The notes beneath the pieces were generated by a model. The model made no database searches and was not told the origin of the DNA. It saw only the letters and a list, made by a program, of their open reading frames with translations. This document shows, piece after piece, positions 1-64,000 of a DNA stretch of 64,000 nucleotides (the stretch's first letter is position 1; every line of letters begins with the position of its first letter). The stretch is from NCBI GenBank assembly GCA_020445605.1, contig JAGRGH010000032.1:124001-188000 (forward strand), written 5' to 3'. The position numbers were made by a program, and so were the translations under genes. Source of the stretch: Chromatiales bacterium. Lineage in GTDB: Bacteria > Pseudomonadota > Gammaproteobacteria > JAGRGH01.

Positions 1-558
1 AGCGTCTGAGAGCGGCGTTGCACCCTTTTCGGCGCGTCTCGCGCCCGGAAACGGATTGTCGGGAAAGAGACCCTCTCGGCGGATCCACCCGTTGGCGGCC
101 ATACGCTCGAGAACGGTTTTAGTGGATGAATAGCGCTTTCTCAACGCAGAAGGTTTATAAGCCGTATTGCGGAGAGCGGCCACGTAAGAGTCGATCAGGT
201 CGCAGTTTATGTCGACTAGTGTCAAAGGGTGCCCGAGCAAGGATGACCACATCTGACAGAACGGCAGAAACGACTTCAGGCCAACCGCCCAATAACTCGC
301 TACGGTAGTGGCTTGTAAAGTGGTTTCGTTAAGCATCGCGTGGATGATTTGCTGACACGCCCTCGTAACATCATCAATGTGGCCGTCATACCAGGCGGCA
401 AATGACAATTGGCGAATACGGCACGTTCGATTTTCGATAGTTATGACCGTATCCCGTGGGTTGTCCTGCCACCGAATAGGACGCGTAGCAGATGATGCGA
501 AGTCGGTTCCTCGAGCGGATTCCCCCAGAGCTACGTCAAATCGTTTTCGTTTCGACAT
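1..558 (-). CDS. Tyrosine recombinase-like protein, N-terminal part (runs off left edge)
   Basis: An open frame on the minus strand runs from an ATG at 558 to the window edge with no stop, giving 186 residues. The part around residues 75-150 reads like the SAM-like core-binding domain of tyrosine recombinases (SYWAVGLKSFLPFC, IDSYVAALRNT, LERMAANGWI), the helical domain that clamps DNA. The catalytic half (R...HxxR...Y) would lie beyond the edge, so the call rests on the N-terminal pattern and on context. The start overlaps the stop of the upstream recombinase as ATGA, which suggests translational coupling. Codon use is more AT-rich than in the chromosome genes to the right. It is probably the second enzyme of a two- or three-recombinase mobile element. 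Confidence 0.6.
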   Translation of the reverse strand, partial: MSKRKRFDVALGESARGTDFASSATRPIRWQDNPRDTVITIENRTCRIRQLSFAAWYDGHIDDVTRACQQIIHAMLNETTLQATTVASYWAVGLKSFLPFCQMWSSLLGHPLTLVDINCDLIDSYVAALRNTAYKPSALRKRYSSTKTVLERMAANGWIRREGLFPDNPFPGARRAEKGATPLSDA

Positions 559-1682
559 CAGAGCCGGTCTATCTCTTCCTGAAACGCCGCTAGAACTCGA
601 TCCTCAATCATGTCGACATAGTGCAGATAAATTTCGGTGGTCGTTACACTAGCATGCCCCAACCTATCGCGGAGGTACATCAACGCGTTCCCGACATCCA
701 TGTGTTGCTTCATACTGATCAATGTGTAGGTCGCGTAGGAGTGGCGCAACATGTGCTGGTATACAAAACCTAGATGCCTCTTTATTTGCGCGTTGATTGA
801 CTGCGAGTTGACACTGTAGGGGTGGCCGAATCTAGTAATGAACAGCGGTTTACATTCCATGGTTCCGCTCTGATCGAGTCTTGCCTGACGTTCGTGCAGT
901 TTGTATTGCCAGAGACGATCCATCAGCGACCAAGGCACGTCGATTCGGCGCGCTCTGTCTCCTTTGACCGACATTTCTCGCGGATTTAATTCGACGGGGA
1001 TTAATGTCCTGCGGTCGTGCGCTGGATTGATCACAGAAGAGGCGGGGAAACTAAGCGCCTCCTCTTTTCGGAGACCGGTCTGTATCTCCAGCCGCAAGAT
1101 AAGATTCAGGGTAGGGTGATGCATCGTGCCTTCCATTAGGCTTCGAATCTGGTCCATCGATAGGAGCCTGAGCAACGGACGCGTCTCACGCATTAGGACG
1201 CTCGGTGTTCCTCGGGTCGGAGCGGACTTGCGGAAATGGGCATAGAAATCTTTGCGTCGAGGGACTATAACCTCGTCAATATCGTAAGGTACTCGCGATA
1301 CCCACCCCACCTGGAATGCGTATCGATAGAACTGCAGGATCAATCGGAGGCGGTAATTTACGGTAGTGGGTGACAGGCCTTGGCGAATTGACCAGTCCCG
1401 ATAGGTAGCGACGATGGAATGATTGTTGTCGTAGAGGCAGTCGCGATAGTCCAGGTTACGAGCTTCCAGAAAGCCAAAATAGTCGTACATCGCTTGACCA
1501 TAGGGCCGCCACGACTTCTCGGATTGGACTCGGCCGCGACTCAGGCAATGGTAGATCAAAAAATCGCAGGCCGACTCTACCGAACGCATGTCCCGGTCGA
1601 GCAGGATTGGAAACCCCGGATACGACAATCCGCCGACTCGGAAATCGTCGGTGGCCCAAACCAGTCTCACCCTGAAACCCAC
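558..1682 (-). CDS. Tyrosine recombinase / phage-type integrase
   Basis: 374 residues. This is a site-specific recombinase that would cut and rejoin DNA through a catalytic tyrosine. The C-terminal half carries the family signature: first arginine in TGLRKEEAL (about residue 208), the HxxR box in HMLRHSYATY (about 316), then LGHASVTTTEIYLHY with the likely nucleophilic tyrosine (about 355). The N-terminal half holds the SAM-like DNA-binding domain. Its TGA overlaps the ATG of the next recombinase-like gene, so the two are probably one operon. The element seems to have inserted in the SPFH gene that ends at about 2057. A plain phage integrase is possible, but the second recombinase argues for a multi-recombinase element. 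Confidence 0.9.
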   Translation of the reverse strand: MGFRVRLVWATDDFRVGGLSYPGFPILLDRDMRSVESACDFLIYHCLSRGRVQSEKSWRPYGQAMYDYFGFLEARNLDYRDCLYDNNHSIVATYRDWSIRQGLSPTTVNYRLRLILQFYRYAFQVGWVSRVPYDIDEVIVPRRKDFYAHFRKSAPTRGTPSVLMRETRPLLRLLSMDQIRSLMEGTMHHPTLNLILRLEIQTGLRKEEALSFPASSVINPAHDRRTLIPVELNPREMSVKGDRARRIDVPWSLMDRLWQYKLHERQARLDQSGTMECKPLFITRFGHPYSVNSQSINAQIKRHLGFVYQHMLRHSYATYTLISMKQHMDVGNALMYLRDRLGHASVTTTEIYLHYVDMIEDRVLAAFQEEIDRL

Positions 1683-2034
1683 GACCGAACAGCACGGTGT
1701 TGTTGGCTGACTTGAGCCAACGGGACTAGATCAAGATTCCGACTCGACCGCTGCGCACCTAGCGTCCGCCGATCCGCCGCGCACCAAGCACGAGTTTGTC
1801 GATGGATTAGCGTGTCTGCCGGTGCGACCCGCTGACCGGGATACCCCCGGCATCGGTGGCCCCAAACAAACCGCCTACGAGGGCTCGCCGTAATTGACTG
1901 CATTTCGCCTACGTAACCTCTCTGGCCCACCCAGGAACATCCCGAGCAGCACCGGCACTCGGATTACCATAGGCTAGGAGGCCATCATCTATTTGTCTAC
2001 CTATCTAATTGATTTAATTAAGTAGATATAGGTA
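1683..2034. other. Non-coding end of the recombinase element
   Basis: About 350 bases without a convincing gene, between the integrase start and the truncated SPFH gene. Short open frames here look like chance. The right part (about 1985-2034) is strikingly AT-rich compared with the surroundings and contains an imperfect inverted repeat. It likely holds the integrase promoter and the terminal recognition sequence of the element. No clear -35/-10 pair could be fixed. Confidence 0.5.
1998..2034. repeat. Imperfect inverted repeat at element end
   Basis: The left arm TACCTATCTAATT (1998-2010) faces AATTAAGTAGATATAGGTA (2016-2034), whose complement reads TACCTAT-AT-CTA-CTT-AATT; the arms pair with small bulges. 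It lies about 25 bases from the point where the SPFH protein sequence breaks off. A recombinase core or terminal site is the inference; a promoter-associated palindrome is the alternative. Confidence 0.4.
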
Positions 2035-2988
2035 TCAAACAACAGAAGCAAAACAACCCTCGACACGTACGAAGATGGCGCGGTCCGCGGCGTCCTTGGG
2101 CATGCTTTCCTCGGTCGACGACTCGACCTGTTCGATCGTGCCGTTGTCGTTCACGCGCAGGTTGATCGCTCGCTGCGTGTAGCCGCCCTTGTAGGTCCAG
2201 GTCTGCACGCGCGTGGGGATGATGGTCGTCACGAACGCACGGGCGTTGAGGTAGTAACGGCCGGGGCGGATCGGCTCGGCCCAAACGCCGATGCAGCCCT
2301 TCGGCACGATCGGTGTCGCAACGCGCGTGTCAGTACCGCTGCCGACGTCGTCCGGCGCCGGGCAGTCCGCCGTGGTCTGCACGTTCGAGCGCACGACCGC
2401 GACATGGCCGGTCGGCACATCGAGCGCGTCCTGGAACTGCACGTCGAACAGATAGCGGTTCAGGCGGTAGCGGCCCGGTCGCAGCACCGTGAGCTGCGGG
2501 CCTTTCTGACCACGACCCTCACTGAGAAAATGCTCGGCATCGAGCATCTTTTCGACCTGATCCTCGGGCCAGGGATCGGCCAGGAACTGCGACTCGCGCA
2601 GTGGCTGTCCGTCGCGCGCGAGCAGCAGCGCGTACTGCCCTTCCTTGACCTCGACGACCGAGGCGAATTCCACGTCATAGAGCACGCGCACCAGCGGGAT
2701 GAAATGGAAGCCGGGCGGTAGCAGGCGCGCCTGCGGGCCCTTCTCGCCACGCAGGGCGATGATGCGTCCGGGCGGGAGATCGCTGCCAAAATAAACGAGA
2801 TTCAGATGGCCAGCCTCGTTCGCGCCGACGTACACGAACGAACGCGACGCCAAAAGCGCGATGCCAACCACGATCAGCGCATAGCGCAGCCGATAGGCGA
2901 GCCGCCATAGCCGGCCCGTGGCCGAGCGATGGCTGAAGGCGTAGACGCCCGCGATCGCGGACAGCAGGCCGAGGATCAGAAACAGCAT
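2035..2988 (-). pseudogene. SPFH/band-7 (flotillin-like) membrane protein, 3' truncated
   Basis: 317 residues remain. Membrane segments occur at about residues 1-17 and 38-55, followed by an SPFH-type region (VVEVKEGQYALLLARDG, DVPTGHVAVV, FVTTIIPTRVQTW, ending AIFVRVEG). SPFH proteins scaffold membrane microdomains and normally continue well past RVEG with the rest of the domain and a coiled coil. Here the frame leaves the family pattern after RVEG (base about 2057) and stops nine codons later (ending CFASVV). The base composition changes to AT-rich at the same point. I chose the ATG at 2988 because GGAGG lies 6 bases upstream; an in-frame ATG at 3021 is less likely. I infer disruption by the recombinase element, so the product is probably non-functional. 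Confidence 0.75.
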
Positions 2989-3225
2989 GAGACCTCCTTC
3001 ATTCCCATTGGCCGCCAGCATCGAAACAGGTCGCCGAACCAGCGACGGGCGCTGAACGTCGCAGCCCGATCAGACGGCGCTGCGCCATGGTAGCGCGTCG
3101 GCCGCCGTGATGACGCGCAAGGGTTCGACCTTCGAAGTGATGCAGGCAGCGGCGAGACCATGGACAGGGCCGCCCGGCCCTGCCGGACTGCGTCGGGCAG
3201 TGGTTCTGGAATACCCTTGCCGGCC

Positions 3226-4611
3226 ATGGCCGCGAAGAAACCACTGCGCGCACTCTCCCCGTTCCTGGCCTGGCCGCCGGCCATCGCGCGCCAGCCCGCA
3301 GGGCTGCGCAAGCTCGTCGACGGTCTGGTGGACTCGCAGTGGTGGTCGCGCGACGAGATCGAAACCGGCTGGGCGGCGCAGCTGCAACTGCTGCTCGGCT
3401 GGGCGACCGCGAATGTCGAGTTCTACAAGTCCGACCCGCGATGGCTCGATGGCCTGAAGCGGTTACAAGGTCCGAAGGCGGATTTCTGGTCGACGTGGCG
3501 CTCGCTGCCGTTGCTGACCAAGCCGGACCTGCACCAGCACCGCGATCGCCTGCGCACGGCACGGCTGCCGCCGCATCACGCCCCGGCGCAGCCCGTCAGG
3601 ACGTCCGGCTCCACCGGCATCCCCGTCGAGACGCTGAGCACCGCCGTCACCGGCCGCAACTGGGGCGCGCTAACGATTCGCGATCATCTCGCCTGGAAGC
3701 GCGATTTCTCCAAACGCATGGGCGCGATTCGCTTCCTGCCGCCCGAGGGCCGTGACCCGAACGGCGTGGCGATGCGCGACTGGGGCTGGCCGGTCAAGGC
3801 GCTGTACACCTCGTCACCGGGCAGCGCGATTCACATGGCGCATCCGCCCGAAGTGCTGGCCCGCTGGCTGCACCGCGTGGACCCCGTCTACCTGCTGACC
3901 TACCCGAGCATCGCGGCGGCACTGCTGGACGCGATGGGTGCGACGGGTCGACCGCGGTCGCTGCGCGAAATCCGCTTCATGTCCGAACCGCTGGATGCCG
4001 AACTCGAACAACGGCTGCAAGGGGCGTGGAACATCCGTTGCGCGGACATGTATTCGGCCAACGAAACCGGGCATATCGCGCAGGACTGCCCGGAGCACGG
4101 CCGCCTGCACGTGCAGGCCGAAACGGTCTGCGTGGAGATCATTCGCGACGACGGCGAACCGTGCGCCGCGGGCGAAACCGGCCGCGTCGTTCTCAGCTCG
4201 CTGCACAACCTCGCGATGCCGCTGCTGCGCTACGACCTCGGTGACTACGCAACCGTCGGCGAACCCTGCGCGTGCGGGCGTGGCGCGCCGGTGATCGCCA
4301 GGGTCATGGGCCGCGTGCGCAACTACGCGCGCACGCCGGACGGGCACCGCTTCTGGCCCGGCTCGCTGGGCAAGCTCTCGGCGATCGAGGCGATCGTTCA
4401 GTTTCAGTATGTACAGACGGCTTTGGACAGCATCGAGCTGCGCGTGGTCACCTCGCGACCACTCAGTGCAGAAGAAAGCACCAGCGCAGCCGAACTTGTA
4501 CAGGCCGCACTCGGATATCCGTATCAGGTACAGATCAAGACCGTCGAGCAGATCGAACGCGGCCCGACCGGCAAGTACGAGGAGTTTCTGTCGCTGATCA
4601 ATGACAACTGA
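3226..4611 (+). CDS. PaaK-like adenylate-forming enzyme (phenylacetate-CoA ligase family)
   Basis: 461 residues from the ATG at 3226; an ATG at 3160 would add 22 residues of low-complexity sequence and neither start has a clear Shine-Dalgarno. The protein belongs to the ANL superfamily and would activate a carboxylic acid as an acyl-adenylate. Seen: the P-loop-like TSGSTGIPVET (about residue 128), YSANETGHIAQDCPEHG (about 275) and LLRYDLGDYA (about 335), all in PaaK order, with the small C-terminal domain ending in GPTGKYEEF. Cysteines in EPCACGRGAP resemble those of CapK/PaaK-type proteins from polysaccharide loci. The substrate is unknown. It is divergent from the SPFH gene and stands alone. 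Confidence 0.8.
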   Translation: MAAKKPLRALSPFLAWPPAIARQPAGLRKLVDGLVDSQWWSRDEIETGWAAQLQLLLGWATANVEFYKSDPRWLDGLKRLQGPKADFWSTWRSLPLLTKPDLHQHRDRLRTARLPPHHAPAQPVRTSGSTGIPVETLSTAVTGRNWGALTIRDHLAWKRDFSKRMGAIRFLPPEGRDPNGVAMRDWGWPVKALYTSSPGSAIHMAHPPEVLARWLHRVDPVYLLTYPSIAAALLDAMGATGRPRSLREIRFMSEPLDAELEQRLQGAWNIRCADMYSANETGHIAQDCPEHGRLHVQAETVCVEIIRDDGEPCAAGETGRVVLSSLHNLAMPLLRYDLGDYATVGEPCACGRGAPVIARVMGRVRNYARTPDGHRFWPGSLGKLSAIEAIVQFQYVQTALDSIELRVVTSRPLSAEESTSAAELVQAALGYPYQVQIKTVEQIERGPTGKYEEFLSLINDN

Positions 4612-4860
4612 CCGCGAGCTTGCTCGCCGTGGCTCGAACCGCGGATCACCCTGCTGCAGAACGCAGCCGGCCCTTCGCGAGCAATCGCCGCGCCGGCAGG
4701 CGACCCAATGAACAGACAGTCCAATCGAATGTCCGCGGGTGCTCACGCGGGCGTTGTCGGCCGTTGACACACCATCCCGCTCACAACGCGGCCGAACACT
4801 TTCCTCGCTGAACAATCGCAGGCCACCCGGGCCGCCGCGCAGGCTGACAGGGGCCTGCGC

Positions 4861-5619
4861 CTACGGCGGGCGTTCCGCCGTCTCCAGCAACACCGCGCCG
4901 TCGATGAACGCACGCACGCCCGGGGTGGGGGTGCGCGCATTTCGCAGTTCAATCAGCAGCGGACCGGGATAGTCGAAGCTGCCCTCGAACTCGAACACGA
5001 GCGCGCGCAGCTCGCGTGCCTTGAGTGTCTGCGGGTCGGCGCCGGCATCCGCCCACGGCCCCGGATCGTGGATTGCGAGCCGGCCGTCGCGGTAGCCGAC
5101 CGCCACGACCCAGTGCCCGCCGATCCGCCGGTAGTAGCCCGGCGAGGGGCTGCGATACCAGCCGACGTTCAGCCACACGGCGCGGCGTGGACCGAGCCCC
5201 GCGACGATCCAGTCCAGACCTAGGACCGCCCTCGATCGATGGCGCGTGGCGACCGGCCGGAAACCGGCGTACTCCAGACGTGCGATGGGGGTGCCGACTT
5301 CGCGCAGATGACGCTCCACGCCCGCCACCAGCCCGGCCGGCGGCGTGCCGGCGTGCGGACTCGTGCCCATGAGGTCGGCCAGCCGGCGGGCCAGCGCGAT
5401 CTGGCGCGCGCGGTCGGTATCGCCGGCCAGCCAGGCGAGGGAATCGGAAACCGCGACCGGCGCGCACAGGTTTTCCGCTCGGGCGGCGTCGCCGAGCGCC
5501 GGGTCATGCTGGGAGAGATCGGGCACTCCGTCCAATCGTATCTCGACCGCCGGCGGCGGGCGACCGCACCCTGCGGCCAGCGCAAGGCCTGCGGACAGCG
5601 CGGCCGGCGCGAACCTCAC
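4861..5619 (-). CDS. Papain-like (C39-type fold) cysteine peptidase, lipoprotein
   Basis: 252 residues with an N-terminal signal and lipobox (LALAAGC, Cys about 18), so probably anchored in the outer membrane or periplasm. The catalytic layout of C39/papain-like peptidases is visible: Cys in ENLCAPVAVSDSLAWL (about 52), His in GGHWVVAVGY (about 168) and Asp in LAIHDPG (about 183). Substrate is unknown. It lies 15 bases after the next minus-strand gene upstream (stop at 5635), so the two are likely co-transcribed. A catalytically inactive C39-like domain cannot be ruled out, but all three residues are present. Confidence 0.7.
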   Translation of the reverse strand: MRFAPAALSAGLALAAGCGRPPPAVEIRLDGVPDLSQHDPALGDAARAENLCAPVAVSDSLAWLAGDTDRARQIALARRLADLMGTSPHAGTPPAGLVAGVERHLREVGTPIARLEYAGFRPVATRHRSRAVLGLDWIVAGLGPRRAVWLNVGWYRSPSPGYYRRIGGHWVVAVGYRDGRLAIHDPGPWADAGADPQTLKARELRALVFEFEGSFDYPGPLLIELRNARTPTPGVRAFIDGAVLLETAERPP

Positions 5620-5634
5620 GCGCTTGCCGCCGTT

Positions 5635-6870
5635 TCAGTGTTCGGCGAGTCGGAACACCAGGTCATCGGCGACGAACTGCCAGTAGTGACGTGCCGTGAG
5701 GGTCAGACGGTCGATACCGCGCAGTTCGGCCTCGAACTGCACCGGGCCGAGGTAGGAAAGCCTGAGCGCGTGCCGGGCGACCAGCGCGCCATCGCGCCAT
5801 GCCTCGACATCCAGCCATTCGCCGTGCGCCTGCGGCCAGGCAACGGCGAAGAATCCGCGCACGAAATCGAATTTTTCGCCGGGGCGGGCGCTGACCGTGA
5901 CCGGATGTCCAGAGCTGTTGTAGCCGACCACATGGCCGCTCATCAGGCCGTTCACGTAGCCCGGACCGCGGTAGTACTGGTTGTCGACCGCGATGAGGTA
6001 GTCCCAGTCGAGCCCCAGATGCCGGTTCGGCAGCTTGTCGATGATCGAACGGGTGAGCCACTCGAAGTCCTCGGTGACGACCCGTGGCAGCGCGGCCGGC
6101 GGATCGGTTGCAAAGCGCATGGGTGCCAGTTCGACCGGCGCCTCGCCGACGCTGAATTCGCGCTCATCGGCCGCGCCGGTCGTGCCCTGCACGGCGCGCA
6201 AGCGCCAGCGGCCCGGCACGGCCGGCAGGCGCAGCGTGCCGTCCGGCCGCACGGCCAGGGCCTGGGTCTGGTCGTCAGGCCCGCTGGCCTCGACGCGGAT
6301 CTGTGCCAGGTCGCCCGCCGCGGGGTCGACCTGCCAGCGGATCTCCAGGTCGGCCGCCAGCCCCACCCACTGCGGCGGCGGAGCGGCGATCAGGCCGGTC
6401 GGCGCGCCGGGCATTTCGCGGAAGTGGATGCGCTGCTCGGCATTGCCGGAGGTGGCCGACCAACCGGGCGGCACCGCCACGCGCCACAGGTAGTCGCGGT
6501 CGGCATCGTGGATGGCACGCTGCGGGTCGTCTCGATGCATCTCGAAGTTCGCGTAGCCATTGATGTTCGACTGTGTGGCAAGCGTCGGGTCCGTGCCACC
6601 CTGGGGCAGCAGATCCACGTCGATCATGGCCATGGGCAGGTCGCCGGTGTCGTAGACGCCGTCGCGATTGCGGTCGCGGAACGTGAACAGCGAGATGTTC
6701 AGCGCCTCGCGGACCGGCTGCTCCCAGTCGCGTGGCGCATAGCGGTTGGCGCTGGCGGGCGTGCCGGCCGTTGGTCCGGAGGGCGCCGGGGCGTGCTCGC
6801 CGAACACCCACCAGAGCAGCGCGGCCGAGGCGGCGAGCAGGACGAAGGCGGCGAGGTTCTGTCGATTCAT
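5635..6870 (-). CDS. Membrane-anchored exported protein with an SdrD-B/carboxypeptidase-like beta domain
   Basis: 411 residues from the ATG at 6870, where a signal-anchor (LAAFVLLAASAALLWWVFG) begins at once; longer starts would overlap the divergent lipoprotein. After a proline/alanine-rich linker comes FTFRDRNRDGVYDTGD (about residues 60-75), the calcium-binding type start of SdrD B-like repeat domains, followed by more beta-rich sequence. The C-terminal half (about 260-411) has no family I recognise. The gene is upstream of the peptidase lipoprotein in an apparent two-gene operon. A role at the cell surface is inference only. Confidence 0.6.
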   Translation of the reverse strand: MNRQNLAAFVLLAASAALLWWVFGEHAPAPSGPTAGTPASANRYAPRDWEQPVREALNISLFTFRDRNRDGVYDTGDLPMAMIDVDLLPQGGTDPTLATQSNINGYANFEMHRDDPQRAIHDADRDYLWRVAVPPGWSATSGNAEQRIHFREMPGAPTGLIAAPPPQWVGLAADLEIRWQVDPAAGDLAQIRVEASGPDDQTQALAVRPDGTLRLPAVPGRWRLRAVQGTTGAADEREFSVGEAPVELAPMRFATDPPAALPRVVTEDFEWLTRSIIDKLPNRHLGLDWDYLIAVDNQYYRGPGYVNGLMSGHVVGYNSSGHPVTVSARPGEKFDFVRGFFAVAWPQAHGEWLDVEAWRDGALVARHALRLSYLGPVQFEAELRGIDRLTLTARHYWQFVADDLVFRLAEH

Positions 6871-6972
6871 CGTGAAATCCAGCGCAGGCAATTCGGGGCG
6901 GCCGCAAGCGGCGCGGCGCGGTCGGGGCAGCACGGTATCATGCCGGCTGTTGATCGACCCCACAGCGCACAC

Positions 6973-7245
6973 ATGCTTGGCTTTCGCCCGCTATTGATCC
7001 TTGCAGCCGCGCTCCCGCTCTGCGGCTGCGCGCCGTCGGCTGGACTCGGCGAGGCACGCTGCGACGCGGTGGCCGCGCACATCGTCGGTCTGCGCGAAGC
7101 GGCTGGCCAGACCAGTGCGTTCGCGCCGCAACCGCGCACGCTCAGCGTGGTGTGTCAGCAGTCCATGGGCGAAACACAGGCCGCATGCATCCTGGGTGCC
7201 ACGCACTACGCGGACATCCAGGCCTGCAGCAGCGCAGGCGGCTGA
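6973..7245 (+). CDS. Small cysteine-rich lipoprotein
   Basis: 90 residues starting at the ATG at 6973. The N-terminus is a typical lipoprotein signal (LLILAAALPLCGC) with the lipidated Cys near residue 19. The mature part carries four more cysteines (EARCDAV, VVCQQS, AACILG, QACSS) that could form two disulfides in the periplasm. I do not recognise a family. It is divergent from the 6870 gene across a 102-base gap and lies 47 bases before the glycosyltransferase. Confidence 0.6.
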   Translation: MLGFRPLLILAAALPLCGCAPSAGLGEARCDAVAAHIVGLREAAGQTSAFAPQPRTLSVVCQQSMGETQAACILGATHYADIQACSSAGG

Positions 7246-7292
7246 ATGTCGGGCGGTTTGCGCGTGATCGCCCCCGCACGAACGAGGCGTCC

Positions 7293-8132
7293 ATGAAACT
7301 CGTGATGACCCTGCTGGTTCGCGACGAAGCCGACATCATTCGGGAGAACATCCTCTATCACCTGAATCGGGGCGTCGATTTCATCGTCGCGACCGACAAC
7401 CTCTCCGTGGACGGCACCCTCGACGTGCTGATGGACTTCCAGTCCAGGGGCCTTCTGTACGTCATTCGCGAAACCGACGACAACTACGCCCAGGCGCGCT
7501 GGGTCACGCGCATGGCCCGCCTCGCATGCACCGAGTTTGCCGCCGACTGGGTGATCAACAGCGATGCCGACGAATTCTGGTGGCCGCCGGCCGGCAATCT
7601 CAAGGACATGCTTGCGAGCGTACCGCCGGAGATTGGCTCGATCGCGGCCTGGCGCGGGGATTTCCTGCCGCGGCCGGAGTCCGAAGGCAGCGTTTTCGAA
7701 CGCATGATCTACCGGGAAACACGGTCAACCAATTCGCTTGGCCAGCCCCTGCCGCCGAAGGTCATGCACCGCGCAATGGCCGATGTCGAAGTGGGCCAGG
7801 GCAATCATTTTCTTGTGGCGCCGCGCGGTGTGAACACGGCCGGCGTACAGGGCCTCGGGATTCTGCACTTCCCGATGCGTTCGTATGGGCAGTTTTCGAA
7901 CAAGATCGAAAAAGGCGGGGCCGCCTACGCACGCAACACCGAACTGCCGGCAAGCATGGGGGCAACCTGGCGGAAGCTCTATGCAGATCAGCAGGATGGA
8001 CGGTTGACGGCCTACTACGAGTCGAAGCTACTCGCGCACGAGGACATCGAGCGCGGTATCGGCGAAGGACGTTTCGTGATCGATACCCGGCTCAGGGACT
8101 TCCTGCGGCAACAAGCAGCCGCATCACCCTGA
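7293..8132 (+). CDS. Glycosyltransferase family 2-like protein (Glyco_tranf_2_4 type)
   Basis: 279 residues from the ATG at 7293. The N-terminus KLVMTLLVRDEADIIRENI followed by DFIVATDNLSVDGT and, about residues 84-91, VINSDADEFWW is the GT-A pattern with a DxD metal-binding motif, as in the Glyco_tranf_2_4/GT92-like group. Such enzymes transfer sugars to surface glycans; donor and acceptor cannot be read here. A sulfotransferase follows 42 bases downstream, which suggests the pair builds a sulfated surface sugar. No signal peptide, so it acts in the cytoplasm or at the inner membrane face. Confidence 0.75.
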   Translation: MKLVMTLLVRDEADIIRENILYHLNRGVDFIVATDNLSVDGTLDVLMDFQSRGLLYVIRETDDNYAQARWVTRMARLACTEFAADWVINSDADEFWWPPAGNLKDMLASVPPEIGSIAAWRGDFLPRPESEGSVFERMIYRETRSTNSLGQPLPPKVMHRAMADVEVGQGNHFLVAPRGVNTAGVQGLGILHFPMRSYGQFSNKIEKGGAAYARNTELPASMGATWRKLYADQQDGRLTAYYESKLLAHEDIERGIGEGRFVIDTRLRDFLRQQAAASP

Positions 8133-8174
8133 CCAGCACCGACCCATGGCTGCAGAACCCACCCCCATGACCCG

Positions 8175-9110
8175 TTGCATGCGCGGCTTTCGACCGAGCC
8201 GGGCCCTTTTGGCGAGTCCGCACCATTGACCGTGGAAGGCCAACAACCGGACGACCTGCCCGTGCCGTTCATTGTCGGCGCCGGGCGCTCGGGCACGACG
8301 CTGCTGCGGCTGATGCTCGACGCGCATCCCGAGCTTGCGATCCCGCCCGAGACGCACTGTCTGCACAAGCTGATCGCGCTCAGGCCTGCCGATCCGCAGG
8401 CCTTCGTCGACATCGTCGCGGGCCTGCACACCTGGCCCGACCTGCATTTCGATGCGGCGGAACTCGGCGAACGACTCGCCGGCGTGCGCCCGTTCACTCT
8501 GCGCGGCGCGGTGGAAACGTTCTTTCTGACCTATGCACAGCGCATGGGCAAGCGCCGCTGGGGCGACAAATCGCCGTCGCATGTGCTCAGCATGACCGCG
8601 ATCCAGCAGCTGCTGCCGCAGGTGCGCTTCATCCAGCTCGTCCGCGACGGACGCGACGTCGCGTTGTCATATCGCGACAAGTCGTTCGGCCCCGGCGCCG
8701 ACATCGCGGCCGCGGCGCGATTCTGGCGCGAGCGAATCGAAGTTGCGCGCCAGCACGCCGCCCGCCTTGTGCCCGGCACCTATCTGGAGATCCGCTACGA
8801 GGATCTGGTCACCGATACGCGCCGGATGCTGGAACGCATTGCGGGTTTTCTGGTGCTCCCGTTCGACGAGGCGATGCTCGACTACCACCGCAACGCGGCA
8901 CGCAGGCTCGAAGAACTCGAAGAAATCAGAGGCGGCGACGGCCGGGTACTGGTGCCCCGGGACCAACGCCGTTCGATCCATGCGGTCACGCATCGACCGC
9001 CCGACCCCAGCCAGATCGGCAAATGGCGCGCGGTCTACGACGCCGAGGTGCTGGCGCGCTTCAACGCCGTGGCCGGGGACCTGCTTCGTGAGTTCGGTTA
9101 TGACGACTGA
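8175..9110 (+). CDS. Sulfotransferase family protein (PAPS-dependent)
   Basis: 311 residues. It would transfer sulfate from PAPS to a hydroxyl or amine of a small molecule or glycan. The two PAPS-binding motifs are clear: 5'-PSB loop PFIVGAGRSGTTLLR (about residues 31-45) and 3'-PB FIQLVRDGRDVALSY (about 153-167). The frame opens at TTG 8175; TTG 8226 or GTG 8232 are as likely, since the conserved part begins near residue 30. It follows the glycosyltransferase gene and is probably co-transcribed with it. Confidence 0.85.
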   Translation: MHARLSTEPGPFGESAPLTVEGQQPDDLPVPFIVGAGRSGTTLLRLMLDAHPELAIPPETHCLHKLIALRPADPQAFVDIVAGLHTWPDLHFDAAELGERLAGVRPFTLRGAVETFFLTYAQRMGKRRWGDKSPSHVLSMTAIQQLLPQVRFIQLVRDGRDVALSYRDKSFGPGADIAAAARFWRERIEVARQHAARLVPGTYLEIRYEDLVTDTRRMLERIAGFLVLPFDEAMLDYHRNAARRLEELEEIRGGDGRVLVPRDQRRSIHAVTHRPPDPSQIGKWRAVYDAEVLARFNAVAGDLLREFGYDD

Positions 9111-9165
9111 CCGGCGCGTCGGTCGCTGCCGGCGCCGGCACGAGGCACAGGGTCAGGCCTGAACC

Positions 9166-9189
9166 GCCCGCCGCGCTGCGGCGGCGGGC
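9166..9189. terminator. Hairpin between convergent genes
   Basis: A perfect 9-bp stem, GCCCGCCGC (9166-9174) with GCGGCGGGC (9181-9189), lies between the convergent sulfotransferase and LolA-like genes. There is no T-run, so it may be a Rho-dependent pause site or simply a transcription barrier serving both directions. Confidence 0.35.
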
Positions 9190-9198
9190 CGCAGGCGC

Positions 9199-10161
9199 TT
9201 ACTGACTCAGACGCCGCAGCGTGGATTCCGTCCAGAACGAGTTGGACTTGTTGGTATCGAACTCGATGATGTTCTGCGGAACGATCGCCCAGCTTTCGCG
9301 ATTGTTCACGAGGTCCGCGCCGTACCAGGTCTTCCAGAACAGGGCGCGCGGATCGTTCTTGCCGGAATGGCTCACCACGCCCCAGTCGCGATCGATGACC
9401 TTGATCATCTCGCCGTTCTTGAAATAGACCGTGCGGTAGTCCGCAAAGCTCTCCGTATCGACAAAGCTGATGCGGTAGTCATACCACCAGTTCTCGAACT
9501 TCGTCGTACTTTTCAGACCGTAGACTTCCTTACCGACGTGCCGACAGCTGCGCTGCGGGGTTTCGCCAACATAGATATGGCGCTGGCTTTCGATCTCGGT
9601 GATCACGCCGAGACAGGAGCGGAACTTCTTTTTGCCAATCAGCTCATGGGTTTCATCCTTCGGTTCACGCAGCGACACGTCGCCGAAGGTGAACACGCTG
9701 CCGCCCCAGGCATCGTCGTGCGCGGGCTCGGCAAAGCGGCGGATCTTGCGCAGTGCCGGCAGCCAGATCATGTAGTCCTGCGATTTGTGGTCGTCGGCAT
9801 AGTCCGTCACCAGCATGCCGGTTCCGCGCAGACGCCCGGACAGAAACACCGCCAGGTCGCGTGCGACCACGGAATCGTCATCGTCGTAGTTGTTGTTCAG
9901 ATACCGCTCGACGGCCGTGCGCGTGTAGTCACCGGTTTCGTCGCGGGTGATCAGGATGGCCGAGGTGCCGGTCGTCTTCGGAATGGAGAAGTTCCGGAAC
10001 GCGTAAAAATGATTGGTGTAATACACCTGTCGGGCGATTTCATCGGCCGTCGGCACGCCGTTGGGATAGGCAAGACGCTTGTCGTTGCCGGCCATCGATG
10101 CGGCGCTGACACCAAGGGCGAACGCGATGACGCCTCGCGAGATCATGCGATGGGTATTCAT
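9199..10161 (-). CDS. Outer membrane lipoprotein-sorting (LolA-like) family protein
   Basis: 320 residues with a signal peptide (VIAFALGVSAASMA). The middle and end match the family annotated as outer-membrane lipoprotein-sorting proteins, often found with MMPL-type RND exporters: LITRDETGDYTRTAV, DYMIWLPALRKIRRFAEPA, WGGSVFTFGDVSLREP and the C-terminal DLVNNRESWAIVPQNI. These fold like LolA and are thought to carry hydrophobic ligands in the periplasm. No MMPL gene is nearby. Its ATG lies one base after the stop of the upstream secreted protein, so the two form an operon. Confidence 0.7.
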   Translation of the reverse strand: MNTHRMISRGVIAFALGVSAASMAGNDKRLAYPNGVPTADEIARQVYYTNHFYAFRNFSIPKTTGTSAILITRDETGDYTRTAVERYLNNNYDDDDSVVARDLAVFLSGRLRGTGMLVTDYADDHKSQDYMIWLPALRKIRRFAEPAHDDAWGGSVFTFGDVSLREPKDETHELIGKKKFRSCLGVITEIESQRHIYVGETPQRSCRHVGKEVYGLKSTTKFENWWYDYRISFVDTESFADYRTVYFKNGEMIKVIDRDWGVVSHSGKNDPRALFWKTWYGADLVNNRESWAIVPQNIIEFDTNKSNSFWTESTLRRLSQ

Positions 10162-10162
10162 G

Positions 10163-10591
10163 TCAGTAGTTCGAGGGAAGGTTGCGGATGATCGTCGATC
10201 GGCGCGAACGTCCGCGCTCGCCGAACGCCTTGAATACGCTGTCGCGCACCTTGCCGAGATCGCCGTTGGCCAAGTAGTCGCGGAAGATCTGTTCCTTCTG
10301 CCCCGGTTCCAGGCGCTTGTACAGGATGAAGGTGCCGGGCAGCTGCACGCGCAGATACTCGGAAAACTGGTCTTCGCTGATCGACTCCGTGCTGGTGCCG
10401 GCGCTGCTGACCTCCGGCTCCGGCGCCCAGGCCGCCGAGTTCGAGGGGACGACGAACGAGCCGGAATTGAATTCGCGAATCTCGGCTTTCAGAACCTCGA
10501 CATAGGCCGGGTCGATGTCCGCTCGCGCACTGCACAGGGCAAGGCCCGCGGCCACGGCCGCGAGCATGCTGAACACGCCTCTCCTCATCAC
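10163..10591 (-). CDS. Secreted protein of unknown function
   Basis: 142 residues, with an N-terminal signal (MLAAVAAGLALCSARA; cleavage after ARA near residue 24). The mature part has no motif I can name; residues 70-115 (EDQFSEYLRVQLPGTFILYKRL onwards, in part LEPGQKEQIFRDYLANGD) look helical and soluble. It is the first gene of an operon with the LolA-like protein, so it probably works with it in the periplasm. Start is the ATG at 10591 or one codon later. Confidence 0.6.
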   Translation of the reverse strand: MMRRGVFSMLAAVAAGLALCSARADIDPAYVEVLKAEIREFNSGSFVVPSNSAAWAPEPEVSSAGTSTESISEDQFSEYLRVQLPGTFILYKRLEPGQKEQIFRDYLANGDLGKVRDSVFKAFGERGRSRRSTIIRNLPSNY

Positions 10592-10775
10592 TGCACCCTT
10601 GGTTGGAATTTATCGTTGGTATTGCGGGCGGGCGCCCGGCCTCACGGTCCGGTGCGACCTGCGAGACCCGATAGGCAATAGCACGGGGCAGCCGCCGGGT
10701 CAATGTCCGCGACGGCGAAAGGACGGAATTGGTGACCCGTGGCAGGATCGCGGCCTGCCGCCGCGCAGCCGGTGA

Positions 10776-11222
10776 CTATTCGGTACCGACAACCACCAGC
10801 ACGGCGCCGTCCACGCCTGCGACCTGCACGCGCGTGCCGGCGGCGAGGTCCGGGCCCGCGATGCGCCAGACGGTGTCGTCAAGCTTCAGGGTGCCGCGCC
10901 CGTTGGCAATGGGTTCGGCGAGCACGGCTGTGCGGCCGATGTACTGCTCGCCGCGACGGTTCAGAGCCGGTCGATCGGTCTGGATCGGACGCCGGCGCAG
11001 GTATGCGCGCCAGGCCACGACCGAGGCCAGGGTAAGCACCGCAAACAGCACGAGTTGCGCCTGCCAGGGGAATGCGGGCACCAGCCAGACGACGAGCCCG
11101 ACCACCCCGGCGGCGATGCCGAGCCACAGGAAGAACGTGCCCGGAGCGAGGAGTTCGACGACCAGCAGGGCGGCGCCGACGATCCACCAGCCCCAGAAGT
11201 CGAGCGGCCAGAGGGTCATCAT
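10776..11222 (-). CDS. NfeD family membrane protein
   Basis: 148 residues. Three to four membrane segments fill residues 8-72 (WWIVGAALLVVELLAPGTFF is the typical NfeD start), followed by an OB-fold-like C-terminal domain (GRTAVLAEPIANGRGTLKLD, GTRVQVAGVDGAVLVV). NfeD proteins partner with SPFH/stomatin proteins, and here the gene overlaps the SPFH gene by 4 bases (ATGA), the usual arrangement. The pair likely acts in inner-membrane microdomain organisation or protein quality control. Confidence 0.85.
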   Translation of the reverse strand: MMTLWPLDFWGWWIVGAALLVVELLAPGTFFLWLGIAAGVVGLVVWLVPAFPWQAQLVLFAVLTLASVVAWRAYLRRRPIQTDRPALNRRGEQYIGRTAVLAEPIANGRGTLKLDDTVWRIAGPDLAAGTRVQVAGVDGAVLVVVGTE

Positions 11223-12142
11223 TTGGCGTCGGTGGAGCGACGCTCCAGCGCGCTTTTCGCCAGCTCGCCGATGCCGGCCAGCGAGCCGATCAGGCTGGAT
11301 GCCTCGATCGGGATCAGCACGACCTTCTGGTTCGGCGCGGTGCCGATCTCCTTGAGCGCCTGGGTGTAGCCCTGCGCGACGAAGTAGTTCACGGCGTTGA
11401 CGTCGCCCTTGGCGATCGCCTGCGAGACCATCAGCGTGGCCTTCGCCTCGGCCTCGGCCAGTCGTTCGCGCGCCTCGGCGTCACGGAACGCGGCCTCCTT
11501 GCGGCCCTCGGCTTCGAGGATCGCCGACTGCTTCTGACCCTCGGCCTCGAGGATCTCCGACTGGCGCAGGCCCTCGGCCTCGAGGATGCGCGCACGCTTG
11601 TCGCGCTCGGCCTTCATCTGCCGCGCCATGGCATCGACCAGATCGCGCGGCGGCGTGATGTCCTTGATCTCGATGCGGGTGACCTTCACGCCCCAGGGCG
11701 AGGTCGCGTCGTCGACGACCGACAGCAGCTGCGCGTTGATCTTGTCACGCTGCGAGAGCAGCTCGTCGAGGTCCATCGAACCCATTACGGTACGGATGTT
11801 CGTCATGGTCAGGTTCAGGATCGCGTGCTCCAGGTTCGTGACCTCGTAGGCCGCACGCGCGGCATCCAGCACCTGGTAGAACACCACGCCGTCGACCGAG
11901 ACCATGGCGTTGTCGCGGGTGATGACGTCCTGGGTCGGCACGTCGAGCACCTGCTCCATCATGTTGAGCTTGCGGCCGATGCGATCGACGACCGGCACGA
12001 TCAGCTGCAGGCCCGGACGCAGCGAACGGGTGTAGCGTCCGAAGCGCTCGACGGTCCATTCCTCGCCCTGCGGGATCGATTTCACGCCCATCAGGACGAT
12101 GACAATCAGCAGCACGACGATCACAATCACGAATATGTCCAT
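11219..12142 (-). CDS. SPFH/stomatin-like protein (QmcA/YbbK type)
   Basis: 307 residues. An N-terminal membrane anchor (FVIVIVVLLIVIVLMGV) is followed by the prohibitin-homology domain (IPQGEEWTVERFGRYTRSL, LDVPTQDVITRDNAMVSVD) and a long helical region rich in Glu/Ala (ILEAEGLRQSEILEAEG repeats, about residues 205-255). This matches QmcA, a stomatin-like inner-membrane scaffold. It is co-transcribed with NfeD. Its start codon shares the CCATGG palindrome with the start proposed for the divergent TtcA-like gene, so its promoter must lie inside that gene. Confidence 0.88.
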   Translation of the reverse strand: MDIFVIVIVVLLIVIVLMGVKSIPQGEEWTVERFGRYTRSLRPGLQLIVPVVDRIGRKLNMMEQVLDVPTQDVITRDNAMVSVDGVVFYQVLDAARAAYEVTNLEHAILNLTMTNIRTVMGSMDLDELLSQRDKINAQLLSVVDDATSPWGVKVTRIEIKDITPPRDLVDAMARQMKAERDKRARILEAEGLRQSEILEAEGQKQSAILEAEGRKEAAFRDAEARERLAEAEAKATLMVSQAIAKGDVNAVNYFVAQGYTQALKEIGTAPNQKVVLIPIEASSLIGSLAGIGELAKSALERRSTDAK

Positions 12143-12953
12143 GGCCGAAGACCCTTCCGATCAGGTGAAAACGCGGGAAGCGCAGAGTATACGACGCGAC
12201 CCGCAGGCCGTCAGTGAACGGCCGGCGGCCGCGCGCCCGCCGAAATCCCTGCTGCGCGCGGCGGGCCGGGCGATTGCCGACTTTCGCATGATCAACGCCG
12301 GCGACCGCATCCTGCTGGGCGTGTCCGGCGGCAAGGATTCGCTCTCGCTCCTGCAGGTGCTGCTGCATCTGCAACGGCATGCGCCGGTGCGGTTCGATCT
12401 GGGCGTGATCACCGTCGACCCGATGGTCGAGGGTTTCGACCCGTCACCATTGCGGGCCTATTACGGCGGGCTGGGGCTCGAATATTTCTACGAGCGTCAG
12501 CCCATCGTTGAGGCGGCGCAAGCGGGGCTGAAAGGGGATTCGTTCTGCGCGTATTGCGCGCGCATGAAGCGCGGCATCATCTACCGCGTGGCGCGCGAAA
12601 ACGGCTACGGCGTGGTCGCGCTCGCGCAGCATCTGGATGATCTGGCCGAGAGCTTCCTGATGTCCGCGTTCCATGGCGGACAACTCCGCACCATGAAGGC
12701 GAACTACACGATCAACGCCGGCGACCTGCGCGTGATCCGGCCACTGGTGTATGCGCGTGAACGACAGACCGCGGCGTTTGCGGTCGAAGCCGGCCTGCCG
12801 GTCGTGCCGGATTCGTGCCCGGCGTGTTTTCGCGCGCCGACCCAGCGCGAGTATTTCAAGGCGCTGCTTGCACGCGAGGAGGCCGAGAACCCGCATCTGT
12901 TCGCGAACCTGCTGCATGCCATGGAGCCGCTGATTGCACGGGACTCGGGGTGA
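12141..12953 (+). CDS. ttcA: TtcA-like PP-loop ATPase (tRNA 2-thiocytidine synthetase family)
   Basis: 270 residues. TtcA thiolates C32 of tRNA using ATP and an Fe-S cluster. Seen: PP-loop GVSGGKDSLSLLQ (about residue 60), CxxC in FCAYCARMKRG (about 137) and a second CxxC in DSCPACFRAPTQ (about 222), plus AQHLDDLAESFLM. I used the ATG at 12141; GTG at 12165 is an alternative, as the first 35 residues are not conserved-looking. The ATG lies on the same CCATGG as the start of the minus-strand SPFH gene. Other TtcA/TilS-like thiolases are possible. Confidence 0.8.
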   Translation: MAEDPSDQVKTREAQSIRRDPQAVSERPAAARPPKSLLRAAGRAIADFRMINAGDRILLGVSGGKDSLSLLQVLLHLQRHAPVRFDLGVITVDPMVEGFDPSPLRAYYGGLGLEYFYERQPIVEAAQAGLKGDSFCAYCARMKRGIIYRVARENGYGVVALAQHLDDLAESFLMSAFHGGQLRTMKANYTINAGDLRVIRPLVYARERQTAAFAVEAGLPVVPDSCPACFRAPTQREYFKALLAREEAENPHLFANLLHAMEPLIARDSG

Positions 12954-13722
12954 ACTCGCCGAGGGTGCGCTACTCGCATCGGAGCCAGCCGCCAGCTAAT
13001 CGGCAGGCGCGGGATTTCGATCGAGATTCCGCGCACCGTGTTCAATGATCGCGTGCCGGAAATGGTGCGTGGTACGCACCCTACATGTGTGCGGTGTGCG
13101 GGTGCGCATGGCGCACCGGTGCCAGCGGCCGGTCAACCACAGAGGCGCAGAGGTCGCAGAGATTTTCAGGGAGCAAGGGTGCCCACGGCGCACCGTGTTC
13201 CATGATCACACGCCGGAAATGGTGCGTTTTTCGCACCCTACATGTGCGGTGTGAGGGTGCGCACGGCGCACCGGTGCCAGCGGCCGGTTAACCACAGAGA
13301 CACAGAGATTTTCAGGGAGCAAGTGTGCCCGCGGCGCACCGTGTTCTAAAGATCACGCGCCGGAACTGGTGCGTGGTACGCACCCTACATGTGTGCGGTG
13401 TGCGTAGGGTGCGCACCGCGCACCGGAAGGCGCTTGAAATGCAGTAGGCGGTGCGTGTTGCGCACCTGCGGAGCTGCAACGAAGTTCCTCTGCGTGCTCC
13501 GCGTCTCCGCGGTTCAGAGTCAGCCGCAGAGGGGGCGTGTTGCGCAACCGATCGGGGGTCACGGAATCCGGCGACGTGCCGTCAGGCCGAATAGGCCGAA
13601 CAGGCCGAGGCCCAGCCGTGGCGCGCGGCCGTGGAGCAGGTCCCGGGCAACGTTGACAATTATCATTCGCCGTCTGGCGATAAACGCCTAGAATGGGTGC
13701 ATTGAATCTCAGGATGAATGCG
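12954..13722. other. Intergenic region with hairpin-rich tandem repeats and RND operon promoter
   Basis: No gene is supported. Most of 13030-13480 is built from tandem repeats (separate entry). From 13481 to 13650 the sequence is unremarkable, apart from a short minus-strand frame that looks like the end of a PEP-CTERM protein. TTGACA at 13654-13659 is followed by AATTATCATT and then the start of the efflux operon at 13723; it could be the -35 element of that operon's promoter, but I see no well-spaced -10. Confidence 0.5.
13031..13480. repeat. Tandem copies of repeat family A (about 150-bp units with two hairpins)
   Basis: The string CACCGTGTTC begins at 13034, 13191 and 13337, so the units are 157 and 146 bases long. 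Each unit holds GCCGGAA-TGGTGCG followed by CGCACCCTACATGTG, then GGTGCGCA-GGCGCACCGG and, in the first two units, GCCAGCGGCCGGT-AACCACAGAG and TTTTCAGGGAGCAAG. Two stem-loops recur: GGTGCGT-GGT-ACGCACC and GGTGCGC-ACG-GCGCACC. The third unit degenerates after 13420. Related sequence is at 21815-22125. Confidence 0.85.
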
Positions 13723-14796
13723 ATGAAAGCAATCCCACTGGCTTTGATGCTGGCCGGGGCGGCGGTCGCCGCCCTTGCCAATGACCGTGATTCCGCGCCG
13801 TCACCGGCCGCCGCCGGGCTCGAAACCGCGGTCGCGACCGTCGAGGTCGTTGCGCGCGAGCGCCGGCTCGACGGCGTGGTCGAGGCCGTGCACGAAGCGA
13901 CAATATCGGCGCAGACCGCGGGACAGGTCGCCGAGGTGCTGTATGACGTGCAGGACGTCGTCGAAAAGGACGCCATCGTCGTGCGGCTGCGCGACACCGA
14001 GCAGCGCGCGGCGCTGAACAAGGCAGAGGCCGACCTCGCCGAAGCGCAGGCGGTGTTGCGCGAGCAACAAGCCAACTACAAGCGGGTCGCCGAACTCAAG
14101 CAGCGCGACGTGGTGTCGCAGGCCGAATTCGACAAGGTCGCCGCTGGGCTGAAGACCGCCGAGGCACGCGCGAAGGCCGCCGAGGCCGGCGTCAAGCGCG
14201 CCCGCGAGCAGGTCGAGTACACGGTGGTGCGCGCGCCGTACACCGGCATCGTCACCAAGCGACATGTGAACGTCGGCGAAAGCGTGAACCCGGGCACGCC
14301 GATCATGGCCGGCTTTTCGCTGGAGAAGCTGCGCGTGCGCGCCGAGGTGCCGCAACGGCTGATCGAACCGGTGCGGGCGCTGAAGCAGGCGCGGGTGCTG
14401 ACCGATGGCGGACGCAGCCTGGCGGTGTCGAAACTGACGATCTTTCCGTACGCGACCGAAGGCTCGAACAGCTTCGTCGTGCGGCTCGATCTCGACGAGG
14501 CCGACGGCGAGCTGTTCCCGGGCATGTTCGTGAAGGTCGCGTTCGTGGTCGGCATCGAGGAGCGGCTGGTCGTGCCCAGGAGCGCGCTGACCTATCGCGG
14601 CGAGGTCACCGGCGTGTATGTACAGGGCAACGACGGCGCGCTGGCGCTGCGCCAGGTGCGCCCGGGCCGGCAGATCACCGAGGAGCGCATCGAGGTGCTC
14701 GGCGGCCTGCTGTCGGGCGAGCGCGTCGCGACCGACCCGATCCGCGCCGGCGTGCAGCTTCGCGAACAACTGAAGGCGGCGAAACGCGATGGCTGA
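13723..14796 (+). CDS. RND efflux periplasmic adaptor (HlyD/MFP family)
   Basis: 357 residues. I chose the ATG at 13723 because AGGA sits 8 bases upstream; in-frame ATGs at 13693 and 13714 are less well placed. A signal peptide (ALMLAGAAVAALA) leads into the barrel-sandwich half VVEAVHEATISAQTAGQV, a coiled-coil hairpin (about residues 90-165, rich in Ala/Glu/Lys), the second lipoyl half VRAPYTGIVTKRHVNVGE and the beta-barrel. The protein would bridge the inner-membrane pump and an outer-membrane channel. The stop overlaps the start of the RND pump gene by 8 bases. No TolC-like gene is adjacent. Confidence 0.92.
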   Translation: MKAIPLALMLAGAAVAALANDRDSAPSPAAAGLETAVATVEVVARERRLDGVVEAVHEATISAQTAGQVAEVLYDVQDVVEKDAIVVRLRDTEQRAALNKAEADLAEAQAVLREQQANYKRVAELKQRDVVSQAEFDKVAAGLKTAEARAKAAEAGVKRAREQVEYTVVRAPYTGIVTKRHVNVGESVNPGTPIMAGFSLEKLRVRAEVPQRLIEPVRALKQARVLTDGGRSLAVSKLTIFPYATEGSNSFVVRLDLDEADGELFPGMFVKVAFVVGIEERLVVPRSALTYRGEVTGVYVQGNDGALALRQVRPGRQITEERIEVLGGLLSGERVATDPIRAGVQLREQLKAAKRDG

Positions 14797-17700
14797 AACG
14801 CCCATGGGACTGTCCGGGCGCATCGCCCGGCAGTTCCTGACCACCCAGATCACGCCCCTGCTGGCCCTGGTCGGGCTGTTGCTTGGGGCGTTTGCCATTG
14901 CGATCACCCCGCGCGAGGAAGAGCCGCAGATCAACGTCACCTTCGCGAACATCTTCGTGCCGTTCCCCGGCGCCAGCGCGAAGGAGGTCGAGGAACTGCT
15001 GGCCACGCCCGGCGAACAGGTGCTCTCGGAGATCAAGGGCATCGAGCACGTGTTTTCGACCTCGCGCGCCGGGCTGGTCGTGTTCACGGTGCAGTTCAAG
15101 GTCGGCGAGGACCGCACCTCGGCGCTGGTCCGGCTCTACAACAAGATCGTCTCGAACCAGGACTGGCTGCCGCAGGGGCTCGGCGTCGGCGAACCGTTGA
15201 TCAAGCCCAAGGGCATCGACGACGTGCCCATGATCACGGCCACGCTGTGGACGCGCGATGCGACGCGCGGCAACCGCGACCTGCTGGCGGTCGCCCATGC
15301 GCTGGAGGCCGAACTCAAGCGCGTGCCCGGCACGCGCGATATCTACACCATCGGCGGGCCGCCGCGGGTCATCCAGGTCGCGCTCGATCCGGCGCGCCTG
15401 GCCGGCTACGGCATCGCCGTCAATGACCTGCGCAATGCGCTGGCCGGCGCGAACTTCTCGGTCGACACCACCTCGGTCACGGTCGCCGACCACGAAATCC
15501 TGATCAAGGCCGGCGAGCTGATCTCCTCGGTCGACGAGGTCGCCGCTCTAGTGGTCGGCGTGTTCGAGGGACGGCCGGTGTTTCTCGAAGACGTCGCGAC
15601 CGTGCACGAGGGGACCGACGATCCGAACGCCTACGTGCGATTCGGCACGGGTCCGGCGTCCGAACTGTTCGGCATTCCGGCCGATGTCGGCACGCAGCCG
15701 GCCGTGACGCTGGTCGTCGCGAAGAAGGAGGGCGAGAACGCCGTCAAGGTCGCCAAACGCATCATCGACCGAATCGAACAGCTCGAGGGCCTGTTCATCC
15801 CCGAGGGCATCGAGGTCACGATCACGCGCGACTACGGCGCCACCGCCGACTACAAGGCCAGCAAGCTCATCCAGAAGCTGAGCTTCGCGACGCTGTCGGT
15901 CGTGCTGCTGGTGCTGTTCGCGATGGGCTGGCGCGAGGCGATCGTGGTTGGGTTTGCGATCATCGTCACGCTGGCCGCGACGCTGTTCGCCTCCTGGGCG
16001 TGGGGCTTCACGCTGAACCGCGTGTCGCTGTTCGCGCTGATCTTCTCGATCGGCATCCTCGTCGACGACGCGATCGTCGTCGTCGAGAACGTGCATCGGC
16101 ACCTGGCGCTGGGTGCGCGCAATCTCGTGGAGATGATTCCGCGCGCGGTCGACGAGGTTGGCGGACCGACCATTCTCGCCACGTTCACGGTCATCGCGGC
16201 CCTGCTGCCGATGGCGTTCGTCACCGGGCTCATGGGCCCGTACATGAGCCCGATCCCGATCAACGCCTCGATGGGCATGCTGCTTTCCCTGGCCGTGGCG
16301 TTCGTCATCACGCCATGGCTTGCGAACCGGCTGATCAAGGCCGGCGGGCATGGCGGGCATGCGCATGAAGAGGAGGCCGCGCCGGCCTGGCTCGTGCGGC
16401 TGTTCGAGAAACGTGTCGGACCCTTCCTCGATCCGGATCACGGTCAGAAGCGCCGCCGCAAGCTGTTCATGGTCATTGTCGTGCTGATCATCGCGGCGAG
16501 TTCGCTCGCCCTGGTCAAGCTGGTGATCCTCAAGATGCTGCCATTCGACAACAAGTCCGAGGTGCAGATCGTTTTCGACATGCCCGAGGGCGCCAGTCTG
16601 GAGACCACCGCGCGACTACAGGACGCGGTCAGTGCGGAACTGCGACAGATCCGCGAGGTCGCGCACTTCCAGATCTATACCGGCACGGCCTCGCCGATCG
16701 GCTTCAACGGTCTGGTGCGCCAGTACTATTTGCGCCGCGGTGCGAACGTCGGCGACATCCAGGTCACGCTGGTCGACAAGCATGATCGCGACCGCACCTC
16801 GCACGAGATCGCGCGCGAGATCCGCGAACGCGTCACCCCGCTCGCCGTCGACGGCGCCAGCATCAAGGTCGTGGAGGTTCCGCCCGGGCCACCGGTGATG
16901 GCGCCGCTGGTCGCCGAGATCTACGGCCTGGACTACGACGGCCAGATGCAGGTCGCCGGAATCGTTCGCGGCGTGTTCGAACAGACACCGGACATCGTCG
17001 ACGTCGATGACAGCATCGAGGCACCGCAGCCGCGCGGCGTGGTCATCGTCGACCGCGAACGCGCCGCACGTCTGGGTGTGACGCAGACCCAGATCGCGCG
17101 CGCGGTGCAGACCGTGCTCGGCGGCGAGGACATCGGCTTCCTGCACGGCGAGAACATCAAGTACGCGGTGCCGATCCGGCTCGCGTTCTCGATCGAGGAC
17201 AAGGCCAGCATGGATACCTTCCTCGCGCTGAAGGTGCGCGCGAACGACGGTTCGCTGGTGCCCCTGTCGGAGGTCGTGACCGTGCGTCGGTCCATCCGCG
17301 AGCAGTCCATCCACCACAAGGACGGCCTGCCCGTGGTGTATGTGACAGGCGACATGTCCGGCGAGACCGACAGTCCGCTGTATGGGATGTTCGAGATCTT
17401 CTCGAAGCTGCGCCAGACACCGGTGCAGACCGGCGCGCCGCTCGAGCAGTCGTTCTTCGGTCAGCCGGCGAATCCGTATCGCTATGGCATGAAGTGGGAC
17501 GGCGAGTGGCAGGTCACCTATGAGACCTTCCGCGACATGGGCATCGCCTATGCGGTCGGCATGCTGCTGATCTATCTCCTCGTCGTCGCGCAGTTCCGGT
17601 CCTATCTCGTGCCCGTGATCATCATGGTGCCGATTCCGCTGACGGTCATCGGTGTCATGCCTGCGCACGCGCTGCTCGGTGCGCAGTTCACGGCGACCTC

Positions 17701-18028
17701 GATGATCGGCATGATCGGGCTCGCCGGCATCATCGTGCGCAACTCGATCCTGCTGGTGGATTTCATCAACGAACAGGTGCGCGCCGGCGTCGCGTTCGAG
17801 AAGGCCGTGCTGCGTTCAGGCATCGTGCGCACAAAACCGATCGTGCTGACCGGCGCCGCGGCGATGCTCGGCGCGTTTTTCATTCTCGACGACCCGATCT
17901 TCCAGGGCCTTGCGATTTCGCTGATCTCGGGCATCTTCGTTTCGACGATCCTGACGCTGGTCGTGATCCCGGTCATGTACTACGCGTTCATGCGCAACCA
18001 GGTCGAACGCATCCGCAACGCGGCCTGA
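14789..18028 (+). CDS. RND efflux transporter, inner-membrane subunit (AcrB/CzcA superfamily)
   Basis: 1079 residues, the normal size for an RND pump. The first membrane helix is near residues 20-40, then the large porter loop, a block of helices at about 360-560 including ILVDDAIVVVENVHRHL (TM4 with the conserved DD pair), the second porter loop and a C-terminal helix block. It exports its substrate with proton influx, together with the overlapping adaptor gene. The substrate is unknown; the sequence looks closer to multidrug/hydrophobe pumps than to metal pumps. A fatty-acid hydroxylase-like gene follows 13 bases downstream. Confidence 0.93.
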   Translation: MAETPMGLSGRIARQFLTTQITPLLALVGLLLGAFAIAITPREEEPQINVTFANIFVPFPGASAKEVEELLATPGEQVLSEIKGIEHVFSTSRAGLVVFTVQFKVGEDRTSALVRLYNKIVSNQDWLPQGLGVGEPLIKPKGIDDVPMITATLWTRDATRGNRDLLAVAHALEAELKRVPGTRDIYTIGGPPRVIQVALDPARLAGYGIAVNDLRNALAGANFSVDTTSVTVADHEILIKAGELISSVDEVAALVVGVFEGRPVFLEDVATVHEGTDDPNAYVRFGTGPASELFGIPADVGTQPAVTLVVAKKEGENAVKVAKRIIDRIEQLEGLFIPEGIEVTITRDYGATADYKASKLIQKLSFATLSVVLLVLFAMGWREAIVVGFAIIVTLAATLFASWAWGFTLNRVSLFALIFSIGILVDDAIVVVENVHRHLALGARNLVEMIPRAVDEVGGPTILATFTVIAALLPMAFVTGLMGPYMSPIPINASMGMLLSLAVAFVITPWLANRLIKAGGHGGHAHEEEAAPAWLVRLFEKRVGPFLDPDHGQKRRRKLFMVIVVLIIAASSLALVKLVILKMLPFDNKSEVQIVFDMPEGASLETTARLQDAVSAELRQIREVAHFQIYTGTASPIGFNGLVRQYYLRRGANVGDIQVTLVDKHDRDRTSHEIAREIRERVTPLAVDGASIKVVEVPPGPPVMAPLVAEIYGLDYDGQMQVAGIVRGVFEQTPDIVDVDDSIEAPQPRGVVIVDRERAARLGVTQTQIARAVQTVLGGEDIGFLHGENIKYAVPIRLAFSIEDKASMDTFLALKVRANDGSLVPLSEVVTVRRSIREQSIHHKDGLPVVYVTGDMSGETDSPLYGMFEIFSKLRQTPVQTGAPLEQSFFGQPANPYRYGMKWDGEWQVTYETFRDMGIAYAVGMLLIYLLVVAQFRSYLVPVIIMVPIPLTVIGVMPAHALLGAQFTATSMIGMIGLAGIIVRNSILLVDFINEQVRAGVAFEKAVLRSGIVRTKPIVLTGAAAMLGAFFILDDPIFQGLAISLISGIFVSTILTLVVIPVMYYAFMRNQVERIRNAA

Positions 18029-18041
18029 GGCGGGCGGACCC

Positions 18042-18902
18042 GTGGCGGAGTTCATCGCCGAGCACGAAAAGGCCATCCGGCTCGCGGCGTTCGCCGGCAT
18101 CCTGCTCGCGATGATGGCCTGGGAATGGTTTGCGCCCCGACGCGCGCTCACGCTCTCGCGCTGGCGGCGCTGGCCGTCTAACCTCGGCATCGTGGTGCTG
18201 AACACGCTGGTCCTTCGGCTGCTGTTTCCGGCCGCGGCGGTTGGTGTGGCGGCGTTCGCGGCAAGTCAGTCGTGGGGCGTGCTGAATCACTTCGGCGTTT
18301 CCGGATGGATGGCCGTCCTCGTGAGCGTCGTGGCGCTGGATTTCGTGGTCTGGCTGCAACATGTGATGGTGCATGCGATTCCGGCGCTGTGGCGGCTGCA
18401 CCGGGTCCATCATGCGGACCTCGACTACGACGTGACCACGGGCGGACGATTTCATCCGTTCGAGATCATCGTTTCGATGCTGATCAAGTTCGCCGCGATC
18501 CTGGTCATCGGGCCACCCGTGGTCGCCGTCGTGATCTTCGAGGTCGTTCTGAACGCGACCTCGATGTTCAATCACGGCAACGTGCGCCTACCGGCTGGTG
18601 TGGATCGCTGGCTGCGCTGGCTGGTCGTCACACCCGACATGCACCGCGTGCACCATTCGGTCGACGACGACGAGACGAATTCGAACTTCGGTTTCAACCT
18701 GCCGTGGTGGGACCGGCTGTTCGGCACCTATCGGGCGCAGCCGCGCGGCGGCCATGACGGCATGCAGATCGGACTCAATGGCCTGCGCGATCCGCGTTCG
18801 GTCGATCGTCTGGACGGCATGCTGCTGCTGCCGTTCACCGCACCGGTCTCTGACTACGTGATCAACCGCCGCAGCTTCGGCAATCCGCCCGGAGATCGCT
18901 GA
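18042..18902 (+). CDS. Sterol desaturase / fatty acid hydroxylase superfamily protein
   Basis: 286 residues from a GTG at 18042. Membrane segments fill residues 13-115. The di-iron histidine clusters are present: HVMVH (about 107-111), HRVHH (about 120-124) and, after two more helices, HRVHHSVDDDE (about 204-214). These enzymes hydroxylate or desaturate lipids in the membrane. It follows the RND pump closely and may be in the same operon, hinting that the pump or this enzyme acts on lipids. Bacterial members are often annotated sterol desaturase without sterol activity. Confidence 0.85.
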   Translation: MAEFIAEHEKAIRLAAFAGILLAMMAWEWFAPRRALTLSRWRRWPSNLGIVVLNTLVLRLLFPAAAVGVAAFAASQSWGVLNHFGVSGWMAVLVSVVALDFVVWLQHVMVHAIPALWRLHRVHHADLDYDVTTGGRFHPFEIIVSMLIKFAAILVIGPPVVAVVIFEVVLNATSMFNHGNVRLPAGVDRWLRWLVVTPDMHRVHHSVDDDETNSNFGFNLPWWDRLFGTYRAQPRGGHDGMQIGLNGLRDPRSVDRLDGMLLLPFTAPVSDYVINRRSFGNPPGDR

Positions 18903-18986
18903 CCGGTTGTTTGAGTGAACTCGTCAACAGCCCGCCATCGCCTTCGTTCCCCCGCCGTGCACGCAGTTCGATAACTGGGTCGGGCG

Positions 18987-19832
18987 TCAGTCGTCCGGCC
19001 GCGGCGGCAGGACAAGGGGTTTCGGCGGGCGGCGATCGAGATGCGCCTGGACTTCCCGGAACAGGTTCTTTGCGGCGCCCGGGGTGCGTTCACGGCCGAG
19101 GTAGCGGCACACGAAACGCATGCATTCGTAGGGGCACAGCAGCTGCACGGCCATGCGCCCGAGGCAGGAGAGGTCCACGACCACCCCTCGGTGTTCGCGA
19201 AAGCGCATGCGCGAGGCCCGCGGGGCATCGATCCAGATCGTCTCCCAGTGGCCTTCTCGCTGTCGGACCAGCACGTTGCGCCACTTGATGTCGTGGTGAA
19301 AGAACCCGCCTGCGTGTGCGGTTCGAAGCTGTTTCGCCAAACCGTCGGACAACTCACGAGCGATGGCCCGGCGCTCGACGCGTGGCAGCGGGTACCAATG
19401 CTCAAGCGCGAATTCGCTCAGGTCGATGGTATCTGCGATTCCTCGCGTGACGACGAAGGTCGCGATCAACATCCCGAAGATGCGACGTTCGCCGAACGCG
19501 ATGACCTCCAGCGACGGCACGCCAAGTCCTTGCAGACGGTCATAGGCCCAGGCCTCGACCGCGGCCTTGCCGGCGCGCATCCAGAACTCGAGCCAGAACT
19601 TGCGCGGGTAGACATAGCGCTTGAAGTAGACGACCTCACCATCGGCCAGCGTGGTTCGGAAACAGCGGGTCGCCGGGGATTGCGATACCAGCTGGTCGCC
19701 CTCGACGGTCGCCCAGTCCGTGCCCGGACCAATCCCGGCGTCCGCGAGGCGTGCCGACCACTCGGGCGCGATCCACAGCCGCTCGCCGTGGAAGGCTGCG
19801 GGCCGGCGCTGGAATCGCGGCGGTGTGCTCAT
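18987..19832 (-). CDS. Lipopolysaccharide core kinase-like protein (InaA/Kdo kinase family)
   Basis: 281 residues from the ATG at 19832; a longer start at 19874 is possible. It has the small protein-kinase-like fold of LPS kinases: Lys in GEVVYFKRYV (about 67), catalytic loop GGFFHHDIKWRNVLV (about 177) and metal-binding Asp in WIDAPRASRMRF (about 204). Such kinases phosphorylate heptose or Kdo in the LPS core in the cytoplasm. No other LPS gene is adjacent. It lies about 50 bases after YcgL and could be co-transcribed with it. Confidence 0.75.
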   Translation of the reverse strand: MSTPPRFQRRPAAFHGERLWIAPEWSARLADAGIGPGTDWATVEGDQLVSQSPATRCFRTTLADGEVVYFKRYVYPRKFWLEFWMRAGKAAVEAWAYDRLQGLGVPSLEVIAFGERRIFGMLIATFVVTRGIADTIDLSEFALEHWYPLPRVERRAIARELSDGLAKQLRTAHAGGFFHHDIKWRNVLVRQREGHWETIWIDAPRASRMRFREHRGVVVDLSCLGRMAVQLLCPYECMRFVCRYLGRERTPGAAKNLFREVQAHLDRRPPKPLVLPPRPDD

Positions 19833-19883
19833 GTCTTGGAGGCCAGCCGCGGCAGGGCGGGCCCCAGGTCGCACGCGCGCGGT

Positions 19884-20147
19884 TCAGGCAGGCGACGTCG
19901 GATCATCGTGCACGTCGTCGCGCGGCGGAAGCTGGATGTGAAAGCCGTGGTCTGCGAGATTCTCCCGCACACGTTCGATGTCCTCGCGCGCCAGCTTCCG
20001 GCCCGGCGACAGCTCCAGCTCCATGGCGAGTTCGAGCGAGCCGACATACCCCCGTAACTCCGCCGGCATCGCGCCGAACCCCTCGGGCTCGGCAAGGTAG
20101 ACGTACAGCCCGGGCTTCGGGCGGCTGCGGTAGATCCAGCATTTCAT
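19884..20147 (-). CDS. YcgL domain-containing protein
   Basis: 87 residues, the usual size of the gammaproteobacterial YcgL family. Seen: MKCWIYRSRPKPGLYVYLAE at the start, FGAMPAELRGYVG in the middle and an acidic C-terminus. The family is a small single-domain cytoplasmic alpha/beta protein with no firmly assigned function. It precedes the LPS-kinase-like gene on the same strand. Confidence 0.85.
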   Translation of the reverse strand: MKCWIYRSRPKPGLYVYLAEPEGFGAMPAELRGYVGSLELAMELELSPGRKLAREDIERVRENLADHGFHIQLPPRDDVHDDPTSPA

Positions 20148-20239
20148 GGTCAGGGTCGGTACGCAGCTAGGAAAGAGTGAATACGTTCAAGGCTTGTGTG
20201 CATCAGATGCCCACGCAGATACAACTGCCACGCCGGCAT

Positions 20240-20425
20240 TCAGCCCACGCCCCAATGGCTCGATTTTTGGTGTCCACATTTGCAGGTAAAAGAACTGGGG
20301 GTCTTCGGCTTGAAATAGCCACACTCACAATTGGGCTCAACGCAGTGTGTTCCGCCGAATGAGTCCGTTGTCGTTTCGCCTGATCGCTGGTCGTCAGATG
20401 GCGGCGTCTTATCCCTGTTGTTCAT
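20240..20425 (-). CDS. Small Cys/His-rich protein, possible zinc-binding
   Basis: 61 residues from the ATG at 20425 (a TTG at 20455 would add 10). The C-terminal half carries CVEPNCECGYFKP and then CKCGHQKSSHW, i.e. five closely spaced Cys before a C-x-C-G-H-x4-H end, suggestive of a zinc site. The N-terminal half is polar and probably disordered. The stretch is more AT-rich than its neighbours, which may mean recent acquisition. I do not recognise the family and the frame could still be chance, although the Cys/His pattern argues against that. Confidence 0.45.
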   Translation of the reverse strand: MNNRDKTPPSDDQRSGETTTDSFGGTHCVEPNCECGYFKPKTPSSFTCKCGHQKSSHWGVG

Positions 20426-20584
20426 TTCGGGTTGCGTCTCCAGGTCGCTGATCAAATTAGGATCGCCCTATGGTAGCCAATTCTTCCTGCGGCCCTTTTG
20501 CCCACGCGTGGCGGTAGATGCGTGCCGGTCATTCGCGGTCTTGTGGGCGAATAGGTGCCTCGCACGGTGATTGTAGATTGCCTC

Positions 20585-20612
20585 TTGACGAATCGAACGT
20601 TCGTACTATTAT
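20585..20612 (+). promoter_or_regulatory. Sigma-70 promoter of the TetR gene with operator in the spacer
   Basis: TTGACG (20585-20590) and TATTAT (20607-20612) are separated by 16 bases. The perfect palindrome CGAACGTTCG (20594-20603) sits in the spacer, 17 bases before the ATG at 20620. This is the normal layout for TetR autorepression. A closely matching sequence recurs, inverted, at 21270-21290. Confidence 0.7.
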
Positions 20613-20619
20613 TAGCAAC

Positions 20620-21210
20620 ATGAACAAGGGCGAACAAACGCGCAGTGCGATCGTGGCCACGGCCGTGGATCTGGCCAGCGTCCAGGGTCTGGACGGGCTT
20701 TCGATCGGCCAGTTGGCAGCCCGGACCGGGATGTCCAAAAGCGGCCTGTTCGCGCATTTCGGCTCGAAACAGGCCCTGCAGCTCGCGGTGCTTGAAGATG
20801 TCGCGGAGCAGTTCGTCGCTGAAGTCCTGCGACCGGCGCTAAAGGTGCCGGCCGGACTTGGACGGCTGCAGGCGTTGTTCGACCGCTGGCTCGACTGGGC
20901 CACGGCTGAGGCCTTCCCGGGCGGCTGCCCGCTGGTTGGCGCGACGATGGAGCTGGATGATCGCCCGGGTCCGCTACGCGATTATCTGGCCGCGGCCCAA
21001 GGTACTTGGCTCGGATCGATTGCACGCGTGGTCCAGGGCTGCGTGGACCGGGGTGAGTTCGCTGCCGATGTCGACCCCGACCAGTTCGCCTTCGAGCTGA
21101 ACGGCATTTACTTGGCCCATCATTTTTCCAAACGTCTGTTGCGGGAATCTGGCGTCGCCACCCGCGCGCGCGCCGCGTTCGACCACCTCGTGGCGCGTTC
21201 ACGCGCCTGA
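20620..21210 (+). CDS. TetR/AcrR family transcriptional regulator
   Basis: 196 residues from the ATG at 20620. The N-terminal TetR helix-turn-helix is clear (TRSAIVATAVDLASVQGLDG, LAARTGMSKSGLFAHFGSK, residues about 7-58). The rest is the ligand-binding and dimer domain; the ligand is unknown. The operator-like palindrome in its own promoter and the related site in the next gene suggest it controls itself and the downstream membrane protein gene, 30 bases away. Confidence 0.9.
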   Translation: MNKGEQTRSAIVATAVDLASVQGLDGLSIGQLAARTGMSKSGLFAHFGSKQALQLAVLEDVAEQFVAEVLRPALKVPAGLGRLQALFDRWLDWATAEAFPGGCPLVGATMELDDRPGPLRDYLAAAQGTWLGSIARVVQGCVDRGEFAADVDPDQFAFELNGIYLAHHFSKRLLRESGVATRARAAFDHLVARSRA

Positions 21211-21240
21211 ACCCGACCCACCCCTGAAAGGAGCACCGCC

Positions 21241-21771
21241 ATGTTGTACTCGGCCTTTTTGATGCATCGTAATAGCACGATCGTTCGTTTACAGAAGGAC
21301 CACATCACACGCCGAAACCGGACCCGGGCTTCGGCCTGGACCTTGAAACCGAGCGGCAGTCACTTCGGCCTCGACACGCCGGTCGACTGGGCCGGCACAC
21401 TAGCGGTTGCGATCGGATTTTCGCTCGCACTGGTCTTGTTCGGCGCCGGACTGGCACCGGACTGGCTGGATCATCGGACGCTGGCGGCCATTGCCGGGAC
21501 CACCGCCCTGCTCTACCTGGGACTTGCGCTGAACGCGACCCGCTTGCGCGATGCCGCGATCGGGCTGGCCACAACGGCACTGAGCTTTACGCTCGCGGTG
21601 ATATCGCTGGATGCCGCGACCGGCTGGTTGGCCGCGGCCTGGGCCGTGCACGGGTTCGGCGCTACCGCCATGCGGGTCAGCAGCGTTGCCCCCGGCATGC
21701 CCGGTCGCCACCTCGCGCCGGCCTGGGCCGCGCTTTCAATCACGCTGGCCGCGACCCTGGTACTGGGTTGA
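21241..21771 (+). CDS. Small integral membrane protein, probable TetR-regulon member
   Basis: 176 residues from the ATG at 21241, which has GGAG 8 bases upstream. Four or five membrane segments fill residues 50-175 (LAVAIGFSLALVLFGAGLA, LAAIAGTTALLYLGLAL, LATTALSFTLAVISL, LAAAWAVHGFGATAM, LSITLAATLVLG). The first 45 residues are polar and contain an operator-like DNA sequence at 21270-21290, so the true start could be further down (TTG at 21343). I do not recognise the family. It is probably controlled by the TetR protein just upstream. Confidence 0.6.
   Translation: MLYSAFLMHRNSTIVRLQKDHITRRNRTRASAWTLKPSGSHFGLDTPVDWAGTLAVAIGFSLALVLFGAGLAPDWLDHRTLAAIAGTTALLYLGLALNATRLRDAAIGLATTALSFTLAVISLDAATGWLAAAWAVHGFGATAMRVSSVAPGMPGRHLAPAWAALSITLAATLVLG
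21270..21290. promoter_or_regulatory. Second TetR operator-like site
   Basis: The 21 bases here match the complement of 20591-20611 at 18 positions, sharing TAATAG-ACGA-CGTTCG-TT. The centre is ACGATCGT instead of the perfect CGAACGTTCG. It lies inside the start of the membrane protein frame, so it would act as a downstream roadblock or mark a mis-called start. Confidence 0.5.
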
Positions 21772-22162
21772 ACGCGGCGCGACTGCGGAGCGCAAACACC
21801 CGGCGGAGCAACCGTGCGTGGTGTGAGTAGGGTGCGCACCGCGCACCTTGTCAATTGATCACGCGCCGGAAATGGTGCGTGGTACGCACCCTACATGTGC
21901 AGTGCGAGTGCGCACGGCGCACCGTTGAGCGGGTTGCCGCCCCCATGGTGCGCATTGCGCACCGTGAGCCGGGGATCGAGTTCGGCGCAGGTGCGCACGT
22001 CGCACCGGAAGGCTTGAAATGCCGCATGCGGTGCGTGGTACGCACCCTACATCTGCGGTGTGAGTAGGGTGCGGTCCGCGCACCGTATGGGGTGATCGCG
22101 CGCCGGAAAAGGTGCGCCTTCAAATCGCCGCAGTTCCGGAAAGCGCGCGGTGGACCCTGTTC
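21772..22162. other. Gene-free region occupied by repeat family A
   Basis: No gene is supported between the membrane protein and the cyclic-nucleotide-domain gene. About 21815-22125 is made of repeat family A (next entry); the flanks are short unremarkable sequence. Confidence 0.6.
21815..22125. repeat. Second island of repeat family A
   Basis: GATCACGCGCCGGAAATGGT and the following GCGTGGTACGCACCCTACAT (from about 21858) match the 13-kb copies. Further partial units follow, with hairpins such as GGTGCGT-GGT-ACGCACC, TGCGCA-TTGCGCA and TAGGGTGCG. GCACCGGAAGGC-TTGAAATGC near 22002 also matches 13419-13441. The units here are rearranged compared with the first island. Confidence 0.8.
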
Positions 22163-22645
22163 TCAGTGACGACCGCCGGTGCGCGCGATGTAATTGGCGA
22201 GGTGGTGCGACTCGATGTTCATGCGCATGAGGTTCTCGTGCGCAATCCGGAACAGGCTGCGCATGACCTTGTAGACGACCATCGGATGGGACATGACCAG
22301 CCCCTCGAAAGAGGCGGGCTGCATGGTGTAGACCATCGCCGCACCCAGCGCACGCAGCGTCGCGCGCCGCGGGGCCTGATCCACGAACGCGCGCGTGCCG
22401 GCCACCTCGCCGGGTTTCATCCGGTACACCACGCTCTCGCGGCCATCGTCATCGCTGACGACCGCGAGCCGACCGGCGGCCAGCAGAAACAGGCTGCTGT
22501 CGCGCTCGCCCTGCCTGACCAGCACCTCGCCATCCGTGAGCGCGCGGACCTGCATCGCGCCGGCCAGCGCCTCACATTCGTCGCGGTTGAGCTCGCGCCC
22601 GAGGTCGGAGCGCGCCAGTAGATCGCAGTCGGGTTCAGTGCTCAT
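22163..22645 (-). CDS. Cyclic nucleotide-binding domain protein without HTH
   Basis: 160 residues. Residues about 10-130 form one cNMP-binding (Crp-like) beta-roll: VLVRQGERDSSLFLLAAGRLAVV and then PGEVAGTRAFVDQAPRRATLRAL, which occupies the place of the phosphate-binding cassette. After the roll there is only a dimer helix and no helix-turn-helix, so it is not a Crp-type DNA-binding regulator. It may sense a nucleotide or act as a partner protein. It lies downstream of the globin gene on the same strand. Confidence 0.75.
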   Translation of the reverse strand: MSTEPDCDLLARSDLGRELNRDECEALAGAMQVRALTDGEVLVRQGERDSSLFLLAAGRLAVVSDDDGRESVVYRMKPGEVAGTRAFVDQAPRRATLRALGAAMVYTMQPASFEGLVMSHPMVVYKVMRSLFRIAHENLMRMNIESHHLANYIARTGGRH

Positions 22646-22702
22646 CGTTGGACATTCGTGCGGGCGCGACGCGCCGCTTCAACATCCGAAATTGTACACA
22701 CT

Positions 22703-22737
22703 GGCGGCGCCCGGGCATCCCACCTCCGGGCGTCGCC
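22703..22737 (-). terminator. GC-rich hairpin after the globin gene
   Basis: On the minus strand GGCGACGCCCGG pairs with CCGGGCGCCGCC across an 11-base loop, with one mismatch, just after the globin stop. There is no T-run; it may end or stabilise the redox operon transcript before the cNMP gene. Confidence 0.4.
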
Positions 22738-22747
22738 GGCACCGCCC

Positions 22748-23170
22748 TCAGGCGGCCTTCTGCGCGGCGGCGGCCGCGTCCTTCATGGTCGTGGCGAGCA
22801 CACCGTAGGCCGTGGCCCAGGCCTGCTCGACCTCGGCCGTGAACGCCGGACCGAGTCCCTGCGCAAGGGTCCACAGCAGCGCCGCACCCACGGTGTCGTA
22901 GTGTTCGTCGGTGACGCCGTAGTCCACATGCCGACGGCCGAGATCCTGCACCGCCGGGACAATCGCATCAAGATTGTCGAGCCCGAGCACGGCGGTATTG
23001 ATCATCTTCATGAGCTTCGCGCCCTGCATGCGCATATCGCCCTTGAACATGGGCTTCAGCGACGGGTCGAGTTCAAAAAGCTTGCCGTAGAACAGAGCGG
23101 CGGCCTTGTCCGCGATCGGCAGCACGGGCGACCAGGTGCTCTGGACGAGTTTGATCTGTTGGGGAGTCAT
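22748..23170 (-). CDS. Single-domain haemoglobin (Vitreoscilla-type globin)
   Basis: 140 residues, the usual size. MTPQQIKLVQSTWSPVLPIA is the classic start of bacterial haemoglobins and flavohaemoglobin N-termini. The proximal HisF8 is in RRHVDYGV (about residue 85), Phe CD1 in KPMFKGDMRMQ (about 42) and a distal Gln follows. There is no reductase domain, so an electron donor must come from elsewhere. It likely binds O2 or NO. The start overlaps the stop of the upstream cytochrome c gene (ATGA), placing it in the nitrogen/redox operon, which favours NO detoxification. Confidence 0.88.
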   Translation of the reverse strand: MTPQQIKLVQSTWSPVLPIADKAAALFYGKLFELDPSLKPMFKGDMRMQGAKLMKMINTAVLGLDNLDAIVPAVQDLGRRHVDYGVTDEHYDTVGAALLWTLAQGLGPAFTAEVEQAWATAYGVLATTMKDAAAAAQKAA

Positions 23171-23550
23171 GGTTGTTTCTCCAGTTCGTACAAGTAAAGA
23201 CGCGCCAGTGCCGCCATGTAGTCTACGGCGGCAATGACTTCGGGGTCGCTCAGATCGGGGTTCCCGCCACGGGGCGGCATGTAGGCATCGTCACTGCCGA
23301 AGAACCCTTCGATCGCATGCGCGTGCAACATGCCGAGCGGTTTTTCCAATCGCGCACGCCATTGCCCGGGCCTGCGTGGATTCGGCGCGCCCGCCACGCC
23401 GAAGGCGTGGCAGGTCGCGCAGTGGTCCAGCCAGATTCCACGACCGTATTGAAGGTGCGGATCCTCGAACCGGGCAAAATCTTCTTCCGCGTGGAGCGGA
23501 ACGCACGCAAGCATTGCCAAGCCCACGCAGAGCGTTCCCGCGGCACGCAC
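23167..23550 (-). CDS. Monohaem c-type cytochrome
   Basis: 127 residues with a cleavable signal (CVGLAMLACVPLHA). One haem site, CATCH in WLDHCATCHAFGVAGAP (about residue 43), and a likely axial Met in DDAYMPPRGG (about 91), as in class I / c5-like cytochromes. It would carry electrons in the periplasm. It is 4 bases downstream of the DUF3365 gene and overlaps the globin gene by 4 bases, so the three are translationally linked. Confidence 0.88.
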   Translation of the reverse strand: MRAAGTLCVGLAMLACVPLHAEEDFARFEDPHLQYGRGIWLDHCATCHAFGVAGAPNPRRPGQWRARLEKPLGMLHAHAIEGFFGSDDAYMPPRGGNPDLSDPEVIAAVDYMAALARLYLYELEKQP

Positions 23551-23554
23551 GTTG

Positions 23555-24151
23555 TCAGCCTTCCACAGGAATGCGGATGACCACGCCGCCCATCACGTCG
23601 CCGATCTTGAAGTCGTCCCTCGGCGTATCCGGGTGGGCGTTGTGGCAGGCGGAGCACACGGGCGCGACCGCGGTGTCGGCGTACACGGCGGTGAAGTACT
23701 TCACGCCACCGAGTTCCTCGGTCGTGTAGTAGTTCTTGCCCTTGTTTTCGGCCACGAACTTCAGTCCGACCTTTTCGGCGTCGGTCTTTGGGGAGTTCTG
23801 CTTGTTGATCGGCCACAGCGACTGCAGCGAGTAGCTGAACTTCACGTCCGGCATATCCTTGGCCTTTTCCATCGCGTGCTCTGAGCCGAAGCGGAACATC
23901 TGTGCCGGCAGCGGCAGCGACTTGTCGTCCTCGAAATGCTCGGTGGCCTTGATGACCTTCTCCTGCTTGACCAGCCGGTTGACGACCTTGCGCGTGTAGA
24001 CGGTGCGGTCGGAGTCCATCACCAGATGCAGCGCGTCGGCCATGGCCTTCACCGACACCATCGCTTCTCCCGCGGCGGTGGCGACAAAGCCGGTCGCCAG
24101 TGTTCCGGTTGCGGCAAGCGTCACGAGACGCATCGTGCGTTTCACATTCAT
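23555..24151 (-). CDS. Exported DUF3365 (Tll0287-like) haem protein
   Basis: 198 residues from the ATG at 24151, which has GAGG upstream; a GTG at 24172 is less likely. Signal peptide about residues 1-28. The body fits the DUF3365/Tll0287-like fold, a PAS-like domain with covalently bound haem, with VCSACHNAHPDTP (about 165) as the CxxCH site, then DDFKIGDVMGGVVIRIP. Unlike the 55.8-kb protein it has no HAMP or membrane domain, so it is a soluble periplasmic haem protein, perhaps a ligand sensor or electron carrier. It is probably first in a transcript with the cytochrome c and globin genes. Confidence 0.8.
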   Translation of the reverse strand: MNVKRTMRLVTLAATGTLATGFVATAAGEAMVSVKAMADALHLVMDSDRTVYTRKVVNRLVKQEKVIKATEHFEDDKSLPLPAQMFRFGSEHAMEKAKDMPDVKFSYSLQSLWPINKQNSPKTDAEKVGLKFVAENKGKNYYTTEELGGVKYFTAVYADTAVAPVCSACHNAHPDTPRDDFKIGDVMGGVVIRIPVEG

Positions 24152-24256
24152 TTCAGTTACCTCGCGTTTCACGTAAAGATGCAGAACTGCCGGATGACCC
24201 GGCAGGTGTCGACGACGGCACAGCGACCGTGTCGCAACGGGTCGATTCGATGGCCT

Positions 24257-24272
24257 TGCAATTCGCCCGCCA
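24257..24272 (-). promoter_or_regulatory. Candidate sigma-54 promoter upstream of the DUF3365-cytochrome-globin genes
   Basis: On the minus strand TGGCGGGCGAATTGCA has GG and GC at the exact -24/-12 spacing (10 bases between) and a perfect TTGCA half. The -24 half TGGCGGG differs from TGGCACG at two positions. It lies just after the multihaem cytochrome stop and 105 bases before the DUF3365 start. Weaker than the two promoters at 28.5-28.7 kb. Confidence 0.45.
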
Positions 24273-24274
24273 TC

Positions 24275-25699
24275 TCAGAACCCGAACATTTCCCCATCGT
24301 CTCCACCAGCGGCAGCCTTGGCGTCTGCGCGTTCCTTCTCGGCACGCGCCAGTCGCATCGTTTCGTGTACCCCCTGCGGACGTCCCTGAAAGTTATTGGT
24401 GATCAGTTTCCCGTCGGCCAGGGAACCGAGAGAAAATTCAAGTCCATGACAGTTCAGGCAGGCCGAACGCAACATCTTCGAGTTCGGCGAGAGGTTCGCA
24501 CTCTGGTTGTGTTGCACCCCGACACGTGACATCCACTCGTTCACTGCGACATCCACCCGCGGCATGTGACAGGCGGCACAGGACACACCACTGCCGGACG
24601 GCCCGTCACCGGCGAGTTCGGCCTGCCACGATTCGAAGTGCTTCGATTTGCGGTAGGCGAGACTGTGCTCGTCGGCGTGACAGCCAAGACACGCCTCGAC
24701 CTGCGCGTGACGCGTATCGAAGTCATGTGCGCCATGACAGGCGACACAATCGAGCTTGAGATCGGCCGCATCCGCCTGCATTGGCAGCCGCGCTGCGGTC
24801 GGCTTCATCGGATCGAGTCCGTGGGCAAGTCGCATGCCATGCTTGCCGGCACCGTGGCCGCCGATCTCAACCGCGTGACAGGCCTTGCAGCCGTTGCGAT
24901 CCGGGCGTTCGTGCCAGACGGCCGCTTGATCCTGCGAAGGTGCGTAGACATGACATGCACTGCAGTTGACGCCGGCGTTCGCGTGAGATGAGGCAAGCCA
25001 CTGTGCGCGCAGCGTTGCATCGCCGACGGATTCCGCCGGCGCATCCATCTCGGATTCGGTCAGCAGCCGCACCGGATATGCCTTGTGCGGATAGTCCGAC
25101 AGCTCTGGCACCAGCGCCGCGAACTCGAGTGCGGGTCGCACCTGTTCATCGAGCATCGCGGGTTCGTCCAGGTGTTTGGTCAGAAAACGCGTGTAGAGAT
25201 CGCGGTTGTCGTGAAAATTGTGGCAGCCCGAATCCTTGCAGGTCTCGAACCCGAGCCCTGCGTGGGACGGCCGGTCCTCGGCGATGTCCTCATGACAGGT
25301 CGCACAGACGTCGACTGGCCGCGTAAGACCGTCGCGCGCCGTGATCTCGGGTCGGTGTTCGACGTGACAGGTCGTGCAGTGCAGGGCGTCGATGCGCTCG
25401 AGCCGATCGGCATTGCGTGGGTCCTCGAACTTCGTGCGCGGATGGGAATCCTGTGGTTTCTTGCGATCCGCGCCATGGCAGTCGATGCAGGCCTGCTGCA
25501 AGACCTCGCCACCACCGAAACGCTCGGTATGGCAGAGATGACAGGCGTCCGCGAACTGGTGATGACCGTCGCTCAACGGGCCAGGCATGTAGGCGGTCTG
25601 CGCGGTCGGCTCGAGCATCGCATACGCCAGCCAGGCGGCCAGTGCCAGCGAGGCCAGGCCCCAGCCGCTCCACCACAGTGTCTTGCGCGACATCGCCAT
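24275..25699 (-). CDS. Membrane-anchored periplasmic multihaem cytochrome c (11 haem motifs)
   Basis: 474 residues. An N-terminal helix (WWSGWGLASLALAAWLAYAML) exports and anchors it. Ten CxxCH motifs are visible at residues 53, 71, 108, 132, 246, 271, 318, 337, 374 and 414, plus one variant C-x3-CH (CKDSGCHNFHDN, 154). Many extra histidines can be axial ligands. No CxxCK was seen, so it is not an obvious NrfA. It starts 3 bases after the stop of the NirB-like membrane oxidoreductase, so it likely takes electrons from that protein. A role in reducing nitrite, hydroxylamine or another N-oxide is inferred from the NarK/ANTAR/NtrC context. Confidence 0.85.
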   Translation of the reverse strand: MAMSRKTLWWSGWGLASLALAAWLAYAMLEPTAQTAYMPGPLSDGHHQFADACHLCHTERFGGGEVLQQACIDCHGADRKKPQDSHPRTKFEDPRNADRLERIDALHCTTCHVEHRPEITARDGLTRPVDVCATCHEDIAEDRPSHAGLGFETCKDSGCHNFHDNRDLYTRFLTKHLDEPAMLDEQVRPALEFAALVPELSDYPHKAYPVRLLTESEMDAPAESVGDATLRAQWLASSHANAGVNCSACHVYAPSQDQAAVWHERPDRNGCKACHAVEIGGHGAGKHGMRLAHGLDPMKPTAARLPMQADAADLKLDCVACHGAHDFDTRHAQVEACLGCHADEHSLAYRKSKHFESWQAELAGDGPSGSGVSCAACHMPRVDVAVNEWMSRVGVQHNQSANLSPNSKMLRSACLNCHGLEFSLGSLADGKLITNNFQGRPQGVHETMRLARAEKERADAKAAAGGDDGEMFGF

Positions 25700-25702
25700 G
25701 GC

Positions 25703-27679
25703 TCAGAAGTAGTAGGCCTTGACGATATGCGCGGCGAGCAGCACGGGTACCGGCCACAGCACGAGCAGGTGCAGCCACACGGCCGAACGCCTCAAGGTGG
25801 TGGCCTGCCCGCGCGGCAGCCGATGCTCGGTCGCGATCACCAGCGCCGCGACCGCGCCGGCGAAAAGTGCCAGTGCGAATGCGGTGGCAAGCCAGCGATT
25901 GAGGTTTTCGCCGAAGCGGAAACCGGTGTGGGCGGCAAACACCGCAAGCACGCAAAGCCCGAGCACCGCATGCCAGACACGCCAGCCGGCGAACGCACCG
26001 AGAGACAGGCGCCGCACGCGTTTGCGAACAACGATTGCGCTCAGACCAACACCGAGCGCGAGCAGGGTGTAGCCGCTCAGCTGACGCCATAGCCCGTCGC
26101 GCCAGATCTCGTCCCAGGGCACCGCATGCTGCGCGGATTGCGCAAAAGGCAGTGCCGGTAGAAAGACCGCGAGTGCCAGAAGGATCAATGCCGTGAGCGC
26201 AAGCGCCCCCTGCGCCGCATGTCGTTCCGCGGGCGCGAGCTGTCCCTGACCGACGAGTTCAGCGAGCAGCGGCCGGCACGAGCCACAGACATTCGATGCG
26301 CCGGTCGCCTTGCGCAGGCCATCGACCGTTGTGTAACCCGCACGCATCGCGGCCGACAGTTCGCCACGACAGATGTTTCTGCAGTTGCACACCACCGACG
26401 CCGCGGGCCAGCGCGCCACGGCCGCGCTCTGCGCGCTCGCGTAGAGATCGCCGGTGCGGCGAAACCGCCAGAGCTGCCATGGCCATACGCGCCGGTTGCG
26501 CAAAACGGCCGCATGGATGCGCGCGCCCTGCTCCCATGGGCCATAGGCGATCACGCCGACGAGCCGGTCGCGGTGAATCACCAGGCGGCGATAGCTCTGG
26601 TCGTTCTTCCAGACGACGTCGCGCGCCAGACCGATTGCGGCGTCGGCCGCGACACGGCCGGCACTCAGCACGCTCTCGCCGACGACCTTGAGCTGCGTGC
26701 CGGGAACCGAGCCACGGTAACGGGCCTCGCCGCGCAACACGGTTTCCGCAGCGACGGCCGCCTGATCCAGGCCAGGCGCGACCAGCCCGTAGATCTTGCC
26801 ATCGTGCTCGGCACACTCGCCGATCGCCCAGATGTGCGGATCGGACGTGCACATGCGGTCGTCCACCCGTACGCCCCTGCCGACCGACAGCCCGGCGTTG
26901 TGCGCGAGGTCGACATTCGGGCGTATGCCGGTGGAAAACACCACCGTATCGGTCTCGACCACGCGGCCGTCACGCAACCGTACCCACTCGACCCGCCCGC
27001 GGCCGCCGATTTCCTCGACCGCCTCGGACAGGCGCAGGTCCATGCCGAGGCTGCGCAGATAGGCGGCCAGCCGGGCACCGGAATCCTCGTCGAGCTGCGC
27101 CATCATCGGCCACGGTGAATGCTCGACGAGGCAAACCTCGGTGTGCAGCCGCTGCATGGCGCGGGCGGTCTCGATGCCGAGCAGGCCGGCGCCAACCACC
27201 ACCACGCGACGCGCGCGCGTGCGCCGGGCGGCGAGCCGCTCGGCATCGGCGAGATCGCGAAACGTAAACACACCCGAGAGCTCGCGACCAGGAATCGCCG
27301 GCACGTAAGGCCGCGAACCGGTAGCAAGTACGAGCATGTTGTAGGTCCAGTGCGCACCGCCGGCATCGGTGACCGAATGCAGCCGACGATCGATCTCGGT
27401 GACCCAGCGTCCCGGCAGCAGCGTGACGTTGTCCGGCAACGTGCCGTCGGTCAGATCGCCGAGCGTGACCGCACCCGCGAGATAGCCCGACAGGCGCACG
27501 CGGTCGTACGGCAACACACTTTCTCCGGAAAACAGGCTGATCGCGAGGCTCGGCGCGCGCTTCGCAAGCCGGCGCGCGAACGCGATGCCGACCGGACCCG
27601 CGCCGATCACGGCAACGTCGGCGTGCCGTGTGGCGGGCGCGGCGGCGGTACGAGCAACGTGTTCTGCAAGGGCAGCCAT
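25703..27679 (-). CDS. NirB-like FAD/NAD/[2Fe-2S] oxidoreductase fused to a di-haem-b-type membrane domain
   Basis: 658 residues from the ATG at 27679 (GGAG 6 bases upstream). Residues about 20-310 are a pyridine-nucleotide-disulfide oxidoreductase with FAD motif [15 protein letters not shown] and NAD motif [18 protein letters not shown] NirB-like middle part is followed by a BFD [2Fe-2S] domain ([12 protein letters not shown] ... VCGSC, about 425-470). The sirohaem/[4Fe-4S] catalytic domain of nitrite reductase is absent. Instead the last 170 residues form five or six helices with two His pairs ([10 protein letters not shown]...[17 protein letters not shown]...LLAAHIVKA), as in bis-His b-type cytochromes. 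I infer electron transfer from NAD(P)H through FAD, Fe-S and haem b to the adjacent multihaem cytochrome. Confidence 0.82.
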
Positions 27680-27694
27680 GATTTCTCCAGGCAC

Positions 27695-27714
27695 AAAAAA
27701 GGCGCTTGCGCGCC
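27695..27714 (-). terminator. Intrinsic terminator in the leader of the NirB-like gene
   Basis: On the minus strand GGCGC-GCAA-GCGCC is followed by six T, only 16 bases before the start codon of the oxidoreductase. A terminator inside a 5' leader means attenuation. Hairpins upstream and the ANTAR protein gene next door suggest antitermination by an ANTAR regulator. Confidence 0.75.
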
Positions 27715-27811
27715 GGCTCTTCCGTTCAAGAGCCACGCACAAACGCCGTTGTTGGTTTGCAGCCCGGCAGCGGGCTGGCTTGTTCGGGCGCGCGCTGCAT
27801 CGCGCACGCCC
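27715..27811 (-). promoter_or_regulatory. Probable ANTAR antiterminator leader RNA (hairpins before the terminator)
   Basis: Three minus-strand hairpins precede the terminator. The first (27811-27786) pairs GGGCGTGCGC with GCGCGCGCCC around the 6-base loop GATGCA. The second (27778-27760) pairs CAGCCCG with CGGGCTG around CTGC. The third (27734-27715) pairs GGCTCTT with AAGAGCC around the 6-base loop GAACGG and directly abuts the terminator. Two hexaloop hairpins before a terminator is the ANTAR-target layout, but the usual A1/G4 loop bases are not both present. Confidence 0.5.
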
Positions 27812-27884
27812 TCTCATTCAATTCAGCTTCGCCTCAGCGGCGGGCGCACGCTTCGGCTGGATCGTCTGCGCGCGCAGTCTCGGT

Positions 27885-28463
27885 TCAGCCCAGCAGCTCC
27901 GCGCTGTCGAGCAGTCCGCGGGCGATCGCCCCCATGCGCTGGTTTCGCTGCATCGCGAGCCTGCGCAACAGATGGTAGGCATCGTTTTCGGAAAGCCCGC
28001 GTCGGTTCATCAACATGCCCTTCGCGCGCTCAACCAGCTTGCGTTCGTCAAGCTGCGCCCGCGTCTCAGCGAGGTCGGTTCGCACCTGCGCGCATTCGGA
28101 AAACCGCGCATGCGCAATGCGAACGACCGCATCCAGCTGCAGGGCCGAAGTCTCATCGACCAGAAATGCGCCGACGCCGGAGTGCGCGAGCTGATCAACG
28201 GTGTCGCGGTCTACGTCATCCGCGATCAGCACCGTCGGCACATTGCGCGCGATCTGTACCTTGCCGAGCAGGGAAAAGAACTCCGCGTCCGGACGCCGGC
28301 GCCCGATCACCAGTACATCGGGCATCTCGTGCGACACCGTCGCCGCGAGGCCGTCGAAACCCGACAGCTGCGCGAGCACGCGATGTCCGTACTCGCGCAG
28401 GTCCGCGACCAGCGCATCGGCACGGGCTTCGTTGCGTTCGGCGACAACCACGCTCAGTGACAT
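27885..28463 (-). CDS. ANTAR-domain RNA-binding response regulator (NasT-like)
   Basis: 192 residues from the ATG at 28463. Residues 1-125 form a receiver-like domain ([36 protein letters not shown]); the usual phosphoacceptor Asp pocket is poorly kept, as in NasT-type pseudo-receivers. Residues about 130-190 are the ANTAR domain ([20 protein letters not shown], then [13 protein letters not shown]), which binds paired hairpins in nascent RNA and prevents termination. The likely target is the leader directly downstream, before the NirB-like gene. No NasS-like sensor is in the window. Transcription starts from a consensus sigma-54 promoter. Confidence 0.88.
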
Positions 28464-28510
28464 TGCGCAAAGGGCCAGCGCCCGGGTCGGTGACTCACGA
28501 ACTGGACCAG

Positions 28511-28526
28511 AGCAAAGGGCGTGCCA
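28511..28526 (-). promoter_or_regulatory. Sigma-54 (-24/-12) promoter of the ANTAR gene
   Basis: On the minus strand TGGCACG-CCCT-TTGCT is a perfect match to the RpoN consensus TGGCACG-N4-TTGCW. The start of transcription would be near 28500, leaving a leader of about 37 bases before the ATG at 28463. Confidence 0.85.
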
Positions 28527-28602
28527 GTCCATCACGGTGGCCCGACGTGGCCGTGAAAGAAGCGAGATATCAGGCGGTCGGGGCAAGCAAAACCCCGCTC
28601 CC

Positions 28603-28617
28603 GCACCTGAACAGTGC
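28603..28617. promoter_or_regulatory. NtrC enhancer site
   Basis: GCACCTGAACAGTGC fits the NtrC consensus GCACY-N5-RGTGC at every defined position. It lies about 110 bases upstream of the ANTAR-gene start point and about 130 upstream of the NarK start point, the normal distance for a sigma-54 enhancer, and could serve both. Confidence 0.7.
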
Positions 28618-28715
28618 GCGCGGAAACGGTTCACGCGCCAGGAATGTGCGCGCTCCAGCACCGCAACGCGTGACGGGCGACGGGACTCCCGCCTGGCCGA
28701 ACAATCGGACGGAAT

Positions 28716-28731
28716 TGGTACGGAGGTTGCA
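28716..28731 (+). promoter_or_regulatory. Sigma-54 (-24/-12) promoter of the NarK gene
   Basis: TGGTACG-GAGG-TTGCA has one mismatch to TGGCACG-N4-TTGCW, and the GG and GC doublets are exactly spaced. The transcript would start near 28743, giving a leader of about 77 bases. Confidence 0.82.
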
Positions 28732-28819
28732 GATGGGGATACGGCGCGGCACTGATGCCGCCCACATACGCCCGGGCAATGGCGCCCGTGCACTGGCAAC
28801 GCAGACCGGAACCATCGCT

Positions 28820-30292
28820 ATGTCCACGACCCGACTGAACCTGCTGTCGTTCACCGGCCCGGTGCGCACCCTGCACCTGACCTGGCTGGCGTTTTTCATT
28901 TCCTTCTTCGTGTGGTTCAACCACGCGCCGCTGCTCGCTTCGCTGCGCGAGACGTTCGGGCTGAACGACCAGCAGATCAAGACGCTGCTCATTCTGAATG
29001 TCGCGTTGACGATTCCCGCGCGCATCGTGGTCGGCATGCTGGTCGACCGGCTCGGGCCGAAGCTGATGTATTCGTTCCTGCTCGTGATCTCCGGCGGGCT
29101 CTGTCTGTTGTTCGCCAGTGCGGACGACTACACGCAGTTGGCGATGACACGCTTCGCACTCGGTTTCGTCGGCGCGGGCTTCGTCATCGGCATCCGCATG
29201 ATCGGCGAATGGTTTCCGGCCCGACAGGTGGGACTGGCCGAAGGCATCTACGGCGGCTGGGGCAACTTTGGTTCGGCGGCCGCGGCGATGACGCTGCCGG
29301 CACTGGCGCTGTGGTACGGCGGCGAGGCCGACGGCTGGCGCTATGCGATCGGCACGACCGGCATCATCGCGCTCGTCTACGGCGTGATCTATTTCTTCTC
29401 GGTGCAGAACACGCCGAAGGGCTCGACGTATTTCCGCCCGAAACGCACCGGCGCAATGGAAGTCTCCAGCCGCGGTGACTTCGTGCTGTATCTGGTCATG
29501 AACATCCCGATGTATGCGGCGCTCGCGCTGCTGACCTGGAAGCTCGCCCCCGCGAATCTCGGACTGCTCAGTGATACCGCTGCGCTCAGCATCTACGTCT
29601 TGCTGGTTGTGGTCTATGCGCTGCAGGCGCTGCGCATCTATCAGATCAACGCACAGGTGTTCGCCGGCCCGGTTCCGGAGATCGATCGCTACCGGTTCAG
29701 CCAGGTCGCGGTGCTCGATCTCGCCTACCTCGTGACCTTTGGTTCCGAGCTGGCGGTGGTCTCCATGCTGCCGCTGTTCTTCCAGGATACCTTTGCGATC
29801 TCGCAGGTGCAGGCCGGACTGCTGGCTTCGGGCTTCGCGTTCATGAATCTGCTCGCGCGACCGGGCGGCGGACTGGTGTCGGACCGGTTCGGACGGCGCC
29901 GTTCGCTGATCGTTCTGCTGGTGGGCCTGATGGGCGGCTATGCAATGATGAGCCTGATCGACTCGAGCTGGAGCCTGTGGCTTGCGGTCGGGGTCACCAT
30001 GGCCTGTTCGTTCTTTGTTCAGGCTGGCGAGGGCGCGGTGTTTGCCGTCGTTCCGCTGATCAAACGGCGCATGACCGGGCAGATTGCCGGCATGGCGGGC
30101 GCGTATGGCAACGTCGGCGCGGTGGTCTTTCTGACCGTGCTGTCGTTCGTCGAGCCTCCGGTGTTCTTCCTGACCATCGCCGGCGCGGCGCTCGTGGCGC
30201 TGGTGGCCGTCGCGCTGTTCCTGCGCGATCCGGCCGGGCACATGGTCGAGGTCCTGCCCGACGGCACGCTGGAACGCATCGCCGTGCATTGA
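28820..30292 (+). CDS. Nitrate/nitrite transporter, MFS NarK/NasA family
   Basis: 490 residues from the ATG at 28820, with about 12 membrane segments. Nitrate-signature regions are visible in [16 protein letters not shown] (about 150) and [14 protein letters not shown] (about 430), and the conserved arginines in helices 2 and 8 appear in [16 protein letters not shown] and [15 protein letters not shown]. It imports nitrate or exchanges it for nitrite. It is transcribed from a sigma-54/NtrC promoter, divergent from the ANTAR gene, which indicates use under nitrogen limitation. A PP2C-kinase fusion and mobA follow on the same strand. Confidence 0.9.
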
Positions 30293-30430
30293 TCCGGGTA
30301 GCTGCGATCAATCCGTCCCGGAATGCGGAAGCACCGTCTTTCCGGCTTGCGCGTGGCGGTGTTCCGCGCTCTCATGGGTGTTTGCGTGCGCGGTTACCGC
30401 CACCGGCATTCCTGAATCGTCCGCAGGCGA

Positions 30431-32122
30431 ATGGCACAAACACTCGAGTTTGAACACGCGCTGATCTCCGAGACCGGTCCGCGCGCGCTGAACGAAGATC
30501 GTGCCGCGGTTGGCGGACCGGTAATGCGCGGTGGCGCGCCCGTTGCGATCGCCGTGCTATCCGACGGCATTTCGGGCGGCGAGGGACAGGCCGCCAGCCG
30601 CGCCGCGGTGGACGGCTTCATCCAGGACTTTCTTTCGACGCCGGATTCCTGGACCGTGCGCAACAGCGGCGAGCGTGTGCTGACCGCGCTGAACCGCTGG
30701 CTGTATTCCCACGGGCAGATGCGGCGTGGAGCGGTCGGCTGCACGTTCAGCGCGGCGGTGCTGCGTGGCACCAGTGCGCACCTCTTCCACGTCGGCGACT
30801 CACGGATCTGGCTGTTGCGCGACGGCGAGTTGGAACAGCTTACCCACGATCACCGCATCGAGATCGGCCCGGAACGTACCCACCTTTCACGCGCGCTGGG
30901 TGTGGAGCCGGTCGCGGGCGTCGACTATCGTGAGCAGCCGCTGGAAGCCGGCGATCGATTGATCTTCACGAGCGATGGCGTTCACGACGCGATCGATTCA
31001 GCACGGTTTCGCGCCGCAGCCGTACTGCCGGGCACGGAAGAAGGCGCCCGCGCGATGGTCGAGGCCGCACTGGCCGCCGGCGGACGGGACAATGCGACCG
31101 CACTGATTCTCGACATCAGGACGCTGCCTGTCCGCTCCGCCGAAGAATATTTTCGTGATCTGACCAAGCTGCCATTTCCACCGCCACTCAATGTCGGTGA
31201 CACTTTCGATGGCTATCGCATCGAACGCGCGCTCAGCGCATCGAAGCGCAGCGAGATCTTTCTCGCGCAGGACATTCAGACCAACACGCGGGTCGTGCTC
31301 AAGGCGCCGTCGGTCAACTACGACGACGACCCCGTGTATATCGAGCAGTTCGTGCTCGAGGAATGGGTCGGCTCGCGCGTGCGGCATCGCAACGTCGTGC
31401 GCTATCACGCACCGGCCGGACGCACACGCAGTTTTCTGTTTCACACCGCCGAGTTCATCGACGGTCAGACCCTGCGGTCATGGATGCAGGCCAATCCACA
31501 GCCACCGCTTTCGGCCGTGCAGAACATCGTGCGACAGATCGCAAGCGGACTGGACGCACTGCATCGCCTGGAGATGGTCCACCGCGATCTGAAGCCCGAG
31601 AACATCATGGTCGATGCAAAAGGCCGGGTGAAGATCATCGACCTCGGTTCGACGCTGATTCCGGGTGTGCTTGAAGTGCCCTCGCCCGTCGCGCGCGATC
31701 ACCTCGTCGGCACCGAGAACTACACCGCGCCGGAGTTCCTGCGTGGCGCGAGCGGCAATGCCGCGGCGGATGTGTACTCGCTCGGCGTCATTGCGTATGA
31801 GCTTGCCTGCGGCAAGCTGCCTTACCGGCATCCGCCGCGCGGACCGAGTGACTGTCGCACGCAGTACCAGTCGCTGACCACACGGGTACCAACCATTCCG
31901 GTGTGGATGGATCGCGCGATCGAGCGCGCCGTGCGCTGCGCACCGCCCGCGCGCTACAGCACCGCAGCGGAATTTGCCGCCGATCTGGACAAGCCCAATC
32001 CGCAGTATCTGCGTCAGCCCACCGCGCCCCTGATGGAGCGCAATCCGCTGCGTTTCTGGCAGGGCATTGCCTTCATCGAGGTCGTCGTCATCATCGTGCT
32101 CGCTGCGTTGTTCGCGTCATGA
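30431..32122 (+). CDS. PP2C phosphatase-Ser/Thr kinase fusion, membrane tail-anchored
   Basis: 563 residues. Residues about 5-235 are a PP2C-type phosphatase with metal-binding motifs LSDGISGGEG, FHVGDSRIWLLRDGEL, FTSDGVHD and GGRDNATAL. Residues about 265-525 are a Hanks-type kinase: Lys in VVLKAPS, catalytic loop HRDLKPENIMVD, DLG in place of DFG, and APEFLRG. A single C-terminal helix (IAFIEVVVIIVLAALFA) anchors it. Such fusions lie next to nitrate transporters in other proteobacteria as I recall, so it may control NarK or nitrate reductase by phosphorylation. Its stop overlaps the mobA start (ATGA). Confidence 0.88.
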   Translation: MAQTLEFEHALISETGPRALNEDRAAVGGPVMRGGAPVAIAVLSDGISGGEGQAASRAAVDGFIQDFLSTPDSWTVRNSGERVLTALNRWLYSHGQMRRGAVGCTFSAAVLRGTSAHLFHVGDSRIWLLRDGELEQLTHDHRIEIGPERTHLSRALGVEPVAGVDYREQPLEAGDRLIFTSDGVHDAIDSARFRAAAVLPGTEEGARAMVEAALAAGGRDNATALILDIRTLPVRSAEEYFRDLTKLPFPPPLNVGDTFDGYRIERALSASKRSEIFLAQDIQTNTRVVLKAPSVNYDDDPVYIEQFVLEEWVGSRVRHRNVVRYHAPAGRTRSFLFHTAEFIDGQTLRSWMQANPQPPLSAVQNIVRQIASGLDALHRLEMVHRDLKPENIMVDAKGRVKIIDLGSTLIPGVLEVPSPVARDHLVGTENYTAPEFLRGASGNAAADVYSLGVIAYELACGKLPYRHPPRGPSDCRTQYQSLTTRVPTIPVWMDRAIERAVRCAPPARYSTAAEFAADLDKPNPQYLRQPTAPLMERNPLRFWQGIAFIEVVVIIVLAALFAS

Positions 32123-32691
32123 GGGCACCGGCACGCGCTGACATCACGGGTGTGATCCTGGCCGGCGGTCGCGGCACCCGCATGGGCGGGCGCGACAAGG
32201 GTTGGGTCGAGTATCGGGGCCGGCCGCTCGTCGAGCACGTGCTGGAGCGGATTACTCCGCAGGTCGACAGCGTGATCATCAGCGCGAACCGGAACATTGA
32301 ACGTTATGCCGCGCTCGGGCACGCCGTGGTGAACGACGGCGAGTTCGAATACCACGGACCACTGGCCGGAATTCTCTCCGCGGCGAAAGCCGCGGCAACA
32401 GACTGGATGTTTGTCGTGCCCGTGGATGCACCGCTGTTCTCGACAAATCTCGCGCAACAGCTGGCGCGGGGACTGGGCACGGCGCCGCTGGTTTGGGCCA
32501 ACGACGGTGAGCGCGATCAGTATGCATTCTGTCTCGTGAAGCGCGAAAGCGCACTGTTCCTCAACGAGGAACTCACCGCAGGTCGTCTCGCCCTGCGGGA
32601 ATGGCTGGCGAGATCAGGAGGACACGCCGTGGACGTGCCCGAACCGGAAATGTTCCGGTCGTTCAACCGCCTGATTGATACCCTGGACTAA
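32119..32691 (+). CDS. mobA: Molybdenum cofactor guanylyltransferase
   Basis: 190 residues. MobA joins GMP to molybdopterin to make the MGD cofactor of nitrate reductases and related enzymes. Seen: the nucleotidyltransferase signature VILAGGRGTRMGGRDKGWVE (residues about 12-31), GPLAGILSAA (about 77) and VVPVDAPLF (about 94). The start overlaps the kinase-phosphatase stop by 4 bases, so MGD production is tied to the nitrate module, although no molybdo-nitrate reductase gene lies in this window. The last 29 bases overlap the 3' end of the convergent secreted-protein gene. Confidence 0.92.
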   Translation: MRAPARADITGVILAGGRGTRMGGRDKGWVEYRGRPLVEHVLERITPQVDSVIISANRNIERYAALGHAVVNDGEFEYHGPLAGILSAAKAAATDWMFVVPVDAPLFSTNLAQQLARGLGTAPLVWANDGERDQYAFCLVKRESALFLNEELTAGRLALREWLARSGGHAVDVPEPEMFRSFNRLIDTLD

Positions 32692-33358
32692 CCCTGACCA
32701 GCAGTCCGACACCGAGCAACATCAGGGCCAGCACCGACGGACTTGGCACCAGCTGAAGCACATAGGCATTCAGGGTCTGGTCATCGTCGTCCTGAAGACG
32801 GATGTTCTGGGTAGTGGCATCGGCGATAAAGGTACCGAAAATGCTGGTTGCGGATCCCTTCAGGAAGCTGGCGGAAAAGTTTCCGAGCCCGTCGGAAAAC
32901 GCAATCACTTCCGCTAGTTCAGTAGAACGGCCGTCAAAATCGAAAAGCTGAATCCGGTATTCGCTGCCGATCATCAGACCCGTCAACGTAAGGGTCGCGA
33001 ATGTGGCTGCCGAAGGGTTGTAATCGACGGCCCCGATGACCGCGTTCCAGTTCGCATCGCTCGAGCCGATGTTGGTCGTGTTGAATCCGGTAGCCGGAAA
33101 GATGTCGCCTCGTGGCGTGAAGGCAATATTCTTTGCCGCGTTATTCACGACCAGTACGCCCGGGTCCGCGTTGTTGAGGTTGATCAGGTTGACTGCTTCG
33201 ACAAGAACGGCGGTGTTGTCGATGGCCTGCGCACCGTTTGGTCCCGCGAAATGCGGGCCAGTCGTCCAGGTGATCGGGCTTGCGACGACCTGTTGCGAAA
33301 AGATCGCGCCGACAAAGAGCAGTGCGACCAGAACCTGTTTGGTTACATTCGGTTTCAT
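32663..33358 (-). CDS. Secreted protein with PEP-CTERM-like C-terminal sorting signal
   Basis: 231 residues from the ATG at 33358, with GGAGGGG just upstream. A signal peptide (VLVALLFVGAIFSQQVVAS) is followed by a beta-rich, Asn/Thr/Asp-rich domain (about 35-205). The tail VPSPSVLALMLLGVGLLVRV is a PEP-CTERM-like anchor recognised by exosortase, though the final basic cluster is weak. Such proteins are sorted to the surface or biofilm matrix. Its 3' end overlaps mobA on the opposite strand. No exosortase gene is in the window. Confidence 0.7.
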   Translation of the reverse strand: MKPNVTKQVLVALLFVGAIFSQQVVASPITWTTGPHFAGPNGAQAIDNTAVLVEAVNLINLNNADPGVLVVNNAAKNIAFTPRGDIFPATGFNTTNIGSSDANWNAVIGAVDYNPSAATFATLTLTGLMIGSEYRIQLFDFDGRSTELAEVIAFSDGLGNFSASFLKGSATSIFGTFIADATTQNIRLQDDDDQTLNAYVLQLVPSPSVLALMLLGVGLLVRVSPGYQSGG

Positions 33359-33534
33359 CTGCCCCTCCAAATTTCGATCGGGCCTTCGCTTGTGGCAATC
33401 CCGCCGCAGCCGAAACCCGGGTGCCGAACCTGCCGATCGGTTCGTTGACCGGCATTAAACCGCAATCCGGCTCGCAGTGATAGGGCAACGTCGAGGATTT
33501 GCGCTTAGTGCGCTTAGTGCGGTACGTATGGAAC

Positions 33535-33569
33535 GAGTCGCCTGGCGCAAGATCCCGGCAGAGCGACTC
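33535..33569. other. Inverted repeat in the gyrB-secreted protein gap
   Basis: GAGTCGC (33535-33541) and GCGACTC (33563-33569) could pair around a 21-base loop. It lies about 65 bases beyond the gyrB stop and may act as a terminator or leader element. No T-run is present and the role is unknown. Confidence 0.3.
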
Positions 33570-33633
33570 AAGTGCCGATCTATATCAAGCCCAATGGGGG
33601 TGCGTAATGAGGGAAGTAGCGAAATAGCCTAGA

Positions 33634-37215
<3,582 letters not shown>

Positions 37216-37219
<4 letters not shown>

Positions 37220-38316
37220 AGTCGCATGGGCATTACGACGTACAGGTAATCCGATCGTCCGGGCTCCCGCACCAGGCAGCTGCTGTTCGGATCGCTGAGC
37301 ACCATCTCCACGGTCTCGCCGTCGATCGCCCCAAGTACCTCAAGAAAGTATCCGACGTTGAACCCGATCGCCATACCCGCGCCCTTGTAGTCCACCTCGA
37401 TGCTTTCCTCCGCCTCTTCCTGTTCCGGATTGTGCGCGAATATCCGGATTGCTCCGCTCTGCAGCTCCAGCCCGATGCCGCGATACTTTTCGTTGGAAAG
37501 GATTGAAGCGCGCGCAAGCGCTTCGCGCAGACCGACGCGGTTCGCGCTCACGAGCTTATCTCCGCCCTGCGGCACCACGCGGCGGTAGTCCGGAAACCGC
37601 CCATCGATCAATTTCGATATGAGTCGTGCCCCATCGACCGAAAACTCGACGTGGCCCTGGCCGATCGCGATTGAGACATCATCATCCACATCAGAGACCA
37701 TGCGGCCGATCTCGTTGATCCCCTTGCGCGGCACGATCACCTGGATCACCGAATCCACGTCCGTTGCGATCTCGTGTTCTGCCATCGCCAGGCGATGCCC
37801 ATCCGTGGCTACCGACCGCACATGTTTGCCATCGACCTCCAGCAACATGCCGTTCAGATAGTACCTAACATCTTGATGAGCCATCGAAAATTGCGCTTTG
37901 TCCACAAGCCATTTCGCGACCTTCTGCGGCACCGCTAGCCGCGTGCGCACTTCGGTTCTTTCAATGCTCGGGAACTCATCCGCGCCCAGGGTCTGCAACC
38001 GAAACCGGCTGCGTCCGGCGCGAATCACCGCGTGACCACTGTCGAACTCGATGGTGATCTCAACCCCATCGGGCAGCGCGCGCACGATGTCCCCCAGCTT
38101 GCGCGCCGGAAGCGTTACCCGCCTCGGGCCGTCTGACTCCAGCTCGAGGCTTGCATGGAGTTCCACTTCCAGGTCCGTTGCCTTAAGGGTCGCTGAACCC
38201 TGCTCATCGATCTCGATCAGGACATTGGAAAGAATCGGCAGGGTATGGCGTCGTTCGATGACGCTCAGTACACGCTGAAGTGGGCCGAGGAGGGTGTCGC
38301 GAGAGACTTTTATCAT
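37216..38316 (-). CDS. dnaN: DNA polymerase III beta subunit (sliding clamp)
   Basis: 366 residues, the usual size of the ring-forming clamp that tethers DNA polymerase to DNA. The N-terminus MIKVSRDTLLGPLQRVLSVI and LPILSNVLIEI, the middle IDGRFPDYRRVVP (about 248) and the end YLYVVMPMRL are typical of DnaN. It lies between dnaA and recF and overlaps recF by 4 bases. The 209-base gap from dnaA contains a DnaA box and AT-rich sequence. Confidence 0.97.
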
Positions 38317-38525
38317 TTTCTTTAAACTCTGATTGTCTATTTATAAGGCCCGGACCTTACGGTGGAAAAAACAGATTTGTCTTTTAAATTCATATTGTTA
38401 TGTAGACAAATTCGGTTTGTAAGTCTGCCCATGACTGCCTGTACTGCGTGTGGGTCTACTGTGAAAGGACAGCCCACGGCATGCAAGGTTTGAAGTTATC
38501 CACAGAGAGTTTCACCATTCGTGCA
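38317..38525. other. Candidate oriC / AT-rich DnaA-box region between dnaA and dnaN
   Basis: A perfect DnaA box TTATCCACA lies at 38496-38504. The dnaN-proximal half (38317-38425) is the most AT-rich stretch of the core region, including TTTAAATTCATATTGTTATG, and could be the unwinding element. GGTGGAAAA near 38361 is one base from a box on the other strand. A box one base off (TTGTCCACA) also lies in dnaN near 37900. Only one perfect box is seen, so the full origin may extend into the dnaA-rpmH gap or this may be mainly a dnaN promoter. Confidence 0.55.
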
Positions 38526-39887
38526 TCAATTGGTCAACATGCGCAGGAGATTCTGGTAGTCCTCCGTTACTCGCGGATCGCTTTCGCGTAACTCCTTGAT
38601 CTTTCGATGTGCGTGCAGGACTGTCGTGTGATCCCGGCCACCGAAGGCCTCACCGATTTCCGGCAGGCTGTGGTTCGTCAGTTCCTTGGCCAGCGTCATG
38701 GCGATCTGTCTCGGCCTGGCAACCGAACGGCTGCGGCGGGCCGAAAGAAACACCTTAAGCGGGATCTTGAAATACTCGCTGCAGACCTTCTGGATGTTCT
38801 CGATGGTGACGAGTTTCTCCTGCACGGCCAGCAGGTCCGAGAGTGCCTTTTTGGTGAAATCCACCGTCACGGGGAGCCCAGTGAACAGGGACTCGGCCAT
38901 GATCCGGCGCAGGGCGCCTTCGAGTTCCCGCACGTTCGAGCGCAGTCGCTGGCCAATGAAGAAGGCGACCTCATCGGGCAGCGAGATGCCCATCTGCTCC
39001 GCCTTGTTCTTCAGGATGGCCACGCGCGTTTCGAGTTCCGGCGGGTCGATCGCGGCGGTCAGCCCCCAGCCAAAGCGCGATTTGAGCCGCGTGTCGAGGT
39101 TTGTGATTTCTTTCGGATAACGATCGCTGGTGATGACGATCTGTTGCTTTCGCTCCAGGAGCTCGTTGAAGGTCTCGAAAAACACCTCCTGCGAGCGCTC
39201 TTTTCCGGCGAGGAACTGGATGTCGTCGATCAGCAGCGCGTCGACCTGGCGGTATTTGCGCTTGAACCCGTCAATCGTGTTGTGGGCGAAGGCGTTGACC
39301 ATTTCCTCGACGAACTGTTCGGCGCGCACGTAAACGATGCGCTTGGAGCGATGCCGTTCGTACAGGGTGTTGCCCAGCCCGTGCATGAGATGCGTCTTGC
39401 CGAGCCCCGTGGCGCCGTACAGAAACAGCGGGTTGAACACACTGCCGGGGCGTTCGCAGACCTGCAGGACTGCGGCGCGGGCGAATCGGTTCGAAGGGCC
39501 TTCCACGAAGTTGTCCAGCCGGTACTCGCTCTGGACGTTCGGGGGCGCGGCCTTCGCTATCTCCGCTGGCGCGGCGGCGGTTACGGCCGGGGCCGGGCCG
39601 GGCTGGTCGGCGGAACCCAGCCGCACCGCGACCTTCAGGGTGTCGCCACCCAGACCGCGCGCAATTTCGCTGATCCGATCAAGAAAATTGTCCGCGATCC
39701 AGTCACATACGAAGCGGTTCGGCGCGAGCAGCACCAGGCTGTCGTCCGCCTGACGGGCGTGCAGCGGCCGTATCCAGGTGTTGAACTGTTGCTCGGTTAG
39801 TTCCGACTCGAGGCGGGTGAAGCAGTGGTCCCAGATGTTCACGTTTGGTGGTCGTGCGGCGGTTTCGTTGTACCTCAGCTCCGCCAT
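38526..39887 (-). CDS. dnaA: Chromosomal replication initiator DnaA
   Basis: 453 residues from the ATG at 39887. Domain I is [20 protein letters not shown] (about 17-36), then an Ala/Pro-rich linker. Domain III is the AAA+ ATPase with Walker [16 protein letters not shown] (about 155) and Walker [18 protein letters not shown] (about 215). Domain IV has the DnaA signature [13 protein letters not shown] (about 420) that binds DnaA boxes. It is the first gene of dnaA-dnaN-recF-gyrB and diverges from rpmH. Confidence 0.97.
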
Positions 39888-39994
39888 GCGGCAGGGCTTG
39901 ATGTCCTCGTCCCAACAACGCGCCTGCTGTTGGGAGCGTGAGTCTAAACCTGTGGTCGCGCTCGAATCCACCGCATCGGTCAAGCGGCGGCGCA

Positions 39995-40023
39995 TTGACC
40001 ATCGCGGCGAAACTCTGTAGGAT
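39995..40023 (+). promoter_or_regulatory. Sigma-70 promoter for rpmH-rnpA-yidD-yidC
   Basis: TTGACC (39995-40000) and TAGGAT (40018-40023) are separated by an ideal 17 bases and lie 45 bases before the rpmH ATG. The gap to dnaA is only 180 bases and shows no further clear sites. Confidence 0.6.
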
Positions 40024-40067
40024 TCCGCGTCCTTTTTACCCGTGCTCAGCGCTTCCCAGATCCGGCC

Positions 40068-40202
40068 ATGAAACCTACATTCCAACCCAGTGTTCTCAAG
40101 CGCAAGCGCACCCACGGATTCCGCGCGCGCATGGCGACCCGGCACGGTCGCGCCGTACTAAACGCGCGCCGCCGCCACGGGCGCGCCCGCCTGACGCCCT
40201 GA
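40068..40202 (+). CDS. rpmH: 50S ribosomal protein L34
   Basis: 44 residues, a short, extremely basic protein of the large ribosomal subunit. The sequence begins [18 protein letters not shown] and contains the highly conserved [17 protein letters not shown] block and ends GRARLTP. It is the first gene of the rpmH-rnpA-yidD-yidC-mnmE series that sits beside dnaA in most gammaproteobacteria. Its TGA overlaps the proposed CTG start of rnpA. Confidence 0.97.
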
Positions 40203-40585
40203 CGCCTGCGGTCGACAGCCCTCGCTACGGCTTCCCGCGCGCGCGCCGGCTCACCCGGCCGGCGGACTACAAGAACGTATTTGCGGACGCCCGCCGCAGC
40301 GCGGATTTCACCTTCACGGTGTTGTACCGCCGCTCGCAATCCGTGCCGCGTCTCGGGCTGGCCATCTCGCGAAAGCAGCTTCGCCGCGCGGTCGACCGCA
40401 ACCGGATCAAGCGTATCGTGCGTGAATCATTTCGCCTGCATGCCGCAAGCCTGCCCGCAGTCGATATCGTCGTGCTTGCCCGGCAGCCGGCCGCGACGGC
40501 CGAGGCTCGCCAACTCACCCGCGCACTGAGCAAGCACTGGAACCGAATCCGAAACGATGCGACCGCTTCTGATACTGCTCATTAA
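40199..40585 (+). CDS. rnpA: Ribonuclease P protein component, probable CTG start
   Basis: 128 residues in the proposed form. RnpA is the protein subunit of RNase P, which trims tRNA 5' ends. Seen: [20 protein letters not shown] at the start and the RNR motif region [16 protein letters not shown] (about 63-78). There is no ATG, GTG or TTG in frame between the rpmH promoter region and the conserved part. The CTG at 40199 overlaps the rpmH stop (CTGA) at the normal distance from YGFPR, so a coupled CTG start is the best guess. Its end overlaps yidD by 29 bases. Confidence 0.88.
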
Positions 40586-40802
40586 GCTCTACCGCCTGCT
40601 GCTGAGCCCTTTTGTCGGCCAGCACTGCCGGTTCCACCCGACCTGCTCCCACTACGCCGAAGAGGCCGTGCATACCCACGGCGCCCTGCGCGGCACCTGG
40701 TTGGCGATCCGGCGCCTCGGCCGCTGCCATCCCTGGGCGGAAGGCGGCCTTGACCCCGTTCCACCCGGCACGGGTTCGGCCCGTTTCGGCGAACCGCACT
40801 GA
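40557..40802 (+). CDS. yidD: Membrane protein insertion efficiency factor YidD
   Basis: 81 residues, overlapping the end of rnpA by 29 bases as in many genomes. Seen: [20 protein letters not shown], then CRFHPTCSHYAEEAV with the conserved cysteines, and WLAIRRLGRCHPWAEGGLDP. The protein sits at the inner membrane with an amphipathic N-terminal helix and helps YidC insert proteins. Confidence 0.95.
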   Translation: MRPLLILLIKLYRLLLSPFVGQHCRFHPTCSHYAEEAVHTHGALRGTWLAIRRLGRCHPWAEGGLDPVPPGTGSARFGEPH

Positions 40803-40822
40803 AGTTTCCCGAGAAGGCCTCA

Positions 40823-42487
40823 ATGGATACGCAACGTCTGATCCTGTTCATCGTCATCGGCTTCTCGGTGATGATGTTGTGGCAGTCTTGGGAGCACCGA
40901 AACGCCCAGCCGCTTCCCGCAACCGGCCAGTCCACGGCCTCCGTCCAGGGTGAAGCGCCGCCGTCGGCGGGCGAAAGCCTTACCAGCGTACCGCCGGCTG
41001 CGGGCGGTGATTCGGGTCCGGCGGTCGTCGCAACCTCGGGTGCGGTGCTCTCGAAGGGCGAACGGGTAAACGTACGAACCGATGTGCTCGACGTCGAAAT
41101 CGACACCCGGGGTGCGGATCTGCGACGTATTCGTCTGCCTGCCTATCCGGTCGATATCGATCATCCGGATGAACCTTTCGTGCTGCTGAACGACGAACTG
41201 CCGAAGTTTTTCATCGCTCAGGCGCGTTTGGTCGCAAGCCCCGGTGCCGCCGCTGTCGCCGATCAGCCGATCTTCAAGACCGAGCACAAGCACTACGAAC
41301 TCGCTGGCGACGCCGGTGAAATGACGGTTGTGTTGACCGCTGATGGCGGCAACGGCATCGCGATCGAACGGCGCTATCTATTCAAACGTGGTGACTACGC
41401 CATCGGCGTGCAGACCGTGGTGACCAATGCTTCCGGTGCCGAGTGGAAGGGCTACGAATACCGTCAGCTGCAACGCACCCAGGTGCCGGAAGGCAGCGGC
41501 AACGCATTCATCTACACCTACGACGGTGGTGTGATCTACAGCCCGGAGGAAAAGTACGAGAAGGTTTCGTTCGAGGATATGCTCGACAAGCGTCTCGAAC
41601 GCAGCGTACAGGGTGGCTGGATCGCGATGATCCAGCATTACTTCGTCGGCGCATGGGTTCCAACTGCCGACCAGCGGCAGTTGTTCTATACCCGCACGGC
41701 GTCGAACTCGCGCTACATCCTCGGCATGACCACGCCGTCCGTCCGCATTGCGAACGGCGACCGGGCGACATTCGATTCGACCATCTTCGCGGGGCCAAAA
41801 CTTCAGGATCGATTGGAAGAACTCGCGCCTGGTCTTGATCTGACCGTCGACTACGGCGCGCTCACGATCATTGCCAAACCGATCTTCTGGCTCATGCAGC
41901 AGATTCACAATCTGGTCGGCAACTGGGGTTGGACGATCATCCTGCTGACGATTCTGATCAAGCTCGTGTTCTACAAGCTTTCGGAAACCAGCTATCGTTC
42001 GATGGCGCACATGCGCCGCGTCGGTCCAAAGCTGCAACAGCTTCGCGAGCGCCACAAGGACGACAAGCAGAAACTCAACCAGGCGATGATGGATTTGTAC
42101 AAGAAGGAAAAGATCAATCCACTCGGCGGTTGTCTGCCGATTGTGGTGCAGATCCCGGTGTTCATCGCCTTGTACTGGGTGCTGCTCGAGAGCGTGGAAA
42201 TGCGCCAGGCACCGTGGGTGTTGTGGATTCGTGATCTTTCGCTCAAGGATCCGTATTTCGTGCTGCCCCTGATCATGGGTGCGACGATGTTCATTCAGCA
42301 GAAGCTGAATCCCGCGCCGCCCGATCCGATTCAGGCGAAGATCATGATGGCGCTGCCGGTGATCTTCACGGTGTTTTTCGCCTTCTTCCCGTCGGGCCTC
42401 GTGCTGTATTGGGCCGTGAACAATGCACTGTCGATCCTGCAGCAATGGACCATCACCAAACGCATCGAGGCGGCAGCCGCGCACTGA
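40823..42487 (+). CDS. yidC: Membrane protein insertase YidC
   Basis: 554 residues, the size of Gram-negative YidC with the large periplasmic P1 domain. TM1 is LILFIVIGFSVMMLWQSW (about 5-22), P1 spans about 60-345, and the conserved insertase core (about 355-550) includes WGWTIILLTILIKLVFY, SYRSMAHMRRVGPKLQQLRE and LGGCLPIVVQIPVFIALYWV. It inserts and folds inner-membrane proteins alone or with SecYEG. It follows yidD by 20 bases. Confidence 0.97.
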   Translation: MDTQRLILFIVIGFSVMMLWQSWEHRNAQPLPATGQSTASVQGEAPPSAGESLTSVPPAAGGDSGPAVVATSGAVLSKGERVNVRTDVLDVEIDTRGADLRRIRLPAYPVDIDHPDEPFVLLNDELPKFFIAQARLVASPGAAAVADQPIFKTEHKHYELAGDAGEMTVVLTADGGNGIAIERRYLFKRGDYAIGVQTVVTNASGAEWKGYEYRQLQRTQVPEGSGNAFIYTYDGGVIYSPEEKYEKVSFEDMLDKRLERSVQGGWIAMIQHYFVGAWVPTADQRQLFYTRTASNSRYILGMTTPSVRIANGDRATFDSTIFAGPKLQDRLEELAPGLDLTVDYGALTIIAKPIFWLMQQIHNLVGNWGWTIILLTILIKLVFYKLSETSYRSMAHMRRVGPKLQQLRERHKDDKQKLNQAMMDLYKKEKINPLGGCLPIVVQIPVFIALYWVLLESVEMRQAPWVLWIRDLSLKDPYFVLPLIMGATMFIQQKLNPAPPDPIQAKIMMALPVIFTVFFAFFPSGLVLYWAVNNALSILQQWTITKRIEAAAAH

Positions 42488-42529
42488 AGACCCGGGTGAT
42501 GGTTCGCAGGCCGAATCGTCACAGCGACC

Positions 42530-43873
42530 ATGTCGCCGCGTGACACGATCGCGGCGGTAGCGACCGCGAGCGGTCGCGGCGCCATCGCGATCGTCCGCGT
42601 TTCCGGCCCCGCAGTTTCGGGCATCGCCGGGCAGCTTTTCACGCAACCGATCCCAGTCGGACGATTTTCGCTCGCCACGGCGCGATCGGCCTCTGGCGAA
42701 TCCATCGATCGCGGCCTCGCCCTGCTGTTCAGGGCGCCGCGCTCGTTTACCGGCGAAGATGTTCTCGAGTTTCACGGCCACGGCGGCAGTGTCGTCTGTG
42801 ACGCGATCATCGAACGTGTGCTTGAACTGGGCGCGCGTCTCGCAGAGCCCGGTGAGTTCACGCTGCGCGCGTTCGAGAACGGCAAGCTCGATCTTGCACA
42901 GGCCGAGGCGGTCGCCGATCTGATCGATGCCGGCAGCCGCCGCGCCGCACGTGCGGCGATGCGTTCGCTGGACGGTGAATTCTCGCGCCGCATCCAGGCA
43001 CTGGCCGACGAGCTGCTGAACCTGCGCGTGTGGATCGAGGCCGGGATCGACTTCAGCGAAGAAGACATTGATTTCATTGCGCGCGGTGAAGTTCAGGCGC
43101 GTGTGGTTGCCATCTCCACACAGATCGACGCGATACTCGTAACGGCTGGTACGGGGCGCGCCCTGCGCGAAGGGCTGAGCATCGTGCTTGCGGGTCGGCC
43201 GAACGCCGGCAAGTCCACACTGCTGAACACGCTTGCGGGTACCGATGCCGCGATCGTGACCGATACGCCCGGAACGACCCGCGACCTGCTGCGCGAGCAG
43301 ATCGATCTGGACGGCGTGCCGCTCACCGTGATCGACACGGCAGGCCTGCGCGCGTCCGAGAACGGCATCGAACGAATCGGCGTGGAACGCGCATTGGCGG
43401 CCGTCGAACGGGCCGATTATCTGCTCTGGATCAGCGACGATTCAGACCCGGAGTCCGCCCCCGAAGCAGACCTGGAACGTTGGCGACTCGGCGCGGCCGC
43501 ACGGGTGATTGTTCACAACAAGATCGATCGTAGTGGCCGGCAGTCCGGGCGGGTGCTATCGACGGACCCGGAGTTCGCGGTTTCGTGTTCGACGGGTGCT
43601 GGACTGGCTGCACTGCGGGCCGGCCTGCGTGAACTTGCCGGAGACACCGGCGAGGCTGGCGCGTTCATCGCACGTCGCCGGCATCTGGATGCGCTTCGGC
43701 GCGCGCAGTCCGAACTGGCCGCTGCCGCGAGCCATCTCACCGCGGGTGATGCCCCGGAACTTGCCGCCGAGGCGCTGCGATTGAGCCACGCTGCGCTGGG
43801 GGAGATTACGGGCCGGGTAAGCTCCGATCAGCTGCTCGGCGAGATCTTTTCCGGCTTTTGCATCGGAAAATAG
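42530..43873 (+). CDS. mnmE: tRNA modification GTPase MnmE
   Basis: 447 residues. With MnmG it installs the (carboxymethyl)aminomethyl group on wobble uridine 34. The N-terminal folate-binding part includes SPRDTIAAVATASGRGAIAI and EFTLRAFENGKLDLAQAEAV. The embedded G domain has GRPNAGKSTLLN (about 223), DTPGTTRD (about 244), DTAGLR (about 268) and HNKID (about 327). The C-terminal FCIGK carries the functional cysteine. It lies in the usual place after yidC; mnmG is not in the window. Confidence 0.96.
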   Translation: MSPRDTIAAVATASGRGAIAIVRVSGPAVSGIAGQLFTQPIPVGRFSLATARSASGESIDRGLALLFRAPRSFTGEDVLEFHGHGGSVVCDAIIERVLELGARLAEPGEFTLRAFENGKLDLAQAEAVADLIDAGSRRAARAAMRSLDGEFSRRIQALADELLNLRVWIEAGIDFSEEDIDFIARGEVQARVVAISTQIDAILVTAGTGRALREGLSIVLAGRPNAGKSTLLNTLAGTDAAIVTDTPGTTRDLLREQIDLDGVPLTVIDTAGLRASENGIERIGVERALAAVERADYLLWISDDSDPESAPEADLERWRLGAAARVIVHNKIDRSGRQSGRVLSTDPEFAVSCSTGAGLAALRAGLRELAGDTGEAGAFIARRRHLDALRRAQSELAAAASHLTAGDAPELAAEALRLSHAALGEITGRVSSDQLLGEIFSGFCIGK

Positions 43874-44090
43874 GCAAATTTGCCCCTGGAAAGCCGAAAA
43901 ATGTCGACTTTTCGCGGGTTTAGGTCTATTGTTTTGCGCGGCGTGACGCCCGGAACCGCCTGAGCTTCAGGCGACGCGGCGCACCCAGGCCTGTTGCGCG
44001 GCCTTGCCAAGCGCAATGTCTAACGACCGTATGCGACCCGGCGGTCGGGCGACCAAGTATTGACGGGTCATGAATGTGAGATCTGCCTGA
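43874..44090 (+). promoter_or_regulatory. Long leader/promoter region of the RRM protein gene
   Basis: 217 bases with no gene. A 12-bp palindrome GGCAAATTTGCC lies across the mnmE stop (43873-43884). A TA-rich stretch TTTAGGTCTATTG follows at about 43919. RRM genes of this type often have long leaders controlled by cold or by their own product; no specific element could be proven. Confidence 0.35.
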
Positions 44091-44363
44091 ATGAATATCT
44101 ATGTGGGAAATCTGGCGTACGCCGTCACCAATGACGACCTCCGCGATGCGTTCGCGAAGTTCGGTTCGGTTAGCAACGCCACCGTCATCATGGACCGGGC
44201 AACCGGTCGCTCGAAGGGATTCGGGTTCGTGGAAATGCCGAACGACAACGAAGGTCGCGCGGCTTTGCAGGGGCTGAACGACCAACCGATCAAGGGCCGC
44301 AACATTCGCGTGAATGAAGCACGTCCGCGTCCCGCGCGCCCGCCGCGTCGCGCAGAATACTGA
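44091..44363 (+). CDS. Small RRM RNA-binding protein
   Basis: 90 residues consisting of one RNA recognition motif plus a short basic tail. RNP2 is IYVGNLAY (about 3-10) and RNP1 is KGFGFVEM (about 43-50). Such glycine-poor, short-tailed RRM proteins occur in many proteobacteria and cyanobacteria and are linked to cold or stress response and mRNA binding. It is monocistronic, with a long leader before it and a perfect hairpin after it. Confidence 0.92.
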   Translation: MNIYVGNLAYAVTNDDLRDAFAKFGSVSNATVIMDRATGRSKGFGFVEMPNDNEGRAALQGLNDQPIKGRNIRVNEARPRPARPPRRAEY

Positions 44364-44373
44364 TCGCTGCGCA

Positions 44374-44403
44374 TCGGCAGGCTGTCTCATGACAGCCTGC
44401 CGA
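44374..44403 (+). terminator. Terminator hairpin after the RRM gene
   Basis: TCGGCAGGCTGTC-TCAT-GACAGCCTGCCGA is a perfect 13-bp stem with a 4-base loop, 10 bases after the stop. A second hairpin, CCGGGGC facing GCCCCGG, follows at about 44405-44423. The T-run is short (TTT), so termination may depend on the pair of hairpins. Confidence 0.65.
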
Positions 44404-44441
44404 TCCGGGGCCTAGCGCCCCGGTTTCCGCCAGAACAAGAA

Positions 44442-46424
44442 TCAGTCGATTCGGCGCCGCAGCCCGCGGCGCAGGTCCTTGAGCGCAATTCGCATGCGCA
44501 GCAGTCCAGCGGACGGCTCTGCGTCGGCATAGCGCACCGCGTTGTACGCGGCTGCGAACCGGCGCGCGGCGTCGGCGCACCACGGTGCAGCGACTGCGGC
44601 CCGCTCCCCGAGCGTAGCCATCCCGTCACCACGCGCGGTGCTGACGCCGATTCGTGCCAGTATTCGCTCGAAGCGCTCGCGTTCCCGACTCAGACGTGAC
44701 CGCGCGGCCCCTGGCCGGCGGGCAAACCACGCGAATACCGCCGTCGCAATGATCACCGCGACGATCGCCACGGCCGGCAGCCAGCGAATGCCGAGCCGGC
44801 CCAGTCCGAGGGCGCCGAGCATCTCACGTTGCCGGTCGCGGTCGTAGCCGATCACCCAGTGCGACCAGTGATGCTGTAGCGCGTCACCGAACTCACGCAC
44901 GCCACGCCACAACGCGACCAGCCCGCCGAGGTCGCCGAGATCGAAACGCACGATATCCGCGCCGACCGAACTGCCGAGATCGATTGCGCGCTCCACGCGT
45001 TCGGGTGCGACGGCCGCGGTCGGATCGACCCGCAGCCAGCCGGCGTGGTCCAGGTAGACCTCGACCCAGGCGTGGGCGTCGGCCTGCCGCACTCTGAGGT
45101 ATCCGCCGACGGCGTTGCGGACACCGCCCTGGTATCCGCCCACAACGCGGGCCGGAATCCCGGCGGCGCGCATCAGGACCGCGAACGCCGAGGCATAGTG
45201 TTCGCAGAACCCGCGCCGGGTCTCGAACAGGAAGGCCGCAGTCGGATCGCCGGTGATCCGTGGCGGATTCAGGGTGTAGAAAAACGCCTCGTCGCGGAAG
45301 TGGGCCAGACCCTGGATCACCAGGGCACGGTCGTCCGCGCCCGCTTGCGCCCGCCAGTCCTGCGCCAATGCCAAAACCGCGGGCTCAATCCTGCGCAACG
45401 CCAGGAGCCGTTCGCGTTCATTGCGATCGAGTGGCTCGGCTCGGATCACTTCCGCCGAGCGCATGCGATAGCGGCGTCGTTCCTCGATCGGTCGGCTGGC
45501 GCGCAGCTGGCCCCCGGCGATCAGTTCGGTTTCGGCCGGCGCCTCGAGCGGGCGGTCCAGCGCGAATACTTCGCGCTGGCGGGTCGGCTCCAGCGTCAGG
45601 GTGTATTCGATACTGCCACCGACCGGCACCGGCCGCGCCGGGGGCCCTGTCGCGGTCAGCCCGCGCGACCAGGCCAGCCCGTCAAATTCTGAAAATACGG
45701 GCCCCCGCCAGTAGAGGTTCTGCTGATCGGGCGGGGGACCATCGAACTCAACGCGAAACGCGGTCGATTCATCCAGCGCGAGCTCGGCGATCTGTCCGGG
45801 ACGAATCTGCTCGCCGATCCCGGTCACGGCCTTCTCGCCCTGGATCTGCAGCGCCCAGAGCGGCGCCAGCCGTGGTACCAGCAAGAACAGCAGGGCTGCG
45901 ACCGGCAGCGCCTGTGCCAGCATCACGAATGCCGTACGCGCGAGCTGGCGCGGCCCGGCAGGCGTCGCGCGCTCGTTTTGCAGCAGCGAGGCCACGAGCC
46001 CGGCCAGCACGGCCGCCGCCCAGAGCACATCGCCGAACCGCTGCGCGAACAGAAATTGTGTCGCGACGAGGAACACGCCCAGATACACCAGCATCAGTGC
46101 ATCGCGTCGCGTGTCGAGCTCGAGCAGCTTCAGGCCGAACATGGTGACCAACAGGGCCGTGCCGGCGTCGCGTCCGAGCACCGAGCGATAGCTGACGAAA
46201 ACGGTCGCGACTGCGACGACGACCAGCGTCCCGAGCACCCAGCGCGGCGGACGCAGCCCGGTCCAGCGTACGGCCAGTGCGCGCCAGCCAAGCGCGCCTG
46301 CGGCGATGCCGGCGACCGGCGGCTCCAGTCGCCACAGGTGCGGCGCGGCGGCCGCGGCCAGCAGCGCGCACAGCCACAGCACGAAGCCCGGCTGCAGGCG
46401 GCGCGCAGCGAGTTCAGATGCCAT
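44442..46424 (-). CDS. TgpA-type transmembrane transglutaminase-like protein
   Basis: 660 residues from the ATG at 46424, which overlaps the end of the upstream gene. Residues about 1-190 hold six or seven membrane helices (DUF3488-like), then a periplasmic domain with the transglutaminase core: Cys in [12 protein letters not shown] (about 401), His in [14 protein letters not shown] (about 444) and Asp in LRVDPTAAV (about 461). A further helix (about 560) precedes a C-terminal DUF4129-like region. It is the third gene of a MoxR-DUF58-transglutaminase operon; the natural substrate is unknown. Confidence 0.9.
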
Positions 46425-47361
46425 CGGGGTACAACGCCATGGCCCCCAGACAGCGGTCGCGATGGCGGTCACCGTGATCTGCCTCGACGTGCAGCGTGCC
46501 CAGTGCGAGCGCGTAGTCCTGGCCCGCGCGCTCGGCGTCGGTCAGCCATCGGGCCATCCGGCTCAGTCCGGCCTCGAGTTCCAGGTCTGCCGGCAGACTG
46601 ATGGCAAGTCGGTTGGCCGAACCGCCGGCGAATGACTTGGTCTGCCAGGGGCCGCCCCGGGCGACCGCCTTCCAGTGCACCCGCCGGTGCGGATCGCCGT
46701 CGCGGTAGCCGCGCACGCCGTCGAATTCCTCGTCACCGCTGCCGCGACCGCTGAGTCGCAGGCCGTGGTCCGGCTCACCCGGGGGGGGTGGTACCGACCC
46801 GGTCTCGATGCGTGGATAGACCAGCGTGTGCGCGTCGCTGAGCACGCGGGTCCAGGCGCGCAGAAGGCCCAGCGGATAGCGCGACTCGATCAGGAGCTCG
46901 CCGGGCTGAAAGCGACCCCGACGCTGCGCATCGACCACGAGCGCGATATCGCAGACCTGATCGCGTTCCAGGTCAAGACAATGCACCGCGCCGCTCAGTG
47001 ACAGGCACAGACCATTGCGCGCCCGGTGGCCGCCCTCGAGTCGCACCGGCTGCTCGAGCAATTCTCCGACATGCGCCGGAGTGGCGGCCCGCAGGCGCGC
47101 GCCCAGCCCGACCAGGTTGCGCTGGGTCTGCACCATGGCGTTCAGCCCTACGCCACACAGCACAAAGGTCAGCAGATAGGCGAGGTTGTTGCGGTAGTTC
47201 ACCGCACCCGCGAACATCAGCGCGAGCAGCCCGGCGAACAGATACCCGTAGCGGGTCGGCAGGATGTAGACGTGCCGTCGGTCGACCGTCACGCCGGCGC
47301 CGGTGTCGTGCAGCGGTCGTGCGATCTGCGCCCAGCGCGCGCGCAGCCGGGCGAGAATCAT
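46414..47361 (-). CDS. DUF58 domain-containing membrane protein
   Basis: 315 residues from the ATG at 47361, one base after the MoxR stop. Two membrane helices ([37 protein letters not shown]) are followed by a beta-rich part and the DUF58 signature [20 protein letters not shown] (about 225-244). These proteins act with MoxR ATPases in envelope processes. Its end overlaps the transglutaminase start by 11 bases. Confidence 0.9.
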
Positions 47362-47362
47362 C

Positions 47363-48310
47363 TCAGGGGATCGGCGTCGTTGTGACGATTTCGCCAACCC
47401 GCGCCGCCGTCTCCGCCCCGGCGTCGAGCCGGTGGGTGGCCACGGCCGGAAAGACCGCCTGCACATCTTCGGGCAGCACGTGACCGCGCGCTTCAACCAG
47501 CGCGTAGGCGCGCGCGGCACTCAGCAGGCCCTGGCCGGCGCGCGGCGATAGCCCGTGCCGGAACAGCCCCGGCGCCCGGCTTGCCGCGAGCAGCGCCTGG
47601 ACATAGTCGAGCAGCGCTTCACTGACGCGTACCGCGGCCGCGGTGTGCTGAAGCGATCGAATGGTTGCCGCGTCCAGCACGGGCTCGTGCTCCAGCAGGG
47701 CCACCCGCCGGTCGCCCGATGCGAGCAGCCGGCGCTCGGTGGCCGCATCCGGCAGGCCGAGCGAGATCTGCATCAGGAACCGGTCGAGCTGTGATTCGGG
47801 CAGTGGATAAACGCCGATCTGCTCGGCCGGGTTACGGGTCGCGATCACAAAGAACGGCTTTGGCAATGCATGGGTTTCGCCATCGCTCGTGATCTGCCGT
47901 TCCTCCATCGCCTCGAGCAGGGCGCTCTGAGTCTTCGCGGTGGCGCGATTGATCTCGTCGGCCAGCACGACCTGCGCGAAGATCGGCCCGGGATGAAAGC
48001 GGAAAGCGCTGGCCGCCGACTCGTATACCGAGACCCCGATGATGTCGGTTGGCAGGAGGTCGGCCGTGAACTGCACGCGCCGATGGCTCAGACCGCTCAG
48101 ATGCGCAAGCGTGTTCGCGAGTGTCGTCTTGCCGGTGCCCGGCAGGTCATCGACCAGCAGGTGCCCACCGGCAATCATGCACGCGGTGGCCAGCCGCAGC
48201 TCATGCGGTTTGCCGAGCACGATTTCGCCAGCGGCGCTCAGCAGCAGAGCCAGTCGCTCACCGGCCGCGTGCGCCGTCGCAATGCCCGTGTTCTCTGTTG
48301 CGGCCCGCAT
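47363..48310 (-). CDS. MoxR family AAA+ ATPase
   Basis: 315 residues. I chose the ATG at 48310, which has AGGA 7 bases upstream; an ATG at 48316 is too close to that site. Walker A is DDLPGTGKTTLANTL (about 54), Walker B VVLADEINRATAKTQSALLE (about 113), then sensor 1 FFVIATRNPAEQ (about 152) and the C-terminal lid. MoxR ATPases are chaperone-like and work with partner proteins such as DUF58 and von Willebrand-type proteins. It starts 2 bases after the PqiA-like gene. Confidence 0.92.
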   Translation of the reverse strand: MRAATENTGIATAHAAGERLALLLSAAGEIVLGKPHELRLATACMIAGGHLLVDDLPGTGKTTLANTLAHLSGLSHRRVQFTADLLPTDIIGVSVYESAASAFRFHPGPIFAQVVLADEINRATAKTQSALLEAMEERQITSDGETHALPKPFFVIATRNPAEQIGVYPLPESQLDRFLMQISLGLPDAATERRLLASGDRRVALLEHEPVLDAATIRSLQHTAAAVRVSEALLDYVQALLAASRAPGLFRHGLSPRAGQGLLSAARAYALVEARGHVLPEDVQAVFPAVATHRLDAGAETAARVGEIVTTTPIP

Positions 48311-48312
48311 GT

Positions 48313-48801
48313 TCATTTCCTGTGTACCCGCGTTCCAAGCAAAAGCATGACCAGAACGGCCGCGCCGAATGCGTACAGTCCAGGCCGGGGTTCTACGCTC
48401 GCCAGCACGCCGGTCTTGGCGGACACCAGGATCACGGCAACGACAAAGACATCCAGCATCGACCACCGCCCGATACGTTCAGCGAGCGCCGATGCGCGAC
48501 GCAGACTCGATTGCGGCGCTGACACCATCGCACCGCCAAGCGCGGCGAGCTTGAACACCGGCAGCGCGACGCTGAACAACGCGATCGCGACCGAAAGCAT
48601 CTGTTCACCACCGATCCACAGATCGGCTATCGCACTGAACATGCTCACATCATCGTTGAACACCAACAGCTGCGAGACCCGTGCGAGCGGCAACAGGTAA
48701 CCGGCGGCGAGCAACCCGGCGGCCACGAACCACAACAGTGTGTTGACTCGCGACGGTCCGGAAAGTGCCGGCTCAGCAATCAAGGTTGGTTCCGATTCCA
48801 T
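48313..48801 (-). CDS. PqiA-like single-module membrane protein
   Basis: 162 residues with four membrane helices (VNTLLWFVAAGLLAAGYLLP, MLSVAIALFSVALPVFKLAA, MLDVFVVAVILVSAKTG, YAFGAAVLVMLLLG). It matches one module of paraquat-inducible protein A, including PVFKLAAL and RWSMLDVFVVA. PqiA works with MCE proteins in lipid transport, but no MCE gene is here and the zinc-ribbon Cys are missing. It is the first gene of the MoxR operon, which is an unusual place. Confidence 0.8.
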   Translation of the reverse strand: MESEPTLIAEPALSGPSRVNTLLWFVAAGLLAAGYLLPLARVSQLLVFNDDVSMFSAIADLWIGGEQMLSVAIALFSVALPVFKLAALGGAMVSAPQSSLRRASALAERIGRWSMLDVFVVAVILVSAKTGVLASVEPRPGLYAFGAAVLVMLLLGTRVHRK

Positions 48802-48912
48802 GGGAATTCATTGCAAAAGCACGTGAATGTGCCAATTTTAGCTGCAAAAAACCGGGGAAATGTGTAAGCTTCGCGCCGGAATTTCCCAAACCACCCCCAA
48901 TGGAGCGATACC

Positions 48913-49296
48913 ATGGCGGCAAAGAAAAAATCCGCGGCCAAAAAAAAGGCGGCGGCCACCAAGGCGGCACCGGCCGCCAAAGCAATCACCCAGAAGATGA
49001 CCCGTACGCAGATTCTGCAGGCCATCGCCGATGAAACCGGACTGAACCGCAAGCAGGTCGGCGCGGTGTTCGAGTCCTTGAGTGGTCTGGTCGAGCGCAA
49101 CCTGCGTCCGCGCGGCTCCGGCGAACTGACGATTCCGTTCAACGGCATGAAGGTCCGCCGTGTGCGCCGCCCGGCGCAGAAGGCCCGCATGGGTCGCAAT
49201 CCGGCCACCGGCGAAGCCGTGAAGATTGCCGCGAAACCGGCACGCACGGTTGTGAAGGTCACCGCGCTGAAGATGCTCAAGGACAAGGCCGGCTGA
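48913..49296 (+). CDS. HU-like DNA-binding protein with Lys/Ala-rich histone-type tail
   Basis: 127 residues. The first 28 residues are almost only Ala, Lys and a few Thr/Pro (AAKKKSAAKKKAAATKAAP), like histone H1 tails. Residues about 30-127 fit the HU/IHF fold: TRTQILQAIADETGLNRKQV, then LTIPFNGMKVRRVRRPAQKA and RMGRNPATGEAVKIAAK with the DNA-intercalating RNPATG arm. It likely compacts the nucleoid. It is monocistronic with GGAG before the ATG and a strong terminator after it. Confidence 0.88.
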   Translation: MAAKKKSAAKKKAAATKAAPAAKAITQKMTRTQILQAIADETGLNRKQVGAVFESLSGLVERNLRPRGSGELTIPFNGMKVRRVRRPAQKARMGRNPATGEAVKIAAKPARTVVKVTALKMLKDKAG

Positions 49297-49321
49297 ACCA
49301 ATAGCTTGCTGAAGCCCAAAT

Positions 49322-49351
49322 AAAAAAGGCGGTCTTTTGACCGCCTTTTTT
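49322..49351. terminator. Bidirectional intrinsic terminator
   Basis: AAAAAAGGCGGTC-TTTT-GACCGCCTTTTTT: a 7-bp GC stem flanked by an A-run and a T-run, so it works in both directions. It ends the HU-like gene and the convergent MlaC-like gene. Confidence 0.9.
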
Positions 49352-49395
49352 GTTTCGCGGACCGTGATTCATCCGCACACCATCCGCGGCATGAA

Positions 49396-49965
49396 TCAAC
49401 GATAGCCGTAGGTCTGCTGTGACATGCGCATCTGCCGGCGCAGCATGCCGCGGTAATACACGAGCGCGCTCGTACCGCTGGCAACCACGTCAAAGATCTT
49501 CCAGCCCGAATCTCCGCGGTAGAAGCGGAAGTCGACACTCATCGGGATCGCGTTCGGCCGGATGATCCATGCACGAACAACGGATTCCTTGTCGCCACGC
49601 AGACGCGGTTCCGACAGGCGGACCTGCGCATCGCGGTAGCCGACCAGTGCCTGGGCGAGCGTCGAAAGCAGGTGTCCCTCAATCACCTGGACGACGGAGC
49701 TGACGGCCTCCGGCGGCATCTGCCGGCCCATCGGGCCCAGTGCCCAGTCGGCCATGTATTCAAAGTCGAACGACGGCGCGATCTCCTGATCGAGGAACCG
49801 CATCGCGGCCTCCCGGTTCTGGGCGCCGCCGCCGCGGACAAAACTGGTCAGCCGGTCGATGCCGTCCTGCAGGACGGCGGTCGGGTCGCCGCCGGTCGCA
49901 CCGGCCGGGGCCGTAAAAGCGAGGCAGGCCAGCGAAAGGGCCAAATTACGCAAGGTTCTCATCAT
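49396..49965 (-). CDS. MlaC/Ttg2D-family periplasmic protein
   Basis: 189 residues from the ATG at 49965, with GGAG 8 bases upstream. Signal peptide LALSLACLAFTAPAGA. The rest fits MlaC, the periplasmic phospholipid shuttle: EIAPSFDFEYMADWALGP (about 62), LAQALVGYRDAQVR (about 107), then SVDFRFYRGDSGWKIFDVVA (about 146). No mlaABDEF genes are adjacent, so it may serve another lipid-related system or be an orphan paralogue. Confidence 0.75.
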   Translation of the reverse strand: MMRTLRNLALSLACLAFTAPAGATGGDPTAVLQDGIDRLTSFVRGGGAQNREAAMRFLDQEIAPSFDFEYMADWALGPMGRQMPPEAVSSVVQVIEGHLLSTLAQALVGYRDAQVRLSEPRLRGDKESVVRAWIIRPNAIPMSVDFRFYRGDSGWKIFDVVASGTSALVYYRGMLRRQMRMSQQTYGYR

Positions 49966-50123
49966 CGGGTAGTCTCCAGGCGGTCGGTTCAGGACGCTGC
50001 GCAGCTTGCCCGTTGCGCGCGGTCGCCGCAACAACACCGGGAAACAAACCGGGGGCTCGTCGGGTCCGGAACCGCTGATCGGCGCGGGTATAATGGCGCG
50101 TCAATCCTGCACTGGAAGCCCCC

Positions 50124-50543
50124 ATGGCGAACGTAAAATTCGGCTGGTCCAACGCCTTCGTGCGCCTGATCCTGGCACTGCTGCTGGTGTTTGCGACCTA
50201 CAACCCCGAGGGCCACTCGTTCTACCACTGGGCGATCGCGCCGCCCATGGAGATCACGGCCATCAAGGTGTTCGTGTTCGTCGCCCTGCTGATTGGCTGG
50301 GTGATCCTGCTGCGCGCGACCCTGCGTTCACTCGGCCCGGTCGGCATGGTCCTCGCGATTGCGTTTTTCGGCACCCTGGCCTGGCTGTTTCTCGACTGGA
50401 TGAATCTCGATCCGGGCAACACACGGATCATGACGTACGTCATCGAGCTGTGCCTGGCGCTGGTGCTGGCCGCCGGTGTGTCCTGGTCGCATGTGCGCCG
50501 GCGCATCTCCGGGCAGCTCGATATCGACGATGTCGAAACCTGA
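50124..50543 (+). CDS. Conserved small membrane protein (DUF6524-like)
   Basis: 139 residues with four membrane helices (about 10-27, 45-64, 72-90, 103-121). The stretch LVFATYNPEGHSFYHW is a pattern I associate with the uncharacterised DUF6524 family, but I cannot verify it. It stands alone; repeat family B begins 16 bases after its stop. Confidence 0.65.
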   Translation: MANVKFGWSNAFVRLILALLLVFATYNPEGHSFYHWAIAPPMEITAIKVFVFVALLIGWVILLRATLRSLGPVGMVLAIAFFGTLAWLFLDWMNLDPGNTRIMTYVIELCLALVLAAGVSWSHVRRRISGQLDIDDVET

Positions 50544-50558
50544 ACCAACCATGACTAT

Positions 50559-50710
50559 GGAAGCCCTGATCAGTCCGTCCAGGATTGCCAGAGCGACGAA
50601 AGCGAAAAAGCGCGGCTGTTCGTTTTCTTTTACTTTGAACGGCTTGCAGCCGCCGAAAATGCCAGCACCTTCATGTGCCGCGGGAAACTCTGAACTCTTC
50701 AGAGTTTCCC
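50559..50710. repeat. Repeat family B, copy 1
   Basis: Begins GGAAGCCCTGATCAGTCCGT, continues AGGATTGCCAGAGCGACGAA and AGCGAAAAAG, has TTCGTTTTCTTT in the middle, and ends with GTGCCGCGGGAA and a stem AAACTCTGAA...TTCAGAGTTT. Copy 2 at 59090 shares both ends and much of the middle. It fills the gap between two convergent genes; its last bases touch the stop codon of the MFS-acyltransferase gene. Confidence 0.85.
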
Positions 50711-52596
50711 TAGCGAACTTCACCGCGTAGTTCGCGCACGGTCGATTCGAGCGTCGCTACGGTAAGGCCGGCACCGGGCAGCGGTGGGCCGGCGATGAGC
50801 TCGACGCGGGCCCACAGCTTGCGTGGTCCGCCGCGGAACAGCCCGCCGTGGCTGCGCGAGAACAGACTCCCCCACAGCCCGCGCAGGGCCATCGGAACGA
50901 CCGGGACGGCGCGTCGTGCGAGCGCGCGTTCGATACCCGGCCGAAACTCGCCGATCTCACCATCCGCCGTGAGACGGCCTTCGGGGAAGATGCAGACGAT
51001 CTCGCCTGCGGCAAGCGCCGCGTCGATTCGATCGAACGCCGTGTTGTAGAGAATTTCGTCTTCGCGTCTGCCCGCGATGGGAATCGCGCCCGCCGCGCGA
51101 AACAGATAACTCAGCACCGGCGTGCTGAAAATCTTGTAGTACATCACGAAGCGCACGGGTCGCCGTACGCAGGCACCGATGATCAGCGCGTCCACGTAGC
51201 TGACGTGATTGCATGCGAGCATCGCCGGTCCGTCGCTCGGAATGTGGCGGCTCAGCCCGTTCGTGCGGACGCGGTACAGCGCGTGCACGAGCAGCCAGCT
51301 CACCGCGCGCAGCGTGAACTCCGGCACCAGCATAAAGATGAAAACCGCCACGACGGCATTCATGACCGCGAGCAGACCGAACAGCTGCGGGATCGTGACG
51401 CCTGCGCCGAGCAGGCCGGCCGCCATGATCGAGGCGACCACCATCGCGGCGGCGTTCAGGATGGTGTTGCCGGCGATGGTGCGCGCGCGCGCGTCTTCCG
51501 GTGCGCGCGACTGCACCAGCGCGAACAGCGGCACGATGTAGAAACCGCCGAACGTACCGATCGCAACCAGATCGAATGCGACCCGCCAGCTTCCGGGGCG
51601 CGACAGGAACTCCCCGGCCCCGACCAGCGGACCACCATGCTGGGCATTGGCGGCGAACACCAGATCGAGACCGAAAACCGTGAGCCCCAGCGCACCGATC
51701 GGCACCAGTCCGATCTCCACGCGCCCGGCGGACAGGCGTTCACACGACAGCGATCCGATGCCGATGCCGACTGAAAACAGCGTCAGCAGCAGCGTTACCA
51801 CGCGTTCGTCACCACCGAGCGTGTACTGGGTGTAGTTCGGCAGCTGGGTCAGATACACGACGCCGAGAAACCAGAACCACGACACGCCCATGATCGAAAG
51901 GAACACGCTGCGACCACGGCGGATCAGCCGCAGGTTTTCCCAAACGGCGGTGAAGGGATTGAAGTTCACGCGCAGGCCCGGCGCCGCTGCCGGCGCGGCC
52001 GGGATCGGCCGACTGGCGAGATAGCCGAGAATCGCGATCACAACGATGGCGGTCGCGACATACAGCCGGCCGCCCTCGCGTTCGGCGATCAGCATACCGC
52101 CCAGCATCGTGCCAAGAAGAATCGCCAGAAACGTGCCGGCCTGCACGAGTGCGTTGCCGCCGACCAGTTCGTTCTCGCGCAGATGCTGCGGCAGGATGCC
52201 GTACTTGATCGGCGCGAAGAACGTCGACTGCGCGCCCATCGCAAACAGCAGCACGATGAGGCCGGTCAGCGACTGGAACCAGAACGCCAGCGCCGCGGCG
52301 GACATGATGCCGATCTCGGCGAGCTTGATGTAACGGATCAGGCGCGCCTTGTCATGGCGCTCGGCGAGCTGACCGGCGCCGGCCGCGAACAGGAAAAACG
52401 GCAGGATGAAAAGCCCCGCGGCAACGTTCGTCAGGATGTTCGTGTCGGTGCGATCGAGCCCGGCCTGCTGATAAGCGATCAGGATGATCAGCGCGTTCTT
52501 GAAGACGTTGTCATTGAACGCACCAAGGAACTGCGTGAGAAAGTACGGGGCGAAGCGCCGCTGGCCGAGCAGGCGGAACTGCTGCCCCGCGCTCAT
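50710..52596 (-). CDS. MFS lysophospholipid transporter-acyltransferase fusion (LplT-PlsC type)
   Basis: 628 residues. Residues about 1-420 are a 12-helix MFS domain of the LplT type (LTQFLGAFNDNVFKNALII at the start). Residues about 435-620 are a PlsC acyltransferase with the catalytic NHVSYVDALI (HxxxxD, about 460) and FPEGRLT (about 537). LplT imports lysophospholipids and the acyltransferase re-acylates them. The acyl-ACP synthetase domain found in some longer fusions is missing. The gene overlaps the upstream Nudix gene by 4 bases. Confidence 0.9.
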   Translation of the reverse strand: MSAGQQFRLLGQRRFAPYFLTQFLGAFNDNVFKNALIILIAYQQAGLDRTDTNILTNVAAGLFILPFFLFAAGAGQLAERHDKARLIRYIKLAEIGIMSAAALAFWFQSLTGLIVLLFAMGAQSTFFAPIKYGILPQHLRENELVGGNALVQAGTFLAILLGTMLGGMLIAEREGGRLYVATAIVVIAILGYLASRPIPAAPAAAPGLRVNFNPFTAVWENLRLIRRGRSVFLSIMGVSWFWFLGVVYLTQLPNYTQYTLGGDERVVTLLLTLFSVGIGIGSLSCERLSAGRVEIGLVPIGALGLTVFGLDLVFAANAQHGGPLVGAGEFLSRPGSWRVAFDLVAIGTFGGFYIVPLFALVQSRAPEDARARTIAGNTILNAAAMVVASIMAAGLLGAGVTIPQLFGLLAVMNAVVAVFIFMLVPEFTLRAVSWLLVHALYRVRTNGLSRHIPSDGPAMLACNHVSYVDALIIGACVRRPVRFVMYYKIFSTPVLSYLFRAAGAIPIAGRREDEILYNTAFDRIDAALAAGEIVCIFPEGRLTADGEIGEFRPGIERALARRAVPVVPMALRGLWGSLFSRSHGGLFRGGPRKLWARVELIAGPPLPGAGLTVATLESTVRELRGEVR

Positions 52597-53165
52597 TCGT
52601 GCATCTCGACCCGGAACCGCACGGCCTCGCCGGGGAGCCGGATCAGATTGCCGGAATGCAGCCGGAATCCGCCGCCGGCGCGATCGGCGAGATACAGCTT
52701 CAGGCTCTCGGCGACCACCGGAAACGCCATTTCATCCCAGGGCAGTTCGTCCGCGCTGAACAGTCGCGTCTCCAGGCTTTCGTCGCTGACATCGAAACCG
52801 GGCTGTGCCAGACGCGCGCGAAACAGCGTATAGACTTGGTTGATGTGCGGCAGATTGAAAAGCGTGAACAGCCGCAGATCATCGACGAGCGCGCGGGCCT
52901 CCTCCCAGGTCTCGCGCGCCGCGGCGTTCTGCGTGGACTCGCCGTTCTCCATGAATCCCGCAGGGACCGTCCACTTGCCGTAGCGCGGTTCGATGCCGCG
53001 TCTACACAGCAGGATCCGGCCCTCGACATCGATGATGCAGCCGGCGACGATCTTCGGGTTCTGGTAGTGAATCATTCCGCAGCTCGCGCAGACGAAGCGC
53101 TCGCGGTGATCGCCGGCCGGGATGCGCCGCTCGACGCCCTCGCCGCAGTGGCTGCAGAATCGCAT
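52593..53165 (-). CDS. Nudix hydrolase with N-terminal zinc ribbon (NudC-like)
   Basis: 190 residues. A zinc ribbon CSHCGE...CASCGM lies at about residues 4-30, then the Nudix domain with box GFMENGESTQNAAARETWEE (about 70-89), including the metal-binding REtwEE. The protein is shorter than NudC and fits ADP-ribose or nucleotide-sugar type pyrophosphatases with a ribbon. It lies 4 bases from hemH and overlaps the MFS-acyltransferase gene, forming a three-gene operon. Confidence 0.85.
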   Translation of the reverse strand: MRFCSHCGEGVERRIPAGDHRERFVCASCGMIHYQNPKIVAGCIIDVEGRILLCRRGIEPRYGKWTVPAGFMENGESTQNAAARETWEEARALVDDLRLFTLFNLPHINQVYTLFRARLAQPGFDVSDESLETRLFSADELPWDEMAFPVVAESLKLYLADRAGGGFRLHSGNLIRLPGEAVRFRVEMHE

Positions 53166-53169
53166 CGTT

Positions 53170-54261
53170 CTAGCGGCTCGCGCCGATCGCCTTTGCCCGC
53201 GCGGCGCTGGCCGATCGCTCGTCTTCAGTCGGTCCGCTCGCGGGCCATCCGCCGAAGTGTCTGTTCACCAGCGCGGCGAGTGCCTCGATGTGGTCGGTCC
53301 GCGCGTTCAGCGCCGGGATGTAGCGGAACTCGCGCCCGCCGGCGCCGAGGAAATAGTCGCGGTTCTCCACGCCGATCTCCTCGAGCGTTTCAAGGCAGTC
53401 CGCGGAAAATCCCGGACAGACCACAGCGACCGAGCCGACACCGCTAGAGCCCCAGCCCTTCAGCGTTTCGTCGGTGTAGGGCTTCAGCCATTCCTTGGGC
53501 CCGAAGCGCGACTGGAAACTGACCGACCAGAAATCGTCGGCGAGGCCAAGCTTCTCGGCAACGAGGCGCGCGGTCTTCTGGCAATGACAGAAATACGGGT
53601 CGCCGGCATCGAAGTACTGGCGCGGGATGCCGTGAAACGAGAACAGCAGGCGATCCGGCCGGCCGTGCGCGGCGAACGCCTCACCGATCGAGCCTGCCAG
53701 CGCTGCGATGAAGCCGGGGTCGTCGTGATAGTTCGCGACGGTGCGAAGCTCCGGGACACGCCGCCAGGTCTTGAACACATCGAACACCGCGTCGAACACG
53801 CTGGCCGTGGTCGTCGCCGAGTACTGCGGGTACATCGGCAGCACCAGCACGCGAGCGCAGCCTGCGGCACGCAGGGCTTCCAGTCCGGCGCGAACGGAGG
53901 GTTCGCCGTAGCGCATCGCCAGCGCGACACGCAGCCGCTCGCCGGCGGGATCGAGCGCCTGCTGCAGGGCGGCCGCCTGGTCGGCGGAAATGGCCGCGAG
54001 CGGCGAGCCGCGATCGCTCCAGACCGACTGATAGGCGTGCGCCGAGCGCTTCGGACGGGTGCGCAGCACGATCCCGTGCAGCACCGGCAGCCACACCGCG
54101 CGCGGCGCCTCGATGATGCGGGTGTCGCTCAGGAACTCGGCCAGATAGCGGCGCAGGGCCCCCGGCGTGGGGGCCTCCGGCGTGCCGAGATTGACCATCA
54201 GCACGCCTGAGCGAACGGGGTCGTCGTGCCGGTATTCGGGTTCGGGCGCGTAGCGTGGCAT
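53170..54261 (-). CDS. hemH: Ferrochelatase
   Basis: 363 residues from the ATG at 54261; ATGs at 54294 and 54321 are possible. It inserts Fe2+ into protoporphyrin IX, the last step of haem synthesis. Seen: SGVLMVNLGTPEAPT (about 18), VLVLPMYPQYSATTTASVFD (about 145), LLFSFHGIPRQYFDAGDPY with the metal-binding His (about 205) and the C-terminal glutamate region SADCLETLEEIG (about 285). It is the first gene of a hemH-Nudix-lysolipid operon. Confidence 0.95.
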   Translation of the reverse strand: MPRYAPEPEYRHDDPVRSGVLMVNLGTPEAPTPGALRRYLAEFLSDTRIIEAPRAVWLPVLHGIVLRTRPKRSAHAYQSVWSDRGSPLAAISADQAAALQQALDPAGERLRVALAMRYGEPSVRAGLEALRAAGCARVLVLPMYPQYSATTTASVFDAVFDVFKTWRRVPELRTVANYHDDPGFIAALAGSIGEAFAAHGRPDRLLFSFHGIPRQYFDAGDPYFCHCQKTARLVAEKLGLADDFWSVSFQSRFGPKEWLKPYTDETLKGWGSSGVGSVAVVCPGFSADCLETLEEIGVENRDYFLGAGGREFRYIPALNARTDHIEALAALVNRHFGGWPASGPTEDERSASAARAKAIGASR

Positions 54262-54348
54262 GGTGAACAGGGCCTTGGCGGCGAGGGCTGGCATCGTGCC
54301 GCAGCGGGGCAGGGAACGCAAAGCCCGCCGGTGCTAGTCTTGCGGATC

Positions 54349-54903
54349 ATGGACGACCAGCTGACCGAGCCTGATCAGGCGCGTCGCGACGCCGCCGCGG
54401 CCGCGGTGCTGGTGTTTGCCTACGGCTCGAATCTTTCCAGCGCCCGTCTGCGCCGGCGTGCACCGTCCGCGCAAGCGCTCACCACGGCGCGCCTGGACGG
54501 CTACCGGCTGGCGTTCCACAAGCCGGGTCTGGACGGCTCGGCGAAGTGCGACGCGCTGTATACCGGCGCCCATTCCGACACCGTGCACGGCGTGGTCTAC
54601 CGGATCGACCCCGCGGACAAGCCCGCACTCGACACCGCTGAGTCGCTCGGCGTGGGATATGCCGAACACTGCGTGGAGGTGATTTCCCCGCAGGGCGAGT
54701 GGATCCGGGCGGGCATCTATCTCGCACTTCAGATCCAGCCCGGGCTGCGCCCGTTCGACTGGTACCGCGAGCACCTGCTGCGCGGCGCGCGCGAACACGG
54801 CCTTTCCCCGGCAGTGGTCCGCGGGCTTTCGGCGGTGCCCTGCGTGGTGGACCCCGACACTGAGCGACGCTCCCGGGAACTGGCGATCTATCGCGGCCCG
54901 TAG
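54349..54903 (+). CDS. Gamma-glutamylcyclotransferase-like protein
   Basis: 184 residues from the ATG at 54349. The substrate-binding loop FAYGSNLSS (about residues 22-30) and a conserved Glu in DTAESLGVGYAEHCVEV (about 94-110) match the GGCT/AIG2 fold, which releases 5-oxoproline from gamma-glutamyl peptides. The exact substrate is unknown. It is divergent from hemH across a short gap. Confidence 0.8.
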   Translation: MDDQLTEPDQARRDAAAAAVLVFAYGSNLSSARLRRRAPSAQALTTARLDGYRLAFHKPGLDGSAKCDALYTGAHSDTVHGVVYRIDPADKPALDTAESLGVGYAEHCVEVISPQGEWIRAGIYLALQIQPGLRPFDWYREHLLRGAREHGLSPAVVRGLSAVPCVVDPDTERRSRELAIYRGP

Positions 54904-55086
54904 CAGGCGCCGCTCTCCACGCTTCCTGTCGTCCGCCCGATGCTGCGGCAAGCAGCGGCAACCGGCCGACCGCAACGAAATTGGCAATGCCCGCGCCCGG
55001 GCGTAAGCTTGTCCGGCCAATGCGGCGGCGCTATTGCGCGAGCCTCCGGCAGACCGCCACCGGACCATCACAGGAGCTTCGTCCCC

Positions 55087-55614
55087 ATGGTTTCGATCCA
55101 CAAACGCCTCGTCGACGCGTCGATTGCGCTGATCGGCTTCGGATTCTCCGCAGCAGCGACCGCCGGAGCACCGGTCATGGTCTACGGGCCGGCGGTGCCG
55201 ACGGCGGTGCCCCTCATGGGCGGTGCCGGGCTGGTCCTGCTGGCCGGACTGCTCGCGGTGCTTGGCATGCGCCTGCATCGGCGCGGTGGCGGAGGCGCCA
55301 CGCTGGCCGCCGTTCTCACCAGCGCCCTGGCACTGGCATCTGCCGGCACCGGCGTAAAGCTGGTTGATCAGGCCACTGCGATACCGGTCGCGACCGACCA
55401 GCTCGACCTCGCCGGTGGCGGCAGCGTGCCGGTCATTGGAAGCTTCTTGAACATCTACCAGAACACCTCGGGCGTGGCGCAGGTGATCAAGGACATCGCG
55501 CTGCCGGTGGTCTGTCCGACTTACCCAACTGGCGACCCTCTCGAATGCACCTTGGGTAAGGTCATCGCGTCGGAGGGTTTCTGCGAGATCGACTGCAGGG
55601 ATGTCGAGGAATGA
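55087..55614 (+). CDS. Exported protein with internal hydrophobic sorting-like segment
   Basis: 175 residues from the ATG at 55087 (AGGAG 12 bases upstream). A signal peptide (about 8-26) is followed at once by PAVPTAVPLMGGAGLVLLAG and LLAVLGMRLHRRGG, i.e. a proline turn, a helix and a basic cluster, then another hydrophobic segment and a soluble tail with four Cys. This resembles the rare 'midcut by XrtH' sorting layout, where the processing signal lies inside the protein, but I cannot verify it. No exosortase is in the window. Confidence 0.5.
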   Translation: MVSIHKRLVDASIALIGFGFSAAATAGAPVMVYGPAVPTAVPLMGGAGLVLLAGLLAVLGMRLHRRGGGGATLAAVLTSALALASAGTGVKLVDQATAIPVATDQLDLAGGGSVPVIGSFLNIYQNTSGVAQVIKDIALPVVCPTYPTGDPLECTLGKVIASEGFCEIDCRDVEE

Positions 55615-55639
55615 TCTGGCTTCCTGCGCGCTGAACAAG

Positions 55640-55660
55640 GCCGCCTGCGGGCGGCTTTTT
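55640..55660 (+). terminator. Intrinsic terminator
   Basis: GCCGCC-TGCG-GGCGGC followed by TTTTT, 26 bases after the stop of the 55087 gene. Confidence 0.9.
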
Positions 55661-55794
55661 CATTCTGGCCGCCGCCCCTGTCGCGGCGGCGATTGAGCGA
55701 ATCGCACGAGGTGTGGCGCCGCGCCACGCGGGCCGTGTCCTGCTAGGATTTGCCGCATCGATCGCCAAGCAACGGCCGCCGGAGGCTCGGGCAG

Positions 55795-56685
55795 ATGAAC
55801 CTGCGACTGAAATTCAACCTGATCCTGCTCGCCACCGGCCTCGTCGGCCTGACCGTGGCCGGCGTGTTCACCCATCGCCTGCTGCAGCAGCACGCCGAAC
55901 AGGAGGTGCTCGAACAGGCGAACATGATGATGGAAAGCGCGCTGGCCGTGCGCAAGTACACGGTCGACGAACTGCGCCCGTTATTGCGCAAGGTCCCCGG
56001 CGACGAGTTTCTGCCACAGACCGTTCCGGCCTACGCGGCATCGCGCTATGTGGCCGCGCTGCAGAAAAACCACCCGGATTACGGCTACAAGGAGGCGGCG
56101 TTGAATCCGTCGAACCCGTCGAATCGCGCAACCGACTGGGAGGCCGACATCATCGAATGGTTTCGCACCCACCCGCAGGCCGACCAGCTGACCGGTGCGC
56201 GCGAGACACCGATCGGACCGTCGTTCTATTACAGCCGCCCGATCCGCATCACCGACGGCGCCTGCCTGAGCTGCCACGACCGCGCCGACAACGCCCCCAA
56301 GGCCGTGGTGGCCCGTTACGGCGCTGTCAACGGCTTCGGCTGGAAGATGAACGAGACGGTCGGCGCGCAGGTCGTTTCGGTGCCGCAGTCGCTGCCGTTC
56401 GAACGCGCACGGCAGGCGTTCTATCTGTTCATGGCGATGCTGGCGGGCGTGTTCGTGCTGGTCGGCGTGGTCATGAACGTGCTGCTGTCGCGGCTGGTCA
56501 TCCGGCCCATCGAGGGCATGGCCCGGCACGCCGAGGAGCTCAGCCAGGGCAAGCTCGCCGGAGCCGAACTCAAGGTCCGCGGCAGTGACGAACTGGCCCA
56601 GCTCGGTCGCTCCATCAACCTCATGCAGCGCAGCCTCGGCAGCGCGATGGACATGCTCAACGAGACGCTCGGTCCGCGCCGGTGA
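55795..56685 (+). CDS. Membrane DUF3365 haem-sensor protein with HAMP domain
   Basis: 296 residues from the ATG at 55795, with GGAGG upstream. TM1 about 8-26, a periplasmic DUF3365/Tll0287-like domain (about 45-205) with haem motif CLSCHDRAD (about 160), TM2 about 207-232, then a HAMP linker (VIRPIEGMARHAEELSQGKL, about 236-255) and a helix. There is no kinase, cyclase or methyl-accepting part, so the signal must pass to a partner. The stop overlaps the GTG of a Ser/Thr kinase gene by 4 bases, making that kinase the obvious partner. It likely senses redox state or a gas. Confidence 0.85.
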   Translation: MNLRLKFNLILLATGLVGLTVAGVFTHRLLQQHAEQEVLEQANMMMESALAVRKYTVDELRPLLRKVPGDEFLPQTVPAYAASRYVAALQKNHPDYGYKEAALNPSNPSNRATDWEADIIEWFRTHPQADQLTGARETPIGPSFYYSRPIRITDGACLSCHDRADNAPKAVVARYGAVNGFGWKMNETVGAQVVSVPQSLPFERARQAFYLFMAMLAGVFVLVGVVMNVLLSRLVIRPIEGMARHAEELSQGKLAGAELKVRGSDELAQLGRSINLMQRSLGSAMDMLNETLGPRR

Positions 56686-58046
56686 ATCTGCCGCAGCGGA
56701 TCGGCAAATACCATGTGAAGTCCCTGCTCGGGCAGGGCGCGATGGGGATTGTCTATCTCGCGCATGACCCGGACATCGACCGCTCCGTCGCGATCAAGGT
56801 CCTGCATCCGCAGTACGACGATCCCGCCGAAGGCCGCGCGATGCAGGATCGCTTTCGCCGCGAGGCGCAGGCCGCGGCGCGCTGCCTGCACTCGAACATC
56901 GTCGCCGTGTTCGATCTCGGCGTCGACGCCGGGCGCAACTACATCGTCATGGAATACGTGCGCGGCGAGGCGTTGCGCTACTTCCTGAAAAACGATTACC
57001 GGTTCTCGCTCGGTGAGTCGCTGCACATCATCGCCCAGGTGCTGGAGGGGCTCGCGGTCGCGCACCGCTTCGGCGTCGTGCACCGGGACATCAAGCCCGC
57101 GAACATCATCCTGCTCGACAGCGGCGCGGTGAAGGTCGCGGATTTCGGTGTCGCGCGGGTCGCCGGCTCGGACCTCACGCTCGACGGCAACATGATCGGC
57201 ACGCCGAGCTACATGAGCCCGGAAGGGCTGCGCGGTCAGACCGTCGACCAGCGTGCCGATCTCTACAGCGCCGGCATGGTGCTGCTGGAACTGCTGACCG
57301 GTGCGCGCCCCGTACCGCAGGACCTGTACACCCAGCCGGTGAGCGTCTTCGTCGACAACGCGCTCGGCGGCGAGCGTGGCCGCGTGCTGCCGCAGGGCGT
57401 CGGCGCCATGCTGCACCGGGCCCTGGCCGACCATCGCGAACAGCGTTATCCGGACGCGGCGACTTTCCTAGCCGCGCTGCGCCATGAGCAGGCCGAACTG
57501 ACCACCCCCGAATCGGCCGAGACGACGCTCGCGGACACCGTCGTCAGCCGGCGGCCACTCGTGGCCCCGCAGCCGGTCGGCGAGCCGATGTTCGAGCTGC
57601 CGCCCGAGGTACTCGACAAGCTCGAACAGAGCCTGGTGAGCCACATCGGGCCGATGGCGAAGATGCTCATGCGCAAGACCGGCACCGGCACGCTGGACCC
57701 GGAAGCCTTCATCCAGTCGCTGGCCCAGCACATCAGCAATCCGCACGAGCGCGCGGAGTTTCTCGACAAGGCGCGCCGTTGTTTGCGCGAAGGCTGCGGG
57801 GGCAGCGTGTCATCGCTGCGCACCACGGCGACGGTCGGGACCAGCACCATGGCCGAGCAGCTGAGCCCGCAGCAGGTCGACCGGCTCGCGAACATCCTGG
57901 CCGGGTTCGTTGGGCCGGTGGCCTTGCAGCTCGTGCGCAAGCGTGCGCGCGAGACTGGCAATGCGGGGGATCTGCATCGGCTGCTCGCCTCGGCGATACC
58001 AAACCCAGACGAAAAGCGCCGGTTCTTGGGACTGGTCGGCGACTGA
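56682..58046 (+). CDS. Hanks-type Ser/Thr protein kinase with novel C-terminal region
   Basis: 454 residues from GTG 56682. The kinase domain (about 8-270) is complete: glycine loop LGQGAMGIVYLA, Lys in VAIKVLH, catalytic HRDIKPANIILLD, DFG and SYMSPE. The C-terminal 180 residues have no membrane helix; two similar blocks (LDKLEQSLVSHIGPMAKMLM, about 306, and VDRLANILAGFVGPVALQLV, about 400) look like a duplicated helical domain of unknown role. The gene overlaps the DUF3365-HAMP sensor gene and an FHA-domain cyclase gene lies opposite, so a sensor-kinase-FHA pathway is plausible. Confidence 0.9.
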   Translation: MNLPQRIGKYHVKSLLGQGAMGIVYLAHDPDIDRSVAIKVLHPQYDDPAEGRAMQDRFRREAQAAARCLHSNIVAVFDLGVDAGRNYIVMEYVRGEALRYFLKNDYRFSLGESLHIIAQVLEGLAVAHRFGVVHRDIKPANIILLDSGAVKVADFGVARVAGSDLTLDGNMIGTPSYMSPEGLRGQTVDQRADLYSAGMVLLELLTGARPVPQDLYTQPVSVFVDNALGGERGRVLPQGVGAMLHRALADHREQRYPDAATFLAALRHEQAELTTPESAETTLADTVVSRRPLVAPQPVGEPMFELPPEVLDKLEQSLVSHIGPMAKMLMRKTGTGTLDPEAFIQSLAQHISNPHERAEFLDKARRCLREGCGGSVSSLRTTATVGTSTMAEQLSPQQVDRLANILAGFVGPVALQLVRKRARETGNAGDLHRLLASAIPNPDEKRRFLGLVGD

Positions 58047-58099
58047 AGGACCGGTCGGTCTGGCGTTGCGGGCCGCGCCTGGTCAGCGCGGCGCGAACT

Positions 58100-59026
58100 T
58101 CAGCCGGTGCACACGCGGTTGCGGCCGGCGTGCTTGGCTGCGTAAAGCGCCTTGTCGGCGGTTGCGATGCCGGCATCCAGACCTTCGAGCGTATTGCCGG
58201 CACGCGCGCACATGCCGACCGAGATCGTCACCGCGAGCGGCGTTCCGCTCCATGCAATCTCCATGCTCTCGACCGCCGTGCGCAGCCGTTCGCAGGCCGT
58301 TTCGGCCCCGGCGCCGTCGAGATCCGGCAGTACAGCCATGAATTCCTCGCCGCCGTATCGCCCGAAGATGTCGGATTCGCGCATCTGGTCGGCGAGCATC
58401 TGCGCGACCAGCTTGATCACGTGATCGCCTGCGGGATGCCCGTGCGTGTCATTGATGCGCTTGAAGTGATCGATGTCGAGCATCGCGATGGCCAGCGCGC
58501 GACCCTCGCGTCGGCACTGGCCGTATAACAGCCCGGCGCGCTCGATCAGCGCGTTGCGGTTGGCGATGCCGGTCAGCGGGTCGGTCGTCGCGGCCTCCAC
58601 CAGCGCGCGCTCATAGGCGAGTTCTTCGCGGTTGCGGTATTCGAGCCGGAAGATGTAGTCGCCGATCTGCAGGCGGGATTCGGTCCCGAGTCGCGCGCGC
58701 TGTATGGTGACGCCGTCGATCATGGTGCCGTTGGTGGATTCCAGATCTTCGACGACGATGCCTTCGGCCGTCAGGGACACGCGACAGTGTTCGCGCGAGG
58801 CCAGCCGGTCGTCGATCACCACGCCCACGTTGCGCCCGCGACCGATCACCAGCGGGGCGGCGCCGATCTCGAAATGCTGCTGATTGGCGGTCGGATAGGC
58901 GATGGTCAGAAACGGCGTGCTGCGACCCATGCGCGCGAGCCGGTTCGGTGCGGCACCGACCGTGGTGCCGCCTTCGCTGCCGCTGCGGATGTCGGTGTCC
59001 GTATCGGTTTCAGTCGAGTCGCTCAC
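58100..59026 (-). CDS. FHA-GGDEF diguanylate cyclase
   Basis: 308 residues. Residues about 50-125 form an FHA phosphothreonine-binding domain (PLVIGRGRN, ASREHCRVS, LESTNGTMIDG). Residues about 140-305 form a GGDEF domain: TDPLTGIANRNAL, LDIDHFKRINDTHGH and the active-site YGGEEF, with the inhibitory RxxD site (RESD) five residues before it. It makes c-di-GMP. FHA domains bind targets of Thr kinases, and such a kinase is encoded convergently 53 bases away. Confidence 0.93.
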   Translation of the reverse strand: MSDSTETDTDTDIRSGSEGGTTVGAAPNRLARMGRSTPFLTIAYPTANQQHFEIGAAPLVIGRGRNVGVVIDDRLASREHCRVSLTAEGIVVEDLESTNGTMIDGVTIQRARLGTESRLQIGDYIFRLEYRNREELAYERALVEAATTDPLTGIANRNALIERAGLLYGQCRREGRALAIAMLDIDHFKRINDTHGHPAGDHVIKLVAQMLADQMRESDIFGRYGGEEFMAVLPDLDGAGAETACERLRTAVESMEIAWSGTPLAVTISVGMCARAGNTLEGLDAGIATADKALYAAKHAGRNRVCTG

Positions 59027-59089
59027 GCGTTGGGCCTGCCCCGGGGCGGTTTCACCTGCGGGTCGACCCGCACGAACCCGTTGATCTTA

Positions 59090-59242
59090 GGAAGCTCTGA
59101 TTAATCCGTCCCGGATTGCCAGAGCGACAAAAACGAAAAAGTGTCATTTTTCGTTTTCTTTCATTTTCAACGTCTTACATCCGTTGAAAATGGCGACACT
59201 TCCCTGTGCCGCGGGAAGCTCTGAATTGTTCAGAGTTTCCCT
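59090..59242. repeat. Repeat family B, copy 2
   Basis: Begins GGAAGCTCTGATTAATCCGT, shares GGATTGCCAGAGCGAC and CGAAAAAG with copy 1, has TTTTCGTTTTCTTTC in the middle, and ends CTGTGCCGCGGGAAGCTCTG...TTCAGAGTTTCCCT. It also contains TTTCAACG facing CGTTGAAA. It fills the gap between nhaA and the FHA-GGDEF gene. Confidence 0.85.
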
Positions 59243-59295
59243 TACCAAGCAGGGCAGCGGGGCCGGCGCGAACGGTGTCGAGCTTGCGCACCGGT

Positions 59296-60639
59296 TCAGG
59301 CGGGCCTGCTCACCAGTCGCAGCCACAGGAAGCCGCTGATGCCGGCGATCAGCGAGGCGGCGAGGATGCCGGTCTTGGCGACCACCAGCCGCGCCGCGTC
59401 GCCCGCGAACGCGAGTTCGGCGATGAAGATCGACATCGTAAAGCCGATGCCGGCGATCAGTGCGACGCCCATGACCTGCGCGAAGCTGACCCCGGCGCTG
59501 AGCTGACCGAAGCCGAGACGCACGGCGAGCCACACGGCCCCGGTAATGCCGAGGAACTTACCGAGCACCAGCCCAAGCACGATGCCGAGCGCGATCGGGT
59601 CGTGCAGCAGCTGGCCAAGGCTCGCGGCCTCGATCGGAACGCCGGCATTCGCCAGCGCGAAGATCGGCACGATCAGAAAGGCCACCGGCAGATGCAGGGT
59701 GTGCTCGAGCCGTTGTAACGGCGCCTCGACGTGATGCACGCCGTTTTCGAGCGCCTGCACCAGCGCGTACTGCTGCTGGTTGGCGAGCAGCGAGGTCTGG
59801 TTGCTGCACCCCGTCTTCATGCGGTCGAGCAGCTCGTCGACCTTTTCGATGAACTGTCGCGGCTCGTATTTTGGACGTGCGGGGATCGTCCAGGCGGTGA
59901 GAATGCCGGCCAGCGTCGCATGCACGCCGGATGCCAGCATCGCCAGCCACATCATGGTACCGAACACGAAATAGACCCACGGTCTGCGCACACCGCCGCG
60001 ATTCAGGATCATCAGTGCGGCAAAGAGGATGCCGACCCAGGCGAGCGCCGTGAGATTCAGGTCGTGGGTATAGAACAGCGCGATCACGAGCACGCCACCG
60101 AGGTCATCGACGATGGCGAGCGCGAGCAGCATGGTCAGCAGCGGACGTGGGATGCGTGGTCCCAGCAGCACGAGTACGCCGACGGCGAAGGCGATGTCCG
60201 TCGCCATCGGCACGCCCCAGCCGGCGATGCCCGGTCCGCCCGCGTTGATCAGCGCGTAGATCCCCGCGGGGACGACCATGCCGCCGATGGCAGCCGCGAT
60301 CGGCAGCGCCGCGCGGCGACGGTCGGCGAGTTCGCCGACCAGAAACTCGCGCTTGATTTCCAGACCGACGACGAAGAAGAACAGCGTCATCAGGCCGTCG
60401 TTGATCCAGTGGTGCAGGCTGTGGCTCAGCGACCAGGCGCCGATCGACAGGGTGATCGGCGTATGCAGGATGTGTGCGTAACTCTCGGCCCAGGGCGAGT
60501 TGGCGAGCACCAGGGCCAGAACGGCGCAGGCCATCAGGACCAGGCCGCCGGCGGTCTGGTCGTGGATGAACTCCTCGATCGGCGTGGTGACGCGGTCGAA
60601 GATGCGTTCGAGTCCGAAGGTGTCGTTGTTCACGGTCAT
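59296..60639 (-). CDS. nhaA: Na+/H+ antiporter NhaA
   Basis: 447 residues with about 12 helices. NhaA exports Na+ in exchange for protons and controls pH and salt tolerance. The ion-binding aspartates are visible in MATDIAFAVGVLVLLG (about 139) and ALAIVDDLGGVLVIALF (about 167). The protein is about 60 residues longer than E. coli NhaA because of an insert near 265-320 (RPKYEPRQFIEKVDELLDRM), as in many environmental NhaA. A rhodanese lipoprotein gene lies 25 bases upstream. Confidence 0.95.
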   Translation of the reverse strand: MTVNNDTFGLERIFDRVTTPIEEFIHDQTAGGLVLMACAVLALVLANSPWAESYAHILHTPITLSIGAWSLSHSLHHWINDGLMTLFFFVVGLEIKREFLVGELADRRRAALPIAAAIGGMVVPAGIYALINAGGPGIAGWGVPMATDIAFAVGVLVLLGPRIPRPLLTMLLALAIVDDLGGVLVIALFYTHDLNLTALAWVGILFAALMILNRGGVRRPWVYFVFGTMMWLAMLASGVHATLAGILTAWTIPARPKYEPRQFIEKVDELLDRMKTGCSNQTSLLANQQQYALVQALENGVHHVEAPLQRLEHTLHLPVAFLIVPIFALANAGVPIEAASLGQLLHDPIALGIVLGLVLGKFLGITGAVWLAVRLGFGQLSAGVSFAQVMGVALIAGIGFTMSIFIAELAFAGDAARLVVAKTGILAASLIAGISGFLWLRLVSRPA

Positions 60640-60664
60640 GACGCGATGATCTCTGGCTTGCGGA

Positions 60665-61084
60665 TCAGGGCTTGTGTACCGGATGGCCCTCGCGCATCCA
60701 TGCGGTGATGCCGTCGCGAACGTTGAAGACCTGTTTATAGCCCAGCTGATCCATCAGGTAACGGCCGAGGACGTCGGTGCGGTTGCCGGTGCGACAGATC
60801 AGCGCGACCGGCCGATCGCGGGGTACTTCGCGCTGGAAACGGTCGAAGAACTCGGGACGAACTCGGCCGCTGGCGTCCGCGAAGGTCAGCAGTTCGCTGC
60901 CGGCGACCACGCCGGTCTGGCGCCATTCCTCGGGCCGACGGATGTCGTAGAGCACCACACCTTGCGCGACGAGTTGCTCGAGACCGGTGCTGTCGACGTT
61001 CACATACGGCGGCGGGTCGGCGCAGGCACCGAGTAACCCGGCGGCAAGCACCAGGATCGTCAGCCGAAAGTTGCGGAAAAGCAT
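60665..61084 (-). CDS. Rhodanese-domain lipoprotein
   Basis: 139 residues from the ATG at 61084. A lipoprotein signal (LTILVLAAGLLGAC) anchors it. The single rhodanese domain has DIRRPEEWRQTG (about 48) and the active-site loop LICRTGNRTDVLG with catalytic Cys (about 95), and ends with GYKQVFNVRDGITAW. It may carry persulfide sulfur in the periplasm. It precedes nhaA, and a TSUP sulfur-type exporter is divergent from it. Confidence 0.85.
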   Translation of the reverse strand: MLFRNFRLTILVLAAGLLGACADPPPYVNVDSTGLEQLVAQGVVLYDIRRPEEWRQTGVVAGSELLTFADASGRVRPEFFDRFQREVPRDRPVALICRTGNRTDVLGRYLMDQLGYKQVFNVRDGITAWMREGHPVHKP

Positions 61085-61158
61085 GGAACGACCGCGCAGC
61101 TTCGCTCTGGAAAGTGCCGCATTATGCCTGAGCCCGCGTCGGTGTTCGGGCCCTGGCA

Positions 61159-61974
61159 TTGACAGCTCCGGCGCTGCGCCGCAGTGTGCGATTTTTGCGG
61201 CCGACCGGGGGCAATCCGGCGTTGGAACTCTGGCAGCTTGGCGTGCTTACGATCATGGGCGTGGTCTCGGGCTGGCTCAACGTGATGGCCGGCGGGGGGT
61301 CGCTGCTGACCGTGCCCGTGATGATTTTCATGGGGGTGCCGGCACCGGTCGCGAATGGCACCAACCGCATCGGCATCCTCACGCAGAACATCGCAGCGCT
61401 GACGAACTTTCGCCGCAAGGGACTGCGCGAGTGGCGGCTGGCGCTGAGCCTTTCCGCTGTCGCCTCGGTCGGCGCCGGCGCCGGGGCGCAGCTCGGTGTG
61501 CGATTCGACGGGCCATGGTTCAACGCGCTGCTGGCCTTGGTCATGCTCGCCGTGCTGGTGCTGATGATCACCGGCACGGGCACGAGGTCCACACCCGACG
61601 AGGCCGCGATACCACGCAGCAGGCTCGTCGCCGGTCACATCCTGATGCTCGGCGCCGGGTTCTGGGGCGGGCTCATCCAGATCGGCGTGGGCTTCATCCT
61701 GATCCCGATCCTCAACCGCGTGCTCGGCATGGGTCTGGTAAGGGTCAACTTCTACAAGGTGTTCATCATCCTGGTCTATACCGTCGTTGCGATGGTGGTG
61801 TACGCCACGCAGGTGCAGATCCTGTGGATCGCTGGCGCCTGTCTCGCCGCCGGTTCAGCGCTCGGCGGCTGGGTCGGCGCACACTCCACCGTGCGCCATG
61901 GAGAGCGCTGGATTCGCCCTGTGCTCTACACGACGCTGGTCGCGTTCATCATCAAGCTGGTCTGGCCGGAGTGA
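61159..61974 (+). CDS. TSUP family transporter (TauE/SafE)
   Basis: 271 residues with about eight helices. The family signature VVSGWLNVMAGGGSLLTVP (about 35-53) and its second-half repeat AGFWGGLIQIGVGFILIP (about 165-182) are clear. TSUP proteins export sulfite, sulfoacetate or related anions. The start is uncertain: TTG 61159 or GTG 61186. It is divergent from the rhodanese lipoprotein, which hints at sulfur metabolism. Confidence 0.88.
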   Translation: MTAPALRRSVRFLRPTGGNPALELWQLGVLTIMGVVSGWLNVMAGGGSLLTVPVMIFMGVPAPVANGTNRIGILTQNIAALTNFRRKGLREWRLALSLSAVASVGAGAGAQLGVRFDGPWFNALLALVMLAVLVLMITGTGTRSTPDEAAIPRSRLVAGHILMLGAGFWGGLIQIGVGFILIPILNRVLGMGLVRVNFYKVFIILVYTVVAMVVYATQVQILWIAGACLAAGSALGGWVGAHSTVRHGERWIRPVLYTTLVAFIIKLVWPE

Positions 61975-61977
61975 TGC

Positions 61978-62070
61978 CAGAAGAGTGCTGATCAACCCGT
62001 TACGGATCGTCAGAGCGGCGGTACTTCACTGTGCCACGTGAGATCCTGGGTTGTTCAGGGTTTCTCCCGG
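61978..62070. repeat. Repeat family B, degenerate copy 3
   Basis: GCTGATCAACCCGTTACGGATCG, split here as GCTGATCAACCCGTTACGG plus ATCG, then TCAGAGCGGC, CACTGTGCCACGTGAGA and GGTTGTTCAGGGTTTCTC follow the order of copies 1 and 2, but the middle is deleted. It lies between convergent genes. Confidence 0.6.
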
Positions 62071-62077
62071 GGCGGTG

Positions 62078-62965
62078 TCAGGGCGCCGGTCGATGCAGCG
62101 CTCTGCGGTCGCGCTGCGAAACCCACAGCCCGGCGCCGACAATCAACGCGGTGCCGGCCAGGAACGGTAGATCCAGCACGTCGTTGAAGAACACGGCGCT
62201 GTAGATCGCGGCCGCGACGAGCTGTGCATTCAGAAACGGCGCCAGCGTGCTGGCCGGCGCCAGATGAAACGCACGCACCAGCAGCAGGTGTCCGCCTGCG
62301 CCGAGCGCGCCGATGCCCACCAGCACGGCCCATTCCGCCGCAGTCGGGGCTTGCCAGCTCAATCCTGCGAGGATGCTGAGCAGCACGCTGCCGCCCAGTG
62401 TCGTGTGGAACAGCGTCGTGCGTTCGCTGTCGAGCCCGCGCAGCCTGCGCGTCAGCACGAAATACAGCGCCAGCGACACTGCTGCGACACAGGCGAGCCA
62501 CAGCGCCGAATCGTGCTCACGAAAACCCGGCCTCACGATCACAAGCACGCCCGCGAAACCAAGGAAGACGGCGAGCCAGTGCCAGTGTCGTACGCGCTCA
62601 CCGAGCATGGGCCCCGAAAGCACGGTGACCAGCACCGGTGCGAAGAACACGATTGCGGTCGCCTCGGCCAGCGAGCCGTTGCGGATCGCCGAATACAGGC
62701 TCAGCGTCACGCCGACCAGCGTCGCCCCACGCACGGTCTGGAGCACCGGATGGCGCGTGCGCACGAACGACCAGTTGCCGCGCCTTGCGAAGATCGCGCC
62801 GACCAGCAGCAGGTGGAAGAAGAATCGTGCCCAGACGACCTGCTCGGTCGGCAGAGACCGCATCAGGAACTTCGCGATCGTGTCCATGCCGGCAAGCACG
62901 AACGCGGCTAGCACCGTCGCGGCGATGCCGATGTAGAGGTCGCGATGGGCATGCGCGGCGGACAT
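62078..62965 (-). CDS. EamA/DMT family transporter
   Basis: 295 residues with ten helices in two EamA repeats (about 10-140 and 150-285). Typical pieces are AAFVLAGMDTIAKFLMRSLP, VFFAPVLVTVLSGPMLGERV and PFLNAQLVAAAIYSAVFFND. These drug/metabolite transporters export amino acids or metabolites; the substrate cannot be told. Confidence 0.88.
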   Translation of the reverse strand: MSAAHAHRDLYIGIAATVLAAFVLAGMDTIAKFLMRSLPTEQVVWARFFFHLLLVGAIFARRGNWSFVRTRHPVLQTVRGATLVGVTLSLYSAIRNGSLAEATAIVFFAPVLVTVLSGPMLGERVRHWHWLAVFLGFAGVLVIVRPGFREHDSALWLACVAAVSLALYFVLTRRLRGLDSERTTLFHTTLGGSVLLSILAGLSWQAPTAAEWAVLVGIGALGAGGHLLLVRAFHLAPASTLAPFLNAQLVAAAIYSAVFFNDVLDLPFLAGTALIVGAGLWVSQRDRRALHRPAP

Positions 62966-63110
62966 GGTGAACGCTTACGGTAGCACTGCGCGCGCGATCG
63001 TTGCTGGTGAGTGCCGGACGTGGCGGCGGGTCGTCTCCCGCCGCGTCGGTCCGGGTTATCCAAAGCCCGGTTGCACGAATTCCCGCGCGACCTCGGGCCG
63101 CTGCTGGCCG

Positions 63111-64000
63111 CTATTGCGAGGCTTTTGCGGCGGTTGGGCCTGCTTCGGCGCGCCCGGCGATTGCGGCTCGAATCGCCTGTTCCATCTCGCACACGATCGC
63201 GTCCCAGCCGAGCGGGACCACGCGAGCGCGGGCGCGCTCACCCATCGAACGGCGCAGGTCGGCATCGTCCGCGGCGTGCAGCGCCGCCTCGATGAAGGCC
63301 TCGAAATTGCCCGGCGGCGCGAGCAGACCCGTCTCGCCGTGGCGGATCAGTACGCCGGCCGCGGCATCGTCGAAGGCAACCACCGGCAGGCCGCTGGCCA
63401 TCGCCTCGACGGTGACATTACCGTAGGTTTCCGTGAGGCTCGCGAACAGGAACAGATCGGCCGAGGCGTAGTGTGCGGCAAGGTCGTTGCCGACCCGGCT
63501 GCCCGCGAAGTGGTGGTCGGGATGACTGCGCCGGAGCCGTTCGCGCTGGGGCCCGTCGCCAACCCAGATCATGCGTGCCGGCTGGCCGCGCGCGGCGATC
63601 ATCTCGAAAGCGGTTTCGACTAGCGCGAGGTTCTTTTCCGCGGCGAGCCGGCCGACGTAGAGCACGGCCAGGGTGTCGGGCGCGCAGCTCCAGGCCTCGC
63701 GCAGCGCCGCATCTCGACGTGACGGATCGAACAGTGTGGTGTCGATGCCGCGCGCCACGACGCGAACGCCGGGGATACCCCGCCTGCCCAGATCGTTGGC
63801 AAGCGTAGCGGTCGGCACCAGGGTTGCATCGGTGCGTCGGTGAAATCGCGAGAGCCAGCCGCGCACTGCGGGGCCCATGAATCCGGCCCGATAGTGCCGG
63901 CTGTAGCGGTCGAAGTTGGTGTGATAGCCGCTGGTGACCGGGATGCCGAGGCTGCGCGCGGCGCGCAGTGCAGACCAGCCCAGCGGACCCTCGGTCACGA
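63111..64000 (-). CDS. GT4 glycosyltransferase, N-terminus beyond the right edge
   Basis: The frame continues past the window edge; about 296 residues are seen. TEGPLGWSALRAAR and VTSGYHTNFDRYSRHY match the N-domain of the GT4 (MgtA/alpha-mannosyltransferase-like) family just after its first third. The C-domain has LYVGRLAAEKNLAL (donor binding) and ETYGNVTVEAMASGLPVVAF with the catalytic-type glutamates (ExxxxxxxE). It probably adds a sugar to a lipid or polysaccharide. The GTG near the edge is an internal valine, not a start. Confidence 0.88.
   Translation of the reverse strand, partial: VTEGPLGWSALRAARSLGIPVTSGYHTNFDRYSRHYRAGFMGPAVRGWLSRFHRRTDATLVPTATLANDLGRRGIPGVRVVARGIDTTLFDPSRRDAALREAWSCAPDTLAVLYVGRLAAEKNLALVETAFEMIAARGQPARMIWVGDGPQRERLRRSHPDHHFAGSRVGNDLAAHYASADLFLFASLTETYGNVTVEAMASGLPVVAFDDAAAGVLIRHGETGLLAPPGNFEAFIEAALHAADDADLRRSMGERARARVVPLGWDAIVCEMEQAIRAAIAGRAEAGPTAAKASQ

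Follow-up and report, generated by a model that had tools for sequence, protein, structure and literature searches.

An apparently undescribed operon with a predicted nitrate-responsive leader and a likely electron path across the inner membrane

As usually taught, bacterial nitrate assimilation has two steps, both in the cytoplasm, carried out by NasA and NirB. Why, then, would a NirB-like flavoprotein be fused to a membrane domain and encoded directly before an anchored periplasmic multihaem cytochrome, beside a NasT-type regulator and a NarK-family transporter? This arrangement lies in the window, the whole 64,000-nucleotide stretch of a Chromatiales contig that was analyzed, and computation defines its parts, their conservation and co-occurrence, and its leader RNA. 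The operon would be a nitrate/nitrite-induced inner-membrane electron path within the nitrate-assimilation regulon, with handling of nitrogen oxides, probably NO, as the likely end use; we judge this explanation as a whole to be evenly poised between right and wrong. No published description of the operon was found in the open-access literature, and it is apparently a conserved, undescribed bacterial system. The features are as follows:

22163..22645, minus strand: cyclic-nucleotide-binding-domain protein, 3' of the globin; operon membership uncertain
22748..23170, minus strand: single-domain globin, Hmp/Vgb type, accessory (14 loci)
23167..23550, minus strand: small periplasmic cytochrome c, accessory (11 loci)
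23555..24172, minus strand: DUF3365/Tll0287 (sCache_heme) monohaem c protein, stand-alone, core partner
24275..25699, minus strand: periplasmic, inner-membrane-anchored 11-haem cytochrome c, 474 aa, with 10 CxxCH and one C-x4-CH
25703..27679, minus strand: P0001, 658 aa, NAD(P)H/FAD, Rubredoxin_C-type, BFD [2Fe-2S] and five-helix di-haem-b membrane protein (domain search, alignment, helix prediction)
27695..27777, minus strand: mRNA leader, ANTAR-type two-hairpin element overlapping an intrinsic terminator
27885..28463, minus strand: NasT-type ANTAR antitermination regulator, 192 aa
28746..28788, plus strand: two A1/G4 hexaloop hairpins 5' of narK, weak candidates (model E=0.14) with no visible terminator
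28820..30292, plus strand: NarK-family nitrate/nitrite transporter, divergent (TIGR00886 above cut-off)
30431..32122, plus strand: PP2C phosphatase and Ser/Thr kinase fusion, next after narK
32109..32691, plus strand: MobA, molybdenum cofactor guanylyltransferase, start approximate (TIGR02665 above cut-off)

The original prediction, made from the sequence, had the stop of the oxidoreductase gene 3 nt from the cytochrome start and the DUF3365, cytochrome c and globin genes after the cytochrome gene; gap and order both hold. The MobA gene near narK is consistent with a nitrate-assimilation locus. An alternative in-frame ATG upstream would extend P0001 to 27817, but the leader terminator falls within that extension.

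P0001 had been described as carrying the FAD, NAD and BFD [2Fe-2S] domains of NirB with the sirohaem domain missing and a helical domain with two His pairs instead, and both halves of that description were borne out. Pyr_redox_2 (E=1e-57), Rubredoxin_C and Fer2_BFD (E=4e-11) are present; the NirB model TIGR02374 covers residues 23-476 only, the match (model positions 2-465) ending at 465 of 794, which means that the sirohaem half is missing, and a domain search of P0001 found no sirohaem/4Fe-4S NIR_SIR domain (PF01077). Over residues 19-485 the protein is about 38% identical to the NirB of its own genome; among the matches listed for P0001 in a contig search all were NirB-type, from staphylococci and other bacteria, plasmids gave NirB-like matches only, and with the full flavoprotein model Foldseek matched the FAD/NAD part alone. 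Five membrane helices are predicted in the C-terminal part, and two H-x13-H pairs fall inside them: H570 and H584 lie within one helix (563-585), while the last (623-641/643-657) contains H637 and H651, their place in helices having been set as a test beforehand. These four His and the four BFD cysteines are invariant across 22 homologues. Pfam matches in the membrane-protein family are weak (DUF4405 in 12 of 22 members; PF01794 Ferric_reduct in 5 of 22, best E=0.003, none above cut-off), and profile searches of the PDB found no relative of the membrane domain or of the DUF3365 protein. P0001 shares with NirB and NasC/Flp the FAD/NAD and BFD modules and the regulon; it differs from them in lacking the sirohaem/4Fe-4S part, in having the five-helix di-haem-b domain and in its partner, a periplasmic multihaem cytochrome.

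In the NOX/FRE ferric-reductase superfamily and in MsrQ, H-x13-H pairs in membrane helices pass electrons outward from cytoplasmic NAD(P)H and flavin. P0001 likewise has two such pairs in two membrane helices, but its flavin module is GR-type, NirB-like and joined to BFD, and its electrons would go to a dedicated multihaem cytochrome. FNR-type FAD/NAD domains occur only in one homologue, in genome G493, in which the cytoplasmic module is exchanged for BFD plus an FNR-type module while the membrane part and the partners are kept; this exchange points to NAD(P)H as the donor. The predicted path from NAD(P)H to the periplasmic cytochrome is well supported: the domain order, the four invariant helix His, a positive RKR loop, the adjacent cytochrome gene and the G493 swap all favor it. 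NAD(P)H would reduce the FAD of the cytoplasmic module, from which the BFD [2Fe-2S] cluster would take the electrons. Two b haems, one held by the inner pair H570/H637 and the other by the outer pair H584/H651, would be stacked so as to carry them through the membrane to the anchored 11-haem cytochrome and on to the DUF3365 haem protein, joined in some species by the small cytochrome c. We infer both the electron direction and the haem stacking from this anatomy.

Could the FAD/BFD module instead serve mainly as a NasC/Flp-type donor to cytoplasmic NasA, the membrane part being an anchor or a second outlet? The NasA of the window genome has no BFD domain, no NirB/NasC-like donor besides NirB was found in that genome, and Bradyrhizobium needs Flp for growth on nitrate (PMC4724949). 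Yet where NasA has its own BFD (G310), the H-x13-H pairs persist and so does the neighboring cytochrome, and the G285 locus and the second copy in G179 keep the membrane part without any FAD module; such a donor role appears very unlikely. The membrane wire is modular, its cytoplasmic input having been exchanged several times. At a set of uncharacterized loci (L097-L107) a homologue of the membrane protein, again with two H-x13-H pairs, adjoins a multihaem cytochrome, the input there being a cyclic-nucleotide-binding 4Fe-4S protein, and no nitrate-assimilation context was seen at these loci.

The same set of genes was found at more than 20 further loci, far beyond chance. The 11-haem cytochrome is found in 26 of the 369 genomes of the class; in a test set in advance, the membrane protein or a variant of it adjoins the cytochrome at 26 of 28 other loci, upholding the proposed association of flavoprotein and multihaem cytochrome, and DUF3365 is present at nearly all. 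The three-gene core (flavoprotein, cytochrome and DUF3365 protein) is kept across many genera. Carriers are enriched in NirB (21/26 vs 145/343 non-carriers, Fisher p=1.3e-4), which the window genome also encodes. General replacement of NirB by the operon is rejected by this coexistence, and the notion that the system works in place of sirohaem nitrite reduction is not supported. A link to NirS denitrification is likewise rejected, NirS being present in only 4 of 28 carriers.

What does the cytochrome itself do? It is held by an N-terminal helix (residues 2-29); the ten CxxCH motifs and the anchored periplasmic location stand as originally described, and the odd motif is C-x4-CH (CKDSGCH, residues 154-160) rather than C-x3-CH. 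With these eleven motifs accounted for, no NrfA-type CxxCK haem was found. Besides its 11 proximal His the family has another 11 that are invariant, equal to the haem number, so that all 11 c haems can, judging from the alignment, be bis-His, though the extra invariant His could include an active-site His; an open catalytic haem is therefore not evident. Because CxxCK is missing and the extra His match the haems in number, the cytochrome may be only an electron wire. Profile comparison shows a likeness to NrfA/ONR segments (E about 1e-8), its structural model is most like HAO (6t5e, E=4e-3), and PF02335 gives it 19.0 bits against a cut-off of 24.1, with family scores near or below cut-off. The likeness to NrfA, ONR and HAO is a local similarity of haem segments; 11 haems, a membrane anchor, no CxxCK and possibly all-bis-His ligation set the window cytochrome apart.

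These resemblances could mean that the multihaem cytochrome, or the DUF3365 protein, itself reduces nitrite or hydroxylamine in the periplasm and so supplies ammonium to assimilation. Four well-completed carriers (G010, G051, G127 and G179) have neither NirB nor NirA-like proteins, and G127 has nrtAB beside the operon; NrfA was found in none of the carriers, the matches being the cytochrome itself or other weak ones. The missing CxxCK haem, the sufficiency of 11 plus 11 invariant His for all-bis-His ligation (an active-site His would count among them), the PF02335 scores and the coexistence with NirB speak against this reading, which we consider unlikely. A cytochrome with only bis-His haems would also fit a system that has no substrate itself, whether a wire that supplies other periplasmic enzymes, e.g., NapA, or an outlet that keeps NAD(P)H in balance when nitrate is present. 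The window genome has NapA, and in G044 nrtABC and napA come next after the operon; yet NapA scores above cut-off in only 4 of 28 carriers, and the obligate DUF3365 partner would be left unexplained, which makes this role rather unlikely.

The DUF3365 protein matches Tll0287 (E=6e-17) and carries a CxxCH haem c in that domain. The 24 class genomes with a subfamily member scoring at least 285 bits are all carriers of the cytochrome, the best non-carrier reaching 202. Across 26 sequences C173 and C176 are the only invariant Cys; with no conserved Cys outside CxxCH as a candidate axial ligand, ligation is not of the Tll0287 Cys/His type. The protein shares domain and CxxCH haem with stand-alone sCache_heme proteins such as Tll0287 (PMC12889525), and differs in lacking a conserved extra Cys and in being the obligate partner of an 11-haem cytochrome. 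DUF3365 domains fused to signaling modules bind NO tightly and sense it; the stand-alone protein so far tested binds NO weakly, and the window protein lacks that protein's Cys ligand (PMC12889525). By analogy with the fused domains, DUF3365 and the cytochrome could together sense redox state or NO in the periplasm instead of making up a metabolic chain, but the operon has no transmembrane signaling partner, the DUF3365 family here is stand-alone, and an 11-haem cytochrome plus an NAD(P)H module is costly for a sensor: this is highly improbable. It is possible, though less likely than not, that the DUF3365 protein is instead the catalytic end subunit, fed by the 11-haem cytochrome, of an NAD(P)H-driven periplasmic reductase of nitrogen oxides (NO, nitrite or hydroxylamine) in aerobic nitrate assimilators. 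A catalytic DUF3365 would be the first enzymatic role of that domain, and such a reductase the first nitrate-assimilation system to work across the inner membrane.

The leader ties the electron path to nitrogen control. Hairpin P1 (27760-27777, loop GCUGCC) is followed by P2 (27742-27753, loop AACGGC), which overlaps an intrinsic terminator; the U6 that closes the terminator lies at 27695, with 15 nt left to the ATG. Position 1 of the P1 loop is G instead of A. The leaders of the operon and of nrtABC-nirB-nasA both have two hexaloop hairpins, the second overlapping an intrinsic terminator, the layout defined for NasR/NasT (PMC7496416). Pairing reaches 98% in the P1 and terminator helices, and their covariation exceeds that of every one of 500 shuffles. 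A covariance model, R1, built from leaders of other genomes only, the window left out, hits the operon leader alone in the window (E=4.6e-6); in the same genome it also finds the leader of nrtABC-nirB-nasA (E=1.9e-8). Elsewhere it gives 21 strong sites, 5' of the same operon, of nrtA and of a porin; of 1092 candidates in the genome-wide scan only 150 were scored, and the window site, found by direct scan, was not recovered there. An Rfam search with the leader gave no credible match. The leader shows that the operon is predicted to share the nitrate control of nrtABC-nirB-nasA, which goes beyond the nitrogen control originally proposed: it is probably nitrate/nitrite-responsive and acts via an ANTAR-type antitermination leader. 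NasT-type antitermination would open the operon along with nrtABC-nirB-nasA. An operon under the same switch that exports NAD(P)H electrons would imply an unnoticed periplasmic side of assimilation, probably toxic nitrogen-oxide control, and would place DUF3365 haem proteins and multihaem cytochromes in a physiological setting, outside respiration, that can be tested.

The likely end use of the transmembrane path would be the handling of toxic nitrogen oxides that arise from nitrate and nitrite assimilation, above all NO, which we infer as the substrate; since most carriers lack NirS, the NO load would not come from a NirS route. On the periplasmic branch NO would be reduced or bound; in the cytoplasm the globin would convert it to nitrate by dioxygenation, possibly with electrons from the same flavin/Fe-S module. 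In Bradyrhizobium, NO detoxification has been demonstrated for the NasT-linked narK-bjgb-flp-nasC locus (PMC4724949). Both loci have NarK, a single-domain hemoglobin, an FAD/NAD flavoprotein and nitrate-regulator control, whereas the Bradyrhizobium locus has no membrane di-haem b, multihaem cytochrome or DUF3365 (PMC4724949); the window operon, unlike it, lacks NasC, with nasA and nirB elsewhere and NasA on another contig. The window globin is of the Hmp/Vgb type, and its NO dioxygenation, as in Hmp-type enzymes, is putative. Bearing on NO, the globins keep Tyr B10, Gln E7 and the proximal His, and the Bradyrhizobium parallel and NO binding by signaling DUF3365 domains point the same way, as does G142, in which a truncated hemoglobin and a 2Fe-2S/FAD reductase take the place of the globin. 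The globin's presence at only half of the loci, the weak NO binding of the tested stand-alone DUF3365 protein, the absence of NirS from most carriers and the possibly all-bis-His c haems point the other way.

The five genes named in the original prediction are real and stand in the predicted order, all on the minus strand, with intergenic distances of 3, 102, 4 and -4 nt from the flavoprotein to the globin and an ANTAR gene upstream:

27885-28463, minus strand, ANTAR protein
25703-27679, minus strand, flavoprotein
24275-25699, minus strand, 11-haem cytochrome
23555-24172, minus strand, DUF3365/Tll0287 haem protein
23167-23550, minus strand, cytochrome c
22748-23170, minus strand, globin

Genes for narK, a PP2C-kinase fusion and mobA are divergent from the ANTAR gene, and the ANTAR, narK and mobA surroundings thus mark the whole locus as one of nitrate assimilation. 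The PP2C phosphatase-kinase fusion (30431-32122, plus strand) lies immediately 3' of narK.

The individual parts each resemble something known. Only the first 465 of 794 positions of the NirB model align to the flavoprotein, whose recognizable domains are:

residues 21-310, Pyr_redox_2
residues 326-392, Rubredoxin_C
residues 429-476, Fer2_BFD

An AlphaFold model (mean pLDDT 81, membrane part about 60-80) folds the C-terminal 175 residues into five helices. The two His pairs proposed for this domain do lie in predicted helices: H570 and H584 share one helix, H637 and H651 are on the last, and all four are invariant in 22 homologues (35-47% identical). Within each pair, 13 residues separate the histidines, a spacing typical of transmembrane di-haem b proteins, e.g., NOX enzymes. 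The invariant RKR at 552-554 would form a cytoplasmic loop, and H570/H637 would therefore bind the inner haem and H584/H651 the outer one. Pfam similarity of the membrane domain is weak and confined to DUF4405 and Ferric_reduct; sequence search found no PDB relative of it.

The cytochrome has an N-terminal anchor helix and 11 haem sites. The odd haem site, given in the original prediction as C-x3-CH, is C-x4-CH (CKDSGCH), a form also found in some class III cytochromes. Beyond the 11 proximal histidines, exactly 11 more are invariant in 25 cytochrome sequences (identical columns are invariant in 27), and all-bis-His ligation in the style of an electron conduit is therefore possible. A catalytic haem may also be present, in which case any active-site His would fall among these 11. 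The haem segments are similar to those of NrfA/ONR, and the predicted model, poor over residues 79-164, is most like HAO, but the CxxCK haem is missing.

Protein anatomy suggests that electrons would pass from NAD(P)H to FAD, [2Fe-2S], the inner and then the outer b haem, the eleven c haems and DUF3365, and the usual membrane potential also favours this outward flow. The anatomy thus upholds the predicted path from NAD(P)H to the multihaem protein, whereas an N-oxide as its end target is favoured by inference. In G493, a genome from a different class, the cytoplasmic module is built otherwise: BFD precedes FNR-type FAD_binding_6 and NAD_binding_1 domains, and the membrane domain, cytochrome and DUF3365 are unchanged in kind. 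That flavin modules of two unrelated NAD(P)H-linked types are joined to one membrane wire argues for NAD(P)H as the donor, and the constant part would be the wire with its periplasmic partners. The membrane domain of G285 is without a flavin module. A second copy in G179 has GPP34 (Golgi phosphoprotein 3) as cytoplasmic part, fused to the di-haem-b domain (L086, 7985-9235) and adjoining a second cytochrome-DUF3365 pair. Throughout the phylum, distant membrane-domain relatives are flanked by a cNMP/4Fe-4S protein and a different multihaem cytochrome. Loci L097-L107 combine a di-haem-b-like membrane protein of 275-350 aa (two H-x13-H pairs) with a cNMP-binding 4Fe-4S protein, a multihaem cytochrome and in some cases an FHA domain, and apparently represent a broader family of such electron modules, so far uncharacterised. 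The operon is best seen as a variation on known NAD(P)H-linked electron paths that cross the membrane by way of di-haem-b proteins, and is rather unlikely to be a new nitrogen-oxide reductase; the literature searched held no description of the flavoprotein fusion, the core triad (flavoprotein, 11-haem cytochrome, DUF3365) or its placement in a NasT regulon.

The cytochrome is present in 26/369 genomes of the class (22/272 genera) and in 3/399 of a phylum sample: the source genome, one of the same class and one of another. The flavoprotein or a membrane-domain variant adjoins it in 26 of 28 loci inspected, the window not counted. The exceptions are L088, at a contig end, and L087 (G283), where an 11-CxxCH homologue (10239-11558) lies beside a rhodanese gene with neither flavoprotein nor DUF3365 nearby. 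The DUF3365 subfamily occurs at 27 loci, window included, and scores at least 285 bits in 24 genomes, all cytochrome carriers; the best non-carrier score is 202 bits and the rest are at most 92. Frequent companions are globin (14 loci), cytochrome c (11), ANTAR (9) and nrtABC genes (8); a porin gene occurs at four loci, NapA follows the operon in G044, and NirB is near it in G137 and G310.

Most operon leaders contain two hexaloop hairpins (loops e.g., AACGGC, AAAGGC, AAUGGC), the second overlapping the 5' arm of an intrinsic terminator, an arrangement known as the target of NasR and NasT (PMC7496416; PMC6759348). The hairpin pair is found in 15/33 operon, nrtA and narK leaders vs 0.34 expected from shuffles. 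When 12 leaders from other genomes are aligned, the first hairpin, P1, which was selected for its pairing, and the terminator helix, which was not, are 98% paired and covary more than in any of 500 shuffles. A covariance model built only on leaders outside the window matches the window leader (27695-27777, E=4.6e-6), where G replaces A at P1 loop position 1, with no second site at E<0.1 in the whole window; the nrtABC-nirB-nasA leader on another contig of the source genome (E=1.9e-8); and 21 strong sites in related loci, upstream of operon, nrtA and porin genes. The proposed nitrogen control is thereby supported through a shared ANTAR-type leader, and by sequence the operon belongs to the nitrate-assimilation regulon. 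Porin-like (Alginate_exp) genes at L078 (13663-14874) and L079 (2275-3516) have their own ANTAR-type leaders, strong (14907-14983) and weak (3541-3624), respectively; an outer-membrane channel seems to be among the products of the regulon.

NirB is above cut-off in 166/369 class genomes: 21/26 carriers vs 145/343 non-carriers (odds ratio 5.7; p=1.3e-4, only indicative because the genomes share ancestry). This coexistence rules out the operon as a general substitute for NirB. NirB and NirA-like genes are missing from four well-completed carriers. Most carriers have a NasA-type nitrate reductase, four have above-cut-off NapA, four have NirS, and none has NrfA. Genome G000, with paired DsrA/DsrB-like genes, NirS with adjacent Cytochrom_D1 proteins, and NapA (contigs C59, C9, C49), probably encodes sulfur metabolism and denitrification alongside nitrate assimilation.

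Nitrogen-oxide handling, NO first, is the favoured end use because of the regulon, the NO-dioxygenase residues retained by the globin, the replacement in G142 of the Hmp-type globin after the operon by a truncated haemoglobin and a 2Fe-2S/FAD/NAD reductase (L082, 7227-8952), and the precedent of Bradyrhizobium Flp and Bjgb, which protect against NO arising in nitrate assimilation (PMC4724949). Evidence from DUF3365 is ambiguous: a signalling-fused member binds NO tightly and a stand-alone Cys/His-ligated member does not (PMC12889525). The operon's subfamily lacks any conserved Cys ligand, so its haem pocket may be open. At 55750-58046 (plus strand) the window has a second DUF3365/Tll0287 domain, fused to HAMP and similar in architecture to the NO sensor (PMC12889525). 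Its gene shares 4 bases with the beginning of one for a Ser/Thr protein kinase, and the two are a possible periplasmic NO-to-kinase signalling pair.
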